A stretch of DNA of 64,000 bases from Aphanomyces cochlioides (taxonomy: Eukaryota; Oomycota; Saprolegniomycetes; Saprolegniales; Verrucalvaceae): NCBI GenBank assembly GCA_019828595.1, contig JAHQRK010000058.1, positions 1 through 64,000 on the forward strand, in the 5' to 3' direction. The position numbers and the translations under genes were made by a program. Below the pieces are notes generated by a model, which was given only the letters and a program-made list of their open reading frames with translations, was not told the DNA's origin and made no database searches. The first letter of the stretch is position 1. Each line of letters opens with the position of its first letter. Below, one piece after another: positions 1 to 64,000 of the stretch.

Positions 1-410
1 CTGGGGTTTCATCCAAGTACGTTGATCACAATATAACGGCCAGGGATATCGTGTTGTGATAAGTGCACCAGGCTTGAATCCAGGCATCGATTCGTGAAAG
101 TATGATGCAACGCCACATCGACGGTTGTTCAAATTGTCCGTGCGGGTTGTTCGTAAGTCGTTGGTAAAAAGTTTGTACTTGCTAACACCCACTTTCGTTG
201 TCGAGGTGAGTGTGGAAAGTGTTAGAGTGTTTTGCGTTGTTGAGTTTCGTTTCTTGAAGAACAGGCTTCTGTCGGTTCCGAAGACGCCGTGCAACAAGAT
301 GTCCGTTTTCTTTCAGCCCATTGAGGTTGCTCGTCGTCACTTCAAGTATGGGGAGCTTGACAAAATGACCAGCCGCGACCACTTTAGCCACGGGAAGCGA
401 TCGTTGTGAG
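1..410 (-). pseudogene. ORF2 N-terminus of A0 (APE endonuclease start), decayed
   Basis: Conceptual translation on the minus strand gives VAKVVAAGHF, TTSNLNGLKENGHLVARR, LQETK and GVASYFH, matching residues 11-110 of the intact family A ORF2, i.e. the first two endonuclease motifs (the Asn of NLNG and the Glu of QETK). The start codon of intact copies is not conserved here, and the frame breaks at about 180. The rest of ORF2 lies outside the window. It cannot make a working protein. Confidence 0.8.
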
Positions 411-2835
411 ATCCGCTAGGTCACCGTGAATTAAAGTAGGTTCGCTTGGGTGAAACATGACTTGATTGTGGAGAGTGATATCCAAATCGTTGCTTTCGTG
501 TCAGTTGAAGGATTTTTGTCATGATGTGACACATCAATTCTCCATTCGCCAGTGTACATGAATTCCATTCTGTTCCATATGTGGAGGCCAAGGTCGGTGT
601 ACATCAGGAGTGACATGAGCGTTTCGGAGGATAGACTGCGTTTACCAAGGCGAGAAGGGTAACGCTGTCACTGGACTTTTTGTTGAGGCCAAAATTGCCG
701 CATCGCTATTGAAATATCATGGAGCATGAACTGCCATCAATACTTCTGCAATGGCCAGCACTTCTTCGACTTCAACTCTGTTGAGGACGATGTCATCATC
801 GGTGATGATTGCCTCGATGAGTGGGAGGTTGTTGACCATCTTCTGGTCACTGAACACCGAGATCACATGGTCGTGAGTGATTGGAGTGCCGAATGTTGCC
901 TCGTAGAGCTGACCAAAAGATTTTGTGCCACCACCAGACGCTCTTACCAACGATTAAGCAGTCGAAAACGAACAAGTATTCGAAGCTGTCACGATTGGAG
1001 ACAAAAATTTGGTGCAGTTGCAGTCCAAATCGATTGGCGCACGTTCGATGGATGCGATCGTTGCTCAACACGCCCGTCCGTAATCAATTTCAATAAGTTG
1101 AAGGAATCGTGCGCTAACGCTTCCTTAACTTGGGCCGGGATATGTTGGTGCGTTTTGAGCCTTGGTGTCAAGGTCGTTGAGCTAGGCAAGTATGGCATGG
1201 AGACTTCTCAAACCTTTGGATTGAGCCCTCGTGGTTTGATACCGCTAATGAACTCTTCAGCGGCAACGTGCACCTTGTCACCAGATTTGAGTGTCAGCTT
1301 TGGAACAATTACTTTGACAGTGGTGTTGCCAACTGTCGTTTCGTGTTCCTCGGGCTCAACATTAGCGCGTTCGTCCAGAGCCGCAAACATGTTCGGGGAG
1401 ATCCAAGGACGATCAGGAGCTGGGATTGAGCCAGCGGAGATTGGGGTTTTCTTTCTTTTGCCTGTAGTTTGAACTTCAGTCCATTCCTTGTTGCTGTCTC
1501 GGGTCGTTTTCTGCCGTTTGGCAGTGGATGTGGAACAGCGGCGTCTCCCCGTGGGCGGTGAGGGGTTGCGTGAAGTCCATGTTGGGTGGCGATTACATCG
1601 AGGTCAAGGCGCGCGAGCTTCTTGTCACGGTAAAACCATCCTTGACCAAACACGCGGAGGCACCGACCCTTGAAAATGAATTCTTCAATTGATCGACCGT
1701 CATTGTGCATAGTTCGGGTATAGCTGCCCTTCAAAATACAAGCGATAACGAAGAGCTAGCGAAGCCAGTCGTCGAGGAAACTGTGGAGTATGAGCCCCAC
1801 AAAAAGCACCGGCTCAAGCTTTGACATGATGCTGAACATGAGACGTTCTTCATCCTGTCCTTGGAGACCAGATGGGATATCGATGAAATATCCATCAAGT
1901 ATATGGGGCTCAGTCATGACAAATCTCTGAGAGCTGCCATCCTTGCCACTTGGATCTTGAGAGACTCCACGCAGCTTTTTAAGAGCATCTTCAGAGGCTA
2001 TGCCCCACTTGAGAAGACGATTGGAAGACATCTTTCTCGCACTTGATGACATCGACAAATGCATCGTCCAAATCAAGCGCTTGGTTGTCAAACAATGAGA
2101 TGTCATTGCCTTGGAGATGTCGATGTATTTGGTGTATTGGCCAGTGGACATTTGTAGCCAGCCAACAACATCTCTGGGGGAATGTTTTGGATGGGCAAAG
2201 TGTCGTCAAACGTGAGAGATCCTGTCGCGCGTTTTTGCAACAAGGACGCCAGCTCGGCCATAGTTGGTCGATAATGGCCGACGTCACTGTTCCGCTGAGC
2301 CTTGGCAGATTTAGCTCTCTGCTTGGCTTGGAATTCCACACGCATTCGTTTGGCTTTTTGGTCGAGGTGTTCGACTCGGGTGGTATTGGCACGGAGCGTG
2401 TTGTAGCAGGAGGCGAGGCATCGATTTGAGCTTCAGGCTCCATTTCCACATCAACATTGGTGTCGCGAATCGATTGGTCTTCAGAGCGCGGCTCCAGCTC
2501 AGTGGCTTGAGTAATCGGTGGGGTATGTGGTTGGTTGTTGTTGGAGATATCCTCTATGTCTTCATCAGGCATCGGAGAAACATTATCCTTGTTGACAGTT
2601 TTGTCGCTGGTACGAGCGCTTGGTAATGGCACGCGACCACCGAGTGTAGCAAGACGTATGGGCGGTTGAGCAGCAGGCGGAGTTTTGTCGATGATTGAGT
2701 CAGGTTCATCGTCATCATCATCGTCAACAATCACCTCCATGATACTAGAAGCGTCCGAGGTATTGCGAAAGGAGAGGCAGAAAAAGCTGAGGGCTTGTGT
2801 GCATGAGCACGGCTGGAAGAGCGGGTAGTCGCCAT
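411..2835 (-). pseudogene. ORF1 of A0, decayed
   Basis: It starts with an ATG at 2835 (MATTRSSSR, compare MVATRSTNPR in young copies) after a 53-nt leader. Recognisable ORF1 blocks follow in different frames: an acidic run of Asp after MEVIVDD near 2740, SLFDNQALDLDDAFVDVIKC near 2080, and a C-terminal block LGLHIWNRMEFMYTGE near 560 that matches LLIWNIMETLYAGE of intact ORF1. At least four frameshifts or stops separate them. The length is about 2.4 kb against 3.0 kb in young copies; the missing part includes the 29-aa repeat region. Confidence 0.75.
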
Positions 2836-2888
2836 GTTGTCAGTTTTGGACAGTGGTACTGCGGGGTAGCTGGCAAATTGGAAACTGG

Positions 2889-2902
2889 GGTCGTATAGCT
2901 CA
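2889..2902 (+). repeat. 14-bp tRNA-derived target-site duplication
   Basis: The sequence ggtcgtatagctca (tRNA-Ile nt 1-14) sits between the 5' end of A0 and the 3' end of A1'. It records that A1' entered the tRNA gene that then stood beside A0. Confidence 0.9.
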
Positions 2903-3980
2903 CTGCAATGGGGAGGTATATTGATAACTTTCAATATCTACTAATACTAATATTGCCTACTAACGGCTCATTCCACTTTCCAAATGCTTCAGCAGATTTC
3001 TCTTTGGGCTTTGATTGTACATTTTGACTTGTTGAATAAATACTTGGGGCTGAAGGCTGAAGGAGCGCGAGCAAAGTCGGGTACTTGGCTACCAGTGGGC
3101 GATGACAGGTTGTCTATGCAAAGTATTGATTGCTGAAATTGCTTCCACTCGTTGAGGGCTGTCAACTTCTTGGAGGCGAAGCCATCTGCGGATCGATGCA
3201 TGCCATCGGATGAAGCTGACTTCTTGCCAAATTTCTGGCGGAGGCGGCTCCTTCGATTCGAACTTGGCGGCGTTGTGCGTTGTCCAAATATAGTGAAGGT
3301 TGGAAGCACACAGAAGAGCCCAGAGCACAAACAGTATGTCTTGAAGCTGGCTCCGCGTTCGTTGACTTGAAAGCGGTAGATGTTGGTGATGGCAGTCCAA
3401 TCGAAATTGACACCGAAGCATCGCCAAGCGGTCGCGTGAAAACGCCAAAGGGGATACACGCGAGAGCAGGTGTGGAAGGCGTGGTGTTGGTTCTCCGGTG
3501 CGTCGCAATTGGTATAGACACAGCAAATTACGTCTGGCTGCTGAGGTTGCCAGTAGAACAAGCGCGAGTTGACAGGCAGCATGTTGAACAACAGTCGAAA
3601 CCAAACGTCGCCATGGAGGGGAGGCGGCCAACGGCATGTTTTGCGGATGAGTCGCACGTAGGTCGCAATATCTTGTTGCTCGACGCGGGACGATGTCGCC
3701 ACTGGGTGCGGTTTTCCATCCGAAGGGGCGTGATGCGCCAAACGTGATATGTTAAGTCGCTTGGGCCAACGCTCAAAGGATAGCAATTGATCTTTGAAAA
3801 GTGCCTTGAAAGGGTGACTTGTTGTATCGATATCGGTCAAAGCAGTTCCAGTTCGAACGCCAGACGTGCGGAGGACTTGGTCGAATATCTTGGTGAGGTG
3901 GCTATAAACTTGACCAGCACGTTCGGGTGCTGCAAATCCCATCGCGCCGTTCGCTTGTAACGTCACTTGTGTCGCACGGG
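2903..3980 (-). mobile_element. A1': 5'-truncated family A element, 1.08 kb
   Basis: It contains only the 3' UTR and the last ~300 codons of ORF2; the 5' break is within codons for the HLTKIFD upstream region (about ORF2 residue 1074). The 3' end begins ctgcaatgg, as in all family A copies. It has more base changes and small indels than A1-A7, including a roughly 10-nt loss that removes the normal ORF2 stop, so it is probably an older insertion than A1. Confidence 0.9.
3051..3980 (-). pseudogene. ORF2 C-terminal fragment in A1'
   Basis: It translates to the end of ORF2, including the zinc-finger block CVYTNCDAPENQHHAFHTC and the MLPVNSRLFY segment, with a frame change after the NERG residues near 3355 and a small insertion near 3748 (KRLNISRLAH against KRLVSRLAH). 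There is no reverse transcriptase or endonuclease. It is a dead remnant. Confidence 0.85.
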
Positions 3981-3994
3981 GGTCGTATAGCTCA
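3981..3994 (+). repeat. 14-bp target-site duplication between A1' and A1
   Basis: The sequence ggtcgtatagctca stands between the truncated 5' end of A1' and the 3' end of A1 (ctgcaatgg). Confidence 0.9.
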
Positions 3995-4039
3995 CTGCAA
4001 TGGGGAGGTATATTAATAGACTTTCAATATCTACTAATA

Positions 4040-7000
4040 GCGAAGCCATCTGCGGATCGATGCATGCCATCGGATGAAGCTGACTTCTTGCCAAATTTCT
4101 GGCGGAGGCGGCTCCTTCGATTCGAACTTGGCGGCGTTGTGCGTTGTCCAAATATAGTGAAGGTTGGAAGCACACAGAAGAGCCCAGAGCACAAACAGTA
4201 TGTCTTGAAGCTGGCTACCGCGTTCGTTGACTTGAAAGCGGTCGATGTTGGTGATGGCAGTCCAATCGAAATTGACACCGAAGCATCGCCAAGCGGTCGC
4301 GTGAAAACGCAGGTGTGGAAGGCGTGGTGTTGGTTCTCCGGTGCGTCGCAATTGGTATAGACACAGCAAATTACGTCTGGCTGCTGAGGTTGCAAGTAGA
4401 ACAAGCGCGAGTTGACAGGCAGCATGTTGAACAACAGTCGAAACCAAACGTCGCCATGGAGGGGAGGCGGCCAACGGCATGTTTTGCGGATGAGTCGCAC
4501 GTAGGTCGCAATATCTTGTTGCTCGACGCGGGACGATGTCGCCACTGGGTGCGGTTTTCCATCCGAAGGGGCGTGATGCGCCAAACGTGATACGAGTCGC
4601 TTGGGCCAACGCTCGAAGGATAGCAATTGATCTTTGAAAAGTGCCTTGAAAGGGTGACTTGTTGTATCGATATCGGTCAAAGCAGTTCCAGTTCGAACGC
4701 CAGACGTGCGGAGGACTTGGTCGAATATCTTGGTGAGGTGGCTATAAACTTGACCAGCACGTTCGGGTGCTGCAAATCCCATCGCGCCGTTCGCTTGTAA
4801 CGTCACTTGTGCCGCACGGTTGTTGGATGACAGTCGATCAATAAACGCAGCTCTTGTAGGCCATGTCCCTTGCCGTGTCAAGAAGTCTTTGAGGCAGTGG
4901 AAACCGTTTTGAGACGCATGTCTACACCATCGACGACACAGAGCAGTCTTCACGACATTTGATGTAGCACCCGCAGGACCAACTTGCAGAGCGGGGTAGG
5001 ATGTCAGCCACACGGGGAGGTTCAAAAGTTCTTCGAGGCTTGGTGGCGAAGCGGTTCGCTTGGCCATAGGTGTGGCGGCCCATTGATGCCAAATGTCGTG
5101 CCAAAGAGGATGCAGCTCCCACAAAAACAACCACTTGGAGCTGTGGTTGGGGAAGTACGTGAGAAAGTCGAACGGGTGGGTGTCGCGATACAGCTTGTTC
5201 ATGACACGGGAAAATTGTCTCTTGACAAGCAACTTCCATGGGGCAAATGTGTTGGGTGAATTGGGCTGCATCAAGAGTTGGAGCCGCAGCAGTCGCTGAG
5301 TCCGAAGCTTCGAAGCCACATGCGGAATACCGAGGCCGAGTTTTTGATCGAACTGCCACTTGCGGCAAATAGTTGAGCGATGATGGTCGGTGATTTGCGT
5401 CTTCCGACCAAGGATGTACTTGTTGACCATTCTTTGCCAAACGGCAACCATCGTTGGAGGCACATACACTGCAGCCGTGACATGCCATAACAACGACAAC
5501 AACATGGTCGATACGATGAGTTTGCGGCCTTGGATGGTTCGCGCACGACTTCCCCACGTTTGAAACGCAGCCAGAAACTTGTCGTTCAGTTGCTGGACTT
5601 GAAAATCGCGCGGCAGTCGGTGGCCAAAGAGAATACCAAGGTATTTCACTGGCTTCTCGCTCGGCAAGACGTTCAAGAGGCCACCATCGTCGATGTCTTC
5701 GATATCGAGATTGTTGTTGAGCGCCAAAGTCATGCACTTGGCAACGTTGAGACGAGCTCCAGACACAGAGCAAAAGTCTTCGACAATTGCCATTTGCTCG
5801 ACCGCCGCTTGGAGGGATGACGAGAGTAGAGTCGTGTCGTCGGCAAAGTAGATGCTCGTCAGTGAGTCTCCATTTGGAAGGGGAATACCAAAATCAGGAG
5901 ATCCGCGTAGCATTTCGCCGAGTGGCTCGAGGTAAAGTACGAAGAGCATGCACGATAGGGGCAACCTTGCTTGACTCCGCGGGTAGGCCGTATGGTAGGG
6001 CCAAGACCGTCGTTGAAAATGATCTGGACCAGAGGCGTATTGTAAAGCAACTGAACCCAAGACACAAATGTGGGACCGATGTTCATCTCCTTGAGTACGT
6101 CGAAGAGAAAGCCTTGGTCAACCATATCGTATGCCTTGGAAAAGTCGAGAAACGTCGCGTAGTAGTCGTGGTCTTCATTGGTACAGAAAGTCTGCAATGC
6201 TTGTACCAGCATCACGTGGTCGTGCAAGCGACGGCCAGGGACAAAACCAGCTTGGCTTGGGTGAGCGAGGTATGGGGCAACTTGTGCAAGACGGTAGGCC
6301 AGCGCCCGCGATAGAATCTTGACTTCAACCGACATGAGAGTAATCGGCCGATAGTTGCCAGGGTCGCCTCTGTCTCCAGCCTTGAACAAGAGCGCCACTG
6401 CACTTCGGCGTTGTTGGAGCAGGAGGTGACCGTGATGGGTGAGTTGGTAGTTGAACACCTTGAGCAGGATTTGGGCGAATACGTCCGGGGAGACTTGAAA
6501 GAAAGCTGCAGGCCAGCCGTCTGAACCAGGAGACTTGTTCGGGTTCATAGACTTGAGCGCGCCGCACAGGTCTTCCGCCGTGAGAGGACTTTCCAGAGCG
6601 TCGCGCTGTTCTTGAGTGAGACGTCGAGTAATGGCTCGAATGATAGCTCGGCGACGGGCCCGATTCAACGGTGGTTGGTCTCTTGGAGTGACCATGATGT
6701 TTTTCCAATGAGACGTAAAACCAGCCTTGACTTCAGACGGGTCAGTCGACGTTACACCGTTGATTGTCACGGACGAGAGCGGCACTTTGATCCCCTTGGT
6801 CGACGAAAAAAGTGACTGGTACCTCGCTCGTTGACGTTGGCGTGAAAGTCGAATTGCTGATCCAGGTTGAACTGTCGGTACTCGCTGCGGGCAGTGTCAA
6901 GGGCTTGACGGGCGGTATTAACAATGGATGTCTCAACGAGTCCCATGTCGAATGCTCGGCGGGAAGTAAGCCACTTCATCTTGAGGCTGTTGAGTGTGTA

Positions 7001-8035
7001 CTTCATCGAGTCAATGTACTGGCGATGACTGACTTGGAGACGCTTCTTCATTCTCTTCAACCAGCCGTACCACTTTGCGCCAAAGTTTTGAGTGTCGTCT
7101 GCGCGCATCTCGTCCAAAAGTTGATTGGCTTCGGCCTTGATCGCTGCGACTACTTGAGGGTTCTTTAAGAGCTCACGGGGGAGGCGCCAGTAACTTCGGT
7201 CGGGAGCTCGCTGCTCGCAGGAGAGGACCACTTTGTGTTCCATGTGGTCGCCTGCAAAGCTGCTTGGGGAATAGCTTGAACGTGCGTACGTTTGAGCGAC
7301 GATATCTTGGTCCACAAACAGGTAGTCGAGGCGGTTGCTTCGACCAGGGCCGCTGTAAACGCGCTCGTTGGGGTGGTGCATCCTCCACGCATCGATAACA
7401 CCAAGTGCTGAAAGCCAGGCAATGCATTCCGCCTTACCAGCGTTGTGGTCTTGGCGAGGTCGAGTCGCGTCCAGATGCTCCTCCAGGGGTAAGTTGAAAT
7501 CGCCTCCGACAAAGTGAATGCTGTCGTCTTCAAAGTCGCGAGGCAGATCGTCGAAAAACGGTGCTCGAGAGTGAGCGATAACCGGGGCATAGACGTTGTG
7601 AAAGTACACAGGAACGCCGTCCCACTGAGTTCGAACAACCATGTATCTTCCAGGTCGGTCATGGGTGGTCAAGTGTTGCAGGTCGAGGAATCCAGGCATG
7701 GATCCATGGAAATACGATGCCACACCGCAGCGCCGATTGTTGAGTGAGTCGACGCGATCAGTGCGGAGATCGTTGGTGAAGAGCTTGTATTTGCCAACGC
7801 CTACTTCGTTGTTGAGGTGGAGTTGGAAGGTTTCGAGATGTTTGATGTTATTGATTTTGGTTTCTTGAAAGAAAACGGCTTGGGTCGGAATTTGGAGTCG
7901 CCGCGCCACAAGATGTCCGTTGTCTTTCAGCCCATTGAGGTTGGCAGTGGTCAGTTCGAGTATGGGGAACTTGGTGAAGAGACCGGCCGCGACCACCTTA
8001 GCCACGGAACGCGACAGACGTTGCGTTCGCAACAT
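4040..8035 (-). pseudogene. ORF2 of A1, broken (endonuclease-RT)
   Basis: All the domains of intact ORF2 are present, but split over frames. The start and the endonuclease read from 8035 to about 6800, where a GGG is GG; the first part of the RT reads to about 5960, where a five-G run has four; the rest of the RT, with YFADD, reads on to the 22-nt deletion just after the zinc finger. The final ~45 codons and the stop are lost in the 247-nt deletion. Two of the breaks are homopolymer losses and could be sequencing errors; the two large deletions cannot be explained that way. Confidence 0.9.
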
Positions 8036-10997
8036 CTCCCAGCATGAGTGTCTGAGTGTCGGGTTGGAACATCACTTGGTTGTCGAAGGTGGGGTCCAGG
8101 GAGCCAGCCTCATGGAATTCCAGGATCGTGGTCAAGACGTATCGCGACTTCTCGTCTTCGCCGGCATACAACGTTTCCATGATATTCCAAATCAAGAGGC
8201 CGAAGCTCGTGTCAAGCAATATGGCAGATAGCGATACGCCCGACAAACAGCGGGAGCCCAAATGAGAAGCCAGTGCAGTGACCGGGTACTTGGTAGAGGC
8301 CACGATCGCAGCATCACTGTTGTAGTACGTTGGAGCATGAATGGCCAAGAGAACTTCTGCCACAGCCAACACTTCTTCCAGGTCGCCGCGGTGGAGGGAA
8401 ATCTCGTCGCCGTCAATGGTAGTATCGATGAAGTCGATGTTCTTGAATAGCTCGATGTTGCTGAAGATGGCTTGAACGTGCTCGCGGGTCATACGCACAC
8501 CCCACGTCAATGAGTACAGCTGGGAGAACGGTTTGTCTCCACCCAAGTCGCTCGAAGCCACCGATGGAGGAGGCGTTGTCTCACAAAGTACTCAAAGCAT
8601 GCACGGTCTTCATCAAAAAGTCGGTGCAGTTGCAAGCCAAATTCAATCGGGGAACGCTCGAGATGGCTACACAGCATGTCGACGCGGCCGTCGTTGATGA
8701 GTTGGGCAAGGTTGAACGAGCTGTTGGTCACTGCATCTTCGACTTGGGTTGAGAGATGCAATGGAACTTTGGCTGTCTTGGTGTTTCAGGTCTTGTAGTT
8801 CGGCGAGAATTTCGTCAAGAGACATTTCTATGCGCTTGGGAACGCCATCTTGGATCTTGGTGCCGCCGACAAATTGACCGGACGTAGGGAGGTGGGGAGG
8901 GTCATCCGAGACGTCCAGCTTGGGTACAATCGTTGAGATCTTGTAATCGCCAAACTGAGCAACGTGTTCCTCGGGGTTGACACACACACGTTCGTCGAGG
9001 GCTTCAAACATGTTGGGCGAAATCCAAGAGCGGCCATGCTCGGGGGAATCCACTTGCTGTTGCGTCTTCTTGCGCTTGCCTCTCGACGCCTTGACGCCAG
9101 TCCACTGCGGAGGGTTGGCTTGCGCAGTTTTCCGACGTTTTGGCGCCTTGGGAGTCGAAGAAGGCGGGTTGGTTGGGCTGGGAGCTGGCTTGTTCAATCC
9201 ATATTGGCGGGACGTTGCATCAAGGTCCAAACGAACCAAGTTCTTGTCACGAAAATACCACCCTTGACCGTACACGCGGAGACAACGGCCCTTGAAAAGA
9301 ATTTCTTCGACGAGACGGCCGTCGCGCTGTATGGTCGTTGGTACGGAGGTTCCTTCAAAGTAAAGGCGGTACCGAGAGCTCGCCATACCGCTTGAAGAGG
9401 AAACGTTGGGGTAGGAGCCCCACAGGAAGCGTGGCTCCAACTTGGTCATGACGTCGAAGATCAGGCGCTCTTCGTCTTGATCTTGAAGGCCTTGAGGGAT
9501 GTCCATGAAAAATCCGCCGAGGACGTGCGGAACGTTCATCGTGAAGTGTTGGGACGAGCCATCTCGAGCGACTTGAATCTTAAACGCGATGCCTCGCAGC
9601 TTCGTCATCGCTTCGTGAGAGGCAACACCCCACTTGAGCATGCGGTTCGGGATGTCCTTCTCGCATCTCACAATGTCAGCAATCGCAGTGTCGAGGCCGA
9701 GGGCTTGGTTGTCGAAAAGGATCGATGCCATGGCAGCTGAAACATCGATGGTCTTCGTGTGTGCACCCGTGGGCATCTGCAACCAGCCGACGATGCCGCG
9801 CGCCGAGTGCTTCTGGATCGGGAGGGTGTCTTCAAACGTGAGGGTTCCAGCAGCACGCTTGCGAAGGAGGGGTTCGAGTTCCTCCATCGTGGGCTGGTAA
9901 GGAGCAACGTCCTTGGTCTTGATGGCCTTGGCAGACTGAGACCGCTGTTGCGCTTGGAAGGCCCATACGTCGTTGGGGGCCTGGCGGTTGTTGGGTTGGC
10001 CACGGCCAGGTGTCTGGGCTCCGCCAGATTGAGAAATGTTTTCCAAATGCGATCCGGGTGAAGCCTGAGATGATGGCTGGCGGACTGAGTGAGAGTCCGA
10101 GTCGTGCGTCAGACCAACACTCAAGCGTGCGTCAGAGGCTTGGTCTTGTCCGGACCCTGTCCCATGGTGGACAGAGTCACACGTTTGACCTTCACTCGCG
10201 TTGGACTTCGAGAAGCTTCCATGGGTGACTTGGTCTTGAGTATTCCCATGACCAACACTGGCCACAGGGTTGTTCGCGATTGTTCCCGATCTTGCCCGAT
10301 GATTCTTCGAGAAGAGACCATCACTCATGGAGCGACTAGTCTCGATGGGATCTTGACCTGTCGCCAGAGTGGACTTGTCGCTCGGGGGATTCTTCGAGAA
10401 GGGACCTTCACTCAGGGATGGACTGTTCTCGAATCTTCCTTGACCTGTCGTCATGTTGACGTCGGTGCTTGAGCGAGTCTTCGAGAAGCCACTATCACTC
10501 GTCGAGAGAACATTCTCGAAAGGAACAGAACCCAACGGAGTCTTGCCAGGCAAGCCACCATCACTCACGATGGACGTGGTTGATGGAGATTCTTCGGGCA
10601 AGGTCGTTGACGTCATGAGCACATCTTCCGAGGTTGGAACGCCGTCTTGCCAGGCTTCGTCGCAAGTGTCAGAGGTCGTTGGATCATTCGCGGGATCGCA
10701 AGCCTTCGTCGAGCGAGTCACAGGCAAGGGTTCAAAACGGCGCGGTTTCGAAGGGGTTGCACGTTGACGTGGAAACGGAACGCGCGTTGGAGTAGGGAGC
10801 GGATTCGTAGACGCGTCATGATGCGAAGCGTTGGAAGCATCGTCGACGTCCTCTTCCAACGACGACGCCATGTCGGTATCGCTTGGGGATGGGTCAGCAA
10901 CGACGATGACGTCCATATCACTGGGGCTGGACGCCGAGGGAGAGAACGCGGAGGAGCAAGATGGGGCACGAGGGTTGGTCGAGCGGGTAGCAACCAT
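7998..10997 (-). pseudogene. ORF1 of A1, double frameshift
   Basis: The reading frame from the ATG at 10997 is intact through the repeat and basic regions for about 735 codons. A one-base insertion near 8786 then shifts it, and a C-run shortened from four to three at 8542-8544 restores the original frame for the last ~185 codons. The total length equals that of intact ORF1 (3000 nt). If the two changes were sequencing errors this would be a normal ORF1. Confidence 0.85.
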
Positions 10998-11051
10998 ATT
11001 GTCAGATAGCGTAGAGTGGTACTGCGGGGTAGCTGGCAAATTGGAAACTGG

Positions 11052-11124
11052 GGTCGTATAGCTCAGTCGGTAGAGCATGGTGCTAATAACGCCAGGGTCC
11101 TGGGTTCGAGCCCCAGTATGACCA
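11052..11124 (+). tRNA. tRNA-Ile(AAT), copy 1
   Basis: This is a 73-nt cloverleaf without an intron. Acceptor stem ggtcgta/tatgacc, D-arm gctc-agtcggta-gagc, anticodon stem tggtg/cgcca with loop ctaataa (anticodon AAT, Ile), 5-nt variable loop, T-arm ctggg-ttcgagc-cccag, discriminator A. Box A (tagctcagtcgg) and box B (ggttcgagccc) are canonical, and a T6 terminator lies at 11128-11133. Nucleotides 1-14 are the duplicated target of the LINEs, so the gene is complete although its upstream side is now the 5' end of A1 in head-to-head orientation. Transcription needs only the internal boxes, so it is probably still functional. Confidence 0.97.
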
Positions 11125-11340
11125 ACGTTTTTTCCCCTTTTCTCCGATTTCGTCCTCTCCTCCCAACATTCTTGCCTTTCCTTAGGATTCCTCCTGTATT
11201 CTTCTCAGCTCTTACTAGTCACCTCATGCCACGTCCAGCACGAAAAGAGGTGCTCACCTCTACGCACATATGGATAAGACATTCCTTGAATCTCTCTTTC
11301 ACGGACTGTGGTCCATCTGCAGTGTCCATCTATACTCTTG

Positions 11341-11365
11341 ACAAGACAAATGCAGTCTTGTTTTT
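11341..11365 (+). other. Hairpin followed by T-run in spacer
   Basis: A 7-bp perfect stem acaagac/gtcttgt with a 7-nt loop is followed by five or more T, about 220 nt downstream of the tRNA. It is present in all six spacers at the same offset. It could act as a back-up stop for pol III read-through or be the end of a small transcript; there is no direct evidence for either. Confidence 0.3.
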
Positions 11366-12117
11366 GTTCTGTTGAGTCTCTTCGCGAGGCTTGCTCCAAA
11401 CGCTCGTGTGTTTACGATGGTTGACACATCGAGATACGCCGACATGTCTTGATGTAGTCATGCAATCGTTTGCAATGATCTCTGAGTCTGTGAATTTCAT
11501 TTGAATCACCTCAACGTGGCAGCCAAGGCATGCATCCAAAATACATGTAAATAGGAATCTACACGGATAAACAAAACGAAGCATCTCGAATGGGATCGAC
11601 AATCTTTTCAAGATCGTGTAGCTTTGCCTTCACAAAGCTCTGTCCTGGCTTGTTGGCGTTATATGAATGAGCCACTTGACAGTGGTCGACAACGACGATG
11701 AACTTTTCTCCATACTGAAGCAAAGTATTTGAGTTTTGATAAGAAATTTGACCCGCCGAATAAGAATTTCATGAGGATTTGCATGCAATAAGAAATAACT
11801 TGGAAAACATTATAGCGTTTGAGAAACATGACTTTAAAGACGAAAATGTAGGTCAAAACTCTCTGCTAATAATAACGTTTATAATTAAATAGTATGCGTG
11901 TAAAAGGATATGGACAGAGGACACGAGGAATGAAGCTTGGGACTGTCGAGGGCTGACGACGAGCGGATGCCAAATTGAATTGCGTAGGTTTTGTTTTGTT
12001 GGGAGAGTGGATGGTGTGTGGGATATGTTGTAGGTTTCTTTTGTGTGTGGAAAAAAAGTGTGTGTGTCAATGTGTTTGAGAACGTGTGTTGTGTGATGTG
12101 GTGTGTATGGGAATAAG

Positions 12118-12124
12118 TATAATA
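12118..12124 (+). promoter_or_regulatory. TATA-like sequence: original 5' flank of the ancestral tRNA
   Basis: The sequence tataata ends immediately before the first base of the 14-mer. Because this junction keeps the pre-insertion upstream flank of the tRNA gene, it shows what once preceded the tRNA. Many tRNA genes have an AT-rich TATA-like upstream element. The insertions of B and A have now moved the tRNA body several kb away from it. The same sequence precedes each B-side 14-mer. Confidence 0.3.
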
Positions 12125-12138
12125 GGTCGTATAGCTCA
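12125..12138 (+). repeat. 14-bp target-site duplication left of B1
   Basis: The sequence ggtcgtatagctca joins the native spacer to the 3' end of B1 (atgacaatc). One flanking A is shared with the right-hand copy at 13830, so this duplication could be 15 bp. Confidence 0.9.
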
Positions 12139-13829
12139 ATGACAATCGGGGTATATTTGACCTTTAACCCCTATAAATATTTGCCTAGACGACCCAATGG
12201 GGAACAAGGACTACTAAGTTCTACTCGAAAGCCACTTGAATCGTTGCGTGAGTTCGATTGAGCTCTTGCATTGTCTTGAAATCTTGAGACTTCTTTACAC
12301 AAGTGTCGCTCGCAAGTTCTTCTCCCAAAACCAAGTGTAGTTGGTATGAGACTTGAGTTTTTCGACTATCTCGGAGACTTGCATTGCTTCATCACTGTCC
12401 ATTGTAGGATCACGGAGCATTCGTCTGATATTTGCGGTCCACGAAACAAGAGATACTTCCTTGACCGCCTGGATGTATGGCACTGTTTTGCCTTCAAACT
12501 TGGTTCGATTGCGATGAATCCAAAAGTCCCGTAGCAAAGATGAAACGAGAAGGACCCACAAACGACGAATCACTGAAAAATGAGACACCCATTCTTCAGA
12601 AACCGCGAATTCGTCGAGGTTGATAATCGTATTCCATGTAAATGGAATACCAAACGGCCGCCACGCTGCTTGATGCCAATTCCACACAGGCTTGACAAAC
12701 TTGCAGTCGAACAGGATGTGTTGTATCGTTTCGACGGCTGAGCAACCAGGAAAGGAGCATTCGATAATGCTAGGGTTGGTGTCTTGAAGGAAAAAGAAGC
12801 GAGAGTTGACGGGTAGCATCCGAAACAAGATTCGCCACCACACATCGGCTTGAACAGGAGTTGGATATCGCATCAAAGGTTTCACAGTCTTGTTCATGTA
12901 TTTCTTGATCGCCAAATCATTGTTTCTTGAATCGCTCGACAAGGGGTGCTGTTTGGTGAGTAGTGGCGCGCAAAAGCAAATCGATCGGATGTACTTGCGC
13001 GGCCATTGTTGAAAAGGAACAAAGACATTCTTCCAAACTTGTCCGACGGGGATTTGAACTTCATGATTGGGAGGCACAGCTTCCACGAGAGGGATACCCA
13101 GTACTTGCCATACAGTGGTCGCAATGAGTGAAAGCAGGGAGTACAAATGGCGAAACACGCGTGGAAAATCATCGCCAGGGAACCGCCAAACGTAAGGCTC
13201 CATTTGCAACTTGAATTCTTCATAGGAGGGCCACACGCGTTGTGTGGTGACGAAATCGTCCAAGCAATGCAAGCCTTCTTGGGCGAGGAACTTGTAGAAG
13301 GGACGATGATGTTTGAGGGCGACAGCAAGCGAGGTTGGTCCATTGGAACCAGGAACCAAAAACAGCGGATGAATTTGCAGCCAAACAGACATGGTAGGGA
13401 GCTGAGATTGTGTCGGCGTTTCAGGACATTTGCGCGTAAGGGGGATACGATGCCAGTTGGCCCAGATTTTCCGCCACAACAAAGGGAGTACTTCAAGTCG
13501 CATGTGATTTGTGTTGTGGTTGGGATGATACATGAGGCAGTCCCACGACGAGTATCTTGCGAACGGCTCCATGCACCTTCGAAAGAGCTGCTTCGGGAGA
13601 ACAGACCATAACGATGGTTCTTCGTTGTCGGTCTGAACAAGGAATTGAAGTCGCTGAACACGTTGAGCACGAATTCTTGACGCAATATGCGGAATCCTGA
13701 GACCCAGGCTGGGATGATACGCCACGCCAGAGTTGATCAAGGACATGTGCTTGTCTTCCTTGTGTCGCTTTCTTGTCAAGATGAACTTGTACACCATGGA
13801 CTGCCACTTGGCGACCGAGTCTTCAGGGA
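12139..13829 (-). mobile_element. B1: 5'-truncated LINE of family B, 1691 bp
   Basis: This is a second LINE family using the same target. Its 156-nt 3' UTR ends in ATATACCCCGATTGTCAT, sharing AATATACC and ATTG with family A ends but otherwise different. The coding part is the C-terminal ~510 codons of an ORF2 related to, but clearly distinct from, family A. The 5' break corresponds to family A ORF2 residue ~861, after the RT domain. All B copies in the window have this same break and length, so they descend from one insertion that was amplified with the tRNA. Confidence 0.9.
12295..13829 (-). pseudogene. ORF2 C-terminal fragment of B1
   Basis: The frame is open from the truncation point to a stop at 12295 (first ATG at 13797 gives 500 aa). 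Alignment by eye with family A: VAKWQSMVYKFIL with VAVWQRMVNKYIL, LGLRIPHIASRIRAQRVQRL with LGLGIPHVASKLRTQRLLRL, FRMLPVNSRFF with FNMLPVNSRLF, and a zinc finger CSFPGC...QHILFDC of the form C-x4-C-x7-H-x4-C. It has no RT catalytic motif or endonuclease. The frame is still open although truncated, suggesting the truncation is not very old or the amplification is recent. Confidence 0.85.
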
Positions 13830-13843
13830 GGTCGTATAGCTCA
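13830..13843 (+). repeat. 14-bp target-site duplication between B1 and A2
   Basis: The sequence ggtcgtatagctca is flanked by the truncated 5' end of B1 (cttcaggga) and the 3' end of A2 (ctgcaatgg). Confidence 0.9.
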
Positions 13844-14000
13844 CTGCAATGGGGAGGTATATTAATAGACTTTCAATATCTACTAATACTAATATTGCCT
13901 ACTAACGGCTCATCCCACTTCCAAATGCTTCAGCAGATTTTCTACTTTGGGCTTTGGAGTACAGCGATTTTTGACTTGTTGAATAAATACTTGGGGCTTG

Positions 14001-17000
14001 TTAATTTGGGGCTGAAGGTTGGAGCGCGAGCAAAGTCGGGTACTTGGCTACCAGTGGGCGATAGACAGGTTGTCTATGCAAAGTATTGATTGCTGAAATT
14101 GCTTCCACTCGTTGAGGGCTGTCAACTTCTTGGAGGCGAAGCCATCTGCGGATCGATGCATGCCATCGGATGAAGCTGACTTCTTGCCAAATTTCTGGCG
14201 GAGGCGGCTCCTTCGATTCGAACTTGGCGGCGTTGTGCGTTGTCCAAATATAGTGAAGGTTGGAAGCACACAGAAGAGCCCAGAGCACAAACAGTATGTC
14301 TTGAAGCTGGCTACCGCGTTCGTTGACTTGAAAGCGGTCGATGTTGGTGATGGCAGTCCAATCGAAATTGACACCGAAGCATCGCCAAGCGGTCGCGTGA
14401 AAACGCCAAAGGGGATACACGCGAGAGCAGGTGTGGAAGGCGTGGTGTTGGTTCTCCGGTGCGTCGCAATTGGTATAGACACAGCAAATTACGTCTGGCT
14501 GCTGAGGTTGCAAGTAGAACAAGCGCGAGTTGACAGGCAGCATGTTGAACAACAGTCGAAACCAAACGTCGCCATGGAGGGGAGGCGGCCAACGGCATGT
14601 TTTGCGGATGAGTCGCACGTAGGTCGCAATATCTTGTTGCTCGACGCGGGACGATGTCGCCACTGGGTGCGGTTTTCCATCCGAAGGGGCGTGATGCGCC
14701 AAACGTGATACGAGTCGCTTGGGCCAACGCTCGAAGGATAGCAATTGATCTTTGAAAAGTGCCTTGAAAGGGTGACTTGTTGTATCGATATCGGTCAAAG
14801 CAGTTCCAGTTCGAACGCCAGACGTGCGGAGGACTTGGTCGAATATCTTGGTGAGGTGGCTATAAACTTGACCAGCACGTTCGGGTGCTGCAAATCCCAT
14901 CGCGCCGTTCGCTTGTAACGTCACTTGTGCCGCACGGTTGTTGGATGACAGTCGATCAATAAACGCAGCTCTTGTAGGCCATGTCCCTTGCCGTGTCAAG
15001 AAGTCTTTGAGGCAGTGGAAACCGTTTTGAGACGCATGTCTACACCATCGACGACACAGAGCAGTCTTCACGACATTTGATGTAGCACCCGCAGGACCAA
15101 CTTGCAGAGCGGGGTAGGATGTCAGCCACACGGGGAGGTTCAAAAGTTCTTCGAGGCTTGGTGGCGAAGCGGTTCGCTTGGCCATAGGTGTGGCGGCCCA
15201 TTGATGCCAAATGTCGTGCCAAAGAGGATGCAGCTCCCACAAAAACAACCACTTGGAGCTGTGGTTGGGGAAGTACGTGAGAAAGTCGAACGGGTGGGTG
15301 TCGCGATACAGCTTGTTCATGACACGGGAAAATTGTCTCTTGACAAGCAACTTCCATGGGGCAAATGTGTTGGGTGAATTGGGCTGCATCAAGAGTTGGA
15401 GCCGCAGCAGTCGCTGAGTCCGAAGCTTCGAAGCCACATGCGGAATACCGAGGCCGAGTTTTTGATCGAACTGCCACTTGCGGCAAATAGTTGAGCGATG
15501 ATGGTCGGTGATTTGCGTCTTCCGACCAAGGATGTACTTGTTGACCATTCTTTGCCAAACGGCAACCATCGTTGGAGGCACATACACTGCAGCCGTGACA
15601 TGCCATAACAACGACAACAACATGGTCGATACGATGAGTTTGCGGCCTTGGATGGTTCGCGCACGACTTCCCCACGTTTGAAACGCAGCCAGAAACTTGT
15701 CGTTCAGTTGCTGGACTTGAAAATCGCGCGGCAGTCGGTGGCCAAAGAGAATACCAAGGTATTTCACTGGCTTCTCGCTCGGCAAGACGTTCAAGAGGCC
15801 ACCATCGTCGATGTCTTCGATATCGAGATTGTTGTTGAGCGCCAAAGTCATGCACTTGGCAACGTTGAGACGAGCTCCAGACACAGAGCAAAAGTCTTCG
15901 ACAATTGCCATTTGCTCGACCGCCGCTTGGAGGGATGACGAGAGTAGAGTCGTGTCGTCGGCAAAGTAGATGCTCGTCAGTGAGTCTCCATTTGGAAGGG
16001 GAATACCAAAATCAGGAGATCCGCGTAGCATTTCGCCGAGTGGCTCGAGGTAAAGTACGAAGAGCATGCACGATAGGGGGCAACCTTGCTTGACTCCGCG
16101 GGTAGGCCGTATGGTAGGGCCAAGACCGTCGTTGAAAATGATCTGGACCAGAGGCGTATTGTAAAGCAACTGAACCCAAGACACAAATGTGGGACCGATG
16201 TTCATCTCCTTGAGTACGTCGAAGAGAAAGCCTTGGTCAACCATATCGTATGCCTTGGAAAAGTCGAGAAACGTCGCGTAGTAGTCGTGGTCTTCATTGG
16301 TACAGAAAGTCTGCAATGCTTGTACCAGCATCACGTGGTCGTGCAAGCGACGGCCAGGGACAAAACCAGCTTGGCTTGGGTGAGCGAGGTATGGGGCAAC
16401 TTGTGCAAGACGGTAGGCCAGCGCCCGCGATAGAATCTTGACTTCAACCGACATGAGAGTAATCGGCCGATAGTTGCCAGGGTCGCCTCTGTCTCCAGCC
16501 TTGAACAAGAGCGCCACTGCACTTCGGCGTTGTTGGAGCAGGAGGTGACCGTGATGGGTGAGTTGGTAGTTGAACACCTTGAGCAGGATTTGGGCGAATA
16601 CGTCCGGGGAGACTTGAAAGAAAGCTGCAGGCCAGCCGTCTGAACCAGGAGACTTGTTCGGGTTCATAGACTTGAGCGCGCCGCACAGGTCTTCCGCCGT
16701 GAGAGGACTTTCCAGAGCGTCGCGCTGTTCTTGAGTGAGACGTCGAGTAATGGCTCGAATGATAGCTCGGCGACGGGCCCGATTCAACGGTGGTTGGTCT
16801 CTTGGAGTGACCATGATGTTTTTCCAATGAGACGTAAAACCAGCCTTGACTTCAGACGGGTCAGTCGACGTTGCACCGTTGATTGTCACGGACGAGAGCG
16901 GCACTTTGATCCCCTTGGGTCGACGAAAAAAGTGACTGGTACCTCGCTCGTTGACGTTGGCGTGAAAGTCGAATTGCTGATCCAGGTTGAACTGTCGGTA

Positions 17001-18155
17001 CTCGCTGCGGGCAGTGTCAAGGGCTTGACGGGCGGTATTAACAATGGATGTCTCAACGAGTCCCATGTCGAATGCTCGGCGGGAAGTAAGCCACTTCATC
17101 TTGAGGCTGTTGAGTGTGTACTTCATCGAGTCAATGTACTGGCGATGACTGACTTGGAGACGCTTCTTCATTCTCTTCAACCAGCCGTACCACTTTGCGC
17201 CAAAGTTTTGAGTGTCGTCTGCGCGCATCTCGTCCAAAAGTTGATTGGCTTCGGCCTTGATCGCTGCGACTACTTGAGGGTTCTTTAAGAGCTCACGGGG
17301 GAGGCGCCAGTAACTTCGGTCGGGAGCTCGCTGCTCGCAGGAGAGGACCACTTTGTGTTCCATGTGGTCGCCTGCAAAGCTGCTTGGGGAATAGCTTGAA
17401 CGTGCGTACGTTTGAGCGACGATATCTTGGTCCACAAACAGGTAGTCGAGGCGGTTGCTTCGACCAGGGCCGCTGTAAACGCGCTCGTTGGGGTGGTGCA
17501 TCCTCCACGCATCGATAACACCAAGTGCTGAAAGCCAGGCAATGCATTCCGCCTTACCAGCGTTGTGGTCTTGGCGAGGTCGAGTCGCGTCCAGATGCTC
17601 CTCCAGGGGTAAGTTGAAATCGCCTCCGACAAAGTGAATGCTGTCGTCTTCAAAGTCGCGAGGCAGATCGTCGAAAAACGGTGCTCGAGAGTGAGCGATA
17701 ACCGGGGCATAGACGTTGTGAAAGTACACAGGAACGCCGTCCCACTGAGTTCGAACAACCATGTATCTTCCAGGTCGGTCATGGGTGGTCAAGTGTTGCA
17801 GATCGAGGAATCCAGGCATGGATCCATGGAAATACGATGCCACACCGCAGCGCCGATTGTTGAGTGAGTCGACGCGATCAGTGCGGAGATCGTTGGTGAA
17901 GAGCTTGTATTTGCCAACGCCTACTTCGTTGTTGAGGTGGAGTTGGAAGGTTTCGAGATGTTTGATGTTATTGATTTTGGTTTCTTGAAAGAAAACGGCT
18001 TGGGTCGGAATTTGGAGTCGCCGCGCCACAAGATGTCCGTTGTCTTTCAGCCCATTGAGGTTGGCAGTGGTCAGTTCGAGTATGGGGAACTTGGTGAAGA
18101 GACCGGCCGCGACCACCTTAGCCACGGAACGCGACAGACGTTGCGTTCGCAACAT
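14001..18155 (-). CDS. ORF2 (endonuclease-reverse transcriptase) of A2, intact
   Basis: This is a complete 1384-aa frame with the same start (MLRTQRLSRS) and stop as in A3, where the domains are described. It differs from A3 by a few residues, e.g. Arg for His at 376, Ala for Val at 428 and Glu for Lys at 1316. With ORF1 truncated and the 5' end gone, the protein could at most act on RNA from other copies. No promoter is visible, the upstream neighbour being tRNA 2 in the opposite orientation. Confidence 0.92.
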   Translation of the reverse strand: MLRTQRLSRSVAKVVAAGLFTKFPILELTTANLNGLKDNGHLVARRLQIPTQAVFFQETKINNIKHLETFQLHLNNEVGVGKYKLFTNDLRTDRVDSLNNRRCGVASYFHGSMPGFLDLQHLTTHDRPGRYMVVRTQWDGVPVYFHNVYAPVIAHSRAPFFDDLPRDFEDDSIHFVGGDFNLPLEEHLDATRPRQDHNAGKAECIAWLSALGVIDAWRMHHPNERVYSGPGRSNRLDYLFVDQDIVAQTYARSSYSPSSFAGDHMEHKVVLSCEQRAPDRSYWRLPRELLKNPQVVAAIKAEANQLLDEMRADDTQNFGAKWYGWLKRMKKRLQVSHRQYIDSMKYTLNSLKMKWLTSRRAFDMGLVETSIVNTARQALDTARSEYRQFNLDQQFDFHANVNERGTSHFFRRPKGIKVPLSSVTINGATSTDPSEVKAGFTSHWKNIMVTPRDQPPLNRARRRAIIRAITRRLTQEQRDALESPLTAEDLCGALKSMNPNKSPGSDGWPAAFFQVSPDVFAQILLKVFNYQLTHHGHLLLQQRRSAVALLFKAGDRGDPGNYRPITLMSVEVKILSRALAYRLAQVAPYLAHPSQAGFVPGRRLHDHVMLVQALQTFCTNEDHDYYATFLDFSKAYDMVDQGFLFDVLKEMNIGPTFVSWVQLLYNTPLVQIIFNDGLGPTIRPTRGVKQGCPLSCMLFVLYLEPLGEMLRGSPDFGIPLPNGDSLTSIYFADDTTLLSSSLQAAVEQMAIVEDFCSVSGARLNVAKCMTLALNNNLDIEDIDDGGLLNVLPSEKPVKYLGILFGHRLPRDFQVQQLNDKFLAAFQTWGSRARTIQGRKLIVSTMLLSLLWHVTAAVYVPPTMVAVWQRMVNKYILGRKTQITDHHRSTICRKWQFDQKLGLGIPHVASKLRTQRLLRLQLLMQPNSPNTFAPWKLLVKRQFSRVMNKLYRDTHPFDFLTYFPNHSSKWLFLWELHPLWHDIWHQWAATPMAKRTASPPSLEELLNLPVWLTSYPALQVGPAGATSNVVKTALCRRWCRHASQNGFHCLKDFLTRQGTWPTRAAFIDRLSSNNRAAQVTLQANGAMGFAAPERAGQVYSHLTKIFDQVLRTSGVRTGTALTDIDTTSHPFKALFKDQLLSFERWPKRLVSRLAHHAPSDGKPHPVATSSRVEQQDIATYVRLIRKTCRWPPPLHGDVWFRLLFNMLPVNSRLFYLQPQQPDVICCVYTNCDAPENQHHAFHTCSRVYPLWRFHATAWRCFGVNFDWTAITNIDRFQVNERGSQLQDILFVLWALLCASNLHYIWTTHNAAKFESKEPPPPEIWQEVSFIRWHASIRRWLRLQEVDSPQRVEAISAINTLHRQPVYRPLVAKYPTLLALQPSAPN

Positions 18156-18756
18156 CTCCCAGCATGAGTGTCTGAGTGTCGGGTTGGAACATCACTTGGT
18201 TGTCGAAGGTGGGGTCCAGGGAGCCAGCCTCATGGAATTCCAGGATCGTGGTCAAGACGTATCGCGACTTCTCGTCTTCGCCGGCATACAACGTTTCCAT
18301 GATATTCCAAATCAAGAGGCCGAAGCTCGTGTCAAGCAATATGGCAGATAGCGATACGCCCGACAAACAGCGGGAGCCCAAATGAGAAGCCAGTGCAGTG
18401 ACCGGGTACTTGGTAGAGGCCACGATCGCAGCATCACTGTTGTAGTACGTTGGAGCATGAATGGCCAAGAGAACTTCTGCCACAGCCAACACTTCTTCCA
18501 GGTCGCCGCGATGGAGGGAAATCTCGTCGCCGTCAATGGTAGTATCGATGAAGTCGATGTTCTTGAATAGCTCGATGTTGCTGAAGATGGCTTGAACGTG
18601 CTCGCGGGTCATACGCACACCCCACGTCAATGAGTACAGCTGGGAGAACGGTTTGTCTCCACCCCAAGTCGCTCGAAGCCACCGATGGAGGAGGCGTTGT
18701 CTCACAAAGTACTCAAAGCATGCACGGTCTTCATCAAAAAGTCGGTGCAGTTGCAC
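18118..18756 (-). pseudogene. ORF1 C-terminal fragment in A2
   Basis: It encodes the last ~210 residues of ORF1 (from QLHRLFDEDRACFEYF to SVAFRG). The frame stays open across the junction into the antisense of tRNA 2, where an ATG at 18783 would give a 221-aa product starting MLYRLSYTT. Whether this chimera is ever translated is unknown; I treat it as a truncation by-product. Confidence 0.75.
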
Positions 18757-18829
18757 GGTCGTATAGCTCAGTCGGTAGAGCATGGTGCTAATAACGCCAG
18801 GGTCCTGGGTTCGAGCCCCAGTATGACCA
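18757..18829 (+). tRNA. tRNA-Ile(AAT), copy 2
   Basis: Base for base the same gene as copy 1, with a T7 instead of a T6 terminator just downstream (18833-18839). The upstream side is the broken ORF1 of A2 rather than a native flank. Confidence 0.97.
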
Positions 18830-19829
18830 ACGTTTTTTTCCCTTTTCTCCGATTTCGTCCTCTCCTCCCAACATTCTTGCCTTTCCTTAGGATTCCTCCT
18901 GTATTCTTCTCAGCTCTTACTAGTCACCTCATGCCACGTCCAGCACGAAAAGATGTGCTCACCTCTACGCACATATGGATAAGACATTCCTTGAATCTCT
19001 CTTTCACGGACTGTGGTCCATCTGCAGTGTCCATCTATACTCTTGACAAGACAAATGCAGTCTTGTTTTTGTTCTGTTGAGTCTCTTCGCGAGGCTTGCT
19101 CCAAACGCTCGTGTGTTTACGATGGTTGACACATCGAGATACGCCGACATGTCTTGATGTAGTCATGCAATCGTTTGCAATGATCTCTGAGTCTGTGAAT
19201 TTCATTTGAATCACCTCAACGTGGCAGCCAAGGCATGCATCCAAAATACATGTAAATAGGAATCTACACGGATAAACAAAACGAAGCATCTCGAATGGGA
19301 TCGACAATCTTTTCAAGATCGTGTAGCTTTGCCTTCACAAAGCTCTGTCCTGGCTTGTTGGCGTTATATGAATGAGCCACTTGACAGTGGTCGACAACGA
19401 CGATGAACTTTTCTCCATACTGAAGCAAAGTATTTGAGTTTTGATAAGAAATTTGACCCGCCGAATATGAATTTCATGAGGATTTGCATGCAATAAGAAA
19501 TAACTTGGAAAACATTATAGCGTTTGAGAAACATGACTTTAAAGACGAAAATGTAGGTCAAAACTCTCTGCTAATAATAACGTTTATAATTAAATAGTAT
19601 GCGTGTAAAAGGATATGGACAGAGGACACGAGGAATGAAGCTTGGGACTGTCGAGGGCTGACGACGAGCGGATGCCAAATTGAATTGCGTAGGTTTTGTT
19701 TTGTTGGGAGAGTGGATGGTGTGTGGGATATGTTGTAGGTTTCTTTTGTGTTTGGAAAAAAAGTGTGTGTGTCAATGTGTTTGAGAACGTGTGTTGTGTG
19801 ATGTGGTGTGTATGGGAATAAGTATAATA
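18830..19829. other. Spacer 2 of the tRNA module
   Basis: Same content as spacer 1. It carries the private variant gtgtttgg (others gtgtgtgg) in the GT-rich tract near 19750, shared only with spacer 4. The coding-like stretch is at 19264-19473. Confidence 0.8.
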
Positions 19830-19843
19830 GGTCGTATAGCTCA
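19830..19843 (+). repeat. 14-bp target-site duplication left of B2
   Basis: The sequence ggtcgtatagctca stands between spacer 2 and the B2 3' end. Confidence 0.9.
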
Positions 19844-21534
19844 ATGACAATCGGGGTATATTTGACCTTTAACCCCTATAAATATTTGCCTAGACGACCC
19901 AATGGGGAACAAGGACTACTAAGTTCTACTCGAAAGCCACTTGAATCGTTGCGTGAGTTCGATTGAGCTCTTGCATTGTCTTGAAATCTTGAGACTTCTT
20001 TACACAAGTGTCGCTCGCAAGTTCTTCTCCCAAAACCAAGTGTAGTTGGTATGAGACTTGAGTTTTTCGACTATCTCGGAGACTTGCATTGCTTCATCAC
20101 TGTCCATTGTAGGATCACGGAGCATTCGTCTGATATTTGCGGTCCACGAAACAAGAGATACTTCCTTGACCGCCTGGATGTATGGCACTGTTTTGCCTTC
20201 AAACTTGGTTCGATTGCGATGAATCCAAAAGTCCCGTAGCAAAGATGAAACGAGAAGGACCCACAAACGACGAATCACTGAAAAATGAGACACCCATTCT
20301 TCAGAAACCGCGAATTCGTCGAGGTTGATAATCGTATTCCATGTAAATGGAATACCAAACGGCCGCCACGCTGCTTGATGCCAATTCCACACAGGCTTGA
20401 CAAACTTGCAGTCGAACAGGATGTGTTGTATCGTTTCGACGGCTGAGCAACCAGGAAAGGAGCATTCGATAATGCTAGGGTTGGTGTCTTGAAGGAAAAA
20501 GAAGCGAGAGTTGACGGGTAGCATCCGAAACAAGATTCGCCACCACACATCGGCTTGAACAGGAGTTGGATATCGCATCAAAGGTTTCACAGTCTTGTTC
20601 ATGTATTTCTTGATCGCCAAATCATTGTTTCTTGAATCGCTCGACAAGGGGTGCTGTTTGGTGAGTAGTGGCGCGCAAAAGCAAATCGATCGGATGTACT
20701 TGCGCGGCCATTGTTGAAAAGGAACAAAGACATTCTTCCAAACTTGTCCGACGGGGATTTGAACTTCATGATTGGGAGGCACAGCTTCCACGAGAGGGAT
20801 ACCCAGTACTTGCCATACAGTGGTCGCAATGAGTGAAAGCAGGGAGTACAAATGGCGAAACACGCGTGGAAAATCATCGCCAGGGAACCGCCAAACGTAA
20901 GGCTCCATTTGCAACTTGAATTCTTCATAGGAGGGCCACACGCGTTGTGTGGTGACGAAATCGTCCAAGCAATGCAAGCCTTCTTGGGCGAGGAACTTGT
21001 AGAAGGGACGATGATGTTTGAGGGCGACAGCAAGCGAGGTTGGTCCATTGGAACCAGGAACCAAAAACAGCGGATGAATTTGCAGCCAAACAGACATGGT
21101 AGGGAGCTGAGATTGTGTCGGCGTTTCAGGACATTTGCGCGTAAGGGGGATACGATGCCAGTTGGCCCAGATTTTCCGCCACAACAAAGGGAGTACTTCA
21201 AGTCGCATGTGATTTGTGTTGTGGTTGGGATGATACATGAGGCAGTCCCACGACGAGTATCTTGCGAACGGCTCCATGCACCTTCGAAAGAGCTGCTTCG
21301 GGAGAACAGACCATAACGATGGTTCTTCGTTGTCGGTCTGAACAAGGAATTGAAGTCGCTGAACACGTTGAGCACGAATTCTTGACGCAATATGCGGAAT
21401 CCTGAGACCCAGGCTGGGATGATACGCCACGCCAGAGTTGATCAAGGACATGTGCTTGTCTTCCTTGTGTCGCTTTCTTGTCAAGATGAACTTGTACACC
21501 ATGGACTGCCACTTGGCGACCGAGTCTTCAGGGA
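19844..21534 (-). mobile_element. B2: 5'-truncated family B LINE
   Basis: It is 1691 bp with the same ends as B1. Together with tRNA 2 and spacer 2 it makes a 2778-bp module. Confidence 0.9.
20000..21534 (-). pseudogene. ORF2 C-terminal fragment of B2
   Basis: The open frame has the same predicted 500-aa product as in B1 (first ATG at 21502). It includes the C-x4-C-x7-H-x4-C finger but no RT core. Confidence 0.85.
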
Positions 21535-21548
21535 GGTCGTATAGCTCA
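21535..21548 (+). repeat. 14-bp target-site duplication between B2 and A3
   Basis: The sequence ggtcgtatagctca; its partner is the first 14 nt of tRNA 3 at 28877. Confidence 0.9.
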
Positions 21549-21567
21549 CTGCAATGGGGAGGTATAT

Positions 21568-21602
21568 TAATAGACTTTCAATATCTACTAATACTAATAT
21601 TG
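21568..21602 (-). other. Possible pseudoknot in the family A 3' UTR
   Basis: In the sense RNA, CAATAT (complement of 21597-21602) can pair with ATATTG (21579-21584), and TAGTAG in that loop can pair with CTATTA (21568-21573, one G-U) downstream, giving an H-type order. It lies 20-54 nt from the 3' end, where a reverse transcriptase starting at a nick would be expected to recognise its own RNA. The stems are short, so chance is possible. Confidence 0.3.
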
Positions 21603-21705
21603 CCTACTAACGGCTCATCCCACTTCCAAATGCTTCAGCAGATTTTCTACTTTGGGCTTTGGAGTACAGCGATTTTTGACTTGTTGAATAAATACTTGGG
21701 GCTTG

Positions 21706-24700
21706 TTAATTTGGGGCTGAAGGTTGGAGCGCGAGCAAAGTCGGGTACTTGGCTACCAGTGGGCGATAGACAGGTTGTCTATGCAAAGTATTGATTGCTG
21801 AAATTGCTTCCACTCGTTGAGGGCTGTCAACTTCTTGGAGGCGAAGCCATCTGCGGATCGATGCATGCCATCGGATGAAGCTGACTTCTTGCCAAATTTC
21901 TGGCGGAGGCGGCTTCTTCGATTCGAACTTGGCGGCGTTGTGCGTTGTCCAAATATAGTGAAGGTTGGAAGCACACAGAAGAGCCCAGAGCACAAACAGT
22001 ATGTCTTGAAGCTGGCTACCGCGTTCGTTGACTTGAAAGCGGTCGATGTTGGTGATGGCAGTCCAATCGAAATTGACACCGAAGCATCGCCAAGCGGTCG
22101 CGTGAAAACGCCAAAGGGGATACACGCGAGAGCAGGTGTGGAAGGCGTGGTGTTGGTTCTCCGGTGCGTCGCAATTGGTATAGACACAGCAAATTACGTC
22201 TGGCTGCTGAGGTTGCAAGTAGAACAAGCGCGAGTTGACAGGCAGCATGTTGAACAACAGTCGAAACCAAACGTCGCCATGGAGGGGAGGCGGCCAACGG
22301 CATGTTTTGCGGATGAGTCGCACGTAGGTCGCAATATCTTGTTGCTCGACGCGGGACGATGTCGCCACTGGGTGCGGTTTTCCATCCGAAGGGGCGTGAT
22401 GCGCCAAACGTGATACGAGTCGCTTGGGCCAACGCTCGAAGGATAGCAATTGATCTTTGAAAAGTGCCTTGAAAGGGTGACTTGTTGTATCGATATCGGT
22501 CAAAGCAGTTCCAGTTCGAACGCCAGACGTGCGGAGGACTTGGTCGAATATCTTGGTGAGGTGGCTATAAACTTGACCAGCACGTTCGGGTGCTGCAAAT
22601 CCCATCGCGCCGTTCGCTTGTAACGTCACTTGTGCCGCACGGTTGTTGGATGACAGTCGATCAATAAACGCAGCTCTTGTAGGCCATGTCCCTTGCCGTG
22701 TCAAGAAGTCTTTGAGGCAGTGGAAACCGTTTTGAGACGCATGTCTACACCATCGACGACACAGAGCAGTCTTCACGACATTTGATGTAGCACCCGCAGG
22801 ACCAACTTGCAGAGCGGGGTAGGATGTCAGCCACACGGGGAGGTTCAAAAGTTCTTCGAGGCTTGGTGGCGAAGCGGTTCGCTTGGCCATAGGTGTGGCG
22901 GCCCATTGATGCCAAATGTCGTGCCAAAGAGGATGCAGCTCCCACAAAAACAACCACTTGGAGCTGTGGTTGGGGAAGTACGTGAGAAAGTCGAACGGGT
23001 GGGTGTCGCGATACAGCTTGTTCATGACACGGGAAAATTGTCTCTTGACAAGCAACTTCCATGGGGCAAATGTGTTGGGTGAATTGGGCTGCATCAAGAG
23101 TTGGAGCCGCAGCAGTCGCTGAGTCCGAAGCTTCGAAGCCACATGCGGAATACCGAGGCCGAGTTTTTGATCGAACTGCCACTTGCGGCAAATAGTTGAG
23201 CGATGATGGTCGGTGATTTGCGTCTTCCGACCAAGGATGTACTTGTTGACCATTCTTTGCCAAACGGCAACCATCGTTGGAGGCACATACACTGCAGCCG
23301 TGACATGCCATAACAACGACAACAACATGGTCGATACGATGAGTTTGCGGCCTTGGATGGTTCGCGCACGACTTCCCCACGTTTGAAACGCAGCCAGAAA
23401 CTTGTCGTTCAGTTGCTGGACTTGAAAATCGCGCGGCAGTCGGTGGCCAAAGAGAATACCAAGGTATTTCACTGGCTTCTCGCTCGGCAAGACGTTCAAG
23501 AGGCCACCATCGTCGATGTCTTCGATATCGAGATTGTTGTTGAGCGCCAAAGTCATGCACTTGGCAACGTTGAGACGAGCTCCAGACACAGAGCAAAAGT
23601 CTTCGACAATTGCCATTTGCTCGACCGCCGCTTGGAGGGATGACGAGAGTAGAGTCGTGTCGTCGGCAAAGTAGATGCTCGTCAGTGAGTCTCCATTTGG
23701 AAGGGGAATACCAAAATCAGGAGATCCGCGTAGCATTTCGCCGAGTGGCTCGAGGTAAAGTACGAAGAGCATGCACGATAGGGGGCAACCTTGCTTGACT
23801 CCGCGGGTAGGCCGTATGGTAGGGCCAAGACCGTCGTTGAAAATGATCTGGACCAGAGGCGTATTGTAAAGCAACTGAACCCAAGACACAAATGTGGGAC
23901 CGATGTTCATCTCCTTGAGTACGTCGAAGAGAAAGCCTTGGTCAACCATATCGTATGCCTTGGAAAAGTCGAGAAACGTCGCGTAGTAGTCGTGGTCTTC
24001 ATTGGTACAGAAAGTCTGCAATGCTTGTACCAGCATCACGTGGTCGTGCAAGCGACGGCCAGGGACAAAACCAGCTTGGCTTGGGTGAGCGAGGTATGGG
24101 GCAACTTGTGCAAGACGGTAGGCCAGCGCCCGCGATAGAATCTTGACTTCAACCGACATGAGAGTAATCGGCCGATAGTTGCCAGGGTCGCCTCTGTCTC
24201 CAGCCTTGAACAAGAGCGCCACTGCACTTCGGCGTTGTTGGAGCAGGAGGTGACCGTGATGGGTGAGTTGGTAGTTGAACACCTTGAGCAGGATTTGGGC
24301 GAATACGTCCGGGGAGACTTGAAAGAAAGCTGCAGGCCAGCCGTCTGAACCAGGAGACTTGTTCGGGTTCATAGACTTGAGCGCGCCGCACAGGTCTTCC
24401 GCCGTGAGAGGACTTTCCAGAGCGTCGCGCTGTTCTTGAGTGAGACGTCGAGTAATGGCTCGAATGATAGCTCGGCGACGGGCCCGATTCAACGGTGGTT
24501 GGTCTCTTGGAGTGACCATGATGTTTTTCCAATGAGACGTAAAACCAGCCTTGACTTCAGACGGGTCAGTCGACGTTACACCGTTGATTGTCACGGACGA
24601 GAGCGGCACTTTGATCCCCTTGGGTCGACGAAAAAAGTGACTGGTACCTCGCTCGTTGACGTTGGCGTGAAAGTCGAATTGCTGATCCAGGTTGAACTGT

Positions 24701-25860
24701 CGGTACTCGCTGCGGGCAGTGTCAAGGGCTTGATGGGCGGTATTAACAATGGATGTCTCAACGAGTCCCATGTCGAATGCTCGGCGGGAAGTAAGCCACT
24801 TCATCTTGAGGCTGTTGAGTGTGTACTTCATCGAGTCAATGTACTGGCGATGACTGACTTGGAGACGCTTCTTCATTCTCTTCAACCAGCCGTACCACTT
24901 TGCGCCAAAGTTTTGAGTGTCGTCTGCGCGCATCTCGTCCAAAAGTTGATTGGCTTCGGCCTTGATCGCTGCGACTACTTGAGGGTTCTTTAAGAGCTCA
25001 CGGGGGAGGCGCCAGTAACTTCGGTCGGGAGCTCGCTGCTCGCAGGAGAGGACCACTTTGTGTTCCATGTGGTCGCCTGCAAAGCTGCTTGGGGAATAGC
25101 TTGAACGTGCGTACGTTTGAGCGACGATATCTTGGTCCACAAACAGGTAGTCGAGGCGGTTGCTTCGACCAGGGCCGCTGTAAACGCGCTCGTTGGGGTG
25201 GTGCATCCTCCACGCATCGATAACACCAAGTGCTGAAAGCCAGGCAATGCATTCCGCCTTACCAGCGTTGTGGTCTTGGCGAGGTCGAGTCGCGTCCAGA
25301 TGCTCTTCCAGGGGTAAGTTGAAATCGCCTCCGACAAAGTGAATGCTGTCGTCTTCAAAGTCGCGAGGCAGATCGTCGAAAAACGGTGCTCGAGAGTGAG
25401 CGATAACCGGGGCATAGACGTTGTGAAAGTACACAGGAACGCCGTCCCACTGAGTTCGAACAACCATGTATCTTCCAGGTCGGTCATGGGTGGTCAAGTG
25501 TTGCAGGTCGAGGAATCCAGGCATGGATCCATGGAAATACGATGCCACACCGCAGCGCCGATTGTTGAGTGAGTCGACGCGATCAGTGCGGAGATCGTTG
25601 GTGAAGAGCTTGTATTTGCCAACGCCTACTTCGTTGTTGAGGTGGAGTTGGAAGGTTTCGAGATGTTTGATGTTATTGATTTTGGTTTCTTGAAAGAAAA
25701 CGGCTTGGGTCGGAATTTGGAGTCGCCGCGCCACAAGATGTCCGTTGTCTTTCAGCCCATTGAGGTTGGCAGTGGTCAGTTCGAGTATGGGGAACTTGGT
25801 GAAGAGACCGGCCGCGACCACCTTAGCCACGGAACGCGACAGACGTTGCGTTCGCAACAT
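21706..25860 (-). CDS. ORF2: APE-type endonuclease and reverse transcriptase (1384 aa)
   Basis: This is the replication enzyme of the element: it nicks the target and copies the RNA at the nick. Residues ~25-272 are an exonuclease-endonuclease-phosphatase domain with the Asn of ANLNG (32), Glu of QETK (58), Tyr of NVYAP (149), GGDFN (177-181), RLDY (235-238) and the final Asp-His (263-264). Residues ~490-805 are the RT: NKSPGSDG (500-507), NYRPI (561), QAGFVPGR (595), LDFSKAYD (630), RGVKQGCPLS (686), catalytic YFADD (730-734) and KYLG (798). A zinc finger C-x4-C-x7-H-x4-C lies at 1225-1243. No RNase H domain was seen. The start is the first ATG in the frame, inside the end of ORF1 and within a hairpin. 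The enzyme presumably recognises the tRNA-Ile D-arm; which residues do so is unknown. Confidence 0.95.
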   Translation of the reverse strand: MLRTQRLSRSVAKVVAAGLFTKFPILELTTANLNGLKDNGHLVARRLQIPTQAVFFQETKINNIKHLETFQLHLNNEVGVGKYKLFTNDLRTDRVDSLNNRRCGVASYFHGSMPGFLDLQHLTTHDRPGRYMVVRTQWDGVPVYFHNVYAPVIAHSRAPFFDDLPRDFEDDSIHFVGGDFNLPLEEHLDATRPRQDHNAGKAECIAWLSALGVIDAWRMHHPNERVYSGPGRSNRLDYLFVDQDIVAQTYARSSYSPSSFAGDHMEHKVVLSCEQRAPDRSYWRLPRELLKNPQVVAAIKAEANQLLDEMRADDTQNFGAKWYGWLKRMKKRLQVSHRQYIDSMKYTLNSLKMKWLTSRRAFDMGLVETSIVNTAHQALDTARSEYRQFNLDQQFDFHANVNERGTSHFFRRPKGIKVPLSSVTINGVTSTDPSEVKAGFTSHWKNIMVTPRDQPPLNRARRRAIIRAITRRLTQEQRDALESPLTAEDLCGALKSMNPNKSPGSDGWPAAFFQVSPDVFAQILLKVFNYQLTHHGHLLLQQRRSAVALLFKAGDRGDPGNYRPITLMSVEVKILSRALAYRLAQVAPYLAHPSQAGFVPGRRLHDHVMLVQALQTFCTNEDHDYYATFLDFSKAYDMVDQGFLFDVLKEMNIGPTFVSWVQLLYNTPLVQIIFNDGLGPTIRPTRGVKQGCPLSCMLFVLYLEPLGEMLRGSPDFGIPLPNGDSLTSIYFADDTTLLSSSLQAAVEQMAIVEDFCSVSGARLNVAKCMTLALNNNLDIEDIDDGGLLNVLPSEKPVKYLGILFGHRLPRDFQVQQLNDKFLAAFQTWGSRARTIQGRKLIVSTMLLSLLWHVTAAVYVPPTMVAVWQRMVNKYILGRKTQITDHHRSTICRKWQFDQKLGLGIPHVASKLRTQRLLRLQLLMQPNSPNTFAPWKLLVKRQFSRVMNKLYRDTHPFDFLTYFPNHSSKWLFLWELHPLWHDIWHQWAATPMAKRTASPPSLEELLNLPVWLTSYPALQVGPAGATSNVVKTALCRRWCRHASQNGFHCLKDFLTRQGTWPTRAAFIDRLSSNNRAAQVTLQANGAMGFAAPERAGQVYSHLTKIFDQVLRTSGVRTGTALTDIDTTSHPFKALFKDQLLSFERWPKRLVSRLAHHAPSDGKPHPVATSSRVEQQDIATYVRLIRKTCRWPPPLHGDVWFRLLFNMLPVNSRLFYLQPQQPDVICCVYTNCDAPENQHHAFHTCSRVYPLWRFHATAWRCFGVNFDWTAITNIDRFQVNERGSQLQDILFVLWALLCASNLHYIWTTHNAAKFESKKPPPPEIWQEVSFIRWHASIRRWLRLQEVDSPQRVEAISAINTLHRQPVYRPLVAKYPTLLALQPSAPN

Positions 25861-28822
25861 CTCCCAGCATGAGTGTCTGAGTGTCGGGTTGGAACATCAC
25901 TTGGTTGTCGAAGGTGGGGTCCAGGGAGCCAGCCTCATGGAATTCCAGGATCGTGGTCAAGACGTATCGCGACTTCTCGTCTTCGCCGGCATACAACGTT
26001 TCCATGATATTCCAAATCAAGAGGCCGAAGCTCGTGTCAAGCAATATGGCAGATAGCGATACGCCCGACAAACAGCGGGAGCCCAAATGAGAAGCCAGTG
26101 CAGTGACCGGGTACTTGGTAGAGGCCACGATCGCAGCATCACTGTTGTAGTACGTTGGAGCATGAATGGCCAAGAGAACTTCTGCCACAGCCAACACTTC
26201 TTCCAGGTCGCCGCGGTGGAGGGAAATCTCGTCGCCGTCAATGGTAGTATCGATGAAGTCGATGTTCTTGAATAGCTCGATGTTGCTGAAGATGGCTTGA
26301 ACGTGCTCGCGGGTCATACGCACACCCCACGTCAATGAGTACAGCTGGGAGAACGGTTTGTCTCCACCCCAAGTCGCTCGAAGCCACCGATGGAGGAGGC
26401 GTTGTCTCACAAAGTACTCAAAGCATGCACGGTCTTCATCAAAAAGTCGGTGCAGTTGCAAGCCAAATTCAATCGGGGAACGCTCGAGATGGCTACACAG
26501 CATGTCGACGCGGCCGTCGTTGATGAGTTGGGCAAGGTTGAACGAGCTGTTGGTCACTGCATCTTCGACTTGGGTTGAGAGATGCAATGGAACTTTGGCT
26601 GTCTTGGTGTCGAGGTCTTGTAGTTCGGCGAGAATTTCGTCAAGAGACATTTCTATGCGCTTGGGAACGCCATCTTGGATCTTGGTGCCGCCGACAAATT
26701 GACCGGACGTAGGGAGGTGGGGAGGGTCATCCGAGACGTCCAGCTTGGGTACAATCGTTGAGATCTTGTAATCGCCAAACTGAGCAACGTGTTCCTCGGG
26801 GTTGACACACACACGTTCGTCGAGGGCTTCAAACATGTTGGGCGAAATCCAAGAGCGGCCATGCTCGGGGGAATCCACTTGCTGTTGCGTCTTCTTGCGC
26901 TTGCCTCTCGACGCCTTGACGCCAGTCCACTGCGGAGGGTTGGCTTGCGCAGTTTTCCGACGTTTTGGCGCCTTGGGAGTCGAAGAAGGCGGGTTGGTTG
27001 GGCTGGGAGCTGGCTTGTTCAATCCATATTGGCGGGACGTTGCATCAAGGTCCAAACGAACCAAGTTCTTGTCACGAAAATACCACCCTTGACCGTACAC
27101 GCGGAGACAACGGCCCTTGAAAAGAATTTCTTCGACGAGACGGCCGTCGCGCTGTATGGTCGTTGGTACGGAGGTTCCTTCAAAGTAAAGGCGGTACCGA
27201 GAGCTCGCCATACCGCTTGAAGAGGAAACGTTGGGGTAGGAGCCCCACAGGAAGCGTGGCTCCAACTTGGTCATGACGTCGAAGATCAGGCGCTCTTCGT
27301 CTTGATCTTGAAGGCCTTGAGGGATGTCCATGAAAAATCCGCCGAGGACGTGCGGAACGTTCATCGTGAAGTGTTGGGACGAGCCATCTCGAGCGACTTG
27401 AATCTTAAACGCGATGCCTCGCAGCTTCGTCATCGCTTCGTGAGAGGCAACACCCCACTTGAGCATGCGGTTCGGGATGTCCTTCTCGCATCTCACAATG
27501 TCAGCAATCGCAGTGTCGAGGCCGAGGGCTTGGTTGTCGAAAAGGATCGATGCCATGGCAGCTGAAACATCGATGGTCTTCGTGTGTGCACCCGTGGGCA
27601 TCTGCAACCAGCCGACGATGCCGCGCGCCGAGTGCTTCTGGATCGGGAGGGTGTCTTCAAACGTGAGGGTTCCAGCAGCACGCTTGCGAAGGAGGGGTTC
27701 GAGTTCCTCCATCGTGGGCTGGTAAGGAGCAACGTCCTTGGTCTTGATGGCCTTGGCAGACTGAGACCGCTGTTGCGCTTGGAAGGCCCATACGTCGTTG
27801 GGGGCCTGGCGGTTGTTGGGTTGGCCACGGCCAGGTGTCTGGGCTCCGCCAGATTGAGAAATGTTTTCCAAATGCGATCCGGGTGAAGCCTGAGATGATG
27901 GCTGGCGGACTGAGTGAGAGTCCGAGTCGTGCGTCAGACCAACACTCAAGCGTGCGTCAGAGGCTTGGTCTTGTCCGGACCCTGTCCCATGGTGGACAGA
28001 GTCACACGTTTGACCTTCACTCGCGTTGGACTTCGAGAAGCTTCCATGGGTGACTTGGTCTTGAGTATTCCCATGACCAACACTGGCCACAGGGTTGTTC
28101 GCGATTGTTCCAGATCTTGCCCGATGATTCTTCGAGAAGAGACCATCACTCATGGAGCGACTAGTCTCGATGGGATCTTGACCTGTCGCCAGAGTGGACT
28201 TGTCGCTCGGGGGATTCTTCGAGAAGGGACCTTCACTCAGGGATGGACTGTTCTCGAATCTTCCTTGACATGTCGTCATGTTGACGTCGGTGCTTGAGCG
28301 AGTCTTCGAGAAGCCACTATCACTCGTCGAGAGAACATTCTCGAAAGGAACAGAACCCAACGGAGTCTTGCCAGGCAAGCCACCATCACTCACGATGGAC
28401 GTGGTTGATGGAGATTCTTCGGGCAAGGTCGTTGACGTCATGAGCACATCTTCCGAGGTTGGAACGCCGTCTTGCCAGGCTTCGTCGCAAGTGTCAGAGG
28501 TCGTTGGATCATTCGCGGGATCGCAAGCCTTCGTCGAGCGAGTCACAGGCAAGGGTTCAAAACGGCGCGGTTTCGAAGGGGTTGCACGTTGACGTGGAAA
28601 CGGAACGCGCGTTGGAGTAGGGAGCGGATTCGTAGACGCGTCATGATGCGAAGCGTTGGAAGCATCGTCGACGTCCTCTTCCAACGACGACGCCATGTCG
28701 GTATCGCTTGGGGATGGGTCAGCAACGACGATGACGTCCATATCGCTGGGGCTGGACGCCGAGGGAGAGAACGCGGAGGAGCAAGATGGGGCACGAGGGT
28801 TGGTCGAGCGGGTAGCAACCAT
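25823..28822 (-). CDS. ORF1 protein of family A (999 aa), putative RNA-binding partner
   Basis: I chose the ATG at 28822 (MVATRSTNPR); the frame is open further upstream through the 5' UTR into antisense tRNA, but A0 and A6 support this start. Residues 1-160 are Ser/Thr/Pro/Asp-rich and probably disordered. Residues 160-246 hold three 29-aa repeats with FEN and FSKN cores, plus more diverged units on both sides. Residues ~485-595 (GGFFMDIPQG to LVRLDLD) have an alternating strand/helix pattern that might be an RRM-like fold (inference). Basic clusters PKRRK (619) and RGKRKK (639) look like nuclear signals or RNA contacts. The C-terminal ~265 residues match nothing I recognise. No CCHC knuckle is visible. 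It is long for a LINE ORF1. Confidence 0.9.
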   Translation of the reverse strand: MVATRSTNPRAPSCSSAFSPSASSPSDMDVIVVADPSPSDTDMASSLEEDVDDASNASHHDASTNPLPTPTRVPFPRQRATPSKPRRFEPLPVTRSTKACDPANDPTTSDTCDEAWQDGVPTSEDVLMTSTTLPEESPSTTSIVSDGGLPGKTPLGSVPFENVLSTSDSGFSKTRSSTDVNMTTCQGRFENSPSLSEGPFSKNPPSDKSTLATGQDPIETSRSMSDGLFSKNHRARSGTIANNPVASVGHGNTQDQVTHGSFSKSNASEGQTCDSVHHGTGSGQDQASDARLSVGLTHDSDSHSVRQPSSQASPGSHLENISQSGGAQTPGRGQPNNRQAPNDVWAFQAQQRSQSAKAIKTKDVAPYQPTMEELEPLLRKRAAGTLTFEDTLPIQKHSARGIVGWLQMPTGAHTKTIDVSAAMASILFDNQALGLDTAIADIVRCEKDIPNRMLKWGVASHEAMTKLRGIAFKIQVARDGSSQHFTMNVPHVLGGFFMDIPQGLQDQDEERLIFDVMTKLEPRFLWGSYPNVSSSSGMASSRYRLYFEGTSVPTTIQRDGRLVEEILFKGRCLRVYGQGWYFRDKNLVRLDLDATSRQYGLNKPAPSPTNPPSSTPKAPKRRKTAQANPPQWTGVKASRGKRKKTQQQVDSPEHGRSWISPNMFEALDERVCVNPEEHVAQFGDYKISTIVPKLDVSDDPPHLPTSGQFVGGTKIQDGVPKRIEMSLDEILAELQDLDTKTAKVPLHLSTQVEDAVTNSSFNLAQLINDGRVDMLCSHLERSPIEFGLQLHRLFDEDRACFEYFVRQRLLHRWLRATWGGDKPFSQLYSLTWGVRMTREHVQAIFSNIELFKNIDFIDTTIDGDEISLHRGDLEEVLAVAEVLLAIHAPTYYNSDAAIVASTKYPVTALASHLGSRCLSGVSLSAILLDTSFGLLIWNIMETLYAGEDEKSRYVLTTILEFHEAGSLDPTFDNQVMFQPDTQTLMLGDVANATSVAFRG
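25843..25860 (-). promoter_or_regulatory. Hairpin on the ORF2 start codon inside the ORF1-ORF2 overlap
   Basis: In the sense RNA, ATGTTGCG-AA-CGCAACGT can fold into an 8-bp stem (one wobble) that contains the ORF2 ATG. It lies 18 nt before the end of the overlap (ORF1 stop at 25823-25825). A structure at this place could help or restrain re-initiation on ORF2. The same sequence is in A1-A7; A0 has lost it together with the ATG. Confidence 0.35.
28020..28400 (-). repeat. 87-bp minisatellite inside ORF1
   Basis: On the plus strand the unit begins with variants of ttcttcgagaagagaccatc followed by actcatgga. Three units in good register cover 28085-28345; more diverged units are seen near 28030 and 28375. 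It encodes the 29-aa repeats of ORF1. It occurs in A1, A3, A5 and A6 and is missing from A0. Confidence 0.8.
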
Positions 28823-28840
28823 ATTGTCAGATAGCGTAGA

Positions 28841-28876
28841 GTGGTACTGCGGGGTAGCTGGCAAATTGGAAACTGG
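28841..28876 (-). promoter_or_regulatory. Conserved 36-nt 5' terminus of the element
   Basis: The 36 nt next to the tRNA are identical in A1, A3, A5 and A6 and also in the otherwise very diverged A0 (2853-2888). Key words on the plus strand are gtggtactgcgggg and caaattggaaactgg. Such conservation in an untranslated leader suggests an internal promoter or an RNA element; gene conversion is the alternative. Confidence 0.4.
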
Positions 28877-28949
28877 GGTCGTATAGCTCAGTCGGTAGAG
28901 CATGGTGCTAATAACGCCAGGGTCCTGGGTTCGAGCCCCAGTATGACCA
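28877..28949 (+). tRNA. tRNA-Ile(AAT), copy 3
   Basis: Identical to copy 1; T6 terminator at 28953-28958. Its 5' base directly follows the 5' terminus of the full-length element A3, so a divergent pair (LINE leftward, tRNA rightward) starts from one point. Confidence 0.97.
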
Positions 28950-29949
28950 ACGTTTTTTCCCCTTTTCTCCGATTTCGTCCTCTCCTCTCAACATTCTTGC
29001 CTTTCCTTAGGATTCCTCCTGTATTCTTCTCAGCTCTTACTAGTCACCTCATGCCACGTCCAGCACGAAAAGATGTGCTCACCTCTACGCACATATGGAT
29101 AAGACATTCCTTGAATCTCTCTTTCACGGACTGTGGTCCATCTGCAGTGTCCATCTATACTCTTGACAAGACAAATGCAGTCTTGTTTTTGTTCTGTTGA
29201 GTCTCTTCGCGAGGCTTGCTCCAAACGCTCGTGTGTTTACGATGGTTGACACATCGAGATACGCCGACATGTCTTGATGTAGTCATGCAATCGTTTGCAA
29301 TGATCTCTGAGTCTGTGAATTTCATTTGAATCACCTCAACGTGGCAGCCAAGGCATGCATCCAAAATACATGTAAATAGGAATCTACACGGATAAACAAA
29401 ACGAAGCATCTCGAATGGGATCGACAATCTTTTCAAGATCGTGTAGCTTTGCCTTCACAAAGCTCTGTCCTGGCTTGTTGGCGTTATATGAATGAGCCAC
29501 TTGACAGTGGTCGACAACGACGATGAACTTTTCTCCATACTGAAGCAAAGTATTTGAGTTTTGATAAGAAATTTGACCCGCCGAATATGAATTTCATGAG
29601 GATTTGCATGCAATAAGAAATAACTTGGAAAACATTATAGCGTTTGAGAAACATGACTTTAAAGACGAAAATGTAGGTCAAAACTCTCTGCTAATAATAA
29701 CGTTTATAATTAAATAGTATGCGTGTAAAAGGATATGGACAGAGGACACGAGGAATGAAGCTTGGGACTGTCGAGGGCTGACGACGAGCGGATGCCAAAT
29801 TGAATTGCGTAGGTTTTGTTTTGTTGGGAGAGTGGATGGTGTGTGGGATATGTTGTAGGTTTCTTTTGTGTGTGGAAAAAAAGTGTGTGTGTCAATGTGT
29901 TTGAGAACGTGTGTTGTGTGATGTGGTGTGTATGGGAATAAGTATAATA
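28950..29949. other. Spacer 3 of the tRNA module
   Basis: Like spacer 1, but with cctctcctctcaac near 28983, shared with spacer 5, and gaatatg near 29586. The coding-like stretch is at 29384-29593. No gene was recognised. Confidence 0.8.
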
Positions 29950-29963
29950 GGTCGTATAGCTCA
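29950..29963 (+). repeat. 14-bp target-site duplication left of B3
   Basis: The sequence ggtcgtatagctca stands between spacer 3 and the B3 3' end. Confidence 0.9.
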
Positions 29964-31654
29964 ATGACAATCGGGGTATATTTGACCTTTAACCCCTATA
30001 AATATTTGCCTAGACGACCCAATGGGGAACAAGGACTACTAAGTTCTACTCGAAAGCCACTTGAATCGTTGCGTGAGTTCGATTGAGCTCTTGCATTGTC
30101 TTGAAATCTTGAGACTTCTTTACACAAGTGTCGCTCGCAAGTTCTTCTCCCAAAACCAAGTGTAGTTGGTATGAGACTTGAGTTTTTCGACTATCTCGGA
30201 GACTTGCATTGCTTCATCACTGTCCATTGTAGGATCACGGAGCATTCGTCTGATATTTGCGGTCCACGAAACAAGAGATACTTCCTTGACCGCCTGGATG
30301 TATGGCACTGTTTTGCCTTCAAACTTGGTTCGATTGCGATGAATCCAAAAGTCCCGTAGCAAAGATGAAACGAGAAGGACCCACAAACGACGAATCACTG
30401 AAAAATGAGACACCCATTCTTCAGAAACCGCGAATTCGTCGAGGTTGATAATCGTATTCCATGTAAATGGAATACCAAACGGCCGCCACGCTGCTTGATG
30501 CCAATTCCACACAGGCTTGACAAACTTGCAGTCGAACAGGATGTGTTGTATCGTTTCGACGGCTGAGCAACCAGGAAAGGAGCATTCGATAATGCTAGGG
30601 TTGGTGTCTTGAAGGAAAAAGAAGCGAGAGTTGACGGGTAGCATCCGAAACAAGATTCGCCACCACACATCGGCTTGAACAGGAGTTGGATATCGCATCA
30701 AAGGTTTCACAGTCTTGTTCATGTATTTCTTGATCGCCAAATCATTGTTTCTTGAATCGCTCGACAAGGGGTGCTGTTTGGTGAGTAGTGGCGCGCAAAA
30801 GCAAATCGATCGGATGTACTTGCGCGGCCATTGTTGAAAAGGAACAAAGACATTCTTCCAAACTTGTCCGACGGGGATTTGAACTTCATGATTGGGAGGC
30901 ACAGCTTCCACGAGAGGGATACCCAGTACTTGCCATACAGTGGTCGCAATGAGTGAAAGCAGGGAGTACAAATGGCGAAACACGCGTGGAAAATCATCGC
31001 CAGGGAACCGCCAAACGTAAGGCTCCATTTGCAACTTGAATTCTTCATAGGAGGGCCACACGCGTTGTGTGGTGACGAAATCGTCCAAGCAATGCAAGCC
31101 TTCTTGGGCGAGGAACTTGTAGAAGGGACGATGATGTTTGAGGGCGACAGCAAGCGAGGTTGGTCCATTGGAACCAGGAACCAAAAACAGCGGATGAATT
31201 TGCAGCCAAACAGACATGGTAGGGAGCTGAGATTGTGTCGGCGTTTCAGGACATTTGCGCGTAAGGGGGATACGATGCCAGTTGGCCCAGATTTTCCGCC
31301 ACAACAAAGGGAGTACTTCAAGTCGCATGTGATTTGTGTTGTGGTTGGGATGATACATGAGGCAGTCCCACGACGAGTATCTTGCGAACGGCTCCATGCA
31401 CCTTCGAAAGAGCTGCTTCGGGAGAACAGACCATAACGATGGTTCTTCGTTGTCGGTCTGAACAAGGAATTGAAGTCGCTGAACACGTTGAGCACGAATT
31501 CTTGACGCAATATGCGGAATCCTGAGACCCAGGCTGGGATGATACGCCACGCCAGAGTTGATCAAGGACATGTGCTTGTCTTCCTTGTGTCGCTTTCTTG
31601 TCAAGATGAACTTGTACACCATGGACTGCCACTTGGCGACCGAGTCTTCAGGGA
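29964..31654 (-). mobile_element. B3: 5'-truncated family B LINE
   Basis: It is 1691 bp and matches B1 in both ends and in its predicted protein; it occupies the position equivalent to B1 in the 17.8-kb duplication. Confidence 0.9.
30120..31654 (-). pseudogene. ORF2 C-terminal fragment of B3
   Basis: The frame is open to the truncation, with its first ATG at 31622 (500 aa), identical to the B1 product as far as compared. Confidence 0.85.
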
Positions 31655-31668
31655 GGTCGTATAGCTCA
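31655..31668 (+). repeat. 14-bp target-site duplication between B3 and A4
   Basis: The sequence ggtcgtatagctca; partner at the start of tRNA 4 (36581). Confidence 0.9.
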
Positions 31669-31825
31669 CTGCAATGGGGAGGTATATTAATAGACTTTCA
31701 ATATCTACTAATACTAATATTGCCTACTAACGGCTCATCCCACTTCCAAATGCTTCAGCAGATTTTCTACTTTGGGCTTTGGAGTACAGCGATTTTTGAC
31801 TTGTTGAATAAATACTTGGGGCTTG

Positions 31826-34800
31826 TTAATTTGGGGCTGAAGGTTGGAGCGCGAGCAAAGTCGGGTACTTGGCTACCAGTGGGCGATAGACAGGTTGTCT
31901 ATGCAAAGTATTGATTGCTGAAATTGCTTCCACTCGTTGAGGGCTGTCAACTTCTTGGAGGCGAAGCCATCTGCGGATCGATGCATGCCATCGGATGAAG
32001 CTGACTTCTTGCCAAATTTCTGGCGGAGGCGGCTCCTTCGATTCGAACTTGGCGGCGTTGTGCGTTGTCCAAATATAGTGAAGGTTGGAAGCACACAGAA
32101 GAGCCCAGAGCACAAACAGTATGTCTTGAAGCTGGCTACCGCGTTCGTTGACTTGAAAGCGGTCGATGTTGGTGATGGCAGTCCAATCGAAATTGACACC
32201 GAAGCATCGCCAAGCGGTCGCGTGAAAACGCCAAAGGGGATACACGCGAGAGCAGGTGTGGAAGGCGTGGTGTTGGTTCTCCGGTGCGTCGCAATTGGTA
32301 TAGACACAGCAAATTACGTCTGGCTGCTGAGGTTGCAAGTAGAACAAGCGCGAGTTGACAGGCAGCATGTTGAACAACAGTCGAAACCAAACGTCGCCAT
32401 GGAGGGGAGGCGGCCAACGGCATGTTTTGCGGATGAGTCGCACGTAGGTCGCAATATCTTGTTGCTCGACGCGGGACGATGTCGCCACTGGGTGCGGTTT
32501 TCCATCCGAAGGGGCGTGATGCGCCAAACGTGATACGAGTCGCTTGGGCCAACGCTCGAAGGATAGCAATTGATCTTTGAAAAGTGCCTTGAAAGGGTGA
32601 CTTGTTGTATCGATATCGGTCAAAGCAGTTCCAGTTCGAACGCCAGACGTGCGGAGGACTTGGTCGAATATCTTGGTGAGGTGGCTATAAACTTGACCAG
32701 CACGTTCGGGTGCTGCAAATCCCATCGCGCCGTTCGCTTGTAACGTCACTTGTGCCGCACGGTTGTTGGATGACAGTCGATCAATAAACGCAGCTCTTGT
32801 AGGCCATGTCCCTTGCCGTGTCAAGAAGTCTTTGAGGCAGTGGAAACCGTTTTGAGACGCATGTCTACACCATCGACGACACAGAGCAGTCTTCACGACA
32901 TTTGATGTAGCACCCGCAGGACCAACTTGCAGAGCGGGGTAGGATGTCAGCCACACGGGGAGGTTCAAAAGTTCTTCGAGGCTTGGTGGCGAAGCGGTTC
33001 GCTTGGCCATAGGTGTGGCGGCCCATTGATGCCAAATGTCGTGCCAAAGAGGATGCAGCTCCCACAAAAACAACCACTTGGAGCTGTGGTTGGGGAAGTA
33101 CGTGAGAAAGTCGAACGGGTGGGTGTCGCGATACAGCTTGTTCATGACACGGGAAAATTGTCTCTTGACAAGCAACTTCCATGGGGCAAATGTGTTGGGT
33201 GAATTGGGCTGCATCAAGAGTTGGAGCCGCAGCAGTCGCTGAGTCCGAAGCTTCGAAGCCACATGCGGAATACCGAGGCCGAGTTTTTGATCGAACTGCC
33301 ACTTGCGGCAAATAGTTGAGCGATGATGGTCGGTGATTTGCGTCTTCCGACCAAGGATGTACTTGTTGACCATTCTTTGCCAAACGGCAACCATCGTTGG
33401 AGGCACATACACTGCAGCCGTGACATGCCATAACAACGACAACAACATGGTCGATACGATGAGTTTGCGGCCTTGGATGGTTCGCGCACGACTTCCCCAC
33501 GTTTGAAACGCAGCCAGAAACTTGTCGTTCAGTTGCTGGACTTGAAAATCGCGCGGCAGTCGGTGGCCAAAGAGAATACCAAGGTATTTCACTGGCTTCT
33601 CGCTCGGCAAGACGTTCAAGAGGCCACCATCGTCGATGTCTTCGATATCGAGATTGTTGTTGAGCGCCAAAGTCATGCACTTGGCAACGTTGAGACGAGC
33701 TCCAGACACAGAGCAAAAGTCTTCGACAATTGCCATTTGCTCGACCGCCGCTTGGAGGGATGACGAGAGTAGAGTCGTGTCGTCGGCAAAGTAGATGCTC
33801 GTCAGTGAGTCTCCATTTGGAAGGGGAATACCAAAATCAGGAGATCCGCGTAGCATTTCGCCGAGTGGCTCGAGGTAAAGTACGAAGAGCATGCACGATA
33901 GGGGGCAACCTTGCTTGACTCCGCGGGTAGGCCGTATGGTAGGGCCAAGACCGTCGTTGAAAATGATCTGGACCAGAGGCGTATTGTAAAGCAACTGAAC
34001 CCAAGACACAAATGTGGGACCGATGTTCATCTCCTTGAGTACGTCGAAGAGAAAGCCTTGGTCAACCATATCGTATGCCTTGGAAAAGTCGAGAAACGTC
34101 GCGTAGTAGTCGTGGTCTTCATTGGTACAGAAAGTCTGCAATGCTTGTACCAGCATCACGTGGTCGTGCAAGCGACGGCCAGGGACAAAACCAGCTTGGC
34201 TTGGGTGAGCGAGGTATGGGGCAACTTGTGCAAGACGGTAGGCCAGCGCCCGCGATAGAATCTTGACTTCAACCGACATGAGAGTAATCGGCCGATAGTT
34301 GCCAGGGTCGCCTCTGTCTCCAGCCTTGAACAAGAGCGCCACTGCACTTCGGCGTTGTTGGAGCAGGAGGTGACCGTGATGGGTGAGTTGGTAGTTGAAC
34401 ACCTTGAGCAGGATTTGGGCGAATACGTCCGGGGAGACTTGAAAGAAAGCTGCAGGCCAGCCGTCTGAACCAGGAGACTTGTTCGGGTTCATAGACTTGA
34501 GCGCGCCGCACAGGTCTTCCGCCGTGAGAGGACTTTCCAGAGCGTCGCGCTGTTCTTGAGTGAGACGTCGAGTAATGGCTCGAATGATAGCTCGGCGACG
34601 GGCCCGATTCAACGGTGGTTGGTCTCTTGGAGTGACCATGATGTTTTTCCAATGAGACGTAAAACCAGCCTTGACTTCAGACGGGTCAGTCGACGTTGCA
34701 CCGTTGATTGTCACGGACGAGAGCGGCACTTTGATCCCCTTGGGTCGACGAAAAAAGTGACTGGTACCTCGCTCGTTGACGTTGGCGTGAAAGTCGAATT

Positions 34801-35979
34801 GCTGATCCAGGTTGAACTGTCGGTACTCGCTGCGGGCAGTGTCAAGGGCTTGACGGGCGGTATTAACAATGGATGTCTCAACGAGTCCCATGTCGAATGC
34901 TCGGCGGGAAGTAAGCCACTTCATCTTGAGGCTGTTGAGTGTGTACTTCATCGAGTCAATGTACTGGCGATGACTGACTTGGAGACGCTTCTTCATTCTC
35001 TTCAACCAGCCGTACCACTTTGCGCCAAAGTTTTGAGTGTCGTCTGCGCGCATCTCGTCCAAAAGTTGATTGGCTTCGGCCTTGATCGCTGCGACTACTT
35101 GAGGGTTCTTTAAGAGCTCACGGGGAGGCGCCAGTAACTTCGGTCGGGAGCTCGCTGCTCGCAGGAGAGGACCACTTTGTGTTCCATGTGGTCGCCTGCA
35201 AAGCTGCTTGGGGAATAGCTTGAACGTGCGTACGTTTGAGCGACGATATCTTGGTCCACAAACAGGTAGTCGAGGCGGTTGCTTCGACCAGGGCCGCTGT
35301 AAACGCGCTCGTTGGGGTGGTGCATCCTCCACGCATCGATAACACCAAGTGCTGAAAGCCAGGCAATGCATTCCGCCTTACCAGCGTTGTGGTCTTGGCG
35401 AGGTCGAGTCGCGTCCAGATGCTCCTCCAGGGGTAAGTTGAAATCGCCTCCGACAAAGTGAATGCTGTCGTCTTCAAAGTCGCGAGGCAGATCGTCGAAA
35501 AACGGTGCTCGAGAGTGAGCGATAACCGGGGCATAGACGTTGTGAAAGTACACAGGAACGCCGTCCCACTGAGTTCGAACAACCATGTATCTTCCAGGTC
35601 GGTCATGGGTGGTCAAGTGTTGCAGATCGAGGAATCCAGGCATGGATCCATGGAAATACGATGCCACACCGCAGCGCCGATTGTTGAGTGAGTCGACGCG
35701 ATCAGTGCGGAGATCGTTGGTGAAGAGCTTGTATTTGCCAACGCCTACTTCGTTGTTGAGGTGGAGTTGGAAGGTTTCGAGATGTTTGATGTTATTGATT
35801 TTGGTTTCTTGAAAGAAAACGGCTTGGGTCGGAATTTGGAGTCGCCGCGCCACAAGATGTCCGTTGTCTTTCAGCCCATTGAGGTTGGCAGTGGTCAGTT
35901 CGAGTATGGGGAACTTGGTGAAGAGACCGGCCGCGACCACCTTAGCCACGGAACGCGACAGACGTTGCGTTCGCAACAT
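31826..35979 (-). pseudogene. ORF2 of A4, single-base frameshift in the endonuclease
   Basis: This frame equals ORF2 of A2 except that the five-G run in the segment for WRLPRELL has only four G (35122-35125). This stops the N-terminal frame after ~288 residues, just past the endonuclease domain; the RT and finger remain in one frame of ~1100 codons below it. Because the change is in a homopolymer and A2 is intact, a sequencing or assembly error is a serious alternative to a real mutation. Confidence 0.88.
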
Positions 35980-36580
35980 CTCCCAGCATGAGTGTCTGAG
36001 TGTCGGGTTGGAACATCACTTGGTTGTCGAAGGTGGGGTCCAGGGAGCCAGCCTCATGGAATTCCAGGATCGTGGTCAAGACGTATCGCGACTTCTCGTC
36101 TTCGCCGGCATACAACGTTTCCATGATATTCCAAATCAAGAGGCCGAAGCTCGTGTCAAGCAATATGGCAGATAGCGATACGCCCGACAAACAGCGGGAG
36201 CCCAAATGAGAAGCCAGTGCAGTGACCGGGTACTTGGTAGAGGCCACGATCGCAGCATCACTGTTGTAGTACGTTGGAGCATGAATGGCCAAGAGAACTT
36301 CTGCCACAGCCAACACTTCTTCCAGGTCGCCGCGATGGAGGGAAATCTCGTCGCCGTCAATGGTAGTATCGATGAAGTCGATGTTCTTGAATAGCTCGAT
36401 GTTGCTGAAGATGGCTTGAACGTGCTCGCGGGTCATACGCACACCCCACGTCAATGAGTACAGCTGGGAGAACGGTTTGTCTCCACCCCAAGTCGCTCGA
36501 AGCCACCGATGGAGGAGGCGTTGTCTCACAAAGTACTCAAAGCATGCACGGTCTTCATCAAAAAGTCGGTGCAGTTGCAC
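35942..36580 (-). pseudogene. ORF1 C-terminal fragment in A4
   Basis: Same ~210-residue remnant as in A2, again open into antisense tRNA (ATG at 36607). Confidence 0.75.
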
Positions 36581-36653
36581 GGTCGTATAGCTCAGTCGGT
36601 AGAGCATGGTGCTAATAACGCCAGGGTCCTGGGTTCGAGCCCCAGTATGACCA
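36581..36653 (+). tRNA. tRNA-Ile(AAT), copy 4
   Basis: Identical gene body to copies 1-3. It shares the T7 terminator with copy 2, as expected of its duplicate. Confidence 0.97.
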
Positions 36654-37653
36654 ACGTTTTTTTCCCTTTTCTCCGATTTCGTCCTCTCCTCCCAACATTC
36701 TTGCCTTTCCTTAGGATTCCTCCTGTATTCTTCTCAGCTCTTACTAGTCACCTCATGCCACGTCCAGCACGAAAAGATGTGCTCACCTCTACGCACATAT
36801 GGATAAGACATTCCTTGAATCTCTCTTTCACGGACTGTGGTCCATCTGCAGTGTCCATCTATACTCTTGACAAGACAAATGCAGTCTTGTTTTTGTTCTG
36901 TTGAGTCTCTTCGCGAGGCTTGCTCCAAACGCTCGTGTGTTTACGATGGTTGACACATCGAGATACGCCGACATGTCTTGATGTAGTCATGCAATCGTTT
37001 GCAATGATCTCTGAGTCTGTGAATTTCATTTGAATCACCTCAACGTGGCAGCCAAGGCATGCATCCAAAATACATGTAAATAGGAATCTACACGGATAAA
37101 CAAAACGAAGCATCTCGAATGGGATCGACAATCTTTTCAAGATCGTGTAGCTTTGCCTTCACAAAGCTCTGTCCTGGCTTGTTGGCGTTATATGAATGAG
37201 CCACTTGACAGTGGTCGACAACGACGATGAACTTTTCTCCATACTGAAGCAAAGTATTTGAGTTTTGATAAGAAATTTGACCCGCCGAATATGAATTTCA
37301 TGAGGATTTGCATGCAATAAGAAATAACTTGGAAAACATTATAGCGTTTGAGAAACATGACTTTAAAGACGAAAATGTAGGTCAAAACTCTCTGCTAATA
37401 ATAACGTTTATAATTAAATAGTATGCGTGTAAAAGGATATGGACAGAGGACACGAGGAATGAAGCTTGGGACTGTCGAGGGCTGACGACGAGCGGATGCC
37501 AAATTGAATTGCGTAGGTTTTGTTTTGTTGGGAGAGTGGATGGTGTGTGGGATATGTTGTAGGTTTCTTTTGTGTTTGGAAAAAAAGTGTGTGTGTCAAT
37601 GTGTTTGAGAACGTGTGTTGTGTGATGTGGTGTGTATGGGAATAAGTATAATA
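36654..37653. other. Spacer 4 of the tRNA module
   Basis: Duplicate of spacer 2, including the gtgtttgg variant. The coding-like stretch is at 37088-37297. Confidence 0.8.
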
Positions 37654-37667
37654 GGTCGTATAGCTCA
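37654..37667 (+). repeat. 14-bp target-site duplication left of B4
   Basis: The sequence ggtcgtatagctca stands between spacer 4 and the B4 3' end. Confidence 0.9.
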
Positions 37668-39358
37668 ATGACAATCGGGGTATATTTGACCTTTAACCCC
37701 TATAAATATTTGCCTAGACGACCCAATGGGGAACAAGGACTACTAAGTTCTACTCGAAAGCCACTTGAATCGTTGCGTGAGTTCGATTGAGCTCTTGCAT
37801 TGTCTTGAAATCTTGAGACTTCTTTACACAAGTGTCGCTCGCAAGTTCTTCTCCCAAAACCAAGTGTAGTTGGTATGAGACTTGAGTTTTTCGACTATCT
37901 CGGAGACTTGCATTGCTTCATCACTGTCCATTGTAGGATCACGGAGCATTCGTCTGATATTTGCGGTCCACGAAACAAGAGATACTTCCTTGACCGCCTG
38001 GATGTATGGCACTGTTTTGCCTTCAAACTTGGTTCGATTGCGATGAATCCAAAAGTCCCGTAGCAAAGATGAAACGAGAAGGACCCACAAACGACGAATC
38101 ACTGAAAAATGAGACACCCATTCTTCAGAAACCGCGAATTCGTCGAGGTTGATAATCGTATTCCATGTAAATGGAATACCAAACGGCCGCCACGCTGCTT
38201 GATGCCAATTCCACACAGGCTTGACAAACTTGCAGTCGAACAGGATGTGTTGTATCGTTTCGACGGCTGAGCAACCAGGAAAGGAGCATTCGATAATGCT
38301 AGGGTTGGTGTCTTGAAGGAAAAAGAAGCGAGAGTTGACGGGTAGCATCCGAAACAAGATTCGCCACCACACATCGGCTTGAACAGGAGTTGGATATCGC
38401 ATCAAAGGTTTCACAGTCTTGTTCATGTATTTCTTGATCGCCAAATCATTGTTTCTTGAATCGCTCGACAAGGGGTGCTGTTTGGTGAGTAGTGGCGCGC
38501 AAAAGCAAATCGATCGGATGTACTTGCGCGGCCATTGTTGAAAAGGAACAAAGACATTCTTCCAAACTTGTCCGACGGGGATTTGAACTTCATGATTGGG
38601 AGGCACAGCTTCCACGAGAGGGATACCCAGTACTTGCCATACAGTGGTCGCAATGAGTGAAAGCAGGGAGTACAAATGGCGAAACACGCGTGGAAAATCA
38701 TCGCCAGGGAACCGCCAAACGTAAGGCTCCATTTGCAACTTGAATTCTTCATAGGAGGGCCACACGCGTTGTGTGGTGACGAAATCGTCCAAGCAATGCA
38801 AGCCTTCTTGGGCGAGGAACTTGTAGAAGGGACGATGATGTTTGAGGGCGACAGCAAGCGAGGTTGGTCCATTGGAACCAGGAACCAAAAACAGCGGATG
38901 AATTTGCAGCCAAACAGACATGGTAGGGAGCTGAGATTGTGTCGGCGTTTCAGGACATTTGCGCGTAAGGGGGATACGATGCCAGTTGGCCCAGATTTTC
39001 CGCCACAACAAAGGGAGTACTTCAAGTCGCATGTGATTTGTGTTGTGGTTGGGATGATACATGAGGCAGTCCCACGACGAGTATCTTGCGAACGGCTCCA
39101 TGCACCTTCGAAAGAGCTGCTTCGGGAGAACAGACCATAACGATGGTTCTTCGTTGTCGGTCTGAACAAGGAATTGAAGTCGCTGAACACGTTGAGCACG
39201 AATTCTTGACGCAATATGCGGAATCCTGAGACCCAGGCTGGGATGATACGCCACGCCAGAGTTGATCAAGGACATGTGCTTGTCTTCCTTGTGTCGCTTT
39301 CTTGTCAAGATGAACTTGTACACCATGGACTGCCACTTGGCGACCGAGTCTTCAGGGA
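37668..39358 (-). mobile_element. B4: 5'-truncated family B LINE
   Basis: It is 1691 bp and is the duplicate of B2. Confidence 0.9.
37824..39358 (-). pseudogene. ORF2 C-terminal fragment of B4
   Basis: Open frame, first ATG at 39326, 500 aa; no disabling change inside it. Confidence 0.85.
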
Positions 39359-39372
39359 GGTCGTATAGCTCA
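39359..39372 (+). repeat. 14-bp target-site duplication between B4 and A5
   Basis: The sequence ggtcgtatagctca; its right partner is not a tRNA but the 14-mer at 46701, because A6 inserted afterwards. Confidence 0.9.
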
Positions 39373-39529
39373 CTGCAATGGGGAGGTATATTAATAGACT
39401 TTCAATATCTACTAATACTAATATTGCCTACTAACGGCTCATCCCACTTCCAAATGCTTCAGCAGATTTTCTACTTTGGGCTTTGGAGTACAGCGATTTT
39501 TGACTTGTTGAATAAATACTTGGGGCTTG

Positions 39530-42500
39530 TTAATTTGGGGCTGAAGGTTGGAGCGCGAGCAAAGTCGGGTACTTGGCTACCAGTGGGCGATAGACAGGTT
39601 GTCTATGCAAAGTATTGATTGCTGAAATTGCTTCCACTCGTTGAGGGCTGTCAACTTCTTGGAGGCGAAGCCATCTGCGGATCGATGCATGCCATCGGAT
39701 GAAGCTGACTTCTTGCCAAATTTCTGGCGGAGGCGGCTTCTTCGATTCGAACTTGGCGGCGTTGTGCGTTGTCCAAATATAGTGAAGGTTGGAAGCACAC
39801 AGAAGAGCCCAGAGCACAAACAGTATGTCTTGAAGCTGGCTACCGCGTTCGTTGACTTGAAAGCGGTCGATGTTGGTGATGGCAGTCCAATCGAAATTGA
39901 CACCGAAGCATCGCCAAGCGGTCGCGTGAAAACGCCAAAGGGGATACACGCGAGAGCAGGTGTGGAAGGCGTGGTGTTGGTTCTCCGGTGCGTCGCAATT
40001 GGTATAGACACAGCAAATTACGTCTGGCTGCTGAGGTTGCAAGTAGAACAAGCGCGAGTTGACAGGCAGCATGTTGAACAACAGTCGAAACCAAACGTCG
40101 CCATGGAGGGGAGGCGGCCAACGGCATGTTTTGCGGATGAGTCGCACGTAGGTCGCAATATCTTGTTGCTCGACGCGGGACGATGTCGCCACTGGGTGCG
40201 GTTTTCCATCCGAAGGGGCGTGATGCGCCAAACGTGATACGAGTCGCTTGGGCCAACGCTCGAAGGATAGCAATTGATCTTTGAAAAGTGCCTTGAAAGG
40301 GTGACTTGTTGTATCGATATCGGTCAAAGCAGTTCCAGTTCGAACGCCAGACGTGCGGAGGACTTGGTCGAATATCTTGGTGAGGTGGCTATAAACTTGA
40401 CCAGCACGTTCGGGTGCTGCAAATCCCATCGCGCCGTTCGCTTGTAACGTCACTTGTGCCGCACGGTTGTTGGATGACAGTCGATCAATAAACGCAGCTC
40501 TTGTAGGCCATGTCCCTTGCCGTGTCAAGAAGTCTTTGAGGCAGTGGAAACCGTTTTGAGACGCATGTCTACACCATCGACGACACAGAGCAGTCTTCAC
40601 GACATTTGATGTAGCACCCGCAGGACCAACTTGCAGAGCGGGGTAGGATGTCAGCCACACGGGGAGGTTCAAAAGTTCTTCGAGGCTTGGTGGCGAAGCG
40701 GTTCGCTTGGCCATAGGTGTGGCGGCCCATTGATGCCAAATGTCGTGCCAAAGAGGATGCAGCTCCCACAAAAACAACCACTTGGAGCTGTGGTTGGGGA
40801 AGTACGTGAGAAAGTCGAACGGGTGGGTGTCGCGATACAGCTTGTTCATGACACGGGAAAATTGTCTCTTGACAAGCAACTTCCATGGGGCAAATGTGTT
40901 GGGTGAATTGGGCTGCATCAAGAGTTGGAGCCGCAGCAGTCGCTGAGTCCGAAGCTTCGAAGCCACATGCGGAATACCGAGGCCGAGTTTTTGATCGAAC
41001 TGCCACTTGCGGCAAATAGTTGAGCGATGATGGTCGGTGATTTGCGTCTTCCGACCAAGGATGTACTTGTTGACCATTCTTTGCCAAACGGCAACCATCG
41101 TTGGAGGCACATACACTGCAGCCGTGACATGCCATAACAACGACAACAACATGGTCGATACGATGAGTTTGCGGCCTTGGATGGTTCGCGCACGACTTCC
41201 CCACGTTTGAAACGCAGCCAGAAACTTGTCGTTCAGTTGCTGGACTTGAAAATCGCGCGGCAGTCGGTGGCCAAAGAGAATACCAAGGTATTTCACTGGC
41301 TTCTCGCTCGGCAAGACGTTCAAGAGGCCACCATCGTCGATGTCTTCGATATCGAGATTGTTGTTGAGCGCCAAAGTCATGCACTTGGCAACGTTGAGAC
41401 GAGCTCCAGACACAGAGCAAAAGTCTTCGACAATTGCCATTTGCTCGACCGCCGCTTGGAGGGATGACGAGAGTAGAGTCGTGTCGTCGGCAAAGTAGAT
41501 GCTCGTCAGTGAGTCTCCATTTGGAAGGGGAATACCAAAATCAGGAGATCCGCGTAGCATTTCGCCGAGTGGCTCGAGGTAAAGTACGAAGAGCATGCAC
41601 GATAGGGGGCAACCTTGCTTGACTCCGCGGGTAGGCCGTATGGTAGGGCCAAGACCGTCGTTGAAAATGATCTGGACCAGAGGCGTATTGTAAAGCAACT
41701 GAACCCAAGACACAAATGTGGGACCGATGTTCATCTCCTTGAGTACGTCGAAGAGAAAGCCTTGGTCAACCATATCGTATGCCTTGGAAAAGTCGAGAAA
41801 CGTCGCGTAGTAGTCGTGGTCTTCATTGGTACAGAAAGTCTGCAATGCTTGTACCAGCATCACGTGGTCGTGCAAGCGACGGCCAGGGACAAAACCAGCT
41901 TGGCTTGGGTGAGCGAGGTATGGGGCAACTTGTGCAAGACGGTAGGCCAGCGCCCGCGATAGAATCTTGACTTCAACCGACATGAGAGTAATCGGCCGAT
42001 AGTTGCCAGGGTCGCCTCTGTCTCCAGCCTTGAACAAGAGCGCCACTGCACTTCGGCGTTGTTGGAGCAGGAGGTGACCGTGATGGGTGAGTTGGTAGTT
42101 GAACACCTTGAGCAGGATTTGGGCGAATACGTCCGGGGAGACTTGAAAGAAAGCTGCAGGCCAGCCGTCTGAACCAGGAGACTTGTTCGGGTTCATAGAC
42201 TTGAGCGCGCCGCACAGGTCTTCCGCCGTGAGAGGACTTTCCAGAGCGTCGCGCTGTTCTTGAGTGAGACGTCGAGTAATGGCTCGAATGATAGCTCGGC
42301 GACGGGCCCGATTCAACGGTGGTTGGTCTCTTGGAGTGACCATGATGTTTTTCCAATGAGACGTAAAACCAGCCTTGACTTCAGACGGGTCAGTCGACGT
42401 TACACCGTTGATTGTCACGGACGAGAGCGGCACTTTGATCCCCTTGGGTCGACGAAAAAAGTGACTGGTACCTCGCTCGTTGACGTTGGCGTGAAAGTCG

Positions 42501-43684
42501 AATTGCTGATCCAGGTTGAACTGTCGGTACTCGCTGCGGGCAGTGTCAAGGGCTTGATGGGCGGTATTAACAATGGATGTCTCAACGAGTCCCATGTCGA
42601 ATGCTCGGCGGGAAGTAAGCCACTTCATCTTGAGGCTGTTGAGTGTGTACTTCATCGAGTCAATGTACTGGCGATGACTGACTTGGAGACGCTTCTTCAT
42701 TCTCTTCAACCAGCCGTACCACTTTGCGCCAAAGTTTTGAGTGTCGTCTGCGCGCATCTCGTCCAAAAGTTGATTGGCTTCGGCCTTGATCGCTGCGACT
42801 ACTTGAGGGTTCTTTAAGAGCTCACGGGGGAGGCGCCAGTAACTTCGGTCGGGAGCTCGCTGCTCGCAGGAGAGGACCACTTTGTGTTCCATGTGGTCGC
42901 CTGCAAAGCTGCTTGGGGAATAGCTTGAACGTGCGTACGTTTGAGCGACGATATCTTGGTCCACAAACAGGTAGTCGAGGCGGTTGCTTCGACCAGGGCC
43001 GCTGTAAACGCGCTCGTTGGGGTGGTGCATCCTCCACGCATCGATAACACCAAGTGCTGAAAGCCAGGCAATGCATTCCGCCTTACCAGCGTTGTGGTCT
43101 TGGCGAGGTCGAGTCGCGTCCAGATGCTCTTCCAGGGGTAAGTTGAAATCGCCTCCGACAAAGTGAATGCTGTCGTCTTCAAAGTCGCGAGGCAGATCGT
43201 CGAAAAACGGTGCTCGAGAGTGAGCGATAACCGGGGCATAGACGTTGTGAAAGTACACAGGAACGCCGTCCCACTGAGTTCGAACAACCATGTATCTTCC
43301 AGGTCGGTCATGGGTGGTCAAGTGTTGCAGGTCGAGGAATCCAGGCATGGATCCATGGAAATACGATGCCACACCGCAGCGCCGATTGTTGAGTGAGTCG
43401 ACGCGATCAGTGCGGAGATCGTTGGTGAAGAGCTTGTATTTGCCAACGCCTACTTCGTTGTTGAGGTGGAGTTGGAAGGTTTCGAGATGTTTGATGTTAT
43501 TGATTTTGGTTTCTTGAAAGAAAACGGCTTGGGTCGGAATTTGGAGTCGCCGCGCCACAAGATGTCCGTTGTCTTTCAGCCCATTGAGGTTGGCAGTGGT
43601 CAGTTCGAGTATGGGGAACTTGGTGAAGAGACCGGCCGCGACCACCTTAGCCACGGAACGCGACAGACGTTGCGTTCGCAACAT
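39530..43684 (-). CDS. ORF2 (endonuclease-reverse transcriptase) of A5, intact
   Basis: A full 1384-aa frame with every endonuclease, RT and zinc-finger residue listed for A3 present. As the matching ORF1 and both termini are also whole, A5 is a plausible source of new insertions. Confidence 0.95.
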   Translation of the reverse strand: MLRTQRLSRSVAKVVAAGLFTKFPILELTTANLNGLKDNGHLVARRLQIPTQAVFFQETKINNIKHLETFQLHLNNEVGVGKYKLFTNDLRTDRVDSLNNRRCGVASYFHGSMPGFLDLQHLTTHDRPGRYMVVRTQWDGVPVYFHNVYAPVIAHSRAPFFDDLPRDFEDDSIHFVGGDFNLPLEEHLDATRPRQDHNAGKAECIAWLSALGVIDAWRMHHPNERVYSGPGRSNRLDYLFVDQDIVAQTYARSSYSPSSFAGDHMEHKVVLSCEQRAPDRSYWRLPRELLKNPQVVAAIKAEANQLLDEMRADDTQNFGAKWYGWLKRMKKRLQVSHRQYIDSMKYTLNSLKMKWLTSRRAFDMGLVETSIVNTAHQALDTARSEYRQFNLDQQFDFHANVNERGTSHFFRRPKGIKVPLSSVTINGVTSTDPSEVKAGFTSHWKNIMVTPRDQPPLNRARRRAIIRAITRRLTQEQRDALESPLTAEDLCGALKSMNPNKSPGSDGWPAAFFQVSPDVFAQILLKVFNYQLTHHGHLLLQQRRSAVALLFKAGDRGDPGNYRPITLMSVEVKILSRALAYRLAQVAPYLAHPSQAGFVPGRRLHDHVMLVQALQTFCTNEDHDYYATFLDFSKAYDMVDQGFLFDVLKEMNIGPTFVSWVQLLYNTPLVQIIFNDGLGPTIRPTRGVKQGCPLSCMLFVLYLEPLGEMLRGSPDFGIPLPNGDSLTSIYFADDTTLLSSSLQAAVEQMAIVEDFCSVSGARLNVAKCMTLALNNNLDIEDIDDGGLLNVLPSEKPVKYLGILFGHRLPRDFQVQQLNDKFLAAFQTWGSRARTIQGRKLIVSTMLLSLLWHVTAAVYVPPTMVAVWQRMVNKYILGRKTQITDHHRSTICRKWQFDQKLGLGIPHVASKLRTQRLLRLQLLMQPNSPNTFAPWKLLVKRQFSRVMNKLYRDTHPFDFLTYFPNHSSKWLFLWELHPLWHDIWHQWAATPMAKRTASPPSLEELLNLPVWLTSYPALQVGPAGATSNVVKTALCRRWCRHASQNGFHCLKDFLTRQGTWPTRAAFIDRLSSNNRAAQVTLQANGAMGFAAPERAGQVYSHLTKIFDQVLRTSGVRTGTALTDIDTTSHPFKALFKDQLLSFERWPKRLVSRLAHHAPSDGKPHPVATSSRVEQQDIATYVRLIRKTCRWPPPLHGDVWFRLLFNMLPVNSRLFYLQPQQPDVICCVYTNCDAPENQHHAFHTCSRVYPLWRFHATAWRCFGVNFDWTAITNIDRFQVNERGSQLQDILFVLWALLCASNLHYIWTTHNAAKFESKKPPPPEIWQEVSFIRWHASIRRWLRLQEVDSPQRVEAISAINTLHRQPVYRPLVAKYPTLLALQPSAPN

Positions 43685-46646
43685 CTCCCAGCATGAGTGT
43701 CTGAGTGTCGGGTTGGAACATCACTTGGTTGTCGAAGGTGGGGTCCAGGGAGCCAGCCTCATGGAATTCCAGGATCGTGGTCAAGACGTATCGCGACTTC
43801 TCGTCTTCGCCGGCATACAACGTTTCCATGATATTCCAAATCAAGAGGCCGAAGCTCGTGTCAAGCAATATGGCAGATAGCGATACGCCCGACAAACAGC
43901 GGGAGCCCAAATGAGAAGCCAGTGCAGTGACCGGGTACTTGGTAGAGGCCACGATCGCAGCATCACTGTTGTAGTACGTTGGAGCATGAATGGCCAAGAG
44001 AACTTCTGCCACAGCCAACACTTCTTCCAGGTCGCCGCGGTGGAGGGAAATCTCGTCGCCGTCAATGGTAGTATCGATGAAGTCGATGTTCTTGAATAGC
44101 TCGATGTTGCTGAAGATGGCTTGAACGTGCTCGCGGGTCATACGCACACCCCACGTCAATGAGTACAGCTGGGAGAACGGTTTGTCTCCACCCCAAGTCG
44201 CTCGAAGCCACCGATGGAGGAGGCGTTGTCTCACAAAGTACTCAAAGCATGCACGGTCTTCATCAAAAAGTCGGTGCAGTTGCAAGCCAAATTCAATCGG
44301 GGAACGCTCGAGATGGCTACACAGCATGTCGACGCGGCCGTCGTTGATGAGTTGGGCAAGGTTGAACGAGCTGTTGGTCACTGCATCTTCGACTTGGGTT
44401 GAGAGATGCAATGGAACTTTGGCTGTCTTGGTGTCGAGGTCTTGTAGTTCGGCGAGAATTTCGTCAAGAGACATTTCTATGCGCTTGGGAACGCCATCTT
44501 GGATCTTGGTGCCGCCGACAAATTGACCGGACGTAGGGAGGTGGGGAGGGTCATCCGAGACGTCCAGCTTGGGTACAATCGTTGAGATCTTGTAATCGCC
44601 AAACTGAGCAACGTGTTCCTCGGGGTTGACACACACACGTTCGTCGAGGGCTTCAAACATGTTGGGCGAAATCCAAGAGCGGCCATGCTCGGGGGAATCC
44701 ACTTGCTGTTGCGTCTTCTTGCGCTTGCCTCTCGACGCCTTGACGCCAGTCCACTGCGGAGGGTTGGCTTGCGCAGTTTTCCGACGTTTTGGCGCCTTGG
44801 GAGTCGAAGAAGGCGGGTTGGTTGGGCTGGGAGCTGGCTTGTTCAATCCATATTGGCGGGACGTTGCATCAAGGTCCAAACGAACCAAGTTCTTGTCACG
44901 AAAATACCACCCTTGACCGTACACGCGGAGACAACGGCCCTTGAAAAGAATTTCTTCGACGAGACGGCCGTCGCGCTGTATGGTCGTTGGTACGGAGGTT
45001 CCTTCAAAGTAAAGGCGGTACCGAGAGCTCGCCATACCGCTTGAAGAGGAAACGTTGGGGTAGGAGCCCCACAGGAAGCGTGGCTCCAACTTGGTCATGA
45101 CGTCGAAGATCAGGCGCTCTTCGTCTTGATCTTGAAGGCCTTGAGGGATGTCCATGAAAAATCCGCCGAGGACGTGCGGAACGTTCATCGTGAAGTGTTG
45201 GGACGAGCCATCTCGAGCGACTTGAATCTTAAACGCGATGCCTCGCAGCTTCGTCATCGCTTCGTGAGAGGCAACACCCCACTTGAGCATGCGGTTCGGG
45301 ATGTCCTTCTCGCATCTCACAATGTCAGCAATCGCAGTGTCGAGGCCGAGGGCTTGGTTGTCGAAAAGGATCGATGCCATGGCAGCTGAAACATCGATGG
45401 TCTTCGTGTGTGCACCCGTGGGCATCTGCAACCAGCCGACGATGCCGCGCGCCGAGTGCTTCTGGATCGGGAGGGTGTCTTCAAACGTGAGGGTTCCAGC
45501 AGCACGCTTGCGAAGGAGGGGTTCGAGTTCCTCCATCGTGGGCTGGTAAGGAGCAACGTCCTTGGTCTTGATGGCCTTGGCAGACTGAGACCGCTGTTGC
45601 GCTTGGAAGGCCCATACGTCGTTGGGGGCCTGGCGGTTGTTGGGTTGGCCACGGCCAGGTGTCTGGGCTCCGCCAGATTGAGAAATGTTTTCCAAATGCG
45701 ATCCGGGTGAAGCCTGAGATGATGGCTGGCGGACTGAGTGAGAGTCCGAGTCGTGCGTCAGACCAACACTCAAGCGTGCGTCAGAGGCTTGGTCTTGTCC
45801 GGACCCTGTCCCATGGTGGACAGAGTCACACGTTTGACCTTCACTCGCGTTGGACTTCGAGAAGCTTCCATGGGTGACTTGGTCTTGAGTATTCCCATGA
45901 CCAACACTGGCCACAGGGTTGTTCGCGATTGTTCCAGATCTTGCCCGATGATTCTTCGAGAAGAGACCATCACTCATGGAGCGACTAGTCTCGATGGGAT
46001 CTTGACCTGTCGCCAGAGTGGACTTGTCGCTCGGGGGATTCTTCGAGAAGGGACCTTCACTCAGGGATGGACTGTTCTCGAATCTTCCTTGACATGTCGT
46101 CATGTTGACGTCGGTGCTTGAGCGAGTCTTCGAGAAGCCACTATCACTCGTCGAGAGAACATTCTCGAAAGGAACAGAACCCAACGGAGTCTTGCCAGGC
46201 AAGCCACCATCACTCACGATGGACGTGGTTGATGGAGATTCTTCGGGCAAGGTCGTTGACGTCATGAGCACATCTTCCGAGGTTGGAACGCCGTCTTGCC
46301 AGGCTTCGTCGCAAGTGTCAGAGGTCGTTGGATCATTCGCGGGATCGCAAGCCTTCGTCGAGCGAGTCACAGGCAAGGGTTCAAAACGGCGCGGTTTCGA
46401 AGGGGTTGCACGTTGACGTGGAAACGGAACGCGCGTTGGAGTAGGGAGCGGATTCGTAGACGCGTCATGATGCGAAGCGTTGGAAGCATCGTCGACGTCC
46501 TCTTCCAACGACGACGCCATGTCGGTATCGCTTGGGGATGGGTCAGCAACGACGATGACGTCCATATCGCTGGGGCTGGACGCCGAGGGAGAGAACGCGG
46601 AGGAGCAAGATGGGGCACGAGGGTTGGTCGAGCGGGTAGCAACCAT
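43647..46646 (-). CDS. ORF1 of A5, intact (999 aa)
   Basis: Starts at MVATRS (46646) and ends 38 nt inside ORF2. The frame is open upstream to an ATG at 46715 that lies across the 14-mer junction (MSYTTPVSNL); that start depends on the flank and is unlikely to be used. The repeat region is as in A3. Confidence 0.9.
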   Translation of the reverse strand: MVATRSTNPRAPSCSSAFSPSASSPSDMDVIVVADPSPSDTDMASSLEEDVDDASNASHHDASTNPLPTPTRVPFPRQRATPSKPRRFEPLPVTRSTKACDPANDPTTSDTCDEAWQDGVPTSEDVLMTSTTLPEESPSTTSIVSDGGLPGKTPLGSVPFENVLSTSDSGFSKTRSSTDVNMTTCQGRFENSPSLSEGPFSKNPPSDKSTLATGQDPIETSRSMSDGLFSKNHRARSGTIANNPVASVGHGNTQDQVTHGSFSKSNASEGQTCDSVHHGTGSGQDQASDARLSVGLTHDSDSHSVRQPSSQASPGSHLENISQSGGAQTPGRGQPNNRQAPNDVWAFQAQQRSQSAKAIKTKDVAPYQPTMEELEPLLRKRAAGTLTFEDTLPIQKHSARGIVGWLQMPTGAHTKTIDVSAAMASILFDNQALGLDTAIADIVRCEKDIPNRMLKWGVASHEAMTKLRGIAFKIQVARDGSSQHFTMNVPHVLGGFFMDIPQGLQDQDEERLIFDVMTKLEPRFLWGSYPNVSSSSGMASSRYRLYFEGTSVPTTIQRDGRLVEEILFKGRCLRVYGQGWYFRDKNLVRLDLDATSRQYGLNKPAPSPTNPPSSTPKAPKRRKTAQANPPQWTGVKASRGKRKKTQQQVDSPEHGRSWISPNMFEALDERVCVNPEEHVAQFGDYKISTIVPKLDVSDDPPHLPTSGQFVGGTKIQDGVPKRIEMSLDEILAELQDLDTKTAKVPLHLSTQVEDAVTNSSFNLAQLINDGRVDMLCSHLERSPIEFGLQLHRLFDEDRACFEYFVRQRLLHRWLRATWGGDKPFSQLYSLTWGVRMTREHVQAIFSNIELFKNIDFIDTTIDGDEISLHRGDLEEVLAVAEVLLAIHAPTYYNSDAAIVASTKYPVTALASHLGSRCLSGVSLSAILLDTSFGLLIWNIMETLYAGEDEKSRYVLTTILEFHEAGSLDPTFDNQVMFQPDTQTLMLGDVANATSVAFRG

Positions 46647-46700
46647 ATTGTCAGATAGCGTAGAGTGGTACTGCGGGGTAGCTGGCAAATTGGAAACTGG

Positions 46701-46714
46701 GGTCGTATAGCTCA
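46701..46714 (+). repeat. 14-bp target-site duplication between A5 and A6
   Basis: The sequence ggtcgtatagctca is the only sequence separating two full-length elements. It shows that the tRNA rebuilt by A5's insertion was hit a second time by the same family. Confidence 0.92.
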
Positions 46715-46871
46715 CTGCAATGGGGAGGTATATTAATAGACTTTCAATATCTACTAATACTAATATTGCCTACTAACGGCTCATCCCACTTCCAAATGCT
46801 TCAGCAGATTTTCTACTTTGGGCTTTGGAGTACAGCGATTTTTGACTTGTTGAATAAATACTTGGGGCTTG

Positions 46872-49800
46872 TTAATTTGGGGCTGAAGGTTGGAGCGCGA
46901 GCAAAGTCGGGTACTTGGCTACCAGTGGGCGATAGACAGGTTGTCTATGCAAAGTATTGATTGCTGAAATTGCTTCCACTCGTTGAGGGCTGTCAACTTC
47001 TTGGAGGCGAAGCCATCTGCGGATCGATGCATGCCATCGGATGAAGCTGACTTCTTGCCAAATTTCTGGCGGAGGCGGCTTCTTCGATTCGAACTTGGCG
47101 GCGTTGTGCGTTGTCCAAATATAGTGAAGGTTGGAAGCACACAGAAGAGCCCAGAGCACAAACAGTATGTCTTGAAGCTGGCTACCGCGTTCGTTGACTT
47201 GAAAGCGGTCGATGTTGGTGATGGCAGTCCAATCGAAATTGACACCGAAGCATCGCCAAGCGGTCGCGTGAAAACGCCAAAGGGGATACACACGCGAGAG
47301 CAGGTGTGGAAGGCGTGGTGTTGGTTCTCCGGTGCGTCGCAATTGGTATAGACACAGCAAATTACGTCTGGCTGCTGAGGTTGCAAGTAGAACAAGCGCG
47401 AGTTGACAGGCAGCATGTTGAACAACAGTCGAAACCAAACGTCGCCATGGAGGGGAGGCGGCCAACGGCATGTTTTGCGGATGAGTCGCACGTAGGTCGC
47501 AATATCTTGTTGCTCGACGCGGGACGATGTCGCCACTGGGTGCGGTTTTCCATCCGAAGGGGCGTGATGCGCCAAACGTGATACGAGTCGCTTGGGCCAA
47601 CGCTCGAAGGATAGCAATTGATCTTTGAAAAGTGCCTTGAAAGGGTGACTTGTTGTATCGATATCGGTCAAAGCAGTTCCAGTTCGAACGCCAGACGTGC
47701 GGAGGACTTGGTCGAATATCTTGGTGAGGTGGCTATAAACTTGACCAGCACGTTCGGGTGCTGCAAATCCCATCGCGCCGTTCGCTTGTAACGTCACTTG
47801 TGCCGCACGGTTGTTGGATGACAGTCGATCAATAAACGCAGCTCTTGTAGGCCATGTCCCTTGCCGTGTCAAGAAGTCTTTGAGGCAGTGGAAACCGTTT
47901 TGAGACGCATGTCTACACCATCGACGACACAGAGCAGTCTTCACGACATTTGATGTAGCACCCGCAGGACCAACTTGCAGAGCGGGGTAGGATGTCAGCC
48001 ACACGGGGAGGTTCAAAAGTTCTTCGAGGCTTGGTGGCGAAGCGGTTCGCTTGGCCATAGGTGTGGCGGCCCATTGATGCCAAATGTCGTGCCAAAGAGG
48101 ATGCAGCTCCCACAAAAACAACCACTTGGAGCTGTGGTTGGGGAAGTACGTGAGAAAGTCGAACGGGTGGGTGTCGCGATACAGCTTGTTCATGACACGG
48201 GAAAATTGTCTCTTGACAAGCAACTTCCATGGGGCAAATGTGTTGGGTGAATTGGGCTGCATCAAGAGTTGGAGCCGCAGCAGTCGCTGAGTCCGAAGCT
48301 TCGAAGCCACATGCGGAATACCGAGGCCGAGTTTTTGATCGAACTGCCACTTGCGGCAAATAGTTGAGCGATGATGGTCGGTGATTTGCGTCTTCCGACC
48401 AAGGATGTACTTGTTGACCATTCTTTGCCAAACGGCAACCATCGTTGGAGGCACATACACTGCAGCCGTGACATGCCATAACAACGACAACAACATGGTC
48501 GATACGATGAGTTTGCGGCCTTGGATGGTTCGCGCACGACTTCCCCACGTTTGAAACGCAGCCAGAAACTTGTCGTTCAGTTGCTGGACTTGAAAATCGC
48601 GCGGCAGTCGGTGGCCAAAGAGAATACCAAGGTATTTCACTGGCTTCTCGCTCGGCAAGACGTTCAAGAGGCCACCATCGTCGATGTCTTCGATATCGAG
48701 ATTGTTGTTGAGCGCCAAAGTCATGCACTTGGCAACGTTGAGACGAGCTCCAGACACAGAGCAAAAGTCTTCGACAATTGCCATTTGCTCGACCGCCGCT
48801 TGGAGGGATGACGAGAGTAGAGTCGTGTCGTCGGCAAAGTAGATGCTCGTCAGTGAGTCTCCATTTGGAAGGGGAATACCAAAATCAGGAGATCCGCGTA
48901 GCATTTCGCCGAGTGGCTCGAGGTAAAGTACGAAGAGCATGCACGATAGGGGGCAACCTTGCTTGACTCCGCGGGTAGGCCGTATGGTAGGGCCAAGACC
49001 GTCGTTGAAAATGATCTGGACCAGAGGCGTATTGTAAAGCAACTGAACCCAAGACACAAATGTGGGACCGATGTTCATCTCCTTGAGTACGTCGAAGAGA
49101 AAGCCTTGGTCAACCATATCGTATGCCTTGGAAAAGTCGAGAAACGTCGCGTAGTAGTCGTGGTCTTCATTGGTACAGAAAGTCTGCAATGCTTGTACCA
49201 GCATCACGTGGTCGTGCAAGCGACGGCCAGGGACAAAACCAGCTTGGCTTGGGTGAGCGAGGTATGGGGCAACTTGTGCAAGACGGTAGGCCAGCGCCCG
49301 CGATAGAATCTTGACTTCAACCGACATGAGAGTAATCGGCCGATAGTTGCCAGGGTCGCCTCTGTCTCCAGCCTTGAACAAGAGCGCCACTGCACTTCGG
49401 CGTTGTTGGAGCAGGAGGTGACCGTGATGGGTGAGTTGGTAGTTGAACACCTTGAGCAGGATTTGGGCGAATACGTCCGGGGAGACTTGAAAGAAAGCTG
49501 CAGGCCAGCCGTCTGAACCAGGAGACTTGTTCGGGTTCATAGACTTGAGCGCGCCGCACAGGTCTTCCGCCGTGAGAGGACTTTCCAGAGCGTCGCGCTG
49601 TTCTTGAGTGAGACGTCGAGTAATGGCTCGAATGATAGCTCGGCGACGGGCCCGATTCAACGGTGGTTGGTCTCTTGGAGTGACCATGATGTTTTTCCAA
49701 TGAGACGTAAAACCAGCCTTGACTTCAGACGGGTCAGTCGACGTTACACCGTTGATTGTCACGGACGAGAGCGGCACTTTGATCCCCTTGGGTCGACGAA

Positions 49801-51028
49801 AAAAGTGACTGGTACCTCGCTCGTTGACGTTGGCGTGAAAGTCGAATTGCTGATCCAGGTTGAACTGTCGGTACTCGCTGCGGGCAGTGTCAAGGGCTTG
49901 ACGGGCGGTATTAACAATGGATGTCTCAACGAGTCCCATGTCGAATGCTCGGCGGGAAGTAAGCCACTTCATCTTGAGGCTGTTGAGTGTGTACTTCATC
50001 GAGTCAATGTACTGGCGATGACTGACTTGGAGACGCTTCTTCATTCTCTTCAACCAGCCGTACCACTTTGCGCCAAAGTTTTGAGTGTCGTCTGCGCGCA
50101 TCTCGTCCAAAAGTTGATTGGCTTCGGCCTTGATCGCTGCGACTACTTGAGGGTTCTTTAAGAGCTCACGGGGGAGGCGCCAGTAACTTCGGTCGGGAGC
50201 TCGCTGCTCGCAGGAGAGGACCACTTTGTGTTCCATGTGGTCGCCTGCAAAGCTGCTTGGGGAATAGCTTGAACGTGCGTACGTTTGAGCGACGATATCT
50301 TGGTCCACAAACAGGTAGTCGAGGCGGTTGCTTCGACCAGGGCCGCTGTAAACGCGCTCGTTGGGGTGGTGCATCCTCCACGCATCGATAACACCAAGTG
50401 CTGAAAGCCAGGCAATGCATTCCGCCTTACCAGCGTTGTGGTCTTGGCGAGGTCGAGTCGCGTCCAGATGCTCTTCCAGGGGTAAGTTGAAATCGCCTCC
50501 GACAAAGTGAATGCTGTCGTCTTCAAAGTCGCGAGGCAGATCGTCGAAAAACGGTGCTCGAGAGTGAGCGATAACCGGGGCATAGACGTTGTGAAAGTAC
50601 ACAGGAACGCCGTCCCACTGAGTTCGAACAACCATGTATCTTCCAGGTCGGTCATGGGTGGTCAAGTGTTGCAGGTCGAGGAATCCAGGCATGGATCCAT
50701 GGAAATACGATGCCACACCGCAGCGCCGATTGTTGAGTGAGTCGACGCGATCAGTGCGGAGATCGTTGGTGAAGAGCTTGTATTTGCCAACGCCTACTTC
50801 GTTGTTGAGGTGGAGTTGGAAGGTTTCGAGATGTTTGATGTTATTGATTTTGGTTTCTTGAAAGAAAACGGCTTGGGTCGGAATTTGGAGTCGCCGCGCC
50901 ACAAGATGTCCGTTGTCTTTCAGCCCATTGAGGTTGGCAGTGGTCAGTTCGAGTATGGGGAACTTGGTGAAGAGACCGGCCGCGACCACCTTAGCCACGG
51001 AACGCGACAGACGTTGCGTTCGCAACAT
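46872..51028 (-). pseudogene. ORF2 of A6, frameshifted after the zinc finger
   Basis: The endonuclease, RT and zinc finger are in one frame from 51028. A 2-base insertion within an acac repeat near 47290 then shifts the frame directly after the last Cys of the finger, so the final ~140 residues are replaced and translation stops at 46919 (1369 aa). The original C-terminus remains readable in another frame down to 46872. The enzyme might keep its catalytic functions; the importance of the lost tail (block around WQEVSFIRWHASIRRWL) is unknown. Confidence 0.9.
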
Positions 51029-53990
51029 CTCCCAGCATGAGTGTCTGAGTGTCGGGTTGGAACATCACTTGGTTGTCGAAGGTGGGGTCCAGGGAGCCAG
51101 CCTCATGGAATTCCAGGATCGTGGTCAAGACGTATCGCGACTTCTCGTCTTCGCCGGCATACAACGTTTCCATGATATTCCAAATCAAGAGGCCGAAGCT
51201 CGTGTCAAGCAATATGGCAGATAGCGATACGCCCGACAAACAGCGGGAGCCCAAATGAGAAGCCAGTGCAGTGACCGGGTACTTGGTAGAGGCCACGATC
51301 GCAGCATCACTGTTGTAGTACGTTGGAGCATGAATGGCCAAGAGAACTTCTGCCACAGCCAACACTTCTTCCAGGTCGCCGCGGTGGAGGGAAATCTCGT
51401 CGCCGTCAATGGTAGTATCGATGAAGTCGATGTTCTTGAATAGCTCGATGTTGCTGAAGATGGCTTGAACGTGCTCGCGGGTCATACGCACACCCCACGT
51501 CAATGAGTACAGCTGGGAGAACGGTTTGTCTCCACCCCAAGTCGCTCGAAGCCACCGATGGAGGAGGCGTTGTCTCACAAAGTACTCAAAGCATGCACGG
51601 TCTTCATCAAAAAGTCGGTGCAGTTGCAAGCCAAATTCAATCGGGGAACGCTCGAGATGGCTACACAGCATGTCGACGCGGCCGTCGTTGATGAGTTGGG
51701 CAAGGTTGAACGAGCTGTTGGTCACTGCATCTTCGACTTGGGTTGAGAGATGCAATGGAACTTTGGCTGTCTTGGTGTCGAGGTCTTGTAGTTCGGCGAG
51801 AATTTCGTCAAGAGACATTTCTATGCGCTTGGGAACGCCATCTTGGATCTTGGTGCCGCCGACAAATTGACCGGACGTAGGGAGGTGGGGAGGGTCATCC
51901 GAGACGTCCAGCTTGGGTACAATCGTTGAGATCTTGTAATCGCCAAACTGAGCAACGTGTTCCTCGGGGTTGACACACACACGTTCGTCGAGGGCTTCAA
52001 ACATGTTGGGCGAAATCCAAGAGCGGCCATGCTCGGGGGAATCCACTTGCTGTTGCGTCTTCTTGCGCTTGCCTCTCGACGCCTTGACGCCAGTCCACTG
52101 CGGAGGGTTGGCTTGCGCAGTTTTCCGACGTTTTGGCGCCTTGGGAGTCGAAGAAGGCGGGTTGGTTGGGCTGGGAGCTGGCTTGTTCAATCCATATTGG
52201 CGGGACGTTGCATCAAGGTCCAAACGAACCAAGTTCTTGTCACGAAAATACCACCCTTGACCGTACACGCGGAGACAACGGCCCTTGAAAAGAATTTCTT
52301 CGACGAGACGGCCGTCGCGCTGTATGGTCGTTGGTACGGAGGTTCCTTCAAAGTAAAGGCGGTACCGAGAGCTCGCCATACCGCTTGAAGAGGAAACGTT
52401 GGGGTAGGAGCCCCACAGGAAGCGTGGCTCCAACTTGGTCATGACGTCGAAGATCAGGCGCTCTTCGTCTTGATCTTGAAGGCCTTGAGGGATGTCCATG
52501 AAAAATCCGCCGAGGACGTGCGGAACGTTCATCGTGAAGTGTTGGGACGAGCCATCTCGAGCGACTTGAATCTTAAACGCGATGCCTCGCAGCTTCGTCA
52601 TCGCTTCGTGAGAGGCAACACCCCACTTGAGCATGCGGTTCGGGATGTCCTTCTCGCATCTCACAATGTCAGCAATCGCAGTGTCGAGGCCGAGGGCTTG
52701 GTTGTCGAAAAGGATCGATGCCATGGCAGCTGAAACATCGATGGTCTTCGTGTGTGCACCCGTGGGCATCTGCAACCAGCCGACGATGCCGCGCGCCGAG
52801 TGCTTCTGGATCGGGAGGGTGTCTTCAAACGTGAGGGTTCCAGCAGCACGCTTGCGAAGGAGGGGTTCGAGTTCCTCCATCGTGGGCTGGTAAGGAGCAA
52901 CGTCCTTGGTCTTGATGGCCTTGGCAGACTGAGACCGCTGTTGCGCTTGGAAGGCCCATACGTCGTTGGGGGCCTGGCGGTTGTTGGGTTGGCCACGGCC
53001 AGGTGTCTGGGCTCCGCCAGATTGAGAAATGTTTTCCAAATGCGATCCGGGTGAAGCCTGAGACGACGGCTGGCGGACTGAGTGAGAGTCCGAGTCGTGC
53101 GTCAGACCAACACTCAAGCGTGCGTCAGAGGCTTGGTCTTGTCCGGACCCTGTCCCATGGTGGACAGAGTCACACGTTTGACCTTCACTCGCGTTGGACT
53201 TCGAGAAGCTTCCATGGGTGACTTGGTCTTGAGTATTCCCATGACCAACACTGGCCACAGGGTTGTTCGCGATTGTTCCAGATCTTGCCCGATGATTCTT
53301 CGAGAAGAGACCATCACTCATGGAGCGACTAGTCTCGATGGGATCTTGACCTGTCGCCAGAGTGGACTTGTCGCTCGGGGGATTCTTCGAGAAGGGACCT
53401 TCACTCAGGGATGGACTGTTCTCGAATCTTCCTTGACATGTCGTCATGTTGACGTCGGTGCTTGAGCGAGTCTTCGAGAAGCCACTATCACTCGTCGAGA
53501 GAACATTCTCGAAAGGAACAGAACCCAACGGAGTCTTGCCAGGCAAGCCACCATCACTCACGATGGACGTGGTTGATGGAGATTCTTCGGGCAAGGTCGT
53601 TGACGTCATGAGCACATCTTCCGAGGTTGGAACGCCGTCTTGCCAGGCTTCGTCGCAAGTGTCAGAGGTCGTTGGATCATTCGCGGGATCGCAAGCCTTC
53701 GTCGAGCGAGTCACAGGCAAGGGTTCAAAACGGCGCGGTTTCGAAGGGGTTGCACGTTGACGTGGAAACGGAACGCGCGTTGGAGTAGGGAGCGGATTCG
53801 TAGACGCGTCATGATGCGAAGCGTTGGAAGCATCGTCGACGTCCTCTTCCAACGACGACGCCATGTCGGTATCGCTTGGGGATGGGTCAGCAACGACGAT
53901 GACGTCCATATCGCTGGGGCTGGACGCCGAGGGAGAGAACGCGGAGGAGCAAGATGGGGCACGAGGGTTGGTCGAGCGGGTAGCAACCAT
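50991..53990 (-). CDS. ORF1 of A6, intact (999 aa)
   Basis: The frame is complete from MVATRS to SVAFRG. The extra G at the junction puts the antisense-tRNA ATG out of frame here, so this copy supports 53990 (MVATRS) as the real start, with a nearby alternative ATG at 54032. It still carries the conserved 36-nt leader. Confidence 0.9.
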   Translation of the reverse strand: MVATRSTNPRAPSCSSAFSPSASSPSDMDVIVVADPSPSDTDMASSLEEDVDDASNASHHDASTNPLPTPTRVPFPRQRATPSKPRRFEPLPVTRSTKACDPANDPTTSDTCDEAWQDGVPTSEDVLMTSTTLPEESPSTTSIVSDGGLPGKTPLGSVPFENVLSTSDSGFSKTRSSTDVNMTTCQGRFENSPSLSEGPFSKNPPSDKSTLATGQDPIETSRSMSDGLFSKNHRARSGTIANNPVASVGHGNTQDQVTHGSFSKSNASEGQTCDSVHHGTGSGQDQASDARLSVGLTHDSDSHSVRQPSSQASPGSHLENISQSGGAQTPGRGQPNNRQAPNDVWAFQAQQRSQSAKAIKTKDVAPYQPTMEELEPLLRKRAAGTLTFEDTLPIQKHSARGIVGWLQMPTGAHTKTIDVSAAMASILFDNQALGLDTAIADIVRCEKDIPNRMLKWGVASHEAMTKLRGIAFKIQVARDGSSQHFTMNVPHVLGGFFMDIPQGLQDQDEERLIFDVMTKLEPRFLWGSYPNVSSSSGMASSRYRLYFEGTSVPTTIQRDGRLVEEILFKGRCLRVYGQGWYFRDKNLVRLDLDATSRQYGLNKPAPSPTNPPSSTPKAPKRRKTAQANPPQWTGVKASRGKRKKTQQQVDSPEHGRSWISPNMFEALDERVCVNPEEHVAQFGDYKISTIVPKLDVSDDPPHLPTSGQFVGGTKIQDGVPKRIEMSLDEILAELQDLDTKTAKVPLHLSTQVEDAVTNSSFNLAQLINDGRVDMLCSHLERSPIEFGLQLHRLFDEDRACFEYFVRQRLLHRWLRATWGGDKPFSQLYSLTWGVRMTREHVQAIFSNIELFKNIDFIDTTIDGDEISLHRGDLEEVLAVAEVLLAIHAPTYYNSDAAIVASTKYPVTALASHLGSRCLSGVSLSAILLDTSFGLLIWNIMETLYAGEDEKSRYVLTTILEFHEAGSLDPTFDNQVMFQPDTQTLMLGDVANATSVAFRG

Positions 53991-54045
53991 ATTGTCAGAT
54001 AGCGTAGAGTGGTACTGCGGGGTAGCTGGCAAATTGGAAACTGGG

Positions 54046-54118
54046 GGTCGTATAGCTCAGTCGGTAGAGCATGGTGCTAATAACGCCAGGGTCCTGGGTT
54101 CGAGCCCCAGTATGACCA
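54046..54118 (+). tRNA. tRNA-Ile(AAT), copy 5
   Basis: Identical gene body. It is the tRNA rebuilt after the A5 and A6 insertions, so its stack records three insertions: B4, A5, A6. T6 terminator at 54122-54127. Confidence 0.97.
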
Positions 54119-55117
54119 ACGTTTTTTCCCCTTTCTCCGATTTCGTCCTCTCCTCTCAACATTCTTGCCTTTCCTTAGGATTCCTCCTGTATTCTTCTCA
54201 GCTCTTACTAGTCACCTCATGCCACGTCCAGCACGAAAAGATGTGCTCACCTCTACGCACATATGGATAAGACATTCCTTGAATCTCTCTTTCACGGACT
54301 GTGGTCCATCTGCAGTGTCCATCTATACTCTTGACAAGACAAATGCAGTCTTGTTTTTGTTCTGTTGAGTCTCTTCGCGAGGCTTGCTCCAAACGCTCGT
54401 GTGTTTACGATGGTTGACACATCGAGATACGCCGACATGTCTTGATGTAGTCATGCAATCGTTTGCAATGATCTCTGAGTCTGTGAATTTCATTTGAATC
54501 ACCTCAACGTGGCAGCCAAGGCATGCATCCAAAATACATGTAAATAGGAATCTACACGGATAAACAAAACGAAGCATCTCGAATGGGATCGACAATCTTT
54601 TCAAGATCGTGTAGCTTTGCCTTCACAAAGCTCTGTCCTGGCTTGTTGGCGTTATATGAATGAGCCACTTGACAGTGGTCGACAACGACGATGAACTTTT
54701 CTCCATACTGAAGCAAAGTATTTGAGTTTTGATAAGAAATTTGACCCGCCGAATATGAATTTCATGAGGATTTGCATGCAATAAGAAATAACTTGGAAAA
54801 CATTATAGCGTTTGAGAAACATGACTTTAAAGACGAAAATGTAGGTCAAAACTCTCTGCTAATAATAACGTTTATAATTAAATAGTATGCGTGTAAAAGG
54901 ATATGGACAGAGGACACGAGGAATGAAGCTTGGGACTGTCGAGGGCTGACGACGAGCGGATGCCAAATTGAATTGCGTAGGTTTTGTTTTGTTGGGAGAG
55001 TGGATGGTGTGTGGGATATGTTGTAGGTTTCTTTTGTGTGTGGAAAAAAAGTGTGTGTGTCAATGTGTTTGAGAACGTGTGTTGTGTGATGTGGTGTGTA
55101 TGGGAATAAGTATAATA
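54119..55117. other. Spacer 5 of the tRNA module
   Basis: One base shorter than the others (a T missing just after the tRNA terminator). It shares cctctcctctcaac with spacer 3. The coding-like stretch is at 54552-54761. Confidence 0.8.
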
Positions 55118-55131
55118 GGTCGTATAGCTCA
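55118..55131 (+). repeat. 14-bp target-site duplication left of B5
   Basis: The sequence ggtcgtatagctca stands between spacer 5 and the B5 3' end. Confidence 0.9.
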
Positions 55132-56822
55132 ATGACAATCGGGGTATATTTGACCTTTAACCCCTATAAATATTTGCCTAGACGACCCAATGGGGAACAA
55201 GGACTACTAAGTTCTACTCGAAAGCCACTTGAATCGTTGCGTGAGTTCGATTGAGCTCTTGCATTGTCTTGAAATCTTGAGACTTCTTTACACAAGTGTC
55301 GCTCGCAAGTTCTTCTCCCAAAACCAAGTGTAGTTGGTATGAGACTTGAGTTTTTCGACTATCTCGGAGACTTGCATTGCTTCATCACTGTCCATTGTAG
55401 GATCACGGAGCATTCGTCTGATATTTGCGGTCCACGAAACAAGAGATACTTCCTTGACCGCCTGGATGTATGGCACTGTTTTGCCTTCAAACTTGGTTCG
55501 ATTGCGATGAATCCAAAAGTCCCGTAGCAAAGATGAAACGAGAAGGACCCACAAACGACGAATCACTGAAAAATGAGACACCCATTCTTCAGAAACCGCG
55601 AATTCGTCGAGGTTGATAATCGTATTCCATGTAAATGGAATACCAAACGGCCGCCACGCTGCTTGATGCCAATTCCACACAGGCTTGACAAACTTGCAGT
55701 CGAACAGGATGTGTTGTATCGTTTCGACGGCTGAGCAACCAGGAAAGGAGCATTCGATAATGCTAGGGTTGGTGTCTTGAAGGAAAAAGAAGCGAGAGTT
55801 GACGGGTAGCATCCGAAACAAGATTCGCCACCACACATCGGCTTGAACAGGAGTTGGATATCGCATCAAAGGTTTCACAGTCTTGTTCATGTATTTCTTG
55901 ATCGCCAAATCATTGTTTCTTGAATCGCTCGACAAGGGGTGCTGTTTGGTGAGTAGTGGCGCGCAAAAGCAAATCGATCGGATGTACTTGCGCGGCCATT
56001 GTTGAAAAGGAACAAAGACATTCTTCCAAACTTGTCCGACGGGGATTTGAACTTCATGATTGGGAGGCACAGCTTCCACGAGAGGGATACCCAGTACTTG
56101 CCATACAGTGGTCGCAATGAGTGAAAGCAGGGAATACAAATGGCGAAACACGCGTGGAAAATCATCGCCAGGGAACCGCCAAACGTAAGGCTCCATTTGC
56201 AACTTGAATTCTTCATAGGAGGGCCACACGCGTTGTGTGGTGACGAAATCGTCCAAGCAATGCAAGCCTTCTTGGGCGAGGAACTTGTAGAAGGGACGAT
56301 GATGTTTGAGGGCGACAGCAAGCGAGGTTGGTCCATTGGAACCAGGAACCAAAAACAGCGGATGAATTTGCAGCCAAACAGACATGGTAGGGAGCTGAGA
56401 TTGTGTCGGCGTTTCAGGACATTTGCGCGTAAGGGGGATACGATGCCAGTTGGCCCAGATTTTCCGCCACAACAAAGGGAGTACTTCAAGTCGCATGTGA
56501 TTTGTGTTGTGGTTGGGATGATACATGAGGCAGTCCCACGACGAGTATCTTGCGAACGGCTCCATGCACCTTCGAAAGAGCTGCTTCGGGAGAACAGACC
56601 ATAACGATGGTTCTTCGTTGTCGGTCTGAACAAGGAATTGAAGTCGCTGAACACGTTGAGCACGAATTCTTGACGCAATATGCGGAATCCTGAGACCCAG
56701 GCTGGGATGATACGCCACGCCAGAGTTGATCAAGGACATGTGCTTGTCTTCCTTGTGTCGCTTTCTTGTCAAGATGAACTTGTACACCATGGACTGCCAC
56801 TTGGCGACCGAGTCTTCAGGGA
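55132..56822 (-). mobile_element. B5: 5'-truncated family B LINE
   Basis: It is 1691 bp with the same break as the others and a private base change near 56133 (gggaatac for gggagtac). Confidence 0.9.
55288..56822 (-). pseudogene. ORF2 C-terminal fragment of B5
   Basis: Open frame with first ATG at 56790 (500 aa). The private base change is silent in this frame. Confidence 0.85.
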
Positions 56823-56836
56823 GGTCGTATAGCTCA
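56823..56836 (+). repeat. 14-bp target-site duplication between B5 and A7
   Basis: The sequence ggtcgtatagctca; an A precedes it here and at 62233, so this duplication could be 15 bp. Confidence 0.9.
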
Positions 56837-56993
56837 CTGCAATGGGGAGGTATATTAATAGACTTTCAATATCTACTAATACTAATATTGCCTACTAACG
56901 GCTCATCCCACTTCCAAATGCTTCAGCAGATTTTCTACTTTGGGCTTTGGAGTACAGCGATTTTTGACTTGTTGAATAAATACTTGGGGCTTG

Positions 56994-59900
56994 TTAATTT
57001 GGGGCTGAAGGTTGGAGCGCGAGCAAAGTCGGGTACTTGGCTACCAGTGGGCGATAGACAGGTTGTCTATGCAAAGTATTGATTGCTGAAATTGCTTCCA
57101 CTCGTTGAGGGCTGTCAACTTCTTGGAGGCGAAGCCATCTGCGGATCGATGCATGCCATCGGATGAAGCTGACTTCTTGCCAAATTTCTGGCGGAGGCGG
57201 CTCCTTCGATTCGAACTTGGCGGCGTTGTGCGTTGTCCAAATATAGTGAAGGTTGGAAGCACACAGAAGAGCCCAGAGCACAAACAGTATGTCTTGAAGC
57301 TGGCTACCGCGTTCGTTGACTTGAAAGCGGTCGATGTTGGTGATGGCAGTCCAATCGAAATTGACACCGAAGCATCGCCAAGCGGTCGCGTGAAAACGCC
57401 AAAGGGGATACACGCGAGAGCAGGTGTGGAAGGCGTGGTGTTGGTTCTCCGGTGCGTCGCAATTGGTATAGACACAGCAAATTACGTCTGGCTGCTGAGG
57501 TTGCAAGTAGAACAAGCGCGAGTTGACAGGCAGCATGTTGAACAACAGTCGAAACCAAACGTCGCCATGGAGGGGAGGCGGCCAACGGCATGTTTTGCGG
57601 ATGAGTCGCACGTAGGTCGCAATATCTTGTTGCTCGACGCGGGACGATGTCGCCACTGGGTGCGGTTTTCCATCCGAAGGGGCGTGATGCGCCAAACGTG
57701 ATACGAGTCGCTTGGGCCAACGCTCGAAGGATAGCAATTGATCTTTGAAAAGTGCCTTGAAAGGGTGACTTGTTGTATCGATATCGGTCAAAGCAGTTCC
57801 AGTTCGAACGCCAGACGTGCGGAGGACTTGGTCGAATATCTTGGTGAGGTGGCTATAAACTTGACCAGCACGTTCGGGTGCTGCAAATCCCATCGCGCCG
57901 TTCGCTTGTAACGTCACTTGTGCCGCACGGTTGTTGGATGACAGTCGATCAATAAACGCAGCTCTTGTAGGCCATGTCCCTTGCCGTGTCAAGAAGTCTT
58001 TGAGGCAGTGGAAACCGTTTTGAGACGCATGTCTACACCATCGACGACACAGAGCAGTCTTCACGACATTTGATGTAGCACCCGCAGGACCAACTTGCAG
58101 AGCGGGGTAGGATGTCAGCCACACGGGGAGGTTCAAAAGTTCTTCGAGGCTTGGTGGCGAAGCGGTTCGCTTGGCCATAGGTGTGGCGGCCCATTGATGC
58201 CAAATGTCGTGCCAAAGAGGATGCAGCTCCCACAAAAACAACCACTTGGAGCTGTGGTTGGGGAAGTACGTGAGAAAGTCGAACGGGTGGGTGTCGCGAT
58301 ACAGCTTGTTCATGACACGGGAAAATTGTCTCTTGACAAGCAACTTCCATGGGGCAAATGTGTTGGGTGAATTGGGCTGCATCAAGAGTTGGAGCCGCAG
58401 CAGTCGCTGAGTCCGAAGCTTCGAAGCCACATGCGGAATACCGAGGCCGAGTTTTTGATCGAACTGCCACTTGCGGCAAATAGTTGAGCGATGATGGTCG
58501 GTGATTTGCGTCTTCCGACCAAGGATGTACTTGTTGACCATTCTTTGCCAAACGGCAACCATCGTTGGAGGCACATACACTGCAGCCGTGACATGCCATA
58601 ACAACGACAACAACATGGTCGATACGATGAGTTTGCGGCCTTGGATGGTTCGCGCACGACTTCCCCACGTTTGAAACGCAGCCAGAAACTTGTCGTTCAG
58701 TTGCTGGACTTGAAAATCGCGCGGCAGTCGGTGGCCAAAGAGAATACCAAGGTATTTCACTGGCTTCTCGCTCGGCAAGACGTTCAAGAGGCCACCATCG
58801 TCGATGTCTTCGATATCGAGATTGTTGTTGAGCGCCAAAGTCATGCACTTGGCAACGTTGAGACGAGCTCCAGACACAGAGCAAAAGTCTTCGACAATTG
58901 CCATTTGCTCGACCGCCGCTTGGAGGGATGACGAGAGTAGAGTCGTGTCGTCGGCAAAGTAGATGCTCGTCAGTGAGTCTCCATTTGGAAGGGGAATACC
59001 AAAATCAGGAGATCCGCGTAGCATTTCGCCGAGTGGCTCGAGGTAAAGTACGAAGAGCATGCACGATAGGGGGCAACCTTGCTTGACTCCGCGGGTAGGC
59101 CGTATGGTAGGGCCAAGACCGTCGTTGAAAATGATCTGGACCAGAGGCGTATTGGAAAGCAACTGAACCCAAGACACAAATGTGGGACCGATGTTCATCT
59201 CCTTGAGTACGTCGAAGAGAAAGCCTTGGTCAACCATATCGTATGCCTTGGAAAAGTCGAGAAACGTCGCGTAGTAGTCGTGGTCTTCATTGGTACAGAA
59301 AGTCTGCAATGCTTGTACCAGCATCACGTGGTCGTGCAAGCGACGGCCAGGGACAAAACCAGCTTGGCTTGGGTGAGCGAGGTATGGGGCAACTTGTGCA
59401 AGACGGTAGGCCAGCGCCCGCGATAGAATCTTGACTTCAACCGACATGAGAGTAATCGGCCGATAGTTGCCAGGGTCGCCTCTGTCTCCAGCCTTGAACA
59501 AGAGCGCCACTGCACTTCGGCGTTGTTGGAGCAGGAGGTGACCGTGATGGGTGAGTTGGTAGTTGAACACCTTGAGCAGGATTTGGGCGAATACGTCCGG
59601 GGAGACTTGAAAGAAAGCTGCAGGCCAGCCGTCTGAACCAGGAGACTTGTTCGGGTTCATAGACTTGAGCGCGCCGCACAGGTCTTCCGCCGTGAGAGGA
59701 CTTTCCAGAGCGTCGCGCTGTTCTTGAGTGAGACGTCGAGTAATGGCTCGAATGATAGCTCGGCGACGGGCCCGATTCAACGGTGGTTGGTCTCTTGGAG
59801 TGACCATGATGTTTTTCCAATGAGACGTAAAACCAGCCTTGACTTCAGACGGGTCAGTCGACGTTGCACCGTTGATTGTCACGGACGAGAGCGGCACTTT

Positions 59901-61148
59901 GATCCCCTTGGGTCGACGAAAAAAGTGACTGGTACCTCGCTCGTTGACGTTGGCGTGAAAGTCGAATTGCTGATCCAGGTTGAACTGTCGGTACTCGCTG
60001 CGGGCAGTGTCAAGGGCTTGACGGGCGGTATTAACAATGGATGTCTCAACGAGTCCCATGTCGAATGCTCGGCGGGAAGTAAGCCACTTCATCTTGAGGC
60101 TGTTGAGTGTGTACTTCATCGAGTCAATGTACTGGCGATGACTGACTTGGAGACGCTTCTTCATTCTCTTCAACCAGCCGTACCACTTTGCGCCAAAGTT
60201 TTGAGTGTCGTCTGCGCGCATCTCGTCCAAAAGTTGATTGGCTTCGGCCTTGATCGCTGCGACTACTTGAGGGTTCTTTAAGAGCTCACGGGGGAGGCGC
60301 CAGTAACTTCGGTCGGGAGCTCGCTGCTCGCAGGAGAGGACCACTTTGTGTTCCATGTGGTCGCCTGCAAAGCTGCTTGGGGAATAGCTTGAACGTGCGT
60401 ACGTTTGAGCGACGATATCTTGGTCCACAAACAGGTAGTCGAGGCGGTTGCTTCGACCAGGGCCGCTGTAAACGCGCTCGTTGGGGTGGTGCATCCTCCA
60501 CGCATCGATAACACCAAGTGCTGAAAGCCAGGCAATGCATTCCGCCTTACCAGCGTTGTGGTCTTGGCGAGGTCGAGTCGCGTCCAGATGCTCCTCCAGG
60601 GGTAAGTTGAAATCGCCTCCGACAAAGTGAATGCTGTCGTCTTCAAAGTCGCGAGGCAGATCGTCGAAAAACGGTGCTCGAGAGTGAGCGATAACCGGGG
60701 CATAGACGTTGTGAAAGTACACAGGAACGCCGTCCCACTGAGTTCGAACAACCATGTATCTTCCAGGTCGGTCATGGGTGGTCAAGTGTTGCAGGTCGAG
60801 GAATCCAGGCATGGATCCATGGAAATACGATGCCACACCGCAGCGCCGATTGTTGAGTGAGTCGACGCGATCAGTGCGGAGATCGTTGGTGAAGAGCTTG
60901 TATTTGCCAACGCCTACTTCGTTGTTGAGGTGGAGTTGGAAGGTTTCGAGATGTTTGATGTTATTGATTTTGGTTTCTTGAAAGAAAACGGCTTGGGTCG
61001 GAATTTGGAGTCGCCGCGCCACAAGATGTCCGTTGTCTTTCAGCCCATTGAGGTTGGCAGTGGTCAGTTCGAGTATGGGGAACTTGGTGAAGAGACCGGC
61101 CGCGACCACCTTAGCCACGGAACGCGACAGACGTTGCGTTCGCAACAT
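56994..61148 (-). CDS. ORF2 (endonuclease-reverse transcriptase) of A7, intact
   Basis: A full 1384-aa frame. The private change QLLSNTP for QLLYNTP lies between the LDFSKAYD and RGVKQGCPLS blocks of the RT and does not touch a catalytic residue. As in A2, the 5' end needed for self-propagation is missing. Confidence 0.92.
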   Translation of the reverse strand: MLRTQRLSRSVAKVVAAGLFTKFPILELTTANLNGLKDNGHLVARRLQIPTQAVFFQETKINNIKHLETFQLHLNNEVGVGKYKLFTNDLRTDRVDSLNNRRCGVASYFHGSMPGFLDLQHLTTHDRPGRYMVVRTQWDGVPVYFHNVYAPVIAHSRAPFFDDLPRDFEDDSIHFVGGDFNLPLEEHLDATRPRQDHNAGKAECIAWLSALGVIDAWRMHHPNERVYSGPGRSNRLDYLFVDQDIVAQTYARSSYSPSSFAGDHMEHKVVLSCEQRAPDRSYWRLPRELLKNPQVVAAIKAEANQLLDEMRADDTQNFGAKWYGWLKRMKKRLQVSHRQYIDSMKYTLNSLKMKWLTSRRAFDMGLVETSIVNTARQALDTARSEYRQFNLDQQFDFHANVNERGTSHFFRRPKGIKVPLSSVTINGATSTDPSEVKAGFTSHWKNIMVTPRDQPPLNRARRRAIIRAITRRLTQEQRDALESPLTAEDLCGALKSMNPNKSPGSDGWPAAFFQVSPDVFAQILLKVFNYQLTHHGHLLLQQRRSAVALLFKAGDRGDPGNYRPITLMSVEVKILSRALAYRLAQVAPYLAHPSQAGFVPGRRLHDHVMLVQALQTFCTNEDHDYYATFLDFSKAYDMVDQGFLFDVLKEMNIGPTFVSWVQLLSNTPLVQIIFNDGLGPTIRPTRGVKQGCPLSCMLFVLYLEPLGEMLRGSPDFGIPLPNGDSLTSIYFADDTTLLSSSLQAAVEQMAIVEDFCSVSGARLNVAKCMTLALNNNLDIEDIDDGGLLNVLPSEKPVKYLGILFGHRLPRDFQVQQLNDKFLAAFQTWGSRARTIQGRKLIVSTMLLSLLWHVTAAVYVPPTMVAVWQRMVNKYILGRKTQITDHHRSTICRKWQFDQKLGLGIPHVASKLRTQRLLRLQLLMQPNSPNTFAPWKLLVKRQFSRVMNKLYRDTHPFDFLTYFPNHSSKWLFLWELHPLWHDIWHQWAATPMAKRTASPPSLEELLNLPVWLTSYPALQVGPAGATSNVVKTALCRRWCRHASQNGFHCLKDFLTRQGTWPTRAAFIDRLSSNNRAAQVTLQANGAMGFAAPERAGQVYSHLTKIFDQVLRTSGVRTGTALTDIDTTSHPFKALFKDQLLSFERWPKRLVSRLAHHAPSDGKPHPVATSSRVEQQDIATYVRLIRKTCRWPPPLHGDVWFRLLFNMLPVNSRLFYLQPQQPDVICCVYTNCDAPENQHHAFHTCSRVYPLWRFHATAWRCFGVNFDWTAITNIDRFQVNERGSQLQDILFVLWALLCASNLHYIWTTHNAAKFESKEPPPPEIWQEVSFIRWHASIRRWLRLQEVDSPQRVEAISAINTLHRQPVYRPLVAKYPTLLALQPSAPN

Positions 61149-62233
61149 CTCCCAGCATGAGTGTCTGAGTGTCGGGTTGGAACATCACTTGGTTGTCGAA
61201 GGTGGGGTCCAGGGAGCCAGCCTCATGGAATTCCAGGATCGTGGTCAAGACGTATCGCGACTTCTCGTCTTCGCCGGCATACAACGTTTCCATGATATTC
61301 CAAATCAAGAGGCCGAAGCTCGTGTCAAGCAATATGGCAGATAGCGATACGCCCGACAAACAGCGGGAGCCCAAATGAGAAGCCAGTGCAGTGACCGGGT
61401 ACTTGGTAGAGGCCACGATCGCAGCATCACTGTTGTAGTACGTTGGAGCATGAATGGCCAAGAGAACTTCTGCCACAGCCAACACTTCTTCCAGGTCGCC
61501 GCGGTGGAGGGAAATCTCGTCGCCGTCAATGGTAGTATCGATGAAGTCGATGTTCTTGAATAGCTCGATGTTGCTGAAGATGGCTTGAACGTGCTCGCGG
61601 GTCATACGCACACCCCACGTCAATGAGTACAGCTGGGAGAACGGTTTGTCTCCACCCAAGTCGCTCGAAGCCACCGATGGAGGAGGCGTTGTCTCACAAA
61701 GTACTCAAAGCATGCACGGTCTTCATCAAAAAGTCGGTGCAGTTGCAAGCCAAATTCAATCGGGGAACGCTCGAGATGGCTACACAGCATGTCGACGCGG
61801 CCGTCGTTGATGAGTTGGGCAAGGTTGAACGAGCTGTTGGTCACTGCATCTTCGACTTGGGTTGAGAGATGCAATGGAACTTTGGCTGTCTTGGTGTCGA
61901 GGTCTTGTAGTTCGGCGAGAATTTCGTCAAGAGACATTTCTATGCGCTTGGGAACGCCATCTTGGATCTTGGTGCCGCCGACAAATTGACCGGACGTAGG
62001 GAGGTGGGGAGGGTCATCCGAGACGTCCAGCTTGGGTACAATCGTTGAGATCTTGTAATCGCCAAACTGAGCAACGTGTTCCTCGGGGTTGACACACACA
62101 CGTTCGTCGAGGGCTTCAAACATGTTGGGCGAAATCCAAGAGCGGCCATGCTCGGGGGAATCCACTTGCTGTTGCGTCTTCTTGCGCTTGCCTCTCGACG
62201 CCTTGACGCCAGTCCACTGCGGAGGGTTGGCTA
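61111..62233 (-). pseudogene. ORF1 C-terminal fragment in A7, frameshifted
   Basis: About 375 codons of ORF1 remain, starting at the PPQW segment. A four-C run has three C at 61654-61656, the same site as in A1, splitting the fragment. At the junction the antisense-tRNA frame meets a TAG at once, so no chimeric start is possible here. Confidence 0.85.
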
Positions 62234-62306
62234 GGTCGTATAGCTCAGTCGGTAGAGCATGGTGCTAATAACGCCAGGGTCCTGGGTTCGAGCCCCAGTA
62301 TGACCA
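62234..62306 (+). tRNA. tRNA-Ile(AAT), copy 6
   Basis: Identical gene body, T6 terminator at 62310-62315. The sixth and last tRNA gene in the window; like the other five, it has no native upstream flank. Confidence 0.97.
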
Positions 62307-63306
62307 ACGTTTTTTCCCCTTTTCTCCGATTTCGTCCTCTCCTCCCAACATTCTTGCCTTTCCTTAGGATTCCTCCTGTATTCTTCTCAGCTCTTACTAG
62401 TCACCTCATGCCACGTCCAGCACGAAAAGATGTGCTCACCTCTACGCACATATGGATAAGACATTCCTTGAATCTCTCTTTCACGGACTGTGGTCCATCT
62501 GCAGTGTCCATCTATACTCTTGACAAGACAAATGCAGTCTTGTTTTTGTTCTGTTGAGTCTCTTCGCGAGGCTTGCTCCAAACGCTCGTGTGTTTACAAT
62601 GGTTGACACATCGAGATACGCCGACATGTCTTGATGTAGTCATGCAATCGTTTGCAATGATCTCTGAGTCTGTGAATTTCATTTGAATCACCTCAACGTG
62701 GCAGCCAAGGCATGCATCCAAAATACATGTAAATAGGAATCTACACGGATAAACAAAACGAAGCATCTCGAATGGGATCGACAATCTTTTCAAGATCGTG
62801 TAGCTTTGCCTTCACAAAGCTCTGTCCTGGCTTGTTGGCGTTATATGAATGAGCCACTTGACAGTGGTCGACAACGACGATGAACTTTTCTCCATACTGA
62901 AGCAAAGTATTTGAGTTTTGATAAGAAATTTGACCCGCCGAATATGAATTTCATGAGGATTTGCATGCAATAAGAAATAACTTGGAAAACATTATAGCCT
63001 TTGAGAAACATGACTTTAAAGACGAAAATGTAGGTCAAAACTCTCTGCTAATAATAACGTTTATAATTAAATAGTATGCGTGTAAAAGGATATGGACAGA
63101 GGACACGAGGAATGAAGCTTGGGACTGTCGAGGGCTGACGACGAGCGGATGCCAAATTGAATTGCGTAGGTTTTGTTTTGTTGGGAGAGTGGATGGTGTG
63201 TGGGATATGTTGTAGGTTTCTTTTGTGTGTGGAAAAAAAGTGTGTGTGTCAATGTGTTTGAGAACGTGTGTTGTGTGATGTGGTGTGTATGGGAATAAGT
63301 ATAATA
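62307..63306. other. Spacer 6 of the tRNA module
   Basis: Private changes tttacaatgg near 62597 and tagccttt near 63000. The coding-like stretch is at 62741-62950. Nothing else was recognised. Confidence 0.8.
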
Positions 63307-63320
63307 GGTCGTATAGCTCA
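63307..63320 (+). repeat. 14-bp target-site duplication left of B6
   Basis: The sequence ggtcgtatagctca stands between spacer 6 and the B6 3' end. Confidence 0.9.
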
Positions 63321-64000
63321 ATGACAATCGGGGTATATTTGACCTTTAACCCCTATAAATATTTGCCTAGACGACCCAATGGGGAACAAGGACTACTAAG
63401 TTCTACTCGAAAGCCACTTGAATCGTTGCGTGAGTTCGATTGAGCTCTTGCATTGTCTTGAAATCTTGAGACTTCTTTACACAAGTGTCGCTCGCAAGTT
63501 CTTCTCCCAAAACCAAGTGTAGTTGGTATGAGACTTGAGTTTTTCGACTATCTCGGAGACTTGCATTGCTTCATCACTGTCCATTGTAGGATCACGGAGC
63601 ATTCGTCTGATATTTGCGGTCCACGAAACAAGAGATACTTCCTTGACCGCCTGGATGTATGGCACTGTTTTGCCTTCAAACTTGGTTCGATTGCGATGAA
63701 TCCAAAAGTCCCGTAGCAAAGATGAAACGAGAAGGACCCACAAACGACGAATCACTGAAAAATGAGACACCCATTCTTCAGAAACCGCGAATTCGTCGAG
63801 GTTGATAATCGTATTCCATGTAAATGGAATACCAAACGGCCGCCACGCTGCTTGATGCCAATTCCACACAGGCTTGACAAACTTGCAGTCGAACAGGATG
63901 TGTTGTATCGTTTCGACGGCTGAGCAACCAGGAAAGGAGCATTCGATAATGCTAGGGTTGGTGTCTTGAAGGAAAAAGAAGCGAGAGTTGACGGGTAGCA
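63321..64000 (-). mobile_element. B6: family B LINE, cut by the window end
   Basis: The 3' part of another family B copy, collinear with B1-B5; its 5' side lies outside. Confidence 0.9.
63477..64000 (-). pseudogene. ORF2 C-terminal fragment of B6, partial
   Basis: Open to the window edge; covers the zinc-finger block and the C-terminus. Confidence 0.8.

Follow-up and report, generated by a model that had tools for sequence, protein, structure and literature searches.

Introduction

Transposons directed to tRNA genes are a standard case of low-harm targeting, and those that we found described in print, as far as the available excerpts go, either insert away from the coding part or interrupt it. 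Among LINEs, the closest described systems are those of dictyostelids, TRE5, TRE3, NLTR-A and NLTR-B, which are likewise tRNA-directed and either of the APE type or RNH-bearing. According to the available portion of PMC5911963, TRE5 inserts 40-54 bp upstream and TRE3 40-150 bp downstream of the tRNA gene, NLTR-A 2-6 bp and NLTR-B 39-64 bp upstream, so that an initial sequence-only reading of the present locus was right to state that TRE elements insert outside the gene. In fish and in Perkinsus, Dada DNA transposons enter the tRNA A box at nt 8-13, at TAGCTC in Perkinsus tRNA-Ile and tRNA-Tyr (excerpts of PMC3706591 and PMC8869645). Site-specific LINEs are likewise known from other multicopy RNA genes, namely Utopia and Keno (U2), Mutsu (5S), Dewa (tRNA-Leu spacer) and R2 (28S); the excerpts of PMC4640811 and PMC3706591 describe for them neither a tRNA-coding target nor a gene-restoring duplication. 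Moreover, among the matches listed in a search of the open-licence PMC literature by titles and abstract openings, no LINE within the tRNA-coding part was found.

As far as these sources go, the LINE families A, B and C of Aphanomyces cochlioides differ from each of these systems. Whereas TRE-type elements insert outside the gene at a distance, these families insert exactly, within the gene, between nt 14 and nt 15. With Dada they share the position within box A. However, Dada elements carry a DDE transposase and duplicate 6-7 bp, so that restoration of the gene is impossible, whereas here we find LINEs with a reverse transcriptase and 14-16 bp shared between the junctions; and while each Perkinsus Dada family reportedly keeps to its own tRNA genes, several tRNA species are used per family here. 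In contrast to Utopia of oomycetes, which has a restriction-like endonuclease and a U2 target, the endonuclease is of the APE type and the target is a tRNA gene. In bacteria, phages and islands whose integrase inserts them into tRNA genes likewise restore a complete gene, but there by sequence that the element carries and here by duplication of the target. Taken together, we consider it highly probable (roughly 0.93) from the sequences compared that families A, B and C form a lineage of L1-like APE non-LTR retrotransposons that insert by target-primed reverse transcription into box A of tRNA genes of several kinds and thereby restore the gene. The three families enter genes of an essential class within the promoter and leave a complete gene behind, across nine tRNA species.

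The insertion site in the tRNA-Ile array

The window, i.e. the whole stretch of 64,000 nucleotides from contig JAHQRK010000058.1 that was analysed, is a tRNA-Ile array with repeats that are mostly 99.4-99.9% alike (Table 1). A search for nt 1-14 of tRNA-Ile(AAT), GGTCGTATAGCTCA, with up to two mismatches allowed yielded 20 copies, all of them exact and on the + strand, versus a mean of 0.19 in 100 shuffles, which rules out a chance origin. The 14-mer stands directly before all eight family A 3′-ends and all six family B 3′-ends (the first coordinate of each element in Table 1), and the remaining 6 of the 20 copies are the heads of complete tRNA-Ile(AAT) genes. This confirms the observation of the sequence-only reading that every A and B 3′-end in the window joins tRNA nt 1-14. 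Its further statements are supported: the insertion lies inside box A between nt 14 and nt 15, the second boundary falls at base 1 of the mature tRNA, and the duplication regenerates a whole tRNA gene, as found behind the A element at 21549-28876. Outside the window, an exact 14-mer at C7:726669 is followed by a T, with neither a tRNA continuation nor an element; as a single case it carries no weight.

Table 1. Features of the window by position; ORFs are given from the first ATG.
Feature	Position	Strand	Remark
Family A, truncated	2903..3980	-	
Family A, long	3995..11051	-	frames broken
tRNA-Ile(AAT)	11052..11124	+	
Family B	12139..13829	-	
Family A, truncated	13844..18756	-	
tRNA-Ile(AAT)	18757..18829	+	
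tRNA array spacer	18830..19829	+	~1 kb
14-mer before B	19830..19843	+	with native tRNA upstream spacer
Family B, 5′-truncated	19844..21534	-	1691 bp
14-bp target duplication, upstream copy	21535..21548	+	tRNA-Ile nt 1-14
Family A, near full length	21549..28876	-	7328 bp, antisense to tRNA; 3′-end 21549, 5′-end 28876
A ORF2	21709..25860	-	APE-like endonuclease, reverse transcriptase, Cys/His C-terminus
A ORF1	25826..28822	-	relatives in Aphanomyces species
Complete tRNA-Ile(AAT) behind A	28877..28949	+	its nt 1-14 are the downstream duplication copy
Family B	29964..31654	-	
Family A, truncated	31669..36580	-	
tRNA-Ile(AAT)	36581..36653	+	
Family B	37668..39358	-	
Family A	39373..46700	-	7328 bp, directly followed by another 14-mer and A
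Family A	46715..54045	-	7331 bp
tRNA-Ile(AAT)	54046..54118	+	
Family B	55132..56822	-	
Family A, truncated	56837..62233	-	
tRNA-Ile(AAT)	62234..62306	+	
Family B	63321..64000	-	cut by window end

Structure of the elements

The assignment of the element to the LINEs, already made from the letters of the window, was upheld by its protein. ORF2 of family A matches RVT_1 (3.5e-34), the sole Pfam domain found in A, and its best match among solved structures is L1 ORF2p (1.1e-56). The reverse transcriptase is of the LINE type and is preceded by an APE-type endonuclease; LTRs are absent, and 5′-truncation and target duplication are present. The endonuclease aligns to L1 endonuclease chains across part of the domain, and PF03372 is annotated (precomputed) in some relatives. 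In 17 aligned rows the residues Y149, D179, N181, D237 and H264 are invariant and E58 is nearly so; we take these six to be the catalytic residues. A Cys/His C-terminus, as seen in ORF2, is typical of L1. ORF1 yielded no match in Pfam. One scan of viral contigs for relatives with DNA context returned none. The 3′-ends are constant (A ..CATTGCAG, B ..GATTGTCAT, C ..CATTGACAT) and are devoid of the poly(A) tail that is usual in L1. The term L1-like denotes similarity and not a placement between L1 and Tx1, the quick tree having been built without named reference clades.

Target range in the genome

The A. cochlioides genome contains 225 exact A 3′-ends, of which 220 are preceded by TRGCTCA (TAGCTCA at 187, TGGCTCA at 33 more); 4 of the 225 were left unread. 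The flank table comprised 74 A and 32 B entries before one A and one B place, each listed twice, were merged. Thereafter, 72 of 73 distinct A ends with a flank read lie at nt 1-14 of nine tRNA genes (Ile, Phe, Tyr, Lys(CTT), Lys(TTT), Ala(AGC), Ala(CGC), Asn and Met), the 14-mer differing in each, and the remaining one is a chance match. The same holds for 31/31 B and 9/9 C flanks. The target is therefore common to the three families, and all sites have in common TRGCTCA|G within a tRNA context. In addition, family A is present on contigs C13, C15, C22, C23, C24, C27, C30, C34, C36, C78 and C1, and the Ala and Lys(TTT) insertions are found on other contigs, with other flanks.

Proposed mechanism and mode of recognition

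We infer that the endonuclease nicks the tRNA-sense strand past ..TRGCTCA, between nt 14 and nt 15, and that the free ..GCTCA end would serve as primer for copying the element RNA from its constant 3′-end, which lacks poly(A). The other strand would be cut 14 bp upstream, at base 1 of the mature tRNA. Fill-in would duplicate nt 1-14 and thus place an entire tRNA gene, both promoter boxes included, behind the 5′-end of the element, while the native 5′-flank and nt 1-14 would remain before its 3′-end. Since the restored box A would be a fresh target, later elements could stack at the same point, and homogenisation of the array would multiply element-loaded units. Seven A truncation points in the Ile arrays together with the constant 3′-end are consistent with target-primed reverse transcription. 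A speculative extension, which we place clearly below even odds, is a lineage in which the duplication is matched to the tRNA gene. Because one cut would fall at nt 14/15 and the other ahead of nt 1, every hit would restore gene and inner promoter, so that any TRGCTCA-type gene could be reloaded repeatedly and targets would not be exhausted, and read-through RNA bearing the antisense 14-mer, by pairing with the nicked ..TRGCTCA end, could carry specificity between tRNA species.

Alternatively, it may be the Pol III machinery (TFIIIB/TFIIIC) that guides the element to its target gene, in the way proposed for TRE5-A, while the endonuclease contributes no more than a short preference for TRGCTCA; we regard this as a serious candidate that falls somewhat short of an even chance. 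The genome contains 2523 copies of the octamer TAGCTCAG but only 673 places matching the longer tRNA pattern TAGCTCAGWYGGKAGAGC, and no end among those read (A, 72; B, 31; C, 9) lies at an octamer that is not part of a tRNA gene; moreover, ORF1 of TRE5-A binds TBP, a part of TFIIIB (excerpt of PMC5391098). However, recognition of a longer DNA site fits the same counts equally, some of the other octamers may be tRNA genes beyond the pattern used, and the position is base-exact, unlike the windows of TRE elements (PMC5911963, in the portion available). Whether an APE endonuclease locates box A by DNA sequence or by Pol III factors thereby becomes testable. Insertion into box A with restoration of the gene suggests a natural tool for placing DNA at tRNA genes with single-base accuracy, and it accounts for part of the tRNA array structure of this genome.

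The sequence-only reading had proposed a LINE specific for tRNA-Ile(AAT), in line with the ends read in the window, all of them at tRNA-Ile, and with Ile as the largest class of flanks (30/72 A, 26/31 B), the Ile contigs being those most fully read. However, the genome-wide tabulation upheld the junction with tRNA nt 1-14 (72/73 A, 31/31 B) but not the restriction to Ile: 42 of 72 A ends lie at the same position of eight other tRNA genes on further contigs, which refutes Ile specificity and renders this proposal most improbable.

Target duplication and independence of the copies

Empty units in the tRNA-Phe, tRNA-Tyr and tRNA-Ile arrays contain the 14-mer once. Removal of the insertion together with one 14-mer yields the empty unit in 194/194 columns for the tRNA-Phe array, 194/194 for tRNA-Tyr and 707/715 for tRNA-Ile. 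The 14-mer is thus a target-site duplication. The stretch common to both junctions comprises 14 bases in 7, 15 in 5 and 16 in 1 of 13 pairs, of which two Ile rows share a side, as do two Lys(TTT) rows. That the 14-mer is instead the element's own tRNA head in a tandem array amplified by recombination is scarcely credible. In its favour, the array units are almost the same in sequence and B shows in effect a single 5′-junction; against it, the 14-mer varies with the host tRNA, the truncation points of A and of C are several, and the Ala and Lys(TTT) insertions occupy other contigs with other flanks. The empty units, named by the sequence-only reading as a test of its own proposal, refute an element origin and decide in favour of that reading.

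Restoration of the gene by target duplication is not without exceptions. Of 20 points predicted by adding 7328 to a 3′-end, 10 show a complete tRNA; at the other 10 no tRNA was found, two of these showing a C 3′-end. One Ile tRNA head is broken off past the D-arm (C47:94069), and the A copies C54:65012 and C54:70355 extend into spacer, where a tRNA was looked for and not found, indicating that the gene is sometimes not preserved.

The contigs are repeat arrays in which assembly errors could occur, and the window copies are not all independent. In the array stretches of C54, C47 and 45 kb of C89, 25 of 26 family B copies have a readable 5′-junction. These fall into two 16-base types one base apart, so that B is in effect a single event; it looks like one old insertion spread along with the array. 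Together with the near identity of the units, this indicates that much of the copy number is amplification. Pure array amplification is ruled out by the Ala and Lys(TTT) sites on other contigs and by the several A and C truncation points. In the same stretches 27 of 29 family A junctions are readable; besides the seven truncation points, they include the near-full-length end in four variants and one spacer-entering type (two copies). The 4 copies of family C have 4 different junctions, and in tRNA-Met the elements form the stack A-C-C-A-C.

Empty tRNA units and the origin of the 14-mer

The 14-mer (nt 1-14 of the host tRNA gene) that stands before the 3' end of each inserted LINE belongs to the target, as the sequence-only reading had assumed: empty tRNA-Phe, tRNA-Tyr and tRNA-Ile units contain it once. 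In a tRNA-Phe array (contig C15, L090) an empty unit adjoins one filled with a 525-bp copy of family A, and the filled unit minus the insert and one 14-mer equals the empty one at 194/194 bases. The same subtraction in a tRNA-Tyr array (L088, L089) likewise gave 194/194. For tRNA-Ile, an empty unit of C89 (L043) was compared with the sequence on either side of the B+A stack in the window, and 707/715 columns agree. On C13, 16 Tyr box A places follow one another at intervals of ~1.18 kb; the tRNA-Tyr gene at the insertion site contains an intron.

In the eukaryotic genome surveyed (76.2 Mb, 94 contigs), the window corresponds to C54:1-64000 and represents a tRNA-Ile(AAT) gene array with six genes detected by ARAGORN, all six complete. 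The usual unit runs from the tRNA through a spacer of ~1.0 kb to a 14-mer, B, a second 14-mer and A, at times two, before the next tRNA. The Ile 14-mer GGTCGTATAGCTCA occurs 20 times in the window against 0.19 expected; six places are tRNA heads, and a recount confirmed the earlier figures of eight before A and six before B. Throughout the Ile stretches 23/24 tRNA heads have the same 80 bases. The remaining head (L011-L014, C47:94069) breaks off past the D-arm, where different DNA takes over.

Range of tRNA genes entered

The A 3' end CTGCAATGGGGAGG has 225 exact occurrences in the genome, 187 of which come after TAGCTCA. Of the other 38, 33 come after TGGCTCA, all on C78, where tRNA-Met(CAT) is present. 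Among the last five, the one whose flank was read (L057) lies in unrelated DNA and matches by chance. Flanks were read at 73 distinct A ends in all; 72 stand directly after nt 1-14 of a tRNA gene, the exception being this chance match. Likewise, all distinct ends read of B (31/31) and C (9/9) lie on tRNA nt 1-14. The specificity for tRNA-Ile that had been proposed did not hold, and a LINE restricted to this gene was rejected, as only 30/72 tRNA-sited A ends are located there.

LINE families and their distinct 3' ends at tRNA nt 1-14 (species assigned from complete genes with the same 14-mer, not copy by copy; C13:1543739 (A, Tyr) and C22:36362 (B) each counted once)
Family	Copy	Length (bp)	Structure	Ends by tRNA
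A	window 21549-28876	7328	antisense to tRNA; ORF1 and ORF2 long open frames	Ile 30, Phe 10, Ala(AGC) 9, Tyr 6, Asn 6, Lys(CTT) 4, Met 3, Ala(CGC) 3, Lys(TTT) 1
B	window	1691	5'-truncated	Ile 26, Lys(CTT) 2, Tyr 1, Lys(TTT) 1, Ala(CGC) 1
C	C47:81719-89845	8127	stop-free frames of 836, 1379 and 465 codons	Ile 4, Met 3, Lys(CTT) 1, Asn 1

Fate of the entered gene

At 13/13 junction pairs the stretch common to both sides comprises 14 (seven pairs), 15 (five) or 16 (one) bases. Since the extra one or two bases can be chance identity, these junctions place one insertion boundary between nt 14 and nt 15 and the other at the mature tRNA's first base, in agreement with the A14/G15 and first-base positions suggested before; this first base varies among the entered genes.

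For 20 A copies, sequence was fetched at the 3' end + 7328. A tRNA was present at 10/20 points: Lys(CTT) (L050), Tyr (L052), Ala (L053, L054, L055, L070), Phe (L062), Asn (L064, L067) and Met (L087). No tRNA was found at the other ten, two of which (L051, L065) show a C 3' end instead, the remaining eight being L063, L066, L068, L069, L071, L072, L073 and L086; truncated or stacked copies would be able to account for such points. ARAGORN gives lengths of 86 and 90 for the tRNA-Ala(AGC) genes behind A in L054 and L070, which have an extra or altered stretch past the anticodon stem and are perhaps damaged. Two A copies beyond the window (L001, C54:65012 and 70355) continue into the spacer of the array, no tRNA separating the two, and are probably recombination products.

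Independent insertions and target recognition

In the Ile arrays B shows in effect one 5' junction among the 25/26 copies with a readable junction, and thus represents a single insertion that spread as the array did. Among the 27/29 A copies read there, seven different truncation points occur besides four variants of the near-full-length end, and each of the four C copies has its own junction. Outside Ile, Ala(AGC) insertions have three different upstream flanks and Ala(CGC) insertions two, Lys(TTT) is hit at two places (C1, C12), and Asn has a minimum of two native flanks. As box A is restored at every insertion, insertions pile up; the stack at L084 reads A-C-C-A-C, with every element preceded by GCTCCTATGGCTCA. 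Upstream of an Ala and an Asn A insertion (L074, L082) the flanks finish alike, in ..cttgagtggttgac.gcaaaagtaaaagt; this is probably where the 5' end of yet another family with this target lies.

The genome has 2523 copies of the octamer TAGCTCAG versus 3988 for the reversed control, and 673 of the longer tRNA pattern TAGCTCAGWYGGKAGAGC versus 0. Up to 73% of the octamers, some of which may belong to other tRNA genes, thus lie outside the longer pattern, yet no tRNA-sited element end among the flanks read lies at one of these. Recognition may extend over more of the D-arm, or it may be assisted by Pol III factors; to the latter we give somewhat less than even odds.

Relation to known elements

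The dictyostelid tRNA-directed LINEs covered in the part of a review considered here all insert outside the gene (PMC5911963), which agrees with the sequence-only reading, and the corresponding part of PMC5006619 holds nothing contradicting this. Among the titles and abstract beginnings listed from open-access PMC papers, none concerned a LINE inside the tRNA-coding part. On this basis the elements would be target-specific LINEs with a new kind of target, one that restores itself. According to the excerpts considered, Dada elements also target the A box (nt 8-13), but are DNA transposons with 6-7 bp duplications (PMC3706591, PMC8869645), whereas here LINEs have 14-16 bases common at the junctions; Dewa is located in a tRNA-Leu spacer (PMC3706591). 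Utopia, known from oomycetes, differs in its U2 gene target and endonuclease type, as far as the excerpt of PMC4640811 goes. For A. cochlioides, a paper on oomycete tRNA arrays (PMC9584435) describes a raised proportion of tRNA-Met genes, and the part considered does not mention elements in them.

Proteins and relationships of the families

A has a constant 3' end and no poly(A) tail. Its ORF2 carries a reverse transcriptase (RVT_1 match), and its best match among solved structures is L1 ORF2p; a homology search matched AC1031_021720 [Aphanomyces cochlioides]. In an ORF2 alignment of 17 rows Y149, D179, N181, D237 and H264 are invariant and E58 nearly so, residues which we take to be those of the APE active site. 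A Pfam search with ORF1 gave no match; its named relatives are from A. astaci and A. invadans, in addition to unnamed ones.

C1 holds a 7093-bp B copy with broken frames. With A ORF2 it shares 47% identity over its best stretch (residues 38-642), with weaker matches beyond; the corresponding figures are 34% for the window's B piece and 64% for C ORF2. A quick tree of 36 rows, with long branches flagged and no reference clades, groups A and C, which may be of the L1 or of the Tx1 clade, among Aphanomyces, Thraustotheca and unnamed relatives. The third frame of C (L012-L013), 3' of ORF2, was not seen in A. The only blastn match between A and C was a common 65-bp 5' end (window 28812-28876; C47:89782-89845), which is 85% identical and may be a promoter.
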